32,417 bases of DNA from a virus, in IMG/VR virus record IMGVR_UViG_3300025132_000160, positions 1 to 32,417 of that record. The stretch is one strand, 5' to 3'. Both the position numbers and the translations under genes were made by a program. Each line of letters starts with the position of its first letter. The stretch's first letter is position 1. This document shows positions 1 to 32,417 of the stretch, piece after piece. The notes under the pieces are model-generated. The model was not told where the DNA came from. It saw nothing but the letters and a program-made list of their open reading frames with translations, and made no database searches.

Positions 1-1263
1 GGTTTGTTGTCTTATGTTTAAATTACCTGTTATGTTTGAAATGTATCCGTGATTACCATCGTGTGTAACTTGTAAAGAACCACCTGAGAATAAAGCTCTT
101 TCTTGAAAGTATGTATCTTTATGATTTTGTATTCTTGTATTACTACCATCTAATGTTAGGTAAGGTGTAACTCCACCACTACCATCATCTGATTGGAGTA
201 TAACATCTGCATCATCTACTGCATTAGTTATATATAAATTTCCAGTTGCTGTATTTTCTATGTAGCTATGACTTCCATTATGCCATAGTGCTAAATCTGC
301 ATTTGCACCAATTCTTAATTCTTGATTATCATTAGGTAGTTTAACTTGCCCTACATTACTTGCATCTATTTGAATTGCACTAATTGTAGAACCACCATCG
401 TTTACCAATATACTAAAATCTTGGTCGGTAGTATTGTTTCTTAAGTAATTATTAGAGCCATCGTGATATAATTGTAAATCACTCGCAGCACCTAATGTAA
501 ATTTTACATTATCTACTGGCATTCTAACCATATTGTTAGCACCATCTGCTCTTAAAAATACTTGCGTGCCACCACTTCCATTGTCTGTTAACAATTCAAC
601 CATACCATTGTCAACATTATTATAAATTTGTAAAGCACCAGTTTGAGTGTTGTTAATTACACTATTTGTTCCATCGTGATATATTTCTAAATCTTGAGAA
701 GTTCCAAGTCTAATCTTTTTACTATCAGGTAAATCTAAATTTGTTCCATCAAAAGTAAGATTACCCTCTCCTCTAAATGCGTCTGTGCCAGTAGCAGTTA
801 ATACTCTGTTATCTGCTCCATTAGCCATAAAGTCAGATACATCAACAGCTATATAGTCTGCCTCTACATCGATACCAGTACCAGCTCCTACATGAATATT
901 TCTACTAGCTGCTATAGTTCCACCACCAGTTAATCCTGCACCTGCATAAATTTGTACTGAAGTATGGTCTATATGTTCATTTGCAACAAAACCAGAAAGG
1001 TTGTCGTGAACAATCTGACTATCATTTGTACTTAGAGTTGCTGAACCCGAGTTAGCACCACCACTTAATCCTGTACCTGCTACTACTGCTGTTATATCTC
1101 CAGCTGCTCCATCGGGAGCTGAACCAATTTCAACCATAGCATTACCATCACGTATGTATAGTTTGTCATCAGTGTAATCATATGCTAATTCATACTGAGC
1201 AAAGTCTGTATAATCAGGTGTTCCAGACCCACGTCTGACTAATATAGTATTGTCAACTGCCAT
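1..1263 (-). CDS. Tail-fibre-like virion protein, 3' end beyond window
   Basis: The frame is open from an ATG at 1263-1261 to base 1, so 421 codons are visible and the C-terminus lies outside. An AAGGAA ribosome site precedes the ATG. The N-terminus reads MAVDNTILVRRGSGTPDY. The body is rich in Gly, Ser, Thr and Asn and carries four degenerate copies of a short module: LEIYHDGTNSVINN, LQLYHDGSNNYLRN, LALWHNGSHSYIEN and LQVTHDGNHGYISN, roughly every 60-75 codons. Such HDG modules are common in beta-rich tail fibres of marine cyanophages and pelagiphages (family knowledge). It is the last visible gene of the leftward structural operon, and host-surface binding is inferred. No chaperone or enzymatic domain is visible in the part present. 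Confidence 0.75.
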   Translation of the reverse strand, partial: MAVDNTILVRRGSGTPDYTDFAQYELAYDYTDDKLYIRDGNAMVEIGSAPDGAAGDITAVVAGTGLSGGANSGSATLSTNDSQIVHDNLSGFVANEHIDHTSVQIYAGAGLTGGGTIAASRNIHVGAGTGIDVEADYIAVDVSDFMANGADNRVLTATGTDAFRGEGNLTFDGTNLDLPDSKKIRLGTSQDLEIYHDGTNSVINNTQTGALQIYNNVDNGMVELLTDNGSGGTQVFLRADGANNMVRMPVDNVKFTLGAASDLQLYHDGSNNYLRNNTTDQDFSILVNDGGSTISAIQIDASNVGQVKLPNDNQELRIGANADLALWHNGSHSYIENTATGNLYITNAVDDADVILQSDDGSGGVTPYLTLDGSNTRIQNHKDTYFQERALFSGGSLQVTHDGNHGYISNITGNLNIRQQT

Positions 1264-1275
1264 GTAATTCCTTTA

Positions 1276-2115
1276 TTAGTATGTGCCGCCATCAATAGTA
1301 GCACCAGTTACTGAACTTGCAGTAAGTGCTCCCATCTTCAATGCAGCTAATGTTCCAGAAAATATTTCACTACTATTCGTAGCATCTGTCATCAATGTAA
1401 ACTTTTCTTCTGAGTCATCCCAACCCATAAATCCAAGTTTTGCACTTCCAGAATAATATCTAAACTCTATACCTCTATCTTTATTGTCGTCACTACCTGG
1501 TGCTGTATCTCCACCAAGTGTCATAATAGGGTCATCTAGTGTTGTAGTTGTTGAATTTACTGTAGTAGTAGTACCATTTACAGTTAAGTTTCCACCTACT
1601 GTTAATGTACCACCAGTGCTAACGTTTCCTGGTAATGTTAAATTACTTGCTAATTTTGCGTTTGTAATTGCACCAGTAGCTATTTGGTCGCTATCTACTG
1701 CATTATCAGCTATTTTTGCATTTGTTACAGCGTTTGCTGCAATTCTACCAGTACCTACTGCACCATCAGCTATTTTTGGTCCAGTTATAGCATCATCAAC
1801 AATCTGACTATTAGCAATTCCATTAGTTTTAATAGTAACAAAACCATTTCCTGTTACAGCAAAACTAGCATTACTAAATTGTGCTTTACCTTTTGTTCCT
1901 GAATCACTTGCCGCAGCTGTTGCTACTGGTACTGCTGCTAATATAGTTGATTGAAAATCTGTTACATCAGCACTATTACCACTTGTTCTTGAACCTACAT
2001 ATAGTTTTGCACCAGAACCGTTATTGTTATTAACAGCCAATTCACCAAACGCTAAACTTGTTGGTGCACTTGTACTATTGTAAGCATTTTTTTTAATTGT
2101 TATTGTATTAGCCAT
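1276..2115 (-). CDS. Tail-fibre-like structural protein
   Basis: This 279-residue protein has low sequence complexity. Residues about 100-160 contain tandem pseudo-decapeptides of the type AITGPKIADGAV, AVTNAKIADNAV and AITNAKLASN, which usually fold as a trimeric beta shaft in phage fibres. The C-terminal third includes RGIEFRYYSGSAKLGFMGWD, a stretch like those seen in tail proteins of marine myo- and podoviruses (from memory). Its ATG overlaps the stop of the upstream gene (TAATG), so the two are probably translationally coupled. It ends GATIDGGTY, resembling the NEDINGGAY end of its neighbour, which hints at a shared assembly tag. The tail role is inferred from composition and position. 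Confidence 0.7.
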   Translation of the reverse strand: MANTITIKKNAYNSTSAPTSLAFGELAVNNNNGSGAKLYVGSRTSGNSADVTDFQSTILAAVPVATAAASDSGTKGKAQFSNASFAVTGNGFVTIKTNGIANSQIVDDAITGPKIADGAVGTGRIAANAVTNAKIADNAVDSDQIATGAITNAKLASNLTLPGNVSTGGTLTVGGNLTVNGTTTTVNSTTTTLDDPIMTLGGDTAPGSDDNKDRGIEFRYYSGSAKLGFMGWDDSEEKFTLMTDATNSSEIFSGTLAALKMGALTASSVTGATIDGGTY

Positions 2116-2366
2116 TAATATGCTCCTCCGTTTATATCCTCATTTTGTAAAAGAACATCTGCGTCTTTTACACTAATTGTTGTTTGTCCTTCACTAGTAC
2201 TAGTTTCAATACCAGTGCCTGCAACTATATCTGCAGAAAAATTATCTGCTTCTGTAATAGTTACATTCTGTGTTCCATTATCAGTTTTAAATTTATTGTT
2301 TTCGTAAAATACTAATTTAGTATATACATCTTTAATTCTATTTGGTTTTGATAAGCTACCACCCAT
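2115..2366 (-). CDS. Small structural protein, tail-fibre cluster
   Basis: This 83-residue protein, MGGSLSKPNRIKDVYTKLVF at the N-terminus, is polar and Thr/Ser/Asn-rich in its second half (IVAGTGIETSTSEGQ). That half resembles the GTGLSGG/GTGI-type segments of the fibre protein encoded at 1-1263. Start and stop codons overlap those of both neighbours by one base, a tightly coupled arrangement typical of a morphogenesis operon. It ends NEDINGGAY, like the end of the next gene. A fibre subunit or fibre adaptor is plausible from context. No specific family was recognised. Confidence 0.6.
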   Translation of the reverse strand: MGGSLSKPNRIKDVYTKLVFYENNKFKTDNGTQNVTITEADNFSADIVAGTGIETSTSEGQTTISVKDADVLLQNEDINGGAY

Positions 2367-2662
2367 TATGCATTTACTCCTTTATCGTCATAAGTTACAT
2401 TACTTAAACTAGGTTTATCTGTATATGTTACATTTTTCAATGTTGGTTTATCAACATAAGTAACATTACTTAAAGAAGGTTTGTCTGTATATATATCTGG
2501 TTGCAATGTACTTTTGTCGTTAAACGTTGTATTTAACAATGATTCTTTATCTGTAAACAATAACTCTATATCATCGTTAAATGAATCATTAATATTTAGC
2601 TGTCCATTTACATTGTTAAAATACTGCAAACCAAACTCTCCATCTTTCCAATTATTAGCCAT
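2366..2662 (-). CDS. Repeat-containing small virion protein
   Basis: This 98-residue protein has a short N-terminal segment (MANNWKDGEFGLQYFNN) followed by a tandem 11-residue repeat: FTDKESLLNTT, FNDKSTLQPDI, YTDKPSLSNVT, YVDKPTLKNVT, YTDKPSLSNVT and a final partial YDDK. The consensus is [YF]xDKxxLxNVT. At DNA level this is a run of 33-base direct repeats over about 2370-2560, the last full copies being the most alike. It overlaps the start of the next gene by one base and sits among fibre-like genes, so a short beta-structured spike or tail component is likely. No family was recognised. Confidence 0.6.
   Translation of the reverse strand: MANNWKDGEFGLQYFNNVNGQLNINDSFNDDIELLFTDKESLLNTTFNDKSTLQPDIYTDKPSLSNVTYVDKPTLKNVTYTDKPSLSNVTYDDKGVNA
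2370..2560 (-). repeat. 33-base in-frame tandem repeats
   Basis: About five 33-base units encode the 11-residue repeat [YF]xDKxxLxNVT. Copies 3 and 5 encode the identical peptide YTDKPSLSNVT, while copies 1 and 2 are more diverged. The register is preserved in the protein, so copy number can change without a frameshift. Confidence 0.7.
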
Positions 2663-3075
2663 TAATAACTCGATTGTCTAACGTGTCTCATACCAGATAT
2701 ACGACCTCTGTTAGCGTACATCTTACCTTCTTTTATTCCTTTTTCAAATTTTCTTTCAAAATATGGTGCCATTTGTATCATTTCTGGTTTATACTCATAA
2801 CCTCTTTGTATAACTCTATCTACTAAATATTGATGAAATTGTACAGGCAACTCACTTGTTTCATCCATAGCACTTGCTACTTTATCTAATGTATTAAAAT
2901 GGTCTGCTTTTTTATAATAAAATAATGTTACAGTTTGTGCAGTCTCTAAACTAGCAAATCTATTTGCTTCACTAGCTAAAGGGTCATATAACGCTAACCC
3001 TATTGAATCTCTTTCAATCCAATATACATTTTCTCTTACTGAACGATTATATACTCTTGAATAATTATTAGACAT
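2662..3075 (-). CDS. Small structural protein, possible head-tail or tail component
   Basis: This 137-residue mixed alpha/beta protein starts MSNNYSRVYNRSVRENVYWI. It has an aromatic-rich middle (TLFYYKKADHF) and a strongly basic C-terminus (ANRGRISGMRHVRQSSY). Its ATG lies inside the end of the upstream gene (8-base overlap), so translation is probably coupled. The position between a connector-like gene and the fibre genes suggests a virion part. I recognise no diagnostic motif, so the function is inferred from operon position only. Confidence 0.55.
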   Translation of the reverse strand: MSNNYSRVYNRSVRENVYWIERDSIGLALYDPLASEANRFASLETAQTVTLFYYKKADHFNTLDKVASAMDETSELPVQFHQYLVDRVIQRGYEYKPEMIQMAPYFERKFEKGIKEGKMYANRGRISGMRHVRQSSY

Positions 3076-3352
3076 TATCTAAATCCCTATATTTTGGTCT
3101 ACCCTGTAGACGTTTAATTGTTTTTGCATTGCCATCTTCATCTGTTAAATCAACAGATTTTACTTCTAGTATTGAATCTTTTAATCCATAATAACGTTGA
3201 TTTGCTACAGTAGTAAACTGAGTAGCTTCTTCTAATAACAATGTTCTAGAACTAAACTCATCTTGTGCATCATTTAACATAATAATAATTTCATTAGTAC
3301 TAAGTTCTGGATGATGTTTTTTAATTTGGTCTATCATCTGCTGCAACTTCAC
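3068..3352 (-). CDS. Connector-like small protein
   Basis: This 94-residue protein begins MKLQQMIDQIKKHHPELSTN, followed by a helix containing MLNDAQDEFSSRT. After that comes a beta-rich segment (FTTVANQRYYGLKDSILEVK) that reads like the strand pattern of phage head-tail adaptor proteins: an N-terminal helix with 'LNDAQ', then 'F.t.a.q..Y.l...i..v..v' (family impression, not a database match). It overlaps the end of the large coiled-coil gene by 32 bases and the next gene by 8, so expression is tightly coupled. Head-tail or tail-tube joining is a plausible role at moderate to low confidence. Confidence 0.5.
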   Translation of the reverse strand: MKLQQMIDQIKKHHPELSTNEIIIMLNDAQDEFSSRTLLLEEATQFTTVANQRYYGLKDSILEVKSVDLTDEDGNAKTIKRLQGRPKYRDLDNV

Positions 3353-5630
3353 GTTGTACCTCCCTTGCTGGTATGTATGGTTGTAAAAATTGTGCTAAAT
3401 CTCTAGATACTATAGCATACTGGTCTTTTAACCAATTATAATCTTGTGTTACTTCTTGTAAACTTAATGTATAATCTTGTATAGCTTCATTTACTTCTGC
3501 TTGATATTTGCCTATATCAGCATTGTATTTAGCTAAATTAGCTTCATTGTCAGCCATTATCGACTGCATTGTCTGTACTGCATTCTGTATTAGTCTTTGT
3601 GATTTTTCTGCATGATTTCTTATATTTACATCTGTTGTCATTTGTGCAGTAGCTTGTGCTGCAGCTAAATCATTTTGTGCATCTGCAATATTAGCTTGTA
3701 AATCTCTTTGTACTTTATCGAGTTTTGATTGTATCTCTATTTGATAGTTTGAATTTTGTCCATTAAATTCATTTAATTCATCTTGTATTTGTACGTTAAA
3801 ACTTGATAACTCAGTTCCTCTTAATAATTCAGCTTTTTGTATTTCTCTTTGTACATCAGTTGTATGTTTAGTTACTTCTTTGTTAATTAATGCTTGATAT
3901 TTATTTAACTCTGAATTAAATCCTGCTATCTTTGATTCATTATCTGCTGATATTGCTTGCATAGTATTTATAGCATTTTGTATTAATCGTTGAGATTTTT
4001 CTGCTACATTTTTTGTTTGTTTGTCTTGTGCTAATTGAGCATCGTTTTGAGCTTCTGCTAAATCGTTTTGTGCTGTTGCTATACTAGCTTGTAAATCACG
4101 TTGCACTTTGTCTAAAGCTGATTGATTGTCGCCTCTAAATTTTTCAACATTAGAATTAAATACAGTACTTTGATTTTGTATATCTAATTGATATTGTTCT
4201 AGTTGCGTAGCTCTTGTTTGTTGCCATACTTGTAAATCTTTAGTAGTATTTTGTTGATATTGTTGAACTTGTTTATTTATACTTGCTTGATATTCTTGTA
4301 TTTCCGCTGAATATAATTGCAGTTTTTGAGCAGACTCTGATGATTCTAATTCTGCTTGTCTTATTATTTTTTGAACTCCCGCTTGATGCTCTGCCATTTT
4401 TTCGTTAAACTCATTTGCTTCATTTTGTATATCAGATTGATACTTTGTTATATCTGTTCTAACTTTATCTAACGCTAGTCTTGCTAACTCTACATCTTCG
4501 TCTGTTAAATAATCATCAACGCCTAAATTACCTGGTGCTGTATAGTCTATAGACAATGAAGCAGGACTATAAGCTGGAGCACTAGGCATATTACCTACGG
4601 TTATATCTGTTACTGAAGGAGCACTTGGAGCACTTCCACTTATAGTTAAAGCACTTATTTGTGGAACATTAGCCAAACCTCCACTTATACTAGGAGCACT
4701 ATATGCTGGTGCACTACCTACACCAGCAGCACCTGGTGATGTAACAGTTGTACTAAAACTAGTTTGAACTGTTCCTATTGTACCCACGTCATCATTTCCT
4801 GGTCCAGAATAAGTAACTGCAGAAATACCAGTTGCACTAGGTGGATTAATTCCACTAAAGCTTAATGCACTAACACTGCTACTTGGGTCGAATACAGTAA
4901 GAGTATAGTTTGCAAGTTTATTATATGCAGGAGGACTGCCTAAATTAATAGTTGCAGATGCTGCTACTGCTTCACTGTTCGTTACGCTAGCTGCACTTGC
5001 CGTACCCACATCACTATTGCTTGGTCCAGAATAACTTACATCCGCAATAACACTACTACCAGATGGTGGTGAAATACCGTTAAGCCCTGTGCTTAAACCT
5101 ACTAATGTAGTATTTTTAACGTTTAAAAACTTTCTAAGCATTTGTTGAGAAGCATATAAAACTACACCTCTATTAAGCTCAGTTGGAAAATTAGATATAG
5201 ACGTTTCTCCTACTGCCACAGATGTATCTGGAGTTATGTGTTTAACTAAAGCACTTTGTCCACTAGCAGGAGTTGGTATTACATTTAATATTGCATTACT
5301 TATATACCATTTTGGGTCAAACTTACTAGTATAATAAATACTGTTAACGTCTGTATAGTCTCCTGCTTTTTCAGAAGAAACTTGTACAGCTTCTCTATCA
5401 CGAGAACCATCGTTTCTAGTGACGCTAACAATTTTTAATGCACTAGAGGTATCCATAGTTGTAGGTGAATTATTAAGAGTAGTGCTGCTAGTTAGTTTAT
5501 CAGCCATATCTTCATTGTTCATTACATACTTAGTAATAAACTTTACACCCTCTACTAAATAACTATTAGCTTCTGTAGTATAAGAACTAATACTTCCTGT
5601 TATTGCTTCTATATCTGTTTGAAAACTCAT
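3321..5630 (-). CDS. Large virion protein: adaptor-like head, Ig-like linker, long coiled coil
   Basis: This 769-residue protein has three zones. Residues 1-190 form a globular alpha/beta domain with FPTELNRGVVLYASQQMLRK, reminiscent of connector or adaptor proteins. Residues about 195-370 are Ser/Gly/Ala/Pro-rich and contain a repeated beta-like element (SYSGPSNSDVGTA and TYSGPGNDDVGTI). Residues about 375-745 are almost continuous Gln/Asn/Asp-rich coiled coil. The coiled coil contains an internal duplication: residues 505-587 match 636-717, both with LDKVQRDLQA, AQNDLA and AEKSQRLIQNA, offset 131 residues. The length and rod character suggest an extended virion fibre or a tail/internal structural rod. 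It follows the capsid genes and overlaps the connector-like gene. The structural role is inferred. Confidence 0.7.
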   Translation of the reverse strand: MSFQTDIEAITGSISSYTTEANSYLVEGVKFITKYVMNNEDMADKLTSSTTLNNSPTTMDTSSALKIVSVTRNDGSRDREAVQVSSEKAGDYTDVNSIYYTSKFDPKWYISNAILNVIPTPASGQSALVKHITPDTSVAVGETSISNFPTELNRGVVLYASQQMLRKFLNVKNTTLVGLSTGLNGISPPSGSSVIADVSYSGPSNSDVGTASAASVTNSEAVAASATINLGSPPAYNKLANYTLTVFDPSSSVSALSFSGINPPSATGISAVTYSGPGNDDVGTIGTVQTSFSTTVTSPGAAGVGSAPAYSAPSISGGLANVPQISALTISGSAPSAPSVTDITVGNMPSAPAYSPASLSIDYTAPGNLGVDDYLTDEDVELARLALDKVRTDITKYQSDIQNEANEFNEKMAEHQAGVQKIIRQAELESSESAQKLQLYSAEIQEYQASINKQVQQYQQNTTKDLQVWQQTRATQLEQYQLDIQNQSTVFNSNVEKFRGDNQSALDKVQRDLQASIATAQNDLAEAQNDAQLAQDKQTKNVAEKSQRLIQNAINTMQAISADNESKIAGFNSELNKYQALINKEVTKHTTDVQREIQKAELLRGTELSSFNVQIQDELNEFNGQNSNYQIEIQSKLDKVQRDLQANIADAQNDLAAAQATAQMTTDVNIRNHAEKSQRLIQNAVQTMQSIMADNEANLAKYNADIGKYQAEVNEAIQDYTLSLQEVTQDYNWLKDQYAIVSRDLAQFLQPYIPAREVQREVAADDRPN

Positions 5631-5638
5631 CTACTTTC

Positions 5639-5926
5639 CTATTTTATTAATTTTTCAACGTTTCTAGTTAATGGGTCATTACGAAACATATTGTCTGTAC
5701 TTCTTTGTGCTTGTCCGAAAGACTTAGTTACTTCTGCAGGTTTTGTAGTTCTAATACTATTTCCTGGTCCTTTACCACCTTTTTTATATTTAGATGGTAC
5801 ATATTTCTTTTTAGGTTTTTTCATTGCATTTGTCATTAATTCATACGTTTTATTTTTTATCTTTTTTCCAGCAGGGCTTTTAGATAACGTCCTTGCAGCT
5901 TTTAATAATAATCCTGGATTTGCCAT
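5639..5926 (-). CDS. Small, highly basic protein after the capsid gene
   Basis: This 95-residue protein is very Lys-rich, especially residues 20-60 (KKIKNKTYELMTNAMKKPKK, then KYVPSKYKKGGKG). A good AAGGAG ribosome site precedes the ATG. It lies just downstream of the major capsid gene and upstream of the coiled-coil virion protein, so a DNA-contacting virion protein or a minor head protein is reasonable. No transmembrane segment or enzyme motif is visible. No family was recognised. Confidence 0.6.
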   Translation of the reverse strand: MANPGLLLKAARTLSKSPAGKKIKNKTYELMTNAMKKPKKKYVPSKYKKGGKGPGNSIRTTKPAEVTKSFGQAQRSTDNMFRNDPLTRNVEKLIK

Positions 5927-5956
5927 TGTATTCTCCTTTTTAGTTTAAAATTCTTT

Positions 5957-5980
5957 GGGGGAGTATATTGCAACTCCCCC
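5957..5980 (-). terminator. GC-rich stem-loop after the capsid gene
   Basis: GGGGGAG (5957-5963) pairs perfectly with CTCCCCC (5974-5980) around a 10-base loop, in an otherwise AT-rich gap. It lies 12 bases beyond the capsid stop codon in the leftward direction. No U-run follows on either strand, so it is not a canonical intrinsic terminator. A 3'-end stabiliser or partial attenuator that keeps capsid mRNA abundant fits better. Confidence 0.45.
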
Positions 5981-5991
5981 GTATTCAACTA

Positions 5992-7437
5992 TTAGCTAAA
6001 TTTCAAAATAGCGTGTGTTTCTGGAAGTTGAATTTCAAGACCTGCTTCTGTAAGAATCATGTCCTTTCTTCCGTCTACATCGTTGTTCTGAATGTTAGTA
6101 ACAATTTGAGTATCTCTTGACTCACCATTACCAGCTAGTGGTCTGTAAGCTACGTTGTTTAAATCAACAACAATAGCATGGTTTGCCCAAGGACCTCTTA
6201 AAAGTGGTTCCATAACAAAGTTAAGAGTACCGTATAGGGTATCTACTTGTGTTACGTTAACACCATTAAATAGTGATTGTCCTTTATCTAAAGAAACACC
6301 ATATGGTGCAGATGTTGGTACGCCTGTAGCAGATGTTCCAACTCCTGATGCCATAGTATTTCCTAAGAAAGAACTACCACCCATTTTGTTAAGCCAGTTC
6401 ATGATAGAACGTGAAGCAAGTACCATTTTACTACCACCTGCACCAGATTCTGCATCAAAAATATCTGACATAGCATCTACGAAGTCATCATACCCTGATG
6501 AAGCGTAAGTAAAGGTTTTAACCTTTCCGTATACTTCAGTGTAAGGTAAGATACCCCATGTTTTTCTTTGTTGTGATGTTGAAGTTTCATTTACTTCACC
6601 ATAACCGAATAATAAAGCATTTTCAATGTCCATCTTATGTTCCATAAGTTTCTCTTGATATACTCTCATATATTCATTAGCGTCACCTCTGTAGCGTGTA
6701 GCTAAAGAAGTTCCTGAGAATAGAGGTACTGCAGTTTTAAAAATCTGACAGTATCCTTCTCTTGAGTAAAACTCATCTCTCCATCCATCAGGTGCTGTAT
6801 CACCTTCTGCCCATGCTGAACCAATTACTTGGCCTTTTGAATTATCAGCATGTACAATCTTGTCTCCACTAACTAGTGCGGTAACATCTAATGCTCCGTT
6901 TTCAACACCTAGTTCAATAGCTTTAACAAATTCAGCTGATAAACCTGTGTCTGCTGAATTTTGAGTTAAGTCTGTTATTCTATAGTACACTATAAGGTTT
7001 TTATCAGAACCTGCTCCAGCGTTTGCATCTAATTGCCCTTCGATTGCAATCATCTGTCCTACTGTAATAAATTCTGCCTTATAAGGTCCTCCCGCTTTTC
7101 TTCCATAGATATCATAATCAACATCAATAAGGTCATCTGCTTTAACTAAGTTAAAAGTAGCTTGTGTAGAACTTCCATTTGAAGTGTGCGTAATTGCTCC
7201 ATCAGTAGTGAAGTTTCTACGTTGCCATTGATGTCTTTTTTCTAAGAATTTAAATACAGGGTCATCTGTAGGTTTCTTAGCAATTTTAGATAAATATGCG
7301 AAGAAAGGCGAAGCAGCTGGATTTAATTCCGCTACTCTTTCACCGAAATTGAATACTCTTCTAGCATCATTGATAGAAACACCTTGTGGTGCTACACCAA
7401 TGCTACCTGAAAATATTCCGTTTGCGTCTTGTGCCAT
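5992..7437 (-). CDS. Major capsid protein
   Basis: This 481-residue protein begins MAQDANGIFSGSIGVAPQG and lies directly after a scaffold-like gene and a portal gene, the usual order in tailed phages. The N-terminal region (RVFNFGERVAELNPAASPFF) and the long alpha/beta body with a late PLAGNGESRDTQIV segment resemble HK97-fold capsid proteins of the larger type in which no prohead protease is encoded nearby. The family assignment is from context and general character, not from a specific signature. An AAGGAG-type ribosome site precedes the start. A strong stem-loop follows the stop and may raise its mRNA level. Confidence 0.8.
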   Translation of the reverse strand: MAQDANGIFSGSIGVAPQGVSINDARRVFNFGERVAELNPAASPFFAYLSKIAKKPTDDPVFKFLEKRHQWQRRNFTTDGAITHTSNGSSTQATFNLVKADDLIDVDYDIYGRKAGGPYKAEFITVGQMIAIEGQLDANAGAGSDKNLIVYYRITDLTQNSADTGLSAEFVKAIELGVENGALDVTALVSGDKIVHADNSKGQVIGSAWAEGDTAPDGWRDEFYSREGYCQIFKTAVPLFSGTSLATRYRGDANEYMRVYQEKLMEHKMDIENALLFGYGEVNETSTSQQRKTWGILPYTEVYGKVKTFTYASSGYDDFVDAMSDIFDAESGAGGSKMVLASRSIMNWLNKMGGSSFLGNTMASGVGTSATGVPTSAPYGVSLDKGQSLFNGVNVTQVDTLYGTLNFVMEPLLRGPWANHAIVVDLNNVAYRPLAGNGESRDTQIVTNIQNNDVDGRKDMILTEAGLEIQLPETHAILKFS

Positions 7438-7454
7438 TTTGCCTTCTCCTTAAA

Positions 7455-8321
7455 TTAGAATGGATTACGCTTATTGAAATTTCCAATCATCGCATCCATC
7501 ATTTTATCTTCTACGTTTTTAGTTGGCGACTGGTCACTAGCTCCTGGTTGTACTCCGATAGGTTTAGGTATACTTAGCTTTTCATTTCGTTGATTCATTA
7601 TTGCAGCTTTCTGTTGAGCTTCTGGGGTTACTTGTGTAACCTGTTGTGAACCTACGTTCATTTTCAACTGGTGAAGTTGCACCAAATTATCTAACGATAA
7701 CGAATCTGGTGATGACATTTGTGTCACAAAATCATTAGCTTGCTCGGGAGTATAGTTATACTTAGACTGCAAGTCTCTTCTAACCTTTTGGTCCCTAGCT
7801 ATTGCTTTTTGTTCTTCTTGTGTTTTTGTCATCGTTTGCAGAACTTGCTCATTTGAATTTGCTACATAATCAGACATAGCTTCCAAATAAGATTCTTGCC
7901 TTGCTAAGTACTTTGCTGATGCACTATCAGGGTCAGTCAAAGCTTCAGAACGGTCGAAGTCAGCTGGTTTTGAAGGTTTAACAGGTTTTTCTAACACTGT
8001 TTCCTTTTGAACTGGTGCTTCTGTAGGTTGAGATACTTTTGACATAACTTCTGCCATTTGTGATTTCAACATATCTACTTCTGCTGCACGTTTATCAGCT
8101 TGACTTTGCCAATATTGAAATTGGCTTGGGTCGTTCTTTGGTTCCTCCGCAGTCTGAATATCAGGAGTTTCATTTCCTACTACTTCTTGGCTGTCAGGTG
8201 CTACCTGCTCTTGAGCTTGTCCAAATATTTCGTTGAAAATGTCTTCTGAAGCAGTTGTTGGCTCAGTCGTTATGCCTTCCACTGCTTGTCCATCTACGTT
8301 GTCCATTGTATTTTCTTCCAT
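7455..8321 (-). CDS. Capsid scaffold protein
   Basis: This 288-residue, acidic, Gln/Glu/Pro-rich protein has an unstructured N-terminus (MEENTMDNVDGQAVEGITTE), a central helical segment (residues about 60-200, for example SQADKRAAEVDMLKSQMAEV) and a short basic C-terminus (MIGNFNKRNPF). Disordered acid N-terminus, coiled coil and basic tail that binds the capsid protein is the standard scaffold design. The gene sits exactly between portal and major capsid. The start at 8321 follows AAGGAGATAAAA. A second ATG five codons later is possible but less well placed. Confidence 0.75.
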   Translation of the reverse strand: MEENTMDNVDGQAVEGITTEPTTASEDIFNEIFGQAQEQVAPDSQEVVGNETPDIQTAEEPKNDPSQFQYWQSQADKRAAEVDMLKSQMAEVMSKVSQPTEAPVQKETVLEKPVKPSKPADFDRSEALTDPDSASAKYLARQESYLEAMSDYVANSNEQVLQTMTKTQEEQKAIARDQKVRRDLQSKYNYTPEQANDFVTQMSSPDSLSLDNLVQLHQLKMNVGSQQVTQVTPEAQQKAAIMNQRNEKLSIPKPIGVQPGASDQSPTKNVEDKMMDAMIGNFNKRNPF

Positions 8322-8334
8322 TTTTATCTCCTTG

Positions 8335-10656
8335 TTAACTCTCTTCTTCAGTCATAGGTTCGAAAACATCAACGTCTTCTACATCTTCTTGACTAATTTC
8401 AGAGTTCATTAACTGTTGTTTTGCATCGTTCAACCTTGCTTTATAAAGCGTAGTTGCCATATCAGCTCTGTTAGATACTTTATCTAACTCTCCACTGAAT
8501 TTTTCTACTTCTAGTCGTTTCTTAGCGTGTACTGCTTCTCTGTCAGCAGTTTGTAAATCGCCCTTGACTTTCTTTAATTCTTCTGCCATAGCTTGTAATT
8601 GTTGTTGCATTTGTTTCATTTGTCCACTTCTTTCTAATACGCCATCTATATCTACAAGTTCTGACTTTTTTAATACTTCTGTTTGGTCTATTAATCCCAT
8701 CTTATACATTTCCATATAAGTGTTTAATAATGCCATTCTATTTGTAGGCAATGTAGAACCAGATACAACTTGTATATCGTATTTACCTACTCCTATATCA
8801 TGAAATCTTTTTACATCTCCATTATCCATCTCTTTAAAGAAATTAAATCGTTCTTCTTTTTCTGTTCCATTAGGTTGTATTAGTCTAATTACTTTTTCTT
8901 CTGTATATAATTGCTGAATTAATGGTATAGCTACTTTTCCCACTTGATTTAACATTCCTTCTATGTCATCTCTTCTAGATTTAATTCTACGCTGGCCAAA
9001 TTCATCTACAACTAACGTTCCCCTGTATGTTGACGGTGCACTTTTACCACTACCTTGCATTAATTCAAAAATACCAAATCCATACTCTAAGTCATATTTG
9101 GCATCAGCTTCATTCTTATAAAGCTCATTTGGCAATGGGACTGGGCCAGCCACAATCGGTGCACCTAACTCAGCATCAAACTCAATTACACTTGTACCAG
9201 CTTTACTCCACTCTTGTTCTATCTGGTTTAAATCAGCAGAACCTCTAGGTATTAACAACTTAACATTAGTACTAGTGCTTGCGTGTGCTATAATCAATGA
9301 ACGAATTTTATTAATATATTCCTGCAAAGGTCTATATAACCTAACATCAGATTCAGGATATGGATTTCTGTGATGTACGTTCATCAAAGGAATAATTGGA
9401 TAATCTTCTGTTGGCAATAAACGTTCATATAGTTTTTTATCCCCTACACTTACAACTAAATTTACTCTGCATTCTTCTATTTTGTTAGAAACTATATCTT
9501 CCATACCAATTAATTCTTCAACAGTCATAGGTATCAACAATGTTGTAGAACCAGGTATAGAGTTTTCATCTTCTTCTCCAGGGACTCTAATAGGTTCTTG
9601 TTGTATCGGTTGACCCATTTCATCAAATTCAGGGTCAGGAAGTTCATAATGGAACATCATTCCAATATCTTCTATAATTTCAAACATTTCTTTTACAGAT
9701 TCTTCTTCAAATAAAATAATTTCTTCGCCTTTAATTGTTTTTACTTTCATATAATACTTCATAAGATATGCTTGATATTCTTTTTCATCTAACAAATGTT
9801 CTTGTTGTGAAAAAGGTTCAAAACAATTATAGTAACAATGCATTTCTTTTGAATAGCGTTCTATGTATTGTCTTCTATTATGTACAGTTTCTGTACCATC
9901 TGTAGTAAATAACTGTCCTTCTGTAGCTGCTAAATCAGTTACAGGATAATCGTCAGATTCATCTGGATGCATAGCAGATTGCTCAATAATATCATAAAAC
10001 TCAGGATATACTTGCATTGCTTGTTCGTCTGTCATATAAGTTGTTACTAATATGTTAGCTGCATCTCTTGCGTAAATGTCTTTAGCATTTGGGTCTATAT
10101 ATACATCTAATGGATTTATGGATTTGATATATACTTCACCTTTACCCATATCAGCGTCAGGGTCTTGATAGACCTGAAGAACTCCCATACCACCAACATA
10201 ATAGTCGTCAATAGCTTTTTTAAGTTCTTCGTCACCTGCTGATATTTGCCATATATACTGAAATAAATCTGAAAATACTTTAGCAGTATCTCTATCTGAA
10301 TCTTCTCTTCCAGTACTACGGAATTGTGGTGAGTTATAAGTTAAAAGAGATTTAGCAGTTTCTACAATAGGATGTATTCTGTTTACAACAATAGGAGCTT
10401 GTCCACGAGCTTCTAAAACATCACGTTCTTCGTTACTCCACTGAGCTCCAGCTCTAAACTCTACAGATTCTTGAAATTTTTGTGCCCATAATTCTCTAGC
10501 ACTTTTATAATCGTGAAATAATTCTCTTGTTAACTGGACTTCATCGTCAATCTCTACTTGATTAACATCACCAGTTTGGTAATTAAAAACAAATTCTAAG
10601 TCATCTCTGCTTTGTGTTCTTGTGCTTTGTACTCTTTTTTGTATTTTTTTTGGCAT
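8335..10656 (-). CDS. Portal protein, P22-like
   Basis: This 773-residue protein has the length and strand pattern of P22-type portals. Recognisable parts are the crown/clip entry (ELWAQKFQESVEFRAGAQWS), the RHPIVE-like RIHPIVETAKSLLTYN, DYYVGGMGVLQVYQDPD and INPLDVYIDPNAKD, and a C-terminal coiled coil (residues about 680-745, RSGQMKQMQQQLQAMAEELK). The portal forms the dodecameric DNA gate at one capsid vertex and binds the terminase. It lies between terL and the scaffold gene. There is a 149-base gap upstream that contains a promoter-like sequence and a possible 50-codon ORF overlapping the portal start. Confidence 0.85.
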   Translation of the reverse strand: MPKKIQKRVQSTRTQSRDDLEFVFNYQTGDVNQVEIDDEVQLTRELFHDYKSARELWAQKFQESVEFRAGAQWSNEERDVLEARGQAPIVVNRIHPIVETAKSLLTYNSPQFRSTGREDSDRDTAKVFSDLFQYIWQISAGDEELKKAIDDYYVGGMGVLQVYQDPDADMGKGEVYIKSINPLDVYIDPNAKDIYARDAANILVTTYMTDEQAMQVYPEFYDIIEQSAMHPDESDDYPVTDLAATEGQLFTTDGTETVHNRRQYIERYSKEMHCYYNCFEPFSQQEHLLDEKEYQAYLMKYYMKVKTIKGEEIILFEEESVKEMFEIIEDIGMMFHYELPDPEFDEMGQPIQQEPIRVPGEEDENSIPGSTTLLIPMTVEELIGMEDIVSNKIEECRVNLVVSVGDKKLYERLLPTEDYPIIPLMNVHHRNPYPESDVRLYRPLQEYINKIRSLIIAHASTSTNVKLLIPRGSADLNQIEQEWSKAGTSVIEFDAELGAPIVAGPVPLPNELYKNEADAKYDLEYGFGIFELMQGSGKSAPSTYRGTLVVDEFGQRRIKSRRDDIEGMLNQVGKVAIPLIQQLYTEEKVIRLIQPNGTEKEERFNFFKEMDNGDVKRFHDIGVGKYDIQVVSGSTLPTNRMALLNTYMEMYKMGLIDQTEVLKKSELVDIDGVLERSGQMKQMQQQLQAMAEELKKVKGDLQTADREAVHAKKRLEVEKFSGELDKVSNRADMATTLYKARLNDAKQQLMNSEISQEDVEDVDVFEPMTEEES

Positions 10657-10753
10657 GTATTGCTATATATCCCTTTGGTATTTCTACGTTATCTAAATTA
10701 TCCATCTTGTTAATAAATTGTTCAAACGTTAAAAAATACTTGCTTTTATCCAT
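10601..10753 (-). CDS. Possible 50-residue protein overlapping the portal start
   Basis: An ATG-started frame, MDKSKYFLTFEQFINKMDNL and then a Lys-rich tail (KKNTKKSTKHKNTK), fills most of the gap between terL and portal. It runs 56 bases into the portal gene in another frame. The first 33 residues look like a normal helical protein. The tail is only the out-of-frame reading of the Lys/Thr-rich portal N-terminus. No clear ribosome site precedes it, so it may be chance. Confidence 0.3.
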   Translation of the reverse strand: MDKSKYFLTFEQFINKMDNLDNVEIPKGYIAIHAKKNTKKSTKHKNTKQR

Positions 10754-10768
10754 AAATGTATTAGGTCA

Positions 10769-10798
10769 AAATTACGGGAATTTTTAGATTCTTGTCAA
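10769..10798 (-). promoter_or_regulatory. Sigma70-like promoter between terL and portal
   Basis: Read leftward, TTGACA (10798-10793) is followed 18 bases later by TAATTT (10774-10769). A perfect -35 box with a fair -10 box in a 149-base gap suggests a host-polymerase promoter that adds transcription of portal and capsid genes. The AT-rich background makes chance boxes common. Confidence 0.35.
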
Positions 10799-10805
10799 GG
10801 ATTAT

Positions 10806-12290
10806 TTATAATATCTTCCAGGACTTAGCTTTCCTACTATACCATGTAGGAGTTTCTTCTTTTTCTCCTGCATCATGTACGGGTCGATAACAATTTTTGT
10901 TTGCATAGAAAAAACCATCTAACAAGTCGTCATGTTTACCTCGTGGGTACAATGTACACTCATCTATAAATGCTTGCATATCTTTTTGTATATGTACTTT
11001 ACCATTTGCAAACAATGGCTGCAAACTTTCTAATCTATATGATTTACTAGTTCTTGGGTTTTCCTTTATTTCAAGACCAGGTATAAACATACCTAGTTCT
11101 TCAGCTTGTTCTTTAATGTACTGACGTAACATCTCCTGATATCCAACAGATTCAATCCTTGTTTTAGCACTACGTAAATTTTTGAAATTGTTGATAATAG
11201 AATCAGCCAAATCCAAAGGAGTAGCACGCTTCCTAAAGTAAGGTAAAACGAACCTGTTATTATCACTATCCACTGCAATATTAAAAATAACACTATAGTC
11301 TGCTCCTTTCTTAGTGCTAGATGCAGGGTCGACACCAGTAAACACGTTTACAGGTCTCCTCTCTTCTACTTCCTCACCATTTAGGTTCGTCAGGATGAGA
11401 GTTGACAACCCTTGCTCATCTCGTTCAACGAATCCTTCGTAATACTTCAGGTCGTCTTTTCTAAACAAGTTGTCTTCATCACCAACAATCTGGCATAGGT
11501 ATTCTCTGTAAAATACCGATAATCGATTTATACTCTCTAGCTCTTCTTTTTTTTCTTTTAATTTTTCAACGGGCCATACTTCTGGCCATAAACTATAATC
11601 TTCTTCTAGTATAGGTCTATACTCTTTTGTATTCCAACCCTTCATTTCTTTTAAAGTTTCAACCAAACAACGTTCGTGTTGAGGAGTACCAATCACCACA
11701 ATCCTACCTGTCAACGGGTCAACCGATGGAACACCAGATTGCAATAACCAACGCAAGTTATACTCCATTGCCTCAGCAGTCTTAGTATTATTCTCATCTT
11801 CAGGGTCATCAAGTATTAAAAGAGTAGGTCGTTGATTTCCGTGTTTGATACCACGTATCTGTTGACCTGTACCCTTGCATACAATTAAGCTGCCATCTTT
11901 TAACTCTACCTCAGTATTAGTCCACTTTCTTGCAGATTGCATTCCCCAGTATCCAAAAAAATATCGAAACTCTTTAGAATAGTCTAATACATCTTTAATA
12001 GTACCTAAAAGCTTGGTAGCATGGGATTGTGTTCGGGAAACCAATACGATTACCTTCACACCAGGAGTGAACATCAAATGAAACAAAGGAAATATCCCAG
12101 CTGCTACCGAACTTTTTGCATGACCTCTAGGAGCAATGATGTTTATTTGTTTTTCATCATCGTTGAGCAGTTCCTTAGTTAGGTCATAATGAAAGGGTGG
12201 TGATTCACTACTAAACATATTGGGCATCACCATACGCCCAAATAACAGCATATCTTGCTGCATTTCTAACAATATTTTCTTTTTATCCAT
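10806..12290 (-). CDS. terL: Terminase large subunit (packaging ATPase-nuclease)
   Basis: This 494-residue motor protein packages DNA into the prohead. The ATPase motifs are visible: Walker A APRGHAKS (residues 53-60), Walker B LLILDDPED (D161-D162, E164) and the coupling segment IGTPQH (200-205). The C-terminal RNase H-like nuclease shows its acidic triad in FTGVDPASS (D321), an Asp/Glu near RIESVG (E380) and KHDDLLDGF (D454/D455/D458). The length is typical of short TerL proteins. The start at 12290 overlaps the stop of a 36-codon ORF (TAATG), which probably couples its translation. It follows the terS-like gene and precedes the portal. Confidence 0.93.
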   Translation of the reverse strand: MDKKKILLEMQQDMLLFGRMVMPNMFSSESPPFHYDLTKELLNDDEKQINIIAPRGHAKSSVAAGIFPLFHLMFTPGVKVIVLVSRTQSHATKLLGTIKDVLDYSKEFRYFFGYWGMQSARKWTNTEVELKDGSLIVCKGTGQQIRGIKHGNQRPTLLILDDPEDENNTKTAEAMEYNLRWLLQSGVPSVDPLTGRIVVIGTPQHERCLVETLKEMKGWNTKEYRPILEEDYSLWPEVWPVEKLKEKKEELESINRLSVFYREYLCQIVGDEDNLFRKDDLKYYEGFVERDEQGLSTLILTNLNGEEVEERRPVNVFTGVDPASSTKKGADYSVIFNIAVDSDNNRFVLPYFRKRATPLDLADSIINNFKNLRSAKTRIESVGYQEMLRQYIKEQAEELGMFIPGLEIKENPRTSKSYRLESLQPLFANGKVHIQKDMQAFIDECTLYPRGKHDDLLDGFFYANKNCYRPVHDAGEKEETPTWYSRKAKSWKIL

Positions 12291-12400
12291 TAATCCTCTA
12301 TTATAATGGAAACTTTAAAATCTTCTGCAACTTCTAGCAATACTGCTAATAATTCACTTAGATTTGTCTGCTTCCCCGATATCACTATTGTTTTCTTCAT
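12290..12400 (-). CDS. 36-residue bridging protein between terS and terL
   Basis: ATG at 12400 opens MKKTIVISGKQTNLSELLAV, followed by LLEVAEDFKVSIIIED. The stop (12292-12290) shares a base with the terL start in a TAATG junction. The ORF overlaps the last 47 bases of the terS-like gene in another frame and exactly fills the gap to terL. An AGG seven bases upstream could serve as ribosome site. The strand-helix-strand pattern looks protein-like. Its job may be to carry ribosomes to terL, or it may be a real micro-protein. No family recognised. Confidence 0.5.
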   Translation of the reverse strand: MKKTIVISGKQTNLSELLAVLLEVAEDFKVSIIIED

Positions 12401-13151
12401 CTAATTGCCTAGTTTGTGTAGCTTTTAATTTTTTAGTCTGTGTTTCATAACTATTTGCAATTTGATGCGACATATCCATTTCTAAAGATTCTGTAACCTG
12501 CTTTGTCTTAGGTTTCATATCTAAAAACTCCGACAGCTCTTTAGCTGCACGTATCATATTACCAGAGTCTTCTTTTACTTTAGCTACTTCAATAGCATCT
12601 TTTATTACATCTAGTACAAATCCTTCATCAATATCCTTATCAATCAAAATATCTTTCAATTTATCCTGTATCATCTTCTTTACCTGTTTCGTTTTAAATA
12701 ATCTTTTTGCTGCAATAACGGGATTATCTTGGTCGGGCCTGTATAATCTACCTATTTTCTCCCAATCTGGCGATAATCCTGCCATTTTGTACGCTATATA
12801 CGCATCCATAGCTATATCTGCACCCTTTTTCTGTACTTCTAGGTCATTATAGCTCTTTGTAGACACAGTACTAAAGTTATTAGTCCTCCAATGCGGTTCA
12901 AACTCTAGTTTACCCCAGGCAGTTAGCCATTGTCTGCCGTACGGGTAGGTATATTCCACTTTTTCTCCATATACCTTGCGATATATACACTCAGCAACAT
13001 ACCCATCGTCTGATATCCCATACTCACCTTCCTTTGCTTCCCCCCAATGTTTCCATTTTAAGCCCTTACCCTTAGCTTCTTCTTTGGTATACACACGAAA
13101 CGTTTGAGGTTGGAAGTTATTTCTCTTTAGCTTCTTCGTTATTGTTATCAT
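12354..13151 (-). CDS. Terminase small subunit-like protein
   Basis: This 265-residue protein lies directly upstream of terL. Residues about 15-90 form a compact beta domain (KGLKWKHWGEAKEGEYGISD, DGYVAECIYRK). Residues 105-190 hold a helical region, IAMDAYIAYKMAGLSPDWEK, that looks like the DNA-binding helix-turn-helix of small terminases. The C-terminal FLDMKPKTKQVTESLEMD resembles the usual TerS end that contacts TerL. Together with position this supports DNA recognition for packaging. The extra N-terminal domain makes it larger than most TerS. The start overlaps the previous gene by 35 bases, with only a weak ribosome site, so coupling is likely. Confidence 0.65.
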   Translation of the reverse strand: MITITKKLKRNNFQPQTFRVYTKEEAKGKGLKWKHWGEAKEGEYGISDDGYVAECIYRKVYGEKVEYTYPYGRQWLTAWGKLEFEPHWRTNNFSTVSTKSYNDLEVQKKGADIAMDAYIAYKMAGLSPDWEKIGRLYRPDQDNPVIAAKRLFKTKQVKKMIQDKLKDILIDKDIDEGFVLDVIKDAIEVAKVKEDSGNMIRAAKELSEFLDMKPKTKQVTESLEMDMSHQIANSYETQTKKLKATQTRQLDEENNSDIGEADKSK

Positions 13152-13326
13152 ATTTTTTTTCTAAAAATTTTTTAAAGGATTCTGTTTCCTTTTTAAAGCC
13201 AATGTACTCTTCTAATAGCTTATCTATGTTGAAAAGCAGCATTTGTTGCTGTTGTATAGTTTTATCCATGCCTTCCATAATACTTAGCATTTGTTTGTAC
13301 GTTAACTTGTTCTTTGGTTTTTTCAT
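13117..13326 (-). CDS. Small coiled-coil protein
   Basis: This 69-residue, Lys/Glu/Gln-rich protein starts MKKPKNKLTYKQMLSIMEGM and continues with helical heptads (MDKTIQQQQMLLFNIDKLLE). AGGAG sits five bases before the ATG, a strong site. It overlaps the terS-like gene by 35 bases in another frame. The reading is entirely helical and probably oligomeric. The position upstream of the terminase genes suggests a packaging accessory or an unrelated small late protein. Function unknown. Confidence 0.6.
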   Translation of the reverse strand: MKKPKNKLTYKQMLSIMEGMDKTIQQQQMLLFNIDKLLEEYIGFKKETESFKKFLEKKYDNNNEEAKEK

Positions 13327-13401
13327 ATTACTCCTAATGTAGGGTATAAATAAGATAATTAATCGCTAATATATTCGTAGTTTATACATAAACGTATTTA
13401 A

Positions 13402-13423
13402 ATTAGCTAATTAATAAGCTAAT
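13402..13423 (-). terminator. AT-rich stem-loop between the two first leftward genes
   Basis: ATTAGCT (13402-13408) pairs with AGCTAAT (13417-13423) around an 8-base loop, just beyond the stop of the 61-residue gene in the leftward direction. Only a weak AT tract follows. It could be a partial terminator or simple composition. The rest of 13327-13426 shows only the ribosome site of the next gene. Confidence 0.3.
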
Positions 13424-13426
13424 AGC

Positions 13427-13612
13427 TCAATTTTTAATTTTTATTGTATACAACCCCAGTTTCATAGCTTCTATTTTAGCTGATATTTCTAACTCAGCTT
13501 CCATTCTGTCGTAAATTTGCATCATTTCTTCATTAGCTTCTGATAAAGGCACTTTTACCCATTTACCAGTTTTTTTATCTAATTTCTCTAAATGTTGTTT
13601 TTTACGCTTCAT
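13427..13612 (-). CDS. Small hypothetical protein, first leftward gene
   Basis: This 61-residue protein begins MKRKKQHLEKLDKKTGKWVK and continues with a helical segment (EEMMQIYDRMEAELEISAKI). The basic N-terminus and acidic helix are reminiscent of small phage regulators or packaging accessories, but nothing is diagnostic. It starts at the divergent control region and would be the first gene of the leftward unit. No strong ribosome site is visible upstream (GTTTTATAG), so translation may be weak. Confidence 0.5.
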   Translation of the reverse strand: MKRKKQHLEKLDKKTGKWVKVPLSEANEEMMQIYDRMEAELEISAKIEAMKLGLYTIKIKN

Positions 13613-13674
13613 CTATAAAACTTAAGGGTTAACTTTCAAAAATGCAACTAGAATGTGTGTACGTGATATATAGT

Positions 13675-13790
13675 AAACCTACACACCCCTTATTTTGGTT
13701 TAATCTTATATATTTAGTTGAATTTTAACTTTTTAGTTATTCTCGTTGAACTTCTCTCTCTTACAAAATAAGGTGAGTGTGTAAAGGTTT
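13675..13790 (+). promoter_or_regulatory. Long interrupted inverted repeat in the divergent region
   Basis: AAACCT-ACACAC-CCTTATTTTG (13675-13697) pairs with CAAAATAAGG-GTGTGT-AGGTTT (13764-13790): 22 bp in three blocks (10, 6 and 6) closing a loop of about 66 bases. Two smaller hairpins compete with it. GTGTGT (13655-13660) can take ACACAC, and GTGTA/TACAC can fold around 13779-13796. It lies in the 250-base gap between the leftward and rightward units, 5' of the first early gene. It may be a leader RNA, an operator with two-fold symmetry, or both. No convincing promoter boxes were found in this gap. Confidence 0.6.
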
Positions 13791-13807
13791 ATACACCCTT
13801 CTAATAG

Positions 13808-13830
13808 CCTACTACCTTTTTCGTAGTGGG
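13808..13830 (+). other. Short hairpin before the first early gene
   Basis: CCTACTAC (13808-13815) pairs with GTAGTGGG (13823-13830) including one G-U pair, with a 7-base pyrimidine loop. It sits 33 bases before the ATG at 13863, and an AAAGGAA ribosome site lies between. A leader-RNA element is likely. Confidence 0.45.
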
Positions 13831-13862
13831 GAATTTCAATCTTAATAATAAAGGAATATATT

Positions 13863-14087
13863 ATGATTAAAACAGTTTTAAATCGTGCATTTGCCGAAAA
13901 AGGTATTTGGGGTAAACCCCTTGCCTCTCTTGGTTTATATGATTCCTTCTTTGTACAATCTGATGATGAACTAACTGAGTGTAAAGCAAAGTTAGAGTCA
14001 AGAGGTTTATCCTACAAGGAAGTTGGCTCTGGTGTAACTATCCAGAAAGAGTCATATAGAAAGTTCTTGATTATGCCTGGTGCATAG
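13863..14087 (+). CDS. First early gene, small hypothetical protein
   Basis: This 74-residue protein is preceded by AAAGGAA and starts MIKTVLNRAFAEKGIWGKPL. The sequence DSFFVQSDDELTECKAKLES followed by GLSYKEVGSGVTIQKES looks like a small beta-alpha-beta fold of normal composition. It is the first gene rightward of the divergent region, where phages often encode host-takeover factors (inference). The stop is TAG. A 10-base segment inside the gene (14015-14024) is the exact reverse complement of 14092-14101 just after the stop, so the 3' end of its mRNA can fold back. Function unknown. Confidence 0.65.
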   Translation: MIKTVLNRAFAEKGIWGKPLASLGLYDSFFVQSDDELTECKAKLESRGLSYKEVGSGVTIQKESYRKFLIMPGA

Positions 14088-14153
14088 TCGTAACTTCCTT
14101 GGTGTGTGGTGTCATTCGTGGCACCATATACCTTTAATACCCTACAACAAAAA
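14088..14153 (+). other. Helix-rich 3' region of the first early gene
   Basis: AACTTCCTTG (14092-14101) can pair with CAAGGAAGTT inside the upstream gene (14015-14024). GGTGTC (14108-14113) pairs with GGCACC (14120-14125) around ATTCGT, with one G-U. GGTGTGT (14101-14107) can also pair with ACACACC at 14372-14378, which would enclose the whole 14154-14354 domain. These options overlap, suggesting alternate folds. No ORF of note lies here. Confidence 0.5.
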
Positions 14154-14354
14154 AATGTAATATTACTTAATGTAGTACACCTCTTGGAGGCAGATACGGG
14201 CACAGGTAGCACCTGTTAGGTAAAAAATAAGTGCGTGTTCGCAACCGACGACACACCTTGGCATTCTATAATAGATATGGAAACATATGATTATAGGATA
14301 GAGTTCAAGGTGGGAGTGACGCCCAATGTAAGACGCATTAAGTAATACTACATT
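14154..14354 (+). ncRNA. 201-base branched structured RNA element
   Basis: The closing helix is 14154-14172 with 14336-14354: 18 of 19 positions pair, interrupted by one A-C mismatch. Inside are five hairpins. CCTC-TTG-GAGG is at 14180-14190. ACAGGT-AGC-ACCTGT is at 14202-14216. A bulged GTGCG/CGCAAC stem is near 14231-14245. A long arm at 14256-14310 has CCTTG/CAAGG, a 9-bp helix (14264-14272 with 14290-14298, one G-U) and ATATG/CATAT capped by a GAAA tetraloop (14280-14283). TGGG/CCCA is at 14311-14325. GNRA loops are a hallmark of folded RNA. It holds no credible ORF and fills most of the 333-base gap. No known RNA class recognised. Confidence 0.75.
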
Positions 14355-14362
14355 ATAATGTA

Positions 14363-14387
14363 GTAAGGGAAACACACCCCTTACACA
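14363..14387 (+). other. Hairpin with ACACACCCC loop before the second early gene
   Basis: GTAAGGG (14363-14369) pairs with CCCTTAC (14378-14384), with AAACACAC in the loop. A short T run (GTTTTTA) follows four bases later, so a weak terminator or attenuator is possible. The next ribosome site and ATG (14421) follow. The C-rich part recurs in the leaders at 13681 and 15631. Confidence 0.5.
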
Positions 14388-14420
14388 GTTTTTATATTAA
14401 TTAATAAAAAGGAAAGTAAT

Positions 14421-14654
14421 ATGAAAAGCATACGATATCATTTGATATGTGAGTTAAATAATCGTTGGAATGTGCAAACAGGACAGCGTTTATTCAGGTT
14501 CAGTAAAGTAAATAGTGTAAGATTATTAACACATATACAGGACCATTGTCATACAGCAGAACAGGTAACAAGAACATTATCTGACCATATGCAATATGAC
14601 GCAATGTTTAATAGAAATAGTATTGAGAGCAACGCAGTATTTGCTCACAATTAA
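14421..14654 (+). CDS. Early gene, small hypothetical protein
   Basis: This 77-residue protein has an AAGGAA ribosome site. It starts MKSIRYHLICELNNRWNVQT and continues with HIQDHCHTAEQVTRTLSDHM. It is rich in His, Arg and Asn with two Cys; the HIQDHCH cluster might bind a metal, but spacing matches no family known to me. It is flanked on both sides by structured noncoding RNA (a 201-base fold upstream, two folds downstream). Composition is ordinary for this genome. Function unknown. Confidence 0.6.
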   Translation: MKSIRYHLICELNNRWNVQTGQRLFRFSKVNSVRLLTHIQDHCHTAEQVTRTLSDHMQYDAMFNRNSIESNAVFAHN

Positions 14655-14658
14655 TACA

Positions 14659-14763
14659 TTGATAAGCATTGTCTAACAGATAGTCATAATCTTACAAAAG
14701 AAACTTTATGTATTGTAAGGCATAAAGCGGGAATCTATCTTATAAAGGGACAATGCTTGTTAA
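14659..14763 (+). ncRNA. 105-base structured RNA with competing helices
   Basis: The closing helix is 14659-14673 with 14749-14763: 15 continuous pairs including two G-U. A second helix AGATAG/CTATCT (14678-14683 with 14735-14740) nests inside. The core has two helices that cross: TCTTACA/TGTAAGG (14690-14696 with 14714-14720) and CTTTATG/CATAAAG (14704-14710 with 14721-14727). With no linker between the two 3' strands, a full pseudoknot is sterically difficult, so they may be alternative states of a switch. It starts four bases after the stop of the upstream gene. Confidence 0.7.
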
Positions 14764-14781
14764 TAGAATTACAAGAGGCAA

Positions 14782-14923
14782 GAAATAATAAGACAATTAA
14801 GTTTGTAACTGATAGTACCAGGTCGAAATGGTACATTGATTCAGTCGCAGACTTACATCTGCGATCTGAATAGCATTGCTATTAATTTAGATGATTCATT
14901 ATTGAATATTGTCTTGTTATTTC
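14782..14923 (+). ncRNA. 142-base multi-hairpin structured RNA
   Basis: The closing helix is 14782-14797 with 14908-14923: 16 continuous pairs, one G-U. Inside are four hairpins. GTACCA/TGGTAC (14815-14820, 14829-14834) has an 8-base loop. A long perfect arm has TTCAG/CTGAA and TCGCAG/CTGCGA (14840-14870). ATAGC/GCTAT (14870-14882) has a 3-base loop. ATTCA/TGAAT (14894-14907) has a 4-base loop. This is a four-armed domain like a small stable RNA, though no tRNA features (CCA, GTTC arm, anticodon spacing) are present. It ends 30 bases before the next ATG, leaving the ribosome site free. Confidence 0.75.
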
Positions 14924-14953
14924 GTATATTCACAGGCAAAAAAAGGATAAATA

Positions 14954-15193
14954 ATGTATAAGAATGAAATAATAAAATGGGCAGAAACAGACTTTAATAA
15001 ACAGTTAGATACTTGTTTCAAAAAATACAACGATGGTGTATTGACAGAGGAAACAGATGAATCATATTCTGGGGGATTTTGGGACTTAGCAGATGATATG
15101 CACGCAACAAATCCTGGAACAATGAATCAAGATAGTATTTATTATTTACTAACAGATTACTACCAAAGAGTTAAATACAATGAGGAGAAATAA
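14954..15193 (+). CDS. Early gene, acidic hypothetical protein
   Basis: This 79-residue acidic protein has an AAAGGAT site before ATG and starts MYKNEIIKWAETDFNKQLDT. The aromatic and acidic run GGFWDLADDMHATNPG followed by YYLLTDYYQRVKYNEEK suggests a helical globular protein. Its stop overlaps the ATG of the membrane-anchored gene that follows (TAATG), so the pair is probably translated together and may act together. The leader carries two structured RNAs. Function unknown. Confidence 0.65.
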   Translation: MYKNEIIKWAETDFNKQLDTCFKKYNDGVLTEETDESYSGGFWDLADDMHATNPGTMNQDSIYYLLTDYYQRVKYNEEK

Positions 15194-15540
15194 TGAATAA
15201 GGCAATAGCAACAGTTTGTTTTGCATTCTTTGCAATACTAATTTATATGGGTTGGGTAGTTACTACATATAAACCAGAACAAATTGTTAATACAACAGGA
15301 CCATTACCAAAGAAAGAAGTAAGGTCTGATTACGAACTACCAGAACTTTCTGAGACAGAACAAGCAGTCACTGATAGTATTATTAAAGATACAATCAAAC
15401 AAGCAGAACAAGAGTCAGAAAGAAAAAGCATAGAAAGTATGCGTAATGAAGTTATTAAGATACTGGATGAAGCAGTAGAACAAGATAGCACGATTACAGT
15501 ATCATTTAATATGCAATGGACCCCTTCGTGGGTAGATTAA
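15193..15540 (+). CDS. Membrane-anchored hypothetical protein
   Basis: This 115-residue protein has one N-terminal membrane segment (residues about 4-25, AIATVCFAFFAILIYMGWVV), then a Pro-rich linker and a long acidic helix (SETEQAVTDSIIKDTIKQAE). The end is VSFNMQWTPSWVD. No lipobox or signal-peptidase site is evident, so it is probably an inner-membrane anchored protein. Early expression argues against lysis. Superinfection exclusion or membrane tethering is possible but unproven. It is coupled to the gene before it by a TAATG overlap, with GGAG in the upstream gene as ribosome site. Confidence 0.65.
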   Translation: MNKAIATVCFAFFAILIYMGWVVTTYKPEQIVNTTGPLPKKEVRSDYELPELSETEQAVTDSIIKDTIKQAEQESERKSIESMRNEVIKILDEAVEQDSTITVSFNMQWTPSWVD

Positions 15541-15542
15541 AT

Positions 15543-15657
15543 AAAGGAAGTTAATCAGTTATAGTGTGTGGCGAGGTTTTGTTTTTTCATGGGTGTTTGT
15601 GATAGGCACTTTACTTCCTTTCCCTTGCCAACACACCCCTAATCAGATTTAATAACT
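15543..15657 (+). ncRNA. Structured leader with crossing helices, GUGUGUGG/ACACACC type
   Basis: Three helices can form. GTGTGTGGCGAGG (15564-15576) pairs with CCTTGCC-A-ACACAC (15623-15636), 13 pairs with a bulged A and one G-U. AGTTAT/ATAACT (15557-15562 with 15652-15657) extends it. AAAGGAAGT (15543-15551) pairs perfectly with ACTTCCTTT (15613-15621), crossing the first. The 3' strands are separated by one base, so the two long helices probably alternate. It fills nearly the whole 132-base gap and ends 15 bases before the ATG at 15673. Confidence 0.65.
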
Positions 15658-15672
15658 ATAAGGAAAAATAAT

Positions 15673-15900
15673 ATGGAAAATAAACAGGAACTTTATGGTA
15701 ATATGAACATTAAAGAATTACATAAGTGTTCAGTTACCTCAAAAGAAGTAATAGATAGAGATACGATTTGGTTAGTATATTATGATAAAGATAATGACGA
15801 ACTATTTCGTATGAGAGTAGAAAAAGTAAAAGAAAGATGGAACAAGGAAGCCGAGTTCTATGCAGATAAATATAATGATGAAAAGGAAGGTTATAGATGA
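15673..15900 (+). CDS. Early gene, small acidic hypothetical protein
   Basis: This 75-residue protein starts MENKQELYGNMNIKELHKCS after AAGGAAA. The segment DRDTIWLVYYDKDNDELFRM is a clear beta-strand pair, followed by a charged helix (VEKVKERWNKEAEFYADKYN). The stop overlaps the next start as ATGA, so the two are co-translated. No family recognised. It is transcribed behind the structured leader at 15543-15657. Confidence 0.65.
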   Translation: MENKQELYGNMNIKELHKCSVTSKEVIDRDTIWLVYYDKDNDELFRMRVEKVKERWNKEAEFYADKYNDEKEGYR

Positions 15901-16214
15901 AAAAAGATAATATAACATACATTGATACTAATGGAAATGAAATTACTACCAAAGAAAAGTATACTAAATATCCATATGATATATCAGAAACATTGTTGTT
16001 AGAGGAAGGTCACGAAATGTTAACAGTAGAAAATCCTTTTAGCAAAGAAAAATACAGGTTAACACCAATCGAGGAAAGTGTCTACTCAATGATAATGGGT
16101 GCACAATTAATGCCTGGATACGAAAAGAATCAAAAATTGATTCAAATAGTTCGTGATGGATTGAATTGGTTTAGAGATAACAATGCAAAAGCGTATATGA
16201 CGCTATTAGATTAA
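15897..16214 (+). CDS. Early gene, hypothetical protein
   Basis: This 105-residue protein is coupled to the gene before it by ATGA, with AAGGAAGG ahead of the start. It begins MKKDNITYIDTNGNEITTKE and ends in a helical half (VYSMIMGAQLMPGYEKNQKL, then WFRDNNAKAYMTLLD). The second half resembles the helical C-terminal segments of several small marine-phage proteins of unknown function (from memory, weak). The stop is followed directly by a TAA/TAAT repeat that forms one strand of the next RNA element. Confidence 0.65.
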   Translation: MKKDNITYIDTNGNEITTKEKYTKYPYDISETLLLEEGHEMLTVENPFSKEKYRLTPIEESVYSMIMGAQLMPGYEKNQKLIQIVRDGLNWFRDNNAKAYMTLLD

Positions 16215-16222
16215 TAATAATA

Positions 16223-16283
16223 ATAATAATGGAACGAACAGCGTTATACGCTAGGTGAGGTGTGGAGTGGGTTCCATTATTAT
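16223..16283 (+). ncRNA. Compact hairpin RNA with a putative two-tier G-quadruplex
   Basis: The closing helix 16223-16235 with 16271-16283 has 13 continuous pairs; its 5' strand is part of a TAA repeat. Inside, AGCG/CGCT (16240-16243 with 16249-16252) forms a small hairpin. The 3' part reads GG-TGA-GG-TGT-GG-AGT-GGG (16254-16271): four G pairs with exact 3-base spacers, suited to a two-layer quadruplex. It ends 21 bases before the next ATG, just before GGAG. The base pairing is visible. Quadruplex formation is inference. Confidence 0.65.
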
Positions 16284-16304
16284 AATAATAAAAGGAGAGT
16301 ACAA

Positions 16305-17027
16305 ATGATAGATAGAACTATGTGGTTCTTATATAACAGACTTGGTGACAACGATAGACAAGCACCAAGTATCGATTCTATTTCTGGTATGTTCTTTAAC
16401 TACTGGAAAATAATGAATGTAATGGATATCAATACACAAACATTAAGTGCTATTGATATTTACAATGGTCTAAATACTTGCTATGATAAAATGGCAAAAT
16501 CAACAGCAAAAAACCTATATGAATATGGTGAAGTTCCAGCAAATGCAGATTATCGTATTAGTTATTACGAACAAGAACACGAAATATATGATACATATGC
16601 TTGCTGCACAAATCTAAATGAAGTCTTAATTGAAGGTGGTGAACCTGAATTTGATGATACAGAACCATTTAGAGAAGCACTAAACGAAGTAGCATACGAA
16701 AATATAGAGTATGAAATTGAAAGCGAGTCATTTACTTTGAATGATGACGCTATCGAATGGTACAAAACTTGTCACCCTGGAGATGATAAGTTGATTACTT
16801 ATATGTATGATACTGGAAAGAACCTTGATTGGGAAGACATTGAAGAGTTCCTTGGTGATAAACTAGATATGGTAGACCACCAAAATGCAGATATGCATAT
16901 TACTCAAATTAGAAAGTTTATGTTAGATAGACTTGCTAATCAAAATGTAAATATCATAGATGGTTTAGAACAAACTGAAAATGGTATGAAAGAAGTAAAC
17001 CCTGAAACAGGTGAACTTCAAGATTAA
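16305..17027 (+). CDS. Early gene, 240-residue hypothetical protein
   Basis: The ATG at 16305 is chosen because AAGGAGAG precedes it. A longer frame from 16260 would run through the upstream RNA fold. The protein starts MIDRTMWFLYNRLGDNDRQA, has a helical middle, a strongly acidic patch (EFDDTEPFREALNEVAYENI) and LITYMYDTGKNLDWEDIEEF near residue 180. It is strongly acidic overall and could be a DNA mimic or host-enzyme inhibitor, but this is only a thought from charge. Length and composition are regular, so the gene is surely real. No family recognised. Confidence 0.7.
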   Translation: MIDRTMWFLYNRLGDNDRQAPSIDSISGMFFNYWKIMNVMDINTQTLSAIDIYNGLNTCYDKMAKSTAKNLYEYGEVPANADYRISYYEQEHEIYDTYACCTNLNEVLIEGGEPEFDDTEPFREALNEVAYENIEYEIESESFTLNDDAIEWYKTCHPGDDKLITYMYDTGKNLDWEDIEEFLGDKLDMVDHQNADMHITQIRKFMLDRLANQNVNIIDGLEQTENGMKEVNPETGELQD

Positions 17028-17047
17028 TTTGTCAGGTGGTCCGATAA

Positions 17048-17119
17048 CAGGAATATCCTGATAATGCAATACTCACATAGGATGATACATGGAAGAGCTC
17101 CAGTAGATGCCCAGTGAGT
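17048..17119 (+). ncRNA. Structured RNA segment, first of three in this gap
   Basis: CAGGA-ATA-TCCTG (17048-17060) is a perfect 5-bp triloop hairpin. ACTCAC/GTGAGT (17071-17076 with 17114-17119) closes a second arm containing TGGA/TCCA (17090-17093 with 17099-17102). No outer closing helix as strong as in other elements was found, so boundaries are uncertain. Confidence 0.5.
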
Positions 17120-17123
17120 TAAA

Positions 17124-17186
17124 TCAGAATAGAGGTAGTATGTAAGTCTGACGGCTTAGCTAGGAGCATTGCTACCTCAGTTCTGA
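17124..17186 (+). ncRNA. 63-base stem-loop RNA
   Basis: TCAGAA/TTCTGA (17124-17129 with 17181-17186) and GAGGTAG/CTACCTC (17132-17138 with 17172-17178) stack with small internal bulges, 13 pairs in all. The loop includes GGCTTAGCTAGGAGC, with a weak inner stem. It contains AGCATTGCT, also found at 14872. Confidence 0.6.
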
Positions 17187-17196
17187 ATAATATTAA

Positions 17197-17308
17197 TAAT
17201 AATGCGTTACGAGTATCTTGCATTGCCCTTACCAGTAGATAAAAACATAGTATACTGTGTTCTACTTGCAGAGAGATATGGAGTAGGGTAAGGTTTAACG
17301 CATTATTA
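17197..17308 (+). ncRNA. 112-base structured RNA with nested and crossing helices
   Basis: The closing helix 17197-17209 with 17296-17308 is 13 perfect pairs. Nested inside are CCTTACC/GGTAAGG (17227-17233 with 17287-17293), AGTAGA/TCTACT (17234-17239 with 17261-17266) stacked directly on it, and ACATAG/CTGTGT (17245-17250 with 17255-17260) with a TATA loop and one G-U. GTATCT/AGATAT (17213-17218 with 17274-17279) would cross the second helix as a pseudoknot (one G-U, weaker evidence). It ends 21 bases before the ATG at 17330, beside AAGGAGAG. Together with the two folds upstream it fills the 302-base gap. Confidence 0.75.
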
Positions 17309-17329
17309 AAACAATAAGGAGAGTATAAA

Positions 17330-17779
17330 ATGGGTTTAGACCAATATGCAGGTACAATTCGTACAAAAACATATGAATACACAACACCAGAAGGTGAAAA
17401 AAAAGAAGATAAATATCAGATGGCAGGTCCATTTGAATGGCGTAAACACGCAAGATTACAAGAGTTTATGAATCAATTATATATGGAAAGAAATAAACTT
17501 GAATCTAAATGGGTAGAAGATAGACTAGATAATGAAGAATATGTCTGGAATCCTATATCCTGGGATAGAATAGAACTATCAGAAGAAGACATTGACAAAC
17601 TAGAAAAAGCTATAAGAAGTAATTATAGTTCATATTTTTGTGATGGTGGATTCTTTTGGGGTCATGAAATTCAAGAGTCCCAAGCACAATACTACATAGA
17701 TAAAGATTTAGAATTTGTAGAATTTGCAAGAGAAGCATTGGCAGATGGCGAAACAGTTGTCTACGAATGTAGTTGGTAA
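17330..17779 (+). CDS. Conserved phage-type hypothetical protein (MGLD family)
   Basis: This 149-residue protein starts MGLDQYAGTIRTKTYEYTTP after AAGGAGAG. It contains FEWRKHARLQEFMNQLY and the aromatic NYSSYFCDGGFFWGHEIQES. The opening 'MGLD.Y' with a following 'WRKh..lq.fm' is a pattern I associate with a widespread phage protein family of unknown function. The assignment is from memory, without a search. The protein is acidic and probably single-domain. It has a structured RNA leader upstream and two structured RNAs downstream. Confidence 0.7.
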   Translation: MGLDQYAGTIRTKTYEYTTPEGEKKEDKYQMAGPFEWRKHARLQEFMNQLYMERNKLESKWVEDRLDNEEYVWNPISWDRIELSEEDIDKLEKAIRSNYSSYFCDGGFFWGHEIQESQAQYYIDKDLEFVEFAREALADGETVVYECSW

Positions 17780-17787
17780 TATTAACA

Positions 17788-17852
17788 TTACAGGAAGACT
17801 GGCTACTGTACAGAAGTCGTATAGAGAAGATAGCACGACCCTCTTCCTGTAA
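17788..17852 (+). ncRNA. 65-base structured RNA with crossing helices
   Basis: The closing helix 17788-17798 with 17842-17852 is 11 perfect pairs. Inside, GCTA/TAGC (17802-17805 with 17831-17834) and GTCGT/ACGAC (17816-17820 with 17835-17839) cross, with adjacent 3' strands. The 10-base linkers would allow a pseudoknot, or the helices may be alternatives. A self-complementary CTGTACAG (17806-17813) lies in the first linker and could dimerise. It begins eight bases after the stop of the gene before it. Confidence 0.65.
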
Positions 17853-17855
17853 ATA

Positions 17856-17988
17856 ATTGTCCCCTAGTGATGGCCTGGTACCTCACGGTATACCGAGATA
17901 AAGAACTGTTGCTAGGTTCGCAACGACTAACCATTCTCAATGGTATGTGGGGTATAAATCTAGATGGTAAACACAGCTAGGGGATGAT
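17856..17988 (+). ncRNA. 133-base multi-branched structured RNA
   Basis: The closing helix 17856-17867 with 17977-17988 has 12 pairs, two of them G-U, with a CCCC/GGGG centre. Inside are GGTA-CC/GG-TACC (17877-17894) with a 2-base bulge, GTTGC/GCAAC (17908-17912 with 17920-17924) with a 7-base loop, and ACCATT/AATGGT (17930-17935 with 17939-17944) with a triloop. A further weak GTG/CAC arm follows. The layout is like a large cloverleaf but lacks tRNA consensus bases and size. It ends 18 bases before the next ATG. Confidence 0.7.
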
Positions 17989-18006
17989 AAATAATAAGGA
18001 GGGCAT

Positions 18007-18219
18007 ATGCCTTGGAAAGTAATAGATGGACAACCTAAATTTTTTGTAGAAACAAATGTAAAACAAACAAAAGCTTGGCGTACAAAAACAAATAAAGAGT
18101 TTTATGAACGCTTTGGACACTGGTATTGGTTTACTGGTTATCAAAAAAGAAAAAGAAAAGGTTGGATAGAACAATATGATAGGAGTGCAAATGAGTCTAG
18201 TACCAAAAGACATGGATGA
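18007..18219 (+). CDS. Early gene, small basic hypothetical protein
   Basis: This 70-residue basic protein starts MPWKVIDGQPKFFVETNVKQ after AAGGAGGG, the strongest ribosome site in the block. It is rich in Lys, Trp and Tyr (FYERFGHWYWFTGYQKRKRK), suggesting nucleic-acid binding. It is the first of a run of tightly overlapping genes (18007-19462) without structured leaders between them. It overlaps the zinc-ribbon gene by 29 bases. Function unknown. Confidence 0.65.
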   Translation: MPWKVIDGQPKFFVETNVKQTKAWRTKTNKEFYERFGHWYWFTGYQKRKRKGWIEQYDRSANESSTKRHG

Positions 18220-18445
18220 TATGTGGGTATGTGATTATTGCGGCTCAGAAGAAGTACAAACAAGAGCATGGATTATTATAAATACAGAACAAGTAATGGA
18301 TACTTTGGATGATATTTATTGGTGCGATAATTGTAAAGATGAAGTAAACGCAATAACATACTTTGAATTTAAAGAAAAGATTGCCGAAGAGTGTGGAGGC
18401 AATAAAGATAAATATGATGAAATAATGGATGGGAGTAGAATGTAA
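18191..18445 (+). CDS. Zinc-ribbon protein
   Basis: The ATG at 18191 is preferred because AGGAG lies five bases upstream; an earlier in-frame ATG at 18176 has no site. The 84-residue protein starts MSLVPKDMDDMWVCDYCGSE and has two Cys pairs, CDYC (residues 14-17) and CDNC (about 45-48), the four ligands of a treble-clef or zinc-ribbon knuckle. The rest is acidic. Such small phage zinc ribbons may bind nucleic acid or a host protein. Its stop overlaps the next ATG (TAATG), so translation is coupled. Confidence 0.7.
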   Translation: MSLVPKDMDDMWVCDYCGSEEVQTRAWIIINTEQVMDTLDDIYWCDNCKDEVNAITYFEFKEKIAEECGGNKDKYDEIMDGSRM

Positions 18446-18663
18446 TGGAAAAAATAGATGCAAAAATAGAAATAGATGTATATTATTCTTTTGACGAAGA
18501 AACAGGATATTACTTAGATGCTGATAGCATTAGGTCAGATTTTGAACAAGCGTTAGATGATGTAGAAGCTAATGTATCACATTTGAATCACGAGCGTGAT
18601 GACCATTTGAGAACAAAACATATGGAGTTTCCTGAAAGAGAAACTGATGGAGCTGAGTTGTGA
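18445..18663 (+). CDS. Early gene, small acidic hypothetical protein
   Basis: This 72-residue, very acidic protein starts MEKIDAKIEIDVYYSFDEET and has the helix RSDFEQALDDVEANVSHLNH. The N-terminal beta hairpin and C-terminal helix suggest a small ferredoxin-like unit. Start and stop overlap both neighbours, so it is part of a coupled string. No family recognised. Confidence 0.65.
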   Translation: MEKIDAKIEIDVYYSFDEETGYYLDADSIRSDFEQALDDVEANVSHLNHERDDHLRTKHMEFPERETDGAEL

Positions 18664-18854
18664 GTAGATTATACGAAATGCACAATCATGTGACCGATAA
18701 AGAATGTAAAGATGCATTAGAATACTTTTGGTCGTTAGATATGCTTAATAATCGTATGAATAGCGATGAAAAATATTATTGTAAAATACTATTAAAAAGA
18801 GTTGCTAATACATTAAATATAACATTAATAGATGGAGAAGATGATGGAGAATAA
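18660..18854 (+). CDS. Early gene, small helical hypothetical protein (GTG start)
   Basis: The frame starts at GTG (18660-18662), overlapping the stop of the gene before it, with GGAG seven bases upstream. The 64-residue protein reads MSRLYEMHNHVTDKECKDAL, then LLKRVANTLNITLIDGEDDG, all helical with an acidic tail. The first in-frame ATG (residue 7) would lose the coupling, so the GTG is preferred. Function unknown. Confidence 0.6.
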   Translation: MSRLYEMHNHVTDKECKDALEYFWSLDMLNNRMNSDEKYYCKILLKRVANTLNITLIDGEDDGE

Positions 18855-19233
18855 TGCAAGAATAATAACCAATATACAAAACACTTTGAAAATGGTTCGT
18901 GAGCAGCTTGATTCTGAAAATGAAGTACCTAAGAAAGTAAAGTATACATCATTATTAGTAGATGATATTGCTCAACGATTAGATATTGGTGCTAAAAAAT
19001 ATGGTATGCAAGTACCTATAGAAGAATCAGATGGAAGGATATTTACACAAGAAGCATATGAAGAATTATGTGATGCTATTGTGTATTTATCTTCTGTTGG
19101 TTTAAACTTAATAAGTAAAGCCAATACTCAAGATGAAAGATACCATGCACATATGATGGGCAATATATTGTTTAACACTTGTTATCAAACAATTAAATAT
19201 ATGGAGTTGATATATGATAAAAAAACGATATAG
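18844..19233 (+). CDS. MazG-like nucleotide pyrophosphohydrolase-type protein
   Basis: The start at 18844 is chosen because GGAG lies six bases upstream; ATGs at 18832 and 18841 are also in frame. The protein (129 residues) starts MENNARIITNIQNTLKMVRE. The segment RLDIGAKKYGMQVPIEESDG followed by QEAYEELCDAIVYLSSVGLN matches the phage MazG-like pattern 'R...G..KYG...........EAYEE..DA.VYL', in which Glu and Asp of the EExxD helix bind Mg2+. The family hydrolyses NTPs or dNTPs to monophosphates, and phage members may tune nucleotide pools or alarmones. The classification is from motif shape, at medium confidence. Confidence 0.55.
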   Translation: MENNARIITNIQNTLKMVREQLDSENEVPKKVKYTSLLVDDIAQRLDIGAKKYGMQVPIEESDGRIFTQEAYEELCDAIVYLSSVGLNLISKANTQDERYHAHMMGNILFNTCYQTIKYMELIYDKKTI

Positions 19234-19462
19234 AAAAGATGAATTACAATTACTTGCAAAACAGTTTGTAATGAAAAGAATAGAAGGGTTTGAGATAGAA
19301 GAACAACGTAAATATTATCTTGAACCTAAGTTAGTAGATGAATGGTCATATTATGTTTATTGTACATGGAGAGAAAATACTATGATAAGAGGTTGGGATT
19401 TGAAATATCTTTATGACACACCCCTTGGTATGCCTGTATATACAGTAGATAAACCATTTTAG
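19214..19462 (+). CDS. Early gene, small hypothetical protein
   Basis: This 82-residue protein starts MIKKRYRKDELQLLAKQFVM and has aromatic stretches (KYYLEPKLVDEWSYYVYCTW). GGAG lies six bases before the start inside the previous gene, so translation is coupled. It ends the tightly packed early string. The 3' part of its gene contains ACACACCCCTTG, like the leader motif, but here it is coding. Function unknown. Confidence 0.6.
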   Translation: MIKKRYRKDELQLLAKQFVMKRIEGFEIEEQRKYYLEPKLVDEWSYYVYCTWRENTMIRGWDLKYLYDTPLGMPVYTVDKPF

Positions 19463-19473
19463 TAAATAAAATA

Positions 19474-19514
19474 ATTGGATTAGTGGGTTATTATATATAA
19501 CTTACTAGTCCAAT
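19474..19514 (+). promoter_or_regulatory. 18-bp perfect RNA hairpin before the recombination gene
   Basis: 19474-19491 pairs with 19497-19514 without interruption: 18 pairs including three G-U, with a 5-base loop. Because G-U pairs are not stable in DNA, it looks selected as RNA. It ends 28 bases before the ATG at 19543. An RNase III-type processing site that separates two early operons, or a leader stabiliser, is the simplest reading. No U-run follows, so it is not a terminator. Confidence 0.7.
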
Positions 19515-19542
19515 AATAATAAAAATATAATAAGGAGATTAT

Positions 19543-20109
19543 ATGAAGTTTAAAGGTAGAGAATATACCGAAGTAAAAGATAGACTTATCGCATTCGCAG
19601 ATGAGTTTCCACAAGCATCGATACAGACAGAACTAATTAGTGTAAGTCAAGTTATTGATACACCTACAGGAGAAACCTGTAATGAATATGTTGTTAAAGC
19701 AACAGTAATTCCAAATCCAGTAAAAGAACCAGAATGGTTTTATGTGGGTCATGCAGCTGAACGTGATAACACAGGATTTGTTAATAAAACATCAGCATTA
19801 GAAAATGGTGAAACATCAGCAGTAGGTCGTGCATTAGCATTTGCAGGTTTTGGTGGTGACTTTGCTATTGCTAGTAAAGAAGAAGTTGATAATGCAAAAG
19901 CTAAACAAAAGCAGATTAATCCTACAATCAAATCATTAGAGGCGATGGATAAAGCAGCTAGATTAGCTAACGATGCAAAGAAACTTCCAGAAGAAGATTA
20001 CTTGCGTTATAAACAAAAACGTCAAGCTGGATTCTTTGATACAAAACTTAAAGTAAGTCAAAGTACAGAATACTTTGAATCGTTAACGAAGAAAAAAGGA
20101 GCTAAATAA
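19543..20109 (+). CDS. Single-strand annealing-type recombination protein (ERF/Sak-like)
   Basis: This 188-residue protein starts MKFKGREYTEVKDRLIAFAD after AAGGAG. It has the family hallmark of an N-terminal 'G..Y..V..R...F...FP..SI.T' and the central NKTSALENGETSAVGRALAF, followed by AGFGGDFAIASKEEVDNA. Phage proteins with this ETSAVGRALaf core are usually assigned to the ERF/Sak type that anneals complementary single strands during replication-linked recombination. It heads a cassette with an SSB-like protein, primase-helicase and resolvase. The family is inferred from the motif, without a search. Confidence 0.7.
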   Translation: MKFKGREYTEVKDRLIAFADEFPQASIQTELISVSQVIDTPTGETCNEYVVKATVIPNPVKEPEWFYVGHAAERDNTGFVNKTSALENGETSAVGRALAFAGFGGDFAIASKEEVDNAKAKQKQINPTIKSLEAMDKAARLANDAKKLPEEDYLRYKQKRQAGFFDTKLKVSQSTEYFESLTKKKGAK

Positions 20110-20649
20110 ATGGCTATAACTGGAACTAAAGTGAAAACCAACACTTCCAATAAAAATTGGTTTGTAAATCAATGTCGTATTGTTGAAGCAGAACAAATTG
20201 ATTCTCAATACAATGACTGTAGTATTAGATTAAAACTAGAAGATAAAGACAATGGATATAACTACACTACATTTATCAATCAAAACTTTGAAAAAGATGT
20301 GAATGGTATTGTAACTGGTATGGCATTTCCAGAAGATTTAAACACTCTTTATCTTGCATCTGGAAAAGATATTAACGTATCTGACGTAGGTGAAGTTAAT
20401 GTTGATACATTAATTGATGGTGAAGTAGCTGTTATTAATTATGCAGCATCTGGTAAATACAAAAGAGCTACTTGGGGAGTAGTATCTAATCCTAATGATA
20501 CAGATGAGTTAGAAAAGAAATTTATGGCTCAGATAGCAAAAGGTTATCCTAAAAACTATCAAAACCCTAAAGAAACAATGGTTGAAGAAATGCTTGGTAA
20601 TAGAGAACCAGCACAGAAAACTGAAACTGTTGATGACCTTCCTTTCTAA
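20110..20649 (+). CDS. Single-stranded DNA-binding protein-like
   Basis: This 179-residue protein starts MAITGTKVKTNTSNKNWFVN, one base after the previous stop. The first 140 residues look like an OB-type beta barrel (CSIRLKLEDKDNGYNYTTFI, GEVAVINYAASGKYKRATWG). The C-terminus is a disordered acidic tail ending VDDLPF, the same kind of tip (DDIPF) by which bacterial SSBs dock replication proteins. Tail plus neighbour identity (annealing protein, helicase) supports SSB function. The beta-barrel family itself was not identified. The next gene overlaps by one base. Confidence 0.65.
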   Translation: MAITGTKVKTNTSNKNWFVNQCRIVEAEQIDSQYNDCSIRLKLEDKDNGYNYTTFINQNFEKDVNGIVTGMAFPEDLNTLYLASGKDINVSDVGEVNVDTLIDGEVAVINYAASGKYKRATWGVVSNPNDTDELEKKFMAQIAKGYPKNYQNPKETMVEEMLGNREPAQKTETVDDLPF

Positions 20650-20909
20650 TGACTGCAGAAGGTATAATATTAAGATGGATTGACAGTAGAGCTAATTCTT
20701 CTGACCCTTGGTTTGCTTCCTATGATTTAGAAGCAGAAGTACCAGTTTATGGAAGGTTAGCTCATCAAAAAGTACATACCCCAAGTACTTATTCTAGGGC
20801 ATTTAGAAAGATTCGTGAAAGTAATACTTTGATGCGTCTAGGTCTAGTGTTAGAAGAAACTGTTATCCCAACAACAAAGGTTAAAGGATGGAAAATAAAG
20901 AGACTATAA
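20649..20909 (+). CDS. Small replication-cassette protein, winged-helix-like
   Basis: This 86-residue protein starts MTAEGIILRWIDSRANSSDP at a TAATG junction with the SSB-like gene. The helices plus ATKVKGWKIKRL-type end (TYSRAFRKIRESNTLMRLGL) resemble the recognition helix and wing of a winged-helix fold. It is basic overall. It lies between SSB and primase-helicase, so a DNA-binding loader or origin-recognition helper is possible, but this is inference. It overlaps the next gene by 22 bases. Confidence 0.55.
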   Translation: MTAEGIILRWIDSRANSSDPWFASYDLEAEVPVYGRLAHQKVHTPSTYSRAFRKIRESNTLMRLGLVLEETVIPTTKVKGWKIKRL

Positions 20910-22678
20910 TTGAAATTATCAATGGTAGTGTCTCTAATAGAAATCGCATAGGTACCATCGATGAATTTAATAAGTTAGTTAAAAATAATGCGTGGAATGG
21001 TGAGATGTATCGCAGCTATTATAGCTTTGATGAAACACTAAGTCAACACATGGAAGTTAACAGAACAGTTAAAGGATTCGATGGTTTAACCTATTTAGAT
21101 TCTATTATATTAGATGTAGACAAAGGCAATATTGCCGATGATGCATTCCAACCTTATCTGTTGCAATGTCTAGAAGAAATTACAGATTTAGGCATTGACA
21201 AATCTCACGTGAATATATGGTTTAGTGGTAATGGATATCATGTAGAACTATTAAATGTATTTGGCTTTCAACCTAGTAGGTTATTACACGAAAAAGTAAA
21301 ACTTACTATGAAAGAACATTTATCGTTTGCAGATAGTATATTTGATAAAACACGTATCATTAGAGCACCATGGAGTTTAAACAAAAAGACAGGACTATAT
21401 AAAGTGTTTATTCCATATAGTCTTATCTGGAATCTGAAGTACGATAATGTTAAACAAATGGCTAAAGATTATAAATCATATAAACACTGGAAAGAAGATG
21501 GTTGGTACGACACGTTAAATGTTGATAAAGAAGTAGAACCATACTTACAGAACTTAATTGTTTCTACGTCACAAGCAGTTAGCACTGGTGGATACAAAAG
21601 CAAAGATACTACTTCAGTAGTTACTTGTATGCAACACGCTTTTAATGAAGGACCAATAGAAGGACAACGTAATATGAAAATGATGCGTATGTCTAGTACC
21701 TACAAAAGAGCAGGTGTTCCATATGTAGTTGCCTTGAATGGTATGCTGCAATGGTCTAATGGTGCTATGGATGACGAAGAAGTAATTAGAACTGTAAGTA
21801 ATGTATTTGATGGTAACTATCAATATGGCTGCAATGATGTAATTATGTCTGAATATTGCGACCCAAAGTGTATTCATTTCAAAAGAAAAGATTATACATT
21901 GGATATCAAAAATGTAAACGATATGACTAAATCATTAGTAGAATATTTGCAAAATGATATTACCAAGAAGTCAATTAATATGGCTGATATATTTAATTGC
22001 CAAGACTATATTATAAAACCAGGTGAATTAGTTGTATTTTCTGGTGATACTGGTATGGGTAAATCTGCATTTGTACAAAATGTAGTAGTAGGAGCACTTA
22101 AAGATACATTGTTCTTATCATTAGAGATGAATGAATTTCTAACATTTAGAAGATTTGTTCAGATAGCTAATAAGAAAACAGAAGGATGGGTTATAGACCA
22201 AGTAAAATCTAACCCAGATATATCGTTTGAAGAACAGTTAGGTCATATACAAGTAATGACAATAGCACCAGAAATAGAAGCTATTAAGAAGGTAATTGCT
22301 ACGCATGAACCTAACATCTTAGTAGTAGATACGACTGATGAGGTGCACGTTGATAGAGTAGAGTCTGAAATACAAAGACAAAACATTATCATTGGTGCAT
22401 TAAAAGAAATGGCACAGAAACATAATATAATTATTATAGCTGTGCATCACGTTAACAAGATATCTGCAGCAGGTAACACTATAGCATTGCATTCATTGAA
22501 AGGTAGTACTAATGTTGTACAGAAAGCAGATAAAGTAATTATGGTTAAAGGTAATCGAGACGAAAAAGCTAGAGTAATATCTAGTGAAAAATCAAGAGAT
22601 GATGGCAAGTTTGAAATGACAGCACTCTTTGATTATGAAACGATGACTTTTAGACAAGTTGATTGGAGTCAACAATGA
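20888..22678 (+). CDS. Primase-helicase (AEP-like primase fused to DnaB-like helicase)
   Basis: This 596-residue fusion has two parts. The N-terminal half has primase motifs of archaeo-eukaryotic type: IILDVDKG (D76, D78), WFSGNGYHVEL (113-120) and RAPWSLNKKTG (159-169). A Cys cluster, C315/C324/C328 (YCDPKC), may bind zinc. The C-terminal half is a RecA/DnaB-type helicase: Walker A SGDTGMGKS (385-393), SLEM with E413, Walker B ILVVDTTDE (D481) and AVHHVNK (H520-H521). It would prime and unwind DNA at the fork. It starts inside the preceding gene (AAGG upstream) and ends in an ATGA overlap. No DNA polymerase gene is in this window, so it may lie elsewhere or be the host's. Confidence 0.88.
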   Translation: MENKETIIEIINGSVSNRNRIGTIDEFNKLVKNNAWNGEMYRSYYSFDETLSQHMEVNRTVKGFDGLTYLDSIILDVDKGNIADDAFQPYLLQCLEEITDLGIDKSHVNIWFSGNGYHVELLNVFGFQPSRLLHEKVKLTMKEHLSFADSIFDKTRIIRAPWSLNKKTGLYKVFIPYSLIWNLKYDNVKQMAKDYKSYKHWKEDGWYDTLNVDKEVEPYLQNLIVSTSQAVSTGGYKSKDTTSVVTCMQHAFNEGPIEGQRNMKMMRMSSTYKRAGVPYVVALNGMLQWSNGAMDDEEVIRTVSNVFDGNYQYGCNDVIMSEYCDPKCIHFKRKDYTLDIKNVNDMTKSLVEYLQNDITKKSINMADIFNCQDYIIKPGELVVFSGDTGMGKSAFVQNVVVGALKDTLFLSLEMNEFLTFRRFVQIANKKTEGWVIDQVKSNPDISFEEQLGHIQVMTIAPEIEAIKKVIATHEPNILVVDTTDEVHVDRVESEIQRQNIIIGALKEMAQKHNIIIIAVHHVNKISAAGNTIALHSLKGSTNVVQKADKVIMVKGNRDEKARVISSEKSRDDGKFEMTALFDYETMTFRQVDWSQQ

Positions 22679-22857
22679 TAAAGTTAAAAACAGTAAATGA
22701 TGATAATATTATAATGCAAGAAATTGTATTATTATATTTGTTTGTATTTGGTGTTTCTTTTCAAAGAGAAAGAGGAGAGCACTTTACTATTAACTTTGGT
22801 GTCGGACCTATAGAACTAGCATTTACAGTGAGGTTTTGGTATGGCACACAAGAATAA
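22675..22857 (+). CDS. Small hypothetical protein after the helicase
   Basis: The ATG at 22675 overlaps the helicase stop (ATGA), so it is preferred over the in-frame ATG at 22663. The 60-residue protein starts MIKLKTVNDDNIIMQEIVLL, then a hydrophobic IVLLYLFVFGV segment (too short and mixed to call a membrane span with confidence), then beta-like FTINFGVGPIELAFTVRFWY. It overlaps the resolvase start by 17 bases. No family recognised. Confidence 0.5.
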   Translation: MIKLKTVNDDNIIMQEIVLLYLFVFGVSFQRERGEHFTINFGVGPIELAFTVRFWYGTQE

Positions 22858-23173
22858 AATACGTGGTAACAACCTAGAACGTGAGATTGTTAACGCAGCT
22901 AAAGAGGAAGGGCTCTCTGCAAAGAGGGCCTATGCCTCTGATGGCAGGTCACTAGGATATAGTGAAGTCGTTGATTGTCTTGTAGAGGATTGGACCATAC
23001 AAGCAAAAAGAAGAAAGAAAATAGCACAATGGCTATATCCAGATTATCATGGCGAAGATGTAGATGCAGTGGTAACAAGAATGGATAGGAAAGAAGCATT
23101 AATTATAATGCCTCTTGAAAAATGGATAAAGATGATAAAGGAGCTAAAAGATGGCGAAAGTAAATCTAAGTAG
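22841..23173 (+). CDS. Holliday junction resolvase-like nuclease (Hjc/PD-(D/E)xK)
   Basis: This 110-residue protein starts MAHKNKIRGNNLEREIVNAA, with GAGG upstream. It has the Hjc pattern: RGNNLERE (E13), AKRAYASDGRSLGYSEVVDC with D45, then IQAKRRKK (Q54, K56). The E...D...QxK signature is the PD-(D/E)xK active site. It would resolve branched DNA formed by the annealing protein and during packaging. The length is at the small end of the family. It overlaps the next gene by 23 bases. Confidence 0.75.
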   Translation: MAHKNKIRGNNLEREIVNAAKEEGLSAKRAYASDGRSLGYSEVVDCLVEDWTIQAKRRKKIAQWLYPDYHGEDVDAVVTRMDRKEALIIMPLEKWIKMIKELKDGESKSK

Positions 23174-23384
23174 AGAAGAAGTAGAAGAAGTGTTAAGTGC
23201 TTTGGCTAATGTTATTACTATTAAACATAGGTATAGAGATATACATTTAGATGTTAATGTAGAAATGATTAGAGAAGTATTACGCAAATTAGAAAGTCCT
23301 TTTATGGAAAAAGAAAATAAAATTATAAGAGGATTAGAAGATAAACAACCTAGAATAGGGAATTGTGAGTGTTGTGATGACTAA
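23151..23384 (+). CDS. Small hypothetical protein
   Basis: This 77-residue protein starts MAKVNLSREEVEEVLSALAN after AAGGAG. The helices end in QPRIGNCECCDD, a Cys-rich tail (C-x-C-C) that could bind a metal. It overlaps both neighbours. No family recognised. Confidence 0.6.
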   Translation: MAKVNLSREEVEEVLSALANVITIKHRYRDIHLDVNVEMIREVLRKLESPFMEKENKIIRGLEDKQPRIGNCECCDD

Positions 23385-23517
23385 ATTTAATAAAGAAGAA
23401 CTTTTGATATTAAGGTCAGCATTACTTAACTTTAAAAAAGCACCATGGGTATCACCAGGTGAACAAAAGATAATTAAAACAATGCTAGAAAAAATACATA
23501 AACTATTTGAAGAATAA
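23377..23517 (+). CDS. 46-residue helical protein
   Basis: ATG at 23377 overlaps the preceding gene by eight bases. The protein reads MTKFNKEELLILRSALLNFK, KAPWVSPGEQKIIKTML and EKIHKLFEE, two helices with a turn. Coding character is good and the preceding GTGAGTG can act as a weak ribosome site. It resembles in style the neighbouring helical gene (SREEVEEVLSAL and KEELLILRSAL), so the pair may be diverged copies (inference). Function unknown. Confidence 0.55.
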   Translation: MTKFNKEELLILRSALLNFKKAPWVSPGEQKIIKTMLEKIHKLFEE

Positions 23518-23519
23518 TA

Positions 23520-23649
23520 ATTATTCCCCCTCAACTATTAACACGCTTTGAAGGAAGCGGGTGGTGAAAATCCATCTTACCCTTATAAAGCAAATACATC
23601 TTGGTTGGCACTAAATGTATAAATATATTAACAATAGAGGGGGAATAGT
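23520..23649 (+). ncRNA. 130-base branched leader RNA before the co-chaperonin gene
   Basis: The closing helix joins 23520-23531 (CCCCC core) with 23638-23649, 12 continuous pairs with one G-U, and continues past a 3-base bulge as CTATT/AATAG (23535-23539 with 23633-23637). Inside are CGCTT/AAGCG (23544-23548 with 23555-23559), a GGGT/ACCC arm at 23559-23582, and ATACAT/ATGTAT (23594-23599 with 23615-23620) extended by TTGG/CTAA. It stops one base before AAGGAG of the co-chaperonin gene, so folding could directly affect ribosome access. Confidence 0.7.
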
Positions 23650-23660
23650 AAGGAGACAAT

Positions 23661-23918
23661 ATGAAACCATTAAGAGATGAAGTTGTAATTAAGCAGCAAT
23701 CTAGAGAAAATAAAACAGAAGCAGGTATTATTTTAACAACAGATGTAGCAATAAAAGAAAATGTTGGTGAAGTAGTAGCTCTTGGTAGTAAAGCAGAAGA
23801 ACTAGAAATAGGAGACAAAGTATTATTTGGTCCAGGATTTGTAGTTCAAGAAATCAATAAAGAAGAATATTTGATTATGAACACTCAAAATATATTATTG
23901 GTATTAGATAATGAATGA
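23661..23918 (+). CDS. groES: GroES-like co-chaperonin
   Basis: This 85-residue protein starts MKPLRDEVVIKQQSRENKTE after AAGGAG and has the Cpn10 outline: MKPLRD start, mobile loop region ENKTEAGIILTTD, VGEVVALGSKAEELEIGDKV, and EEYLIMNTQNILLV end. It is slightly short (GroES is 97). Phage co-chaperonins such as T4 gp31 help the host GroEL fold phage proteins. No GroEL gene is in the window, so it would cap the host chaperonin. A structured RNA precedes it, and its stop overlaps the next ATG. Confidence 0.85.
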   Translation: MKPLRDEVVIKQQSRENKTEAGIILTTDVAIKENVGEVVALGSKAEELEIGDKVLFGPGFVVQEINKEEYLIMNTQNILLVLDNE

Positions 23919-24051
23919 TGAAAAAACGTGGAGTTTAACTAAAGAATATGAGTTAAATAAAAATAATTACATATTTACAGATAAATTTCCATTAAAACGC
24001 ATATTATCTGATTTATCTAAAGAAAATGATAAATTAAAGAAAAAAAGATGA
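23911..24051 (+). CDS. 46-residue basic protein, last early gene
   Basis: ATG at 23911 overlaps the GroES-like gene by eight bases. It reads MNDEKTWSLTKEYELNKNNY, IFTDKFPLKRILSDLSKEND and a Lys-rich end. The compositional style fits the other early genes. It ends at the convergent junction. Function unknown. Confidence 0.5.
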   Translation: MNDEKTWSLTKEYELNKNNYIFTDKFPLKRILSDLSKENDKLKKKR

Positions 24052-24127
24052 CGAGAATAGGGCTATACGTCGATAAAATATATTTTTGGTATAAAGTGTC
24101 GTCACTCCTTTTATAGCCCTATATCGT
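24051..24127. terminator. Stem-loop in the convergent junction
   Basis: ATAGGGCTATA (24057-24067) pairs perfectly with TATAGCCCTAT (24112-24122), extended by ACGA/TCGT (24051-24054 with 24124-24127). Inner hairpins are AAAA/TTTT (24075-24086) and AGTG/CACT (24095-24106). It lies between the end of the early genes and the end of the giant gene, so it can act from both sides. No U-run is present, so it may terminate by a different mechanism or be a 3'-end stabiliser. It is the same style as the early leaders. The remaining bases to 24163 hold nothing clear. Confidence 0.5.
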
Positions 24128-24163
24128 TTGAATTAGAGGGTAAAACCTATATTAATGGTATAC

Positions 24164-27100
24164 TTAATCTAAATCTTCATCTATTTCTTCTTCATTTGCT
24201 TCAATTTGGTCTCTTCTGAGGTCATGAAGGGTATGAACAGGAATTCCGAACATAAATTCACCAAACATAGCAGGACTTTTATAGGTTCTTGCTACATCTC
24301 TACCAAATCTACCAAATGGGAAATAGGTTGCTAATTGATATTTAGTTAGATTTTCAAAGTCTTGATTCAATAAAGCAGTCGTTGGTGCTAAAACAAAACG
24401 AGCAACTGGTGGTGTTACAATACTTAATGGTGATAATACTGGATGTGGGTATTGACTAAAGAATGCACGTTCTCTTTCTTCTTCATCACCAAATAATAAC
24501 ATAGAAGTATCTTGCATCCAATTCATAGGTGGTGATAATGCATAGTCAAATATACTTGCAACAAATATATTAGCAAGTGCTAATGCCATTAAATCTGCCG
24601 TAAGCTGCCTTTGTGCTCTTTTAGTTTGATAACCACCAGACCATTCTTCAAATCTAGCACCTCTATATACTTTAATTCTTCTACCAATACTATTCCAAGC
24701 ATAAGGATGAAAACGCGTCATAACCCTACCTAAAGATGTGTTAGCTACATTAGGTCTTTGTGTTGCATGGTAAATAAACTGTGATGCTTTTACAGTTCTA
24801 TTAGCTAATTGTATTAATATAGGGTGGTCAAATGGTAAATTCTTACCAAATTCACCTAACATTTTTCTAGCATTTATGTATGCTGCATCCCAAGTTCTAC
24901 TACGTAATAAGAACTCAGACTTTCTCATGAACACAGCACCAGCATTTGTAATAGCTTTACCTGCACCTACTTCTTTGAATACTTCTCTAGTGGTCATATC
25001 AGCAAAGTTATCAAATTCTTTTTCATTTTTACCACGCAATCCATCTTTACTAATTGTTCTAGATACAGTTTTTACTGCTTTTACTAATGGTTCTGACATA
25101 CCTACCATTTGGAATCTTGAATCTTTTTGTGCTTCGTTAATTAACATATCTTCAAAAGTACCAATGTATGCTTGCCATTCTTCCCATTCTTTTCTGTTTC
25201 TAATTTTTTTAGTAATAACTTCACCAGTAGCAGAATTTAAAATTTTATATGTTGTATTTTCACCCCATACATTATCGTTCCACCAAGTGTCAGATAGTGC
25301 ATCTGTAAATGGTTTTAATCCTACATCAGTAATAGTATTACTACCACCACCATAAATGTTAGTTAGGAATGTTTTAGGGTGGAATAACAATGACATCATT
25401 TCAAATTTACCTTCAAGGTCATTTAAATTTTGTCCTAGTCTTGCTATATACATATCTCTTGCTGCTCTATTTTTAGGTGCTGCATCTAATATTTTACCAC
25501 CAAATATACTATCTAAACGTTCAGTAAAGTTTATAACAGATTCGTCAGTCATTAATCCATAACCATTACCAAATCTACCTATTTTGTTTATATTTTTTTC
25601 TTGTAATAGTTTAGCTAAATTTTCCATCTTTTTTTCTCTTGCTAAATCTAATGAACGTTGTATTCTTGTATCAGCATCTATATTATCTCTCTGCATTTTA
25701 AATATTTCAGCTTTGATTTCACCACGTTGTATAGTGTTTAATCCTATATGATAATCTACACGTTCTAAAAAGTCTTTTTGTTTACGCATACCTTTTACAA
25801 AACTTTTGTCAAAATTATTTGCAGCATAATCTTTTAATAAATCAAATTCTTTTTGCGTAATACCATGTATATCAAAGTTACGTATAGAAGGATATCCCAT
25901 TTGATTCTTAGCAACATCCATCATAAAATATGCCCAAGACTCTGTAATGTCTTTATCTTTTCTTAATGGATTTTTTTCTACAAAACGTTTTATATTATTA
26001 CCTACTTTTAACGAAAGATTGCTATTGATTAAATTTCTATACATAGAACTTACATATCTATTTACATGATTAATACCAAGGTCCCATTCAGGTAAACTAA
26101 CTTCTTCACTTCTACCTTTTAAGTGTCCATTGTATCTACCCATGCCCATAGATTTTTGTAAAGTAAAATCCTCTATAATAGCAAGCTCTGCTATGTCGTT
26201 TAACTTATCTACACCTTTGGTGTTATATCCTTCATACTTTTCTCTTAATGATACCTCATATCTTAATAATGCTCTTTTTAATGAAACTTCTCCTTGATTG
26301 CTTGCTGCATACTCTAAATCTATTTTTGTTAAAATACTAGGGTCTTTAGCTGCTTTGTCTAGTTCTGTTTGTATAATTTTTTCTATAGCTGCTTCGTTTT
26401 GTTCTCTTCTAAACTTAGTACCAAATGGGTCTGTATGTGGAACATAATGTTTTACACTACCATCTGAAGATACATATCTACCCAAACTAACAGTTTTAGT
26501 TAATGGTTTATTACGCATATAGTTTTGCATTTCTTTTTTAACTACAGCAAATTCCTCTTTAGATAATTCTTTAGTAAAATCTAGTTTTACCATTTTACCT
26601 TTAACTTTTACTGGCTGTTCAAAAAGACGTTCTAAATGTTCATTCAATCTTTGGTAATATCTAAAAAAGTTTACATCAGTAATTGAAGGTAATTTTCTTA
26701 AAGCACTTAAAGGGTCGCTAGCAATTAATTCACTCATACCAGCATACAATGAATCTACTTTAGTTCTGTTAGATAATAATCCATTAGCATCTAAAAACAA
26801 CTGTTGTAGCTGTTGTATGTCATAAGCTATTTGTTTATCTATATAATTTTTTTCATTTGTTTTTGGTTGTACCAATAAATCATCTTCTAATATTTTATAT
26901 TCATTAATCTTTTTACCTACTTTAATAAGCTTGTCTTTTAATACAGAACTTCTACTCATAATAACATCTTTCATAACCTGGGTCATAATATTTGTATATG
27001 AATCATTAATCATTTCAACTACTTGTTCTGGTGTTTTGTTAACACGTTCACCTTTTTTACCAGTTTCTGTTTCAAACTTAAACTTTACACCTTCTTTAGT

Positions 27101-30100
27101 CATTTTATCAAATTCTGCTTTAAGTGTATTGTATTTGTTTTCTATATTTATTTCTTGCTCTCTGTTTGTAATACCTCTATAAAACATTAAAGTACCATTT
27201 TTACTTGGATTTGCTTCTCTTAATATCATAGCAAACTTAAACAAAGTAGTAAAGTTATTACCTTGAGCTCTATCTTCTGGTCTAATTAAACGTAAATTTT
27301 GTTCTATTTGTTCTTCAATATCTTTTTGTTTAGCATTGTTCATCTGATGAAACGCAAGTGTCATTTCAGTATTTAATTCAATAGTACTGTATGGCATTGT
27401 ACCGCTTTTAAATTTTATATTACCATCTTTGTCTTTAACTACATTCATAACACGACCCATTGTTTGGTCTTTTTCTGCATTCTCAATAAATTTTAATTGG
27501 TCTTTTAATGTAGTAGTAGCAAAATGTTCAAACCATTTAGGTGCTCCTTCTATACTATATGTACCAGTTTCTTTATCAAATTTAATAGACCTTTGTAATA
27601 ATGTTCTTACAATACCAGGTTGTAACATAGAATCATAATAATTCATAAAGTTATTAATATCTTTTGCAGTGGCATCAGTAAATTCTTTACCTACTTGGAA
27701 TCCTTGAAATGGTCTACCAGTAGTAAAAGATTCAAATTGAGCATCAATCGTAGAACCAAATCCTTTATGTATCTTTAAAAAGTTTTCTAACCTACGTAAT
27801 ACCGCTTTACCATAGTCAGTAAGGTTAGGGTCTTTATACGCTTGTTCAAAATCAATCTTAGCTATACCTTCTTTATCTACTTTAATTTTTTGATATTGTT
27901 CTTCTATAACTTCTATTTCTTTTTCTTGTTTTTCTTTAGCTATTTCTTCACGTACACCTTTTTCTAAATCTTTAGCTTTAACTGTCCTAGTTTTACTTAC
28001 TGGTATATCTGCATTATCAGTAGTTTCTGGTGCTTTAATTTCGTTTGTTTTGTTATATACAGCATCTATAGTATTAAAAAATATTTTACTATTAGCAGGG
28101 TCAATAGCAGGATTCTTAAACATTAATTCGTTTTGTAACCCTTCTATAGCATTTTTAATTTTTCTTACCTCTGATAATTTTGCATTAGTATCAGCATCAT
28201 ACTTCATAGTACCTTCATCAGGAAATCTTTTTTCTAACTCTTTGTATATTTCTTGTATTCTATCATAACCTTCATTTAATCTATACTCTACATTTTTTTC
28301 AAGTTTATTGTTATAAATAGCATCACCAAGTTTAGGATTACCTTTTGTTTTAATTATAGGATGTGCGTGTAATGCAAAATCCATAAATGCATACATTTCT
28401 CTACGTATAATGTTTAATGACCTTTTATCTGTAATACGTTTACTTAAAGTAGTGTTCATTACTTTTTTCATATCAAGAATTGACTCTGCAATAGCTCTAG
28501 TGTTTTCACCTTGCTTCATTTCAAAAGTTCTTTTTAATATAGTTTGCAAATCTTGTATGATATTTTCTTTAGCCATACCTTGTTTACTTAATAATTCTAT
28601 AATGTAATCTCCTTTACGTGTCAACAAATCAACACCAATAAGATTGTTTATAGTTCCTCTTAAGTTTTTACCACCTTTTAAATCATTAGCTAATATCTTA
28701 ACGTTCAAATCTTTATAAAAATCTAACAATTCAAGTTCTTTAAATGTACCACTTTTCTTAAGGTTTTTGTAAGTACGTTGTAAGTATGCAACGATATTTT
28801 CTGGACTAGTAAATTTAAAGTTTAAAAAGTCTCCACCCATATCTAACTTAGATAATATCTTTGCTTGCTGCATAAAGTAATTTGTTTCTGCACCTTGTTT
28901 CATAAATGGTTGCCACTGGTCTATAAAATCTTTAGCAGCTTTAATTAATGATGGATTTTTAATTTTTCTATATCCTCCTTCAAAAACATATCTATGTTCA
29001 GGATTCACCCATACATCTTTTTTACTTTGTATAGCTTTAGAAAATACTTTAAATGCGTGTAAGCTTGTTTTTTTGTTATTGGTTAATGTATACCATTTAC
29101 TAAATTTTTGCTTGCTAACATCCTTACCATTGCGTTGCACTGTAAAAAATGTTTCAAATATTTTCTGTACATTGTTTCTTGCACTACCAATTTTTACAAA
29201 CTCTGCACTATCTACTGCAATATTAATACCAGTATAACTTACATCTTTTAAAAATCCAAAGTCGTTTAGTTTAATTTTTAAGGTATATCCATTACCAATA
29301 TTTAATTTACCGCCATTAGTAGTTATAATATCAAATAACATTTGAAAATCTGTAGTAGCATTTACAATAGTACCTACTGCTTTTTTACCTTCATATGCAG
29401 CTTTAGCAGCTTTTATTCTTTCTTTGGTGCTAAATAACATAGATAATTTTTGACCTTCACTAAGTTGTTTATCTTGAAATACTACATCGAACAAAGTTTC
29501 TGCGATACTACGACCTTGTTTGTCGTATTTATTTTTCATTCTTTTTAAATCTCTAGGTGTAGCATTAATATTACCATCTTGTAATTCGTATTGTATCTTA
29601 GGATTACTAAATGCTTTTTTAACTATAGAAGGTAATGATTGATATCCTGTTACTGTATCACCATCTTTATCCATACCTCCTAAATACAAATCATTTAACT
29701 CTGATGCAAAGAAATTATATCCACCACGTTCTACAAACCCTTTAAATACCAATGCCCTTACACCACCATTACCACTATTAGGTGTACGCATCACTAAAAA
29801 TGTTAAAGCATCTTCTAGTAAATCTAACTTTAACTTATCTGCTTTAGTCTTTTTAAGTTCTTTGTATTGTTCGTATGCTTTTTCAAGGGTCATTACCTCT
29901 TGACCAACTTTTACAGGATTCTTTCTATGCTGTTCTCCAAGCATAAATTCTGTTTCTTTAAGTCCATTCATACGTTCTAAGCGTGGTGTATACAGCCCAG
30001 CATAGGCCTTAAATCCACTTTCCACACCTATTTGATTACTTCTACCTACAATGTATCTTGCAAGAATATTAGATATAAAATTCTGATTCTCTTTCATTAC

Positions 30101-32417
30101 ATTAAATGCGTAATCAGTTTTCTTTAATACCTCTGGTGTAAATCCTAACTCTGCTATTTCTGCCATATCTAATGTAGCCACGTCAGATAACTCTACAGTG
30201 TCTTTATTTACTTGTTTATTTAGTTGGTTAACTATTTCCTTTGCTCTTTTGGTAGTGGGATTTGCTTGTAATGTATCAATTAAATCTTGTACTCTAATAG
30301 TGTCTATGTCAAACTTAACGTAATCGTCTCCACCTTTTAAAAATTCTTGTGTTAATTTTTTGTCACCTTCCATATTTTTAATACGTAATTCTTGTATTGC
30401 ATCAAAATATGTTTGGTCAAAATCTTGTAATGTGTTTTTATCTAAAAATTGTTTATATAGTTTTAATTTCTTTTGTCTATTAATTTCTACACGTTGTTTA
30501 TATACATAGTCAGTAACAGATTCATTAATACCAAGTTCTTCAGGTCTTATCTTAGCAAAATCAAGTGCATCTTTAAATGACCAAGTGTCATTTTTACCTT
30601 CTATTAATTCATTAATTTTTAATTTACCAAGTTGTTTTAAACCAGTTCCATATACTAAAATATGTGTATTAGACTCCATCATTAATTGATTCAATCCAGC
30701 AGACTCTGGTTTAAATCCACCTGACTTAGTACGTATTTCTCCTCTACCCATTCTAGGGTTTGCTACGATAACAGGTTTTAAAAACCCATAATCTTTAGCC
30801 CAACCAAATTTATTACCAATACTATTCCATAAATCTTCTCTAATAATAAAACCACCGTCAGTTCCAGATTCTAGTTCTATACCATATTTTTTTAATTGTT
30901 TATCAGTAATACCTATTAAATTTAAATATCCATATATACCACCATCCATAACCTTAGCTACGTCTTTAGCTTCCATAGATACTACATCACTTTGTGGCAA
31001 TGTGTCGTACTTATTATCTTTTAATACATCACCATTAATTTTGCCTTCAGCTATATCTTGTTTCAATTCTTTTAATGCTTTCTTTAAATCTGTTTTATTA
31101 ACAGTAGGGCGTTCTATGTATCCATTATCTAATAATTTATATACCATATTAGATGCCATTTCTAATTGCTCTGTTGCACCTTTTAAATAATCTTTACTAA
31201 CACCAGATTCAAGCATAGCATTTACATAAGTATTTAAATTTTCTTTTACATTGTTTGGTACTCTTTGTAATATAATTGTTCCTTTATCTTTAGCACCACC
31301 ATAAATGTAATAATCACTGTATTCTACTAATAGGTTTTCATATAATCCATCCAGTTCTTTTTTACTATATATATCTAATGGTTCTTTATATACACCAGGA
31401 TTATTTGGGTCTTCTGCTTTTCTAATAATAACACGTGTATCTAGTCCGTATCGTTCGTTAATAGAGTTTTCAGCAGTACGTTCTACTAAATTTTTACCAT
31501 CTTTATCTACTTCTAGTTTAGGTCTGCCTTTAGAATCTTTACCAGTACCTATTTCAACAATTTCTCCTGACGCATTTATAGCAAACTGAGAACGTTCTGC
31601 ATAAGTTTTAATGCGTAGGAACATAGACTTTAACGGAGTTTCACCTACTTCGTTTTTAAATTTTACATTTTTAAACTTGCTAGTAACATAAGATTCAAAC
31701 CCAGCATAATCATTTAAGTTTTCATATACACCTTCAATTAATAATTGTTTCGTATCATACTTACCTAAATTGTAATTGCTAGGGTCTTTAACAATCTGTT
31801 GATATACTTTATCTAATGCAGTATTAATAGAAATAGGGTCATTAATATCTCTATCTTTTGACTTCATATAAGCGTTAAACTCTGGGTCAAAACCATCTAA
31901 CAATCTATTTTTTATATCATTTAATATAACATTTTCTACTGCATCTGTACGTTCTTGTGTTTTTCTAGCAAAATCTTTATCTGTTTCAAATTTTTTAATA
32001 TATAAATCAACTGGTGTTCTACCTCTATCCATTAATGCTTTTACAACATCTGATTTTGTTGCTTCCTGTGATAGTTCTTTTAATTCTTCAGGTGTAGCTT
32101 TTTCAATATCTATTTTCTTTTCTTCAGCTATCTTAACAATTTCTCTGTCTATAATAAGTTTAGCACCTATTTTTTGTGCACGTTGTTGCTGCTGTAAATA
32201 CAATGTATTAGAATGTCTTTCAAACATTTCTTGTACTTCAGGATTTTCTTTATATATTTCAGTCTTTTTAATTTGTTTTTCATATCTACTAATGTTGCTA
32301 TTACCATTAGCCATAGGATTTTCCATAATCATTTTTCTAAATTTCATTTCTTGTGGTGATTTAGAATTTGCACCAAAGAAGAATCCCATCATATATTCAT
32401 AAACTTGTTCAGGTAAT
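24164..32417 (-). CDS. Giant virion protein with DPBB RNA polymerase signatures, 5' end beyond window
   Basis: The frame is open to the right edge: eight in-frame codons (LPEQVYEY) precede the first ATG pair at 32392, which has no good ribosome site. The gene therefore probably starts outside; at least 2742 residues follow that ATG (numbering from it). Residues 538-590 hold KPVIVANPRMG, RTKSGGF and THILVYGTGLKQLGK (K586), a likely first barrel with the catalytic lysine. Residues 869-886 (RTPNSG...FKGF) then GGMDKDGDTVTGY (D908, D910, D912) look like the second barrel with its DxDGD metal site, compare NADFDGD of bacterial beta-prime. The C-terminus (about 2300-2742) is helical with a hydrophobic stretch near 2600-2620, like ejected virion proteins. 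This arrangement resembles crAss-like virion RNA polymerases. T7/N4-type motifs were not seen. The role (injected early transcription) is inferred. Confidence 0.65.
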   Translation of the reverse strand, partial: LPEQVYEYMMGFFFGANSKSPQEMKFRKMIMENPMANGNSNISRYEKQIKKTEIYKENPEVQEMFERHSNTLYLQQQQRAQKIGAKLIIDREIVKIAEEKKIDIEKATPEELKELSQEATKSDVVKALMDRGRTPVDLYIKKFETDKDFARKTQERTDAVENVILNDIKNRLLDGFDPEFNAYMKSKDRDINDPISINTALDKVYQQIVKDPSNYNLGKYDTKQLLIEGVYENLNDYAGFESYVTSKFKNVKFKNEVGETPLKSMFLRIKTYAERSQFAINASGEIVEIGTGKDSKGRPKLEVDKDGKNLVERTAENSINERYGLDTRVIIRKAEDPNNPGVYKEPLDIYSKKELDGLYENLLVEYSDYYIYGGAKDKGTIILQRVPNNVKENLNTYVNAMLESGVSKDYLKGATEQLEMASNMVYKLLDNGYIERPTVNKTDLKKALKELKQDIAEGKINGDVLKDNKYDTLPQSDVVSMEAKDVAKVMDGGIYGYLNLIGITDKQLKKYGIELESGTDGGFIIREDLWNSIGNKFGWAKDYGFLKPVIVANPRMGRGEIRTKSGGFKPESAGLNQLMMESNTHILVYGTGLKQLGKLKINELIEGKNDTWSFKDALDFAKIRPEELGINESVTDYVYKQRVEINRQKKLKLYKQFLDKNTLQDFDQTYFDAIQELRIKNMEGDKKLTQEFLKGGDDYVKFDIDTIRVQDLIDTLQANPTTKRAKEIVNQLNKQVNKDTVELSDVATLDMAEIAELGFTPEVLKKTDYAFNVMKENQNFISNILARYIVGRSNQIGVESGFKAYAGLYTPRLERMNGLKETEFMLGEQHRKNPVKVGQEVMTLEKAYEQYKELKKTKADKLKLDLLEDALTFLVMRTPNSGNGGVRALVFKGFVERGGYNFFASELNDLYLGGMDKDGDTVTGYQSLPSIVKKAFSNPKIQYELQDGNINATPRDLKRMKNKYDKQGRSIAETLFDVVFQDKQLSEGQKLSMLFSTKERIKAAKAAYEGKKAVGTIVNATTDFQMLFDIITTNGGKLNIGNGYTLKIKLNDFGFLKDVSYTGINIAVDSAEFVKIGSARNNVQKIFETFFTVQRNGKDVSKQKFSKWYTLTNNKKTSLHAFKVFSKAIQSKKDVWVNPEHRYVFEGGYRKIKNPSLIKAAKDFIDQWQPFMKQGAETNYFMQQAKILSKLDMGGDFLNFKFTSPENIVAYLQRTYKNLKKSGTFKELELLDFYKDLNVKILANDLKGGKNLRGTINNLIGVDLLTRKGDYIIELLSKQGMAKENIIQDLQTILKRTFEMKQGENTRAIAESILDMKKVMNTTLSKRITDKRSLNIIRREMYAFMDFALHAHPIIKTKGNPKLGDAIYNNKLEKNVEYRLNEGYDRIQEIYKELEKRFPDEGTMKYDADTNAKLSEVRKIKNAIEGLQNELMFKNPAIDPANSKIFFNTIDAVYNKTNEIKAPETTDNADIPVSKTRTVKAKDLEKGVREEIAKEKQEKEIEVIEEQYQKIKVDKEGIAKIDFEQAYKDPNLTDYGKAVLRRLENFLKIHKGFGSTIDAQFESFTTGRPFQGFQVGKEFTDATAKDINNFMNYYDSMLQPGIVRTLLQRSIKFDKETGTYSIEGAPKWFEHFATTTLKDQLKFIENAEKDQTMGRVMNVVKDKDGNIKFKSGTMPYSTIELNTEMTLAFHQMNNAKQKDIEEQIEQNLRLIRPEDRAQGNNFTTLFKFAMILREANPSKNGTLMFYRGITNREQEINIENKYNTLKAEFDKMTKEGVKFKFETETGKKGERVNKTPEQVVEMINDSYTNIMTQVMKDVIMSRSSVLKDKLIKVGKKINEYKILEDDLLVQPKTNEKNYIDKQIAYDIQQLQQLFLDANGLLSNRTKVDSLYAGMSELIASDPLSALRKLPSITDVNFFRYYQRLNEHLERLFEQPVKVKGKMVKLDFTKELSKEEFAVVKKEMQNYMRNKPLTKTVSLGRYVSSDGSVKHYVPHTDPFGTKFRREQNEAAIEKIIQTELDKAAKDPSILTKIDLEYAASNQGEVSLKRALLRYEVSLREKYEGYNTKGVDKLNDIAELAIIEDFTLQKSMGMGRYNGHLKGRSEEVSLPEWDLGINHVNRYVSSMYRNLINSNLSLKVGNNIKRFVEKNPLRKDKDITESWAYFMMDVAKNQMGYPSIRNFDIHGITQKEFDLLKDYAANNFDKSFVKGMRKQKDFLERVDYHIGLNTIQRGEIKAEIFKMQRDNIDADTRIQRSLDLAREKKMENLAKLLQEKNINKIGRFGNGYGLMTDESVINFTERLDSIFGGKILDAAPKNRAARDMYIARLGQNLNDLEGKFEMMSLLFHPKTFLTNIYGGGSNTITDVGLKPFTDALSDTWWNDNVWGENTTYKILNSATGEVITKKIRNRKEWEEWQAYIGTFEDMLINEAQKDSRFQMVGMSEPLVKAVKTVSRTISKDGLRGKNEKEFDNFADMTTREVFKEVGAGKAITNAGAVFMRKSEFLLRSRTWDAAYINARKMLGEFGKNLPFDHPILIQLANRTVKASQFIYHATQRPNVANTSLGRVMTRFHPYAWNSIGRRIKVYRGARFEEWSGGYQTKRAQRQLTADLMALALANIFVASIFDYALSPPMNWMQDTSMLLFGDEEERERAFFSQYPHPVLSPLSIVTPPVARFVLAPTTALLNQDFENLTKYQLATYFPFGRFGRDVARTYKSPAMFGEFMFGIPVHTLHDLRRDQIEANEEEIDEDLD

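Follow-up and report, generated by a model that had tools for sequence, protein, structure and literature searches.

RNA polymerases of the two-barrel type are known to be packaged by crAss-like phages, some jumbo phages and the Thermus phage P23-45. The N4-like virion RNA polymerase, a giant protein of about 3,500 aa, is the virion polymerase of a podovirus. The RNA polymerase (RNAP) proteins of phiCrAss001 travel in the virion as cargo; they are probably kept in the capsid and ejected by way of the tail (PMC10172136). Where virion RNAPs are fused to large proteins, this arrangement has been suggested to link transcription with the entry of DNA (PMC10770324). Single-chain two-barrel RNAPs present a beta-like barrel, a helical connector, a beta-prime-like barrel and a long helix, in that order (PMC10770324; PMC7824862). 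Here we analyzed a 32,417-base fragment of an uncultured virus, hereafter the window, containing a giant gene. Profile comparison and structure prediction support that the middle of the encoded protein is a divergent relative of the crAss-like two-barrel virion RNAP.

The giant gene and its relatives

24164..32416 (-): giant open reading frame (ORF), 2750 aa, open to the window edge, with its 5' end missing

The version of this ORF that starts with ATG occupies 24164-32392 (-) and encodes 2742 aa. Residue numbers are counted here from the open frame, and the ATG numbering of the preliminary description equals the open-frame number minus 8. Comparison with full-length relatives revealed that about 380 N-terminal residues are lost at the window edge. 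In four of these relatives (L001, L002, L005 and L015) the protein has 3104-3130 aa and starts with a TTG approximately 380 residues further upstream. The counterpart in L003 has 3,241 aa and that in L006, the end of which is cut off, at least 3,253 aa, both with extra inserts, and full-length relatives overall span about 3,100-3,250 aa. Since the relatives begin about 380 residues earlier, the protein is larger than the preliminary description, which relied on the frame cut by the window edge, had stated. The giant ORF is real, its conservation being far beyond chance, and the gene is under purifying selection (dN/dS about 0.1-0.17).

The whole giant protein gave no usable match in Pfam, PHROGs, PDB (phmmer) or INPHARED (tblastn), and no named phage matching it was found in the INPHARED search. 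A first scan of genome contigs also produced no match. Close relatives were found by a direct scan, a query with the Asp-triad block described below added one more, and the neighbouring primase-helicase, used as a query, led to relatives with giant proteins that have no more than about 20-50% in common with that of the window. The core profile matched 130 environmental viral-contig stretches encoding relatives, 80 of which were retrieved for analysis; those that are uncut hold open frames of about 2,600-3,400 aa, each containing the core. Cellulophaga phage phi38:1, which had been guessed to carry a relative, gave no match in a test without a positive control for the core profile. No description of this giant-protein family was found in the open-access library searched, and an earlier description is possible.

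The polymerase-like core

The core accounts for about 640 of the approximately 3,100 aa, most of the chain being non-polymerase. Its elements are listed below, with barrel and helix boundaries taken from the secondary structure of the model and not from coordinate measurement.

29132..31057 (-): predicted RNA polymerase core, residues 454-1095, from AlphaFold, Foldseek and the profile match to crAss virion RNAPs
30527..30925 (-): first double-psi barrel (beta-like, DPBB-B), about residues 498-630, from invariant D520, K547, K564 and K594 and the model strands
30635..30637 (-): K594 (K586 in ATG numbering), 100% conserved
29813..30526 (-): mostly helical connector between the barrels, model helices 184-341 and 391-417
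29636..29809 (-): second double-psi barrel (beta-prime-like, DPBB-A), about residues 870-927, R877xP879 ... GGxDKDxD, from conservation, alignment and model
29657..29671 (-): predicted metal-binding triad D916-x-D918-x-D920 (D908/D910/D912 in ATG numbering), from conservation in 45 representatives, with a chance expectation of 0
29318..29428 (-): 37-residue helix after DPBB-A, with G1010-K1011, model helix 544-580

In 45 representative cores, chosen at <85% identity to one another, K469, D520, K547, K564, K594, G684, R877, P879, R887, G899, G913, G914, D916, D918 and D920 are 100% conserved. Overall core identity in the same set drops to about 20% while the catalytic residues stay invariant, and a MAFFT alignment of 43 sequences agrees with the set of invariant residues. 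At the DNA level the window contains a single match to the GG-x-DKD-x-D pattern (29657-29680, -), and 100 shuffles yielded none. Both motif blocks are located at the residues named in the preliminary description, K586 and D908/D910/D912.

The comparison set, consisting of phi14:2 and eleven other crAss-like or related polymerases, carries the block [YF]RxP ... G-x-D[FLY]DxD, and the spacing from R to the first D is 39 residues in both the window protein and phi14:2. Alignment of the core profile with crAss-like virion RNAPs by hhalign gave Prob 95.1% and E 3e-8 over 430 columns, with both barrels collinear. It paired R877, P879 and the Asp triad with their crAss-like counterparts, and D520, K547, K564 and K594 with the D/K/K/K of the phi14:2 family; the two basic residues of the beta-like barrel, K564 and K594, are both invariant and aligned to lysines of that family. 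With phi14:2 left out Prob was still 93.9%, and the controls remained at <=0.1% (reversed and column-shuffled) and <=0.4% (other phi14:2 virion proteins). Significance was reached by pooled families only; small crAss subsets (1-3 sequences) and phi14:2 alone were not significant in the profile comparison, though the best stretch of the small subsets fell on the Asp-triad block. The single sequences of P23-45 gp64 and gp96 were not significant against the core profile, an hmmsearch of PDB sequences with this profile returned noise only, and plain HMM searches of PDB, Pfam and PHROGs failed to detect the polymerase in the core. No Pfam match to PF00940 (the T7/N4-type RRM palm) was found in the giant ORF. 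A T7-type polymerase was not matched in 16 relatives either, a weak result given that the records may be incomplete and the control was silent.

The preliminary description had proposed a polymerase with two double-psi barrels and a structural comparison with phi14:2 gp66. The AlphaFold2 model of residues 454-1095, built from 43 sequences, was confident (pLDDT 88.1, pTM 0.86), and in a Foldseek search of 350,542 PDB chains its best match was the phi14:2 virion RNAP 6VR4 (E 5.9e-8, TMq 0.52), followed by QDE-1 (E 7.3e-6) and the AR9 non-virion RNAP (E 2.5e-4). All PDB matches with E < 0.001 were two-barrel polymerases; subunits of cellular RNAPs and a Thermus phage RNAP of the gp64 type scored more weakly. 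In a viral structure library the core model matched crAss-like phage proteins and unnamed viral proteins. The double-psi barrel with D-x-D-x-D, invariant in the 45 representatives, lies inside this modelled core, and the order of elements in the model agrees with that described for single-chain two-barrel RNAPs. The proposal is thus supported by the profile comparison, the predicted fold and the invariant catalytic residues. The 37-residue helix is a candidate bridge helix, assigned by order and length, and the helical connector may occupy a clamp-like position by analogy with the polymerases described earlier (PMC10770324).

The core also varies in length among relatives. L003 and L006 carry different domains inserted at one site, between the catalytic barrel and the bridge-type helix (after window residue ~980), and the cores of L017, L020, L022 and L028 are longer too. 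Matches to cpYpsA/SLOG (Pfam 1.3e-19) or DprA-like families were found for individual core members, and a crAss-like cr126_1 protein with the polymerase motif carries a DUF1768 annotation.

Genome context, lineage and host lead

12354..13151 (-): putative small terminase, from its position beside the large terminase (TerL) only, with no PHROG match
10806..12290 (-): large terminase, phrog_38 E 2.6e-82
8335..10656 (-): P22-type portal, phrog_156 E 4.6e-64, with a tblastn match named 'phage P22 like portal protein'
5992..7437 (-): major head protein, phrog_1328 E 4e-26
20888..22678 (+): primase-helicase of the rightward replication block, from PHROG matches

G001 (47.4 kb) and G005 (46.3 kb), both near-complete relatives, have one replication block facing a long structural block, in which terminase, portal, head and fibres are followed by a cluster ending in the giant gene; following this order across the contig ends presupposes a circular or permuted map. 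The window presents the same gene order, broken at its edge. One gene of the cluster near the giant gene matches endolysin and internal-virion-lysozyme families. A GroES-like co-chaperonin gene (23661-23918, +; phrog_3188 E 4.2e-17) adjoins the giant gene, and its product could conceivably serve as a folding helper for the giant protein. Elsewhere, a 769 aa protein (3321-5630, -) contains internally repeated coiled-coil-like stretches, its G001 counterpart having 437 aa. Furthermore, a non-coding stretch of 83 bp (13331-13413), flanked by the diverging terminase and replication blocks, is identical in G001 although other genes differ, and part of this stretch recurs in L017 and L019. It is a candidate promoter or origin. 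No notable fold was found in it, a search for early promoters gave sigma-70-like sites not above shuffles, and Rfam returned no match.

The TerL, portal and major head protein were searched at E up to 10 against five Crassvirales genomes (phi14:2, cr55_1, cr10_1, C0521BD4 and cr112_1) and gave no match. Run against three records of the new group, these queries recovered TerL at 63-93% and portal at 47-86% identity, and the head protein at 60-73% in two of them and more weakly in the third. By these tests the phage appears to fall outside Crassvirales, and the missing matches point to a separate lineage with a related polymerase. The term 'crAss-type' used in the preliminary description thus suits the enzyme, as judged by profile and structure, but not the virus. 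The relatives found so far appear to form a deep clade of two-barrel polymerases, each in a single chain, carried by small podovirus-like, mostly marine environmental phages.

Regarding the host, a Prochlorococcus single-cell genome includes a group member on a 46 kb contig (L140, QCPL01000010.1, 46,061 bp, a length shared by viral record L123), which encodes two proteins resembling, by eye, 2-oxoglutarate oxygenases. Another lies on a contig of 5 kb that was assigned to the bin of a Flavobacteriaceae MAG (L139). Prochlorococcus as host of one member is a lead only, since viruses that were attached or co-sorted can end up in single-cell genomes, and the binning of MAGs is prone to error.

Packaging, ejection and known systems

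24167..25579 (-): C-terminal module, probably helical, residues 2280-2750, kept in nearly all relatives reaching the stop codon

The AlphaFold confidence of the C-terminal module was 57.7, too low to name a fold. Its main weak family match was phrog_11358, of unknown function, and it gave no profile match with the crAss core. Hydrophobic stretches are found near both ends of the giant protein, the C-terminal one at residues 2605-2623. In several more distant relatives the first 100-150 residues of the giant protein have homologues in separate proteins whose genes lie immediately upstream (best E 2.5e-9). The ORFs sharing this N-terminal module have about 220-260 aa (L118, L121, L100, L105 and others), and the module is possibly a packaging or ejection signal of co-ejected proteins.

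We consider it quite probable that a single-chain two-barrel DNA-dependent RNA polymerase is built into a giant virion protein, which is ejected and transcribes the early genes. In the core (residues 454-1095) the beta-like barrel would provide the conserved lysines K564 and K594, and the beta-prime-like barrel R877xP879 and the metal-binding D916/D918/D920, followed by the long bridge-type helix. The giant protein would be expressed late, along with the structural genes, be packaged in the particle, and be ejected either before the DNA or together with it. Its ends would help entry through the host envelope, the rest of the chain presumably acting as an ejection protein, and the core, catalytic by analogy, would then transcribe the early (rightward) genes. 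Packaging is suggested by the position of the giant gene, last in the late structural block and near the internal-virion-lysozyme-like gene, as well as by the homology of its N-terminus to upstream proteins and the hydrophobic stretches. For packaging, ejection and early transcription alike, we also infer from the analogy with phiCrAss001 cargo and the proposed coupling through fusion.

The polymerase could instead be an unpackaged enzyme made during infection for middle or late genes, like P23-45 gp64 or the AR9 non-virion RNAP, which we regard as unlikely. The fold does not discriminate here, the AR9 non-virion and gp64-type Thermus RNAPs being among the PDB matches. However, the giant gene ends the structural block on the late strand, its polymerase is fused to conserved ends, and its N-terminus resembles small proteins of the same cluster. 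With an unpackaged enzyme, early genes would require the host RNAP, which is possible. That the protein is a structural ejection protein with a polymerase-derived fold that no longer makes RNA seems very improbable, as catalytic residues remain invariant in the 45 representatives while their surroundings diverge, even if the core is a small part of the chain. Finally, DKDGD alone resembles an EF-hand-like calcium loop, an objection anticipated in the preliminary description, but a chance likeness to polymerases can practically be dismissed, given that the residue between the second and third Asp varies (G, A, S or I) and fits such a loop poorly, that two separate blocks are collinear with crAss polymerases, and that the predicted fold matches RNA polymerases ahead of all else in PDB.

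Returning to the packaged polymerase, we see roughly even chances for a broader proposal. A deep undescribed virion-RNAP clade would define widespread small, mostly marine podoviruses, some infecting Prochlorococcus, in which one giant protein per particle would combine an ejection and membrane-entry device with a polymerase starting early transcription without host RNAP. If so, the packaged two-barrel strategy would reach phages mostly of 43-54 kb outside the known groups, in at least 130 viral-contig stretches, and would offer a more compact model in which to follow the packing, ejection and refolding of a giant polymerase. An 'unknown giant protein' of uncultured phages would become a testable candidate enzyme, and the Prochlorococcus single-cell contig a pointer toward a host.

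Among known systems, the N4 virion RNAP is of the T7 type (RRM palm), whereas the predicted fold of the window protein is of the double-psi barrel type. QDE-1 and YonO are single-chain two-barrel polymerases as well, but without fusion to virion modules; of the two, QDE-1 is covered by the structure comparison. In P23-45 gp96 a virion RNAP of the two-barrel type is likewise fused into a giant virion protein, with an R-x-P ... D-x-D-G-D motif and a similar G-x-GG stretch (PMC10770324). However, gp96 serves a long-tailed phage as tape measure protein and carries the polymerase at its N-terminal end, while in the window the polymerase is internal and the portal is of P22 type. Phi14:2 gp66 (PDB 6VR4), the closest PDB structure, and other Crassvirales RNAPs also have both barrels in one chain, in the same order and with collinear motifs, and sit within very large late-block proteins. 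Identity over the aligned region is about 10%, with GGxDKDxD in the window versus GSDFDIDK. Contigs of the new group are mostly 43-54 kb compared with Crassvirales genomes of about 90-105 kb, and one giant protein was found in place of the Crassvirales block of several RNAP proteins.
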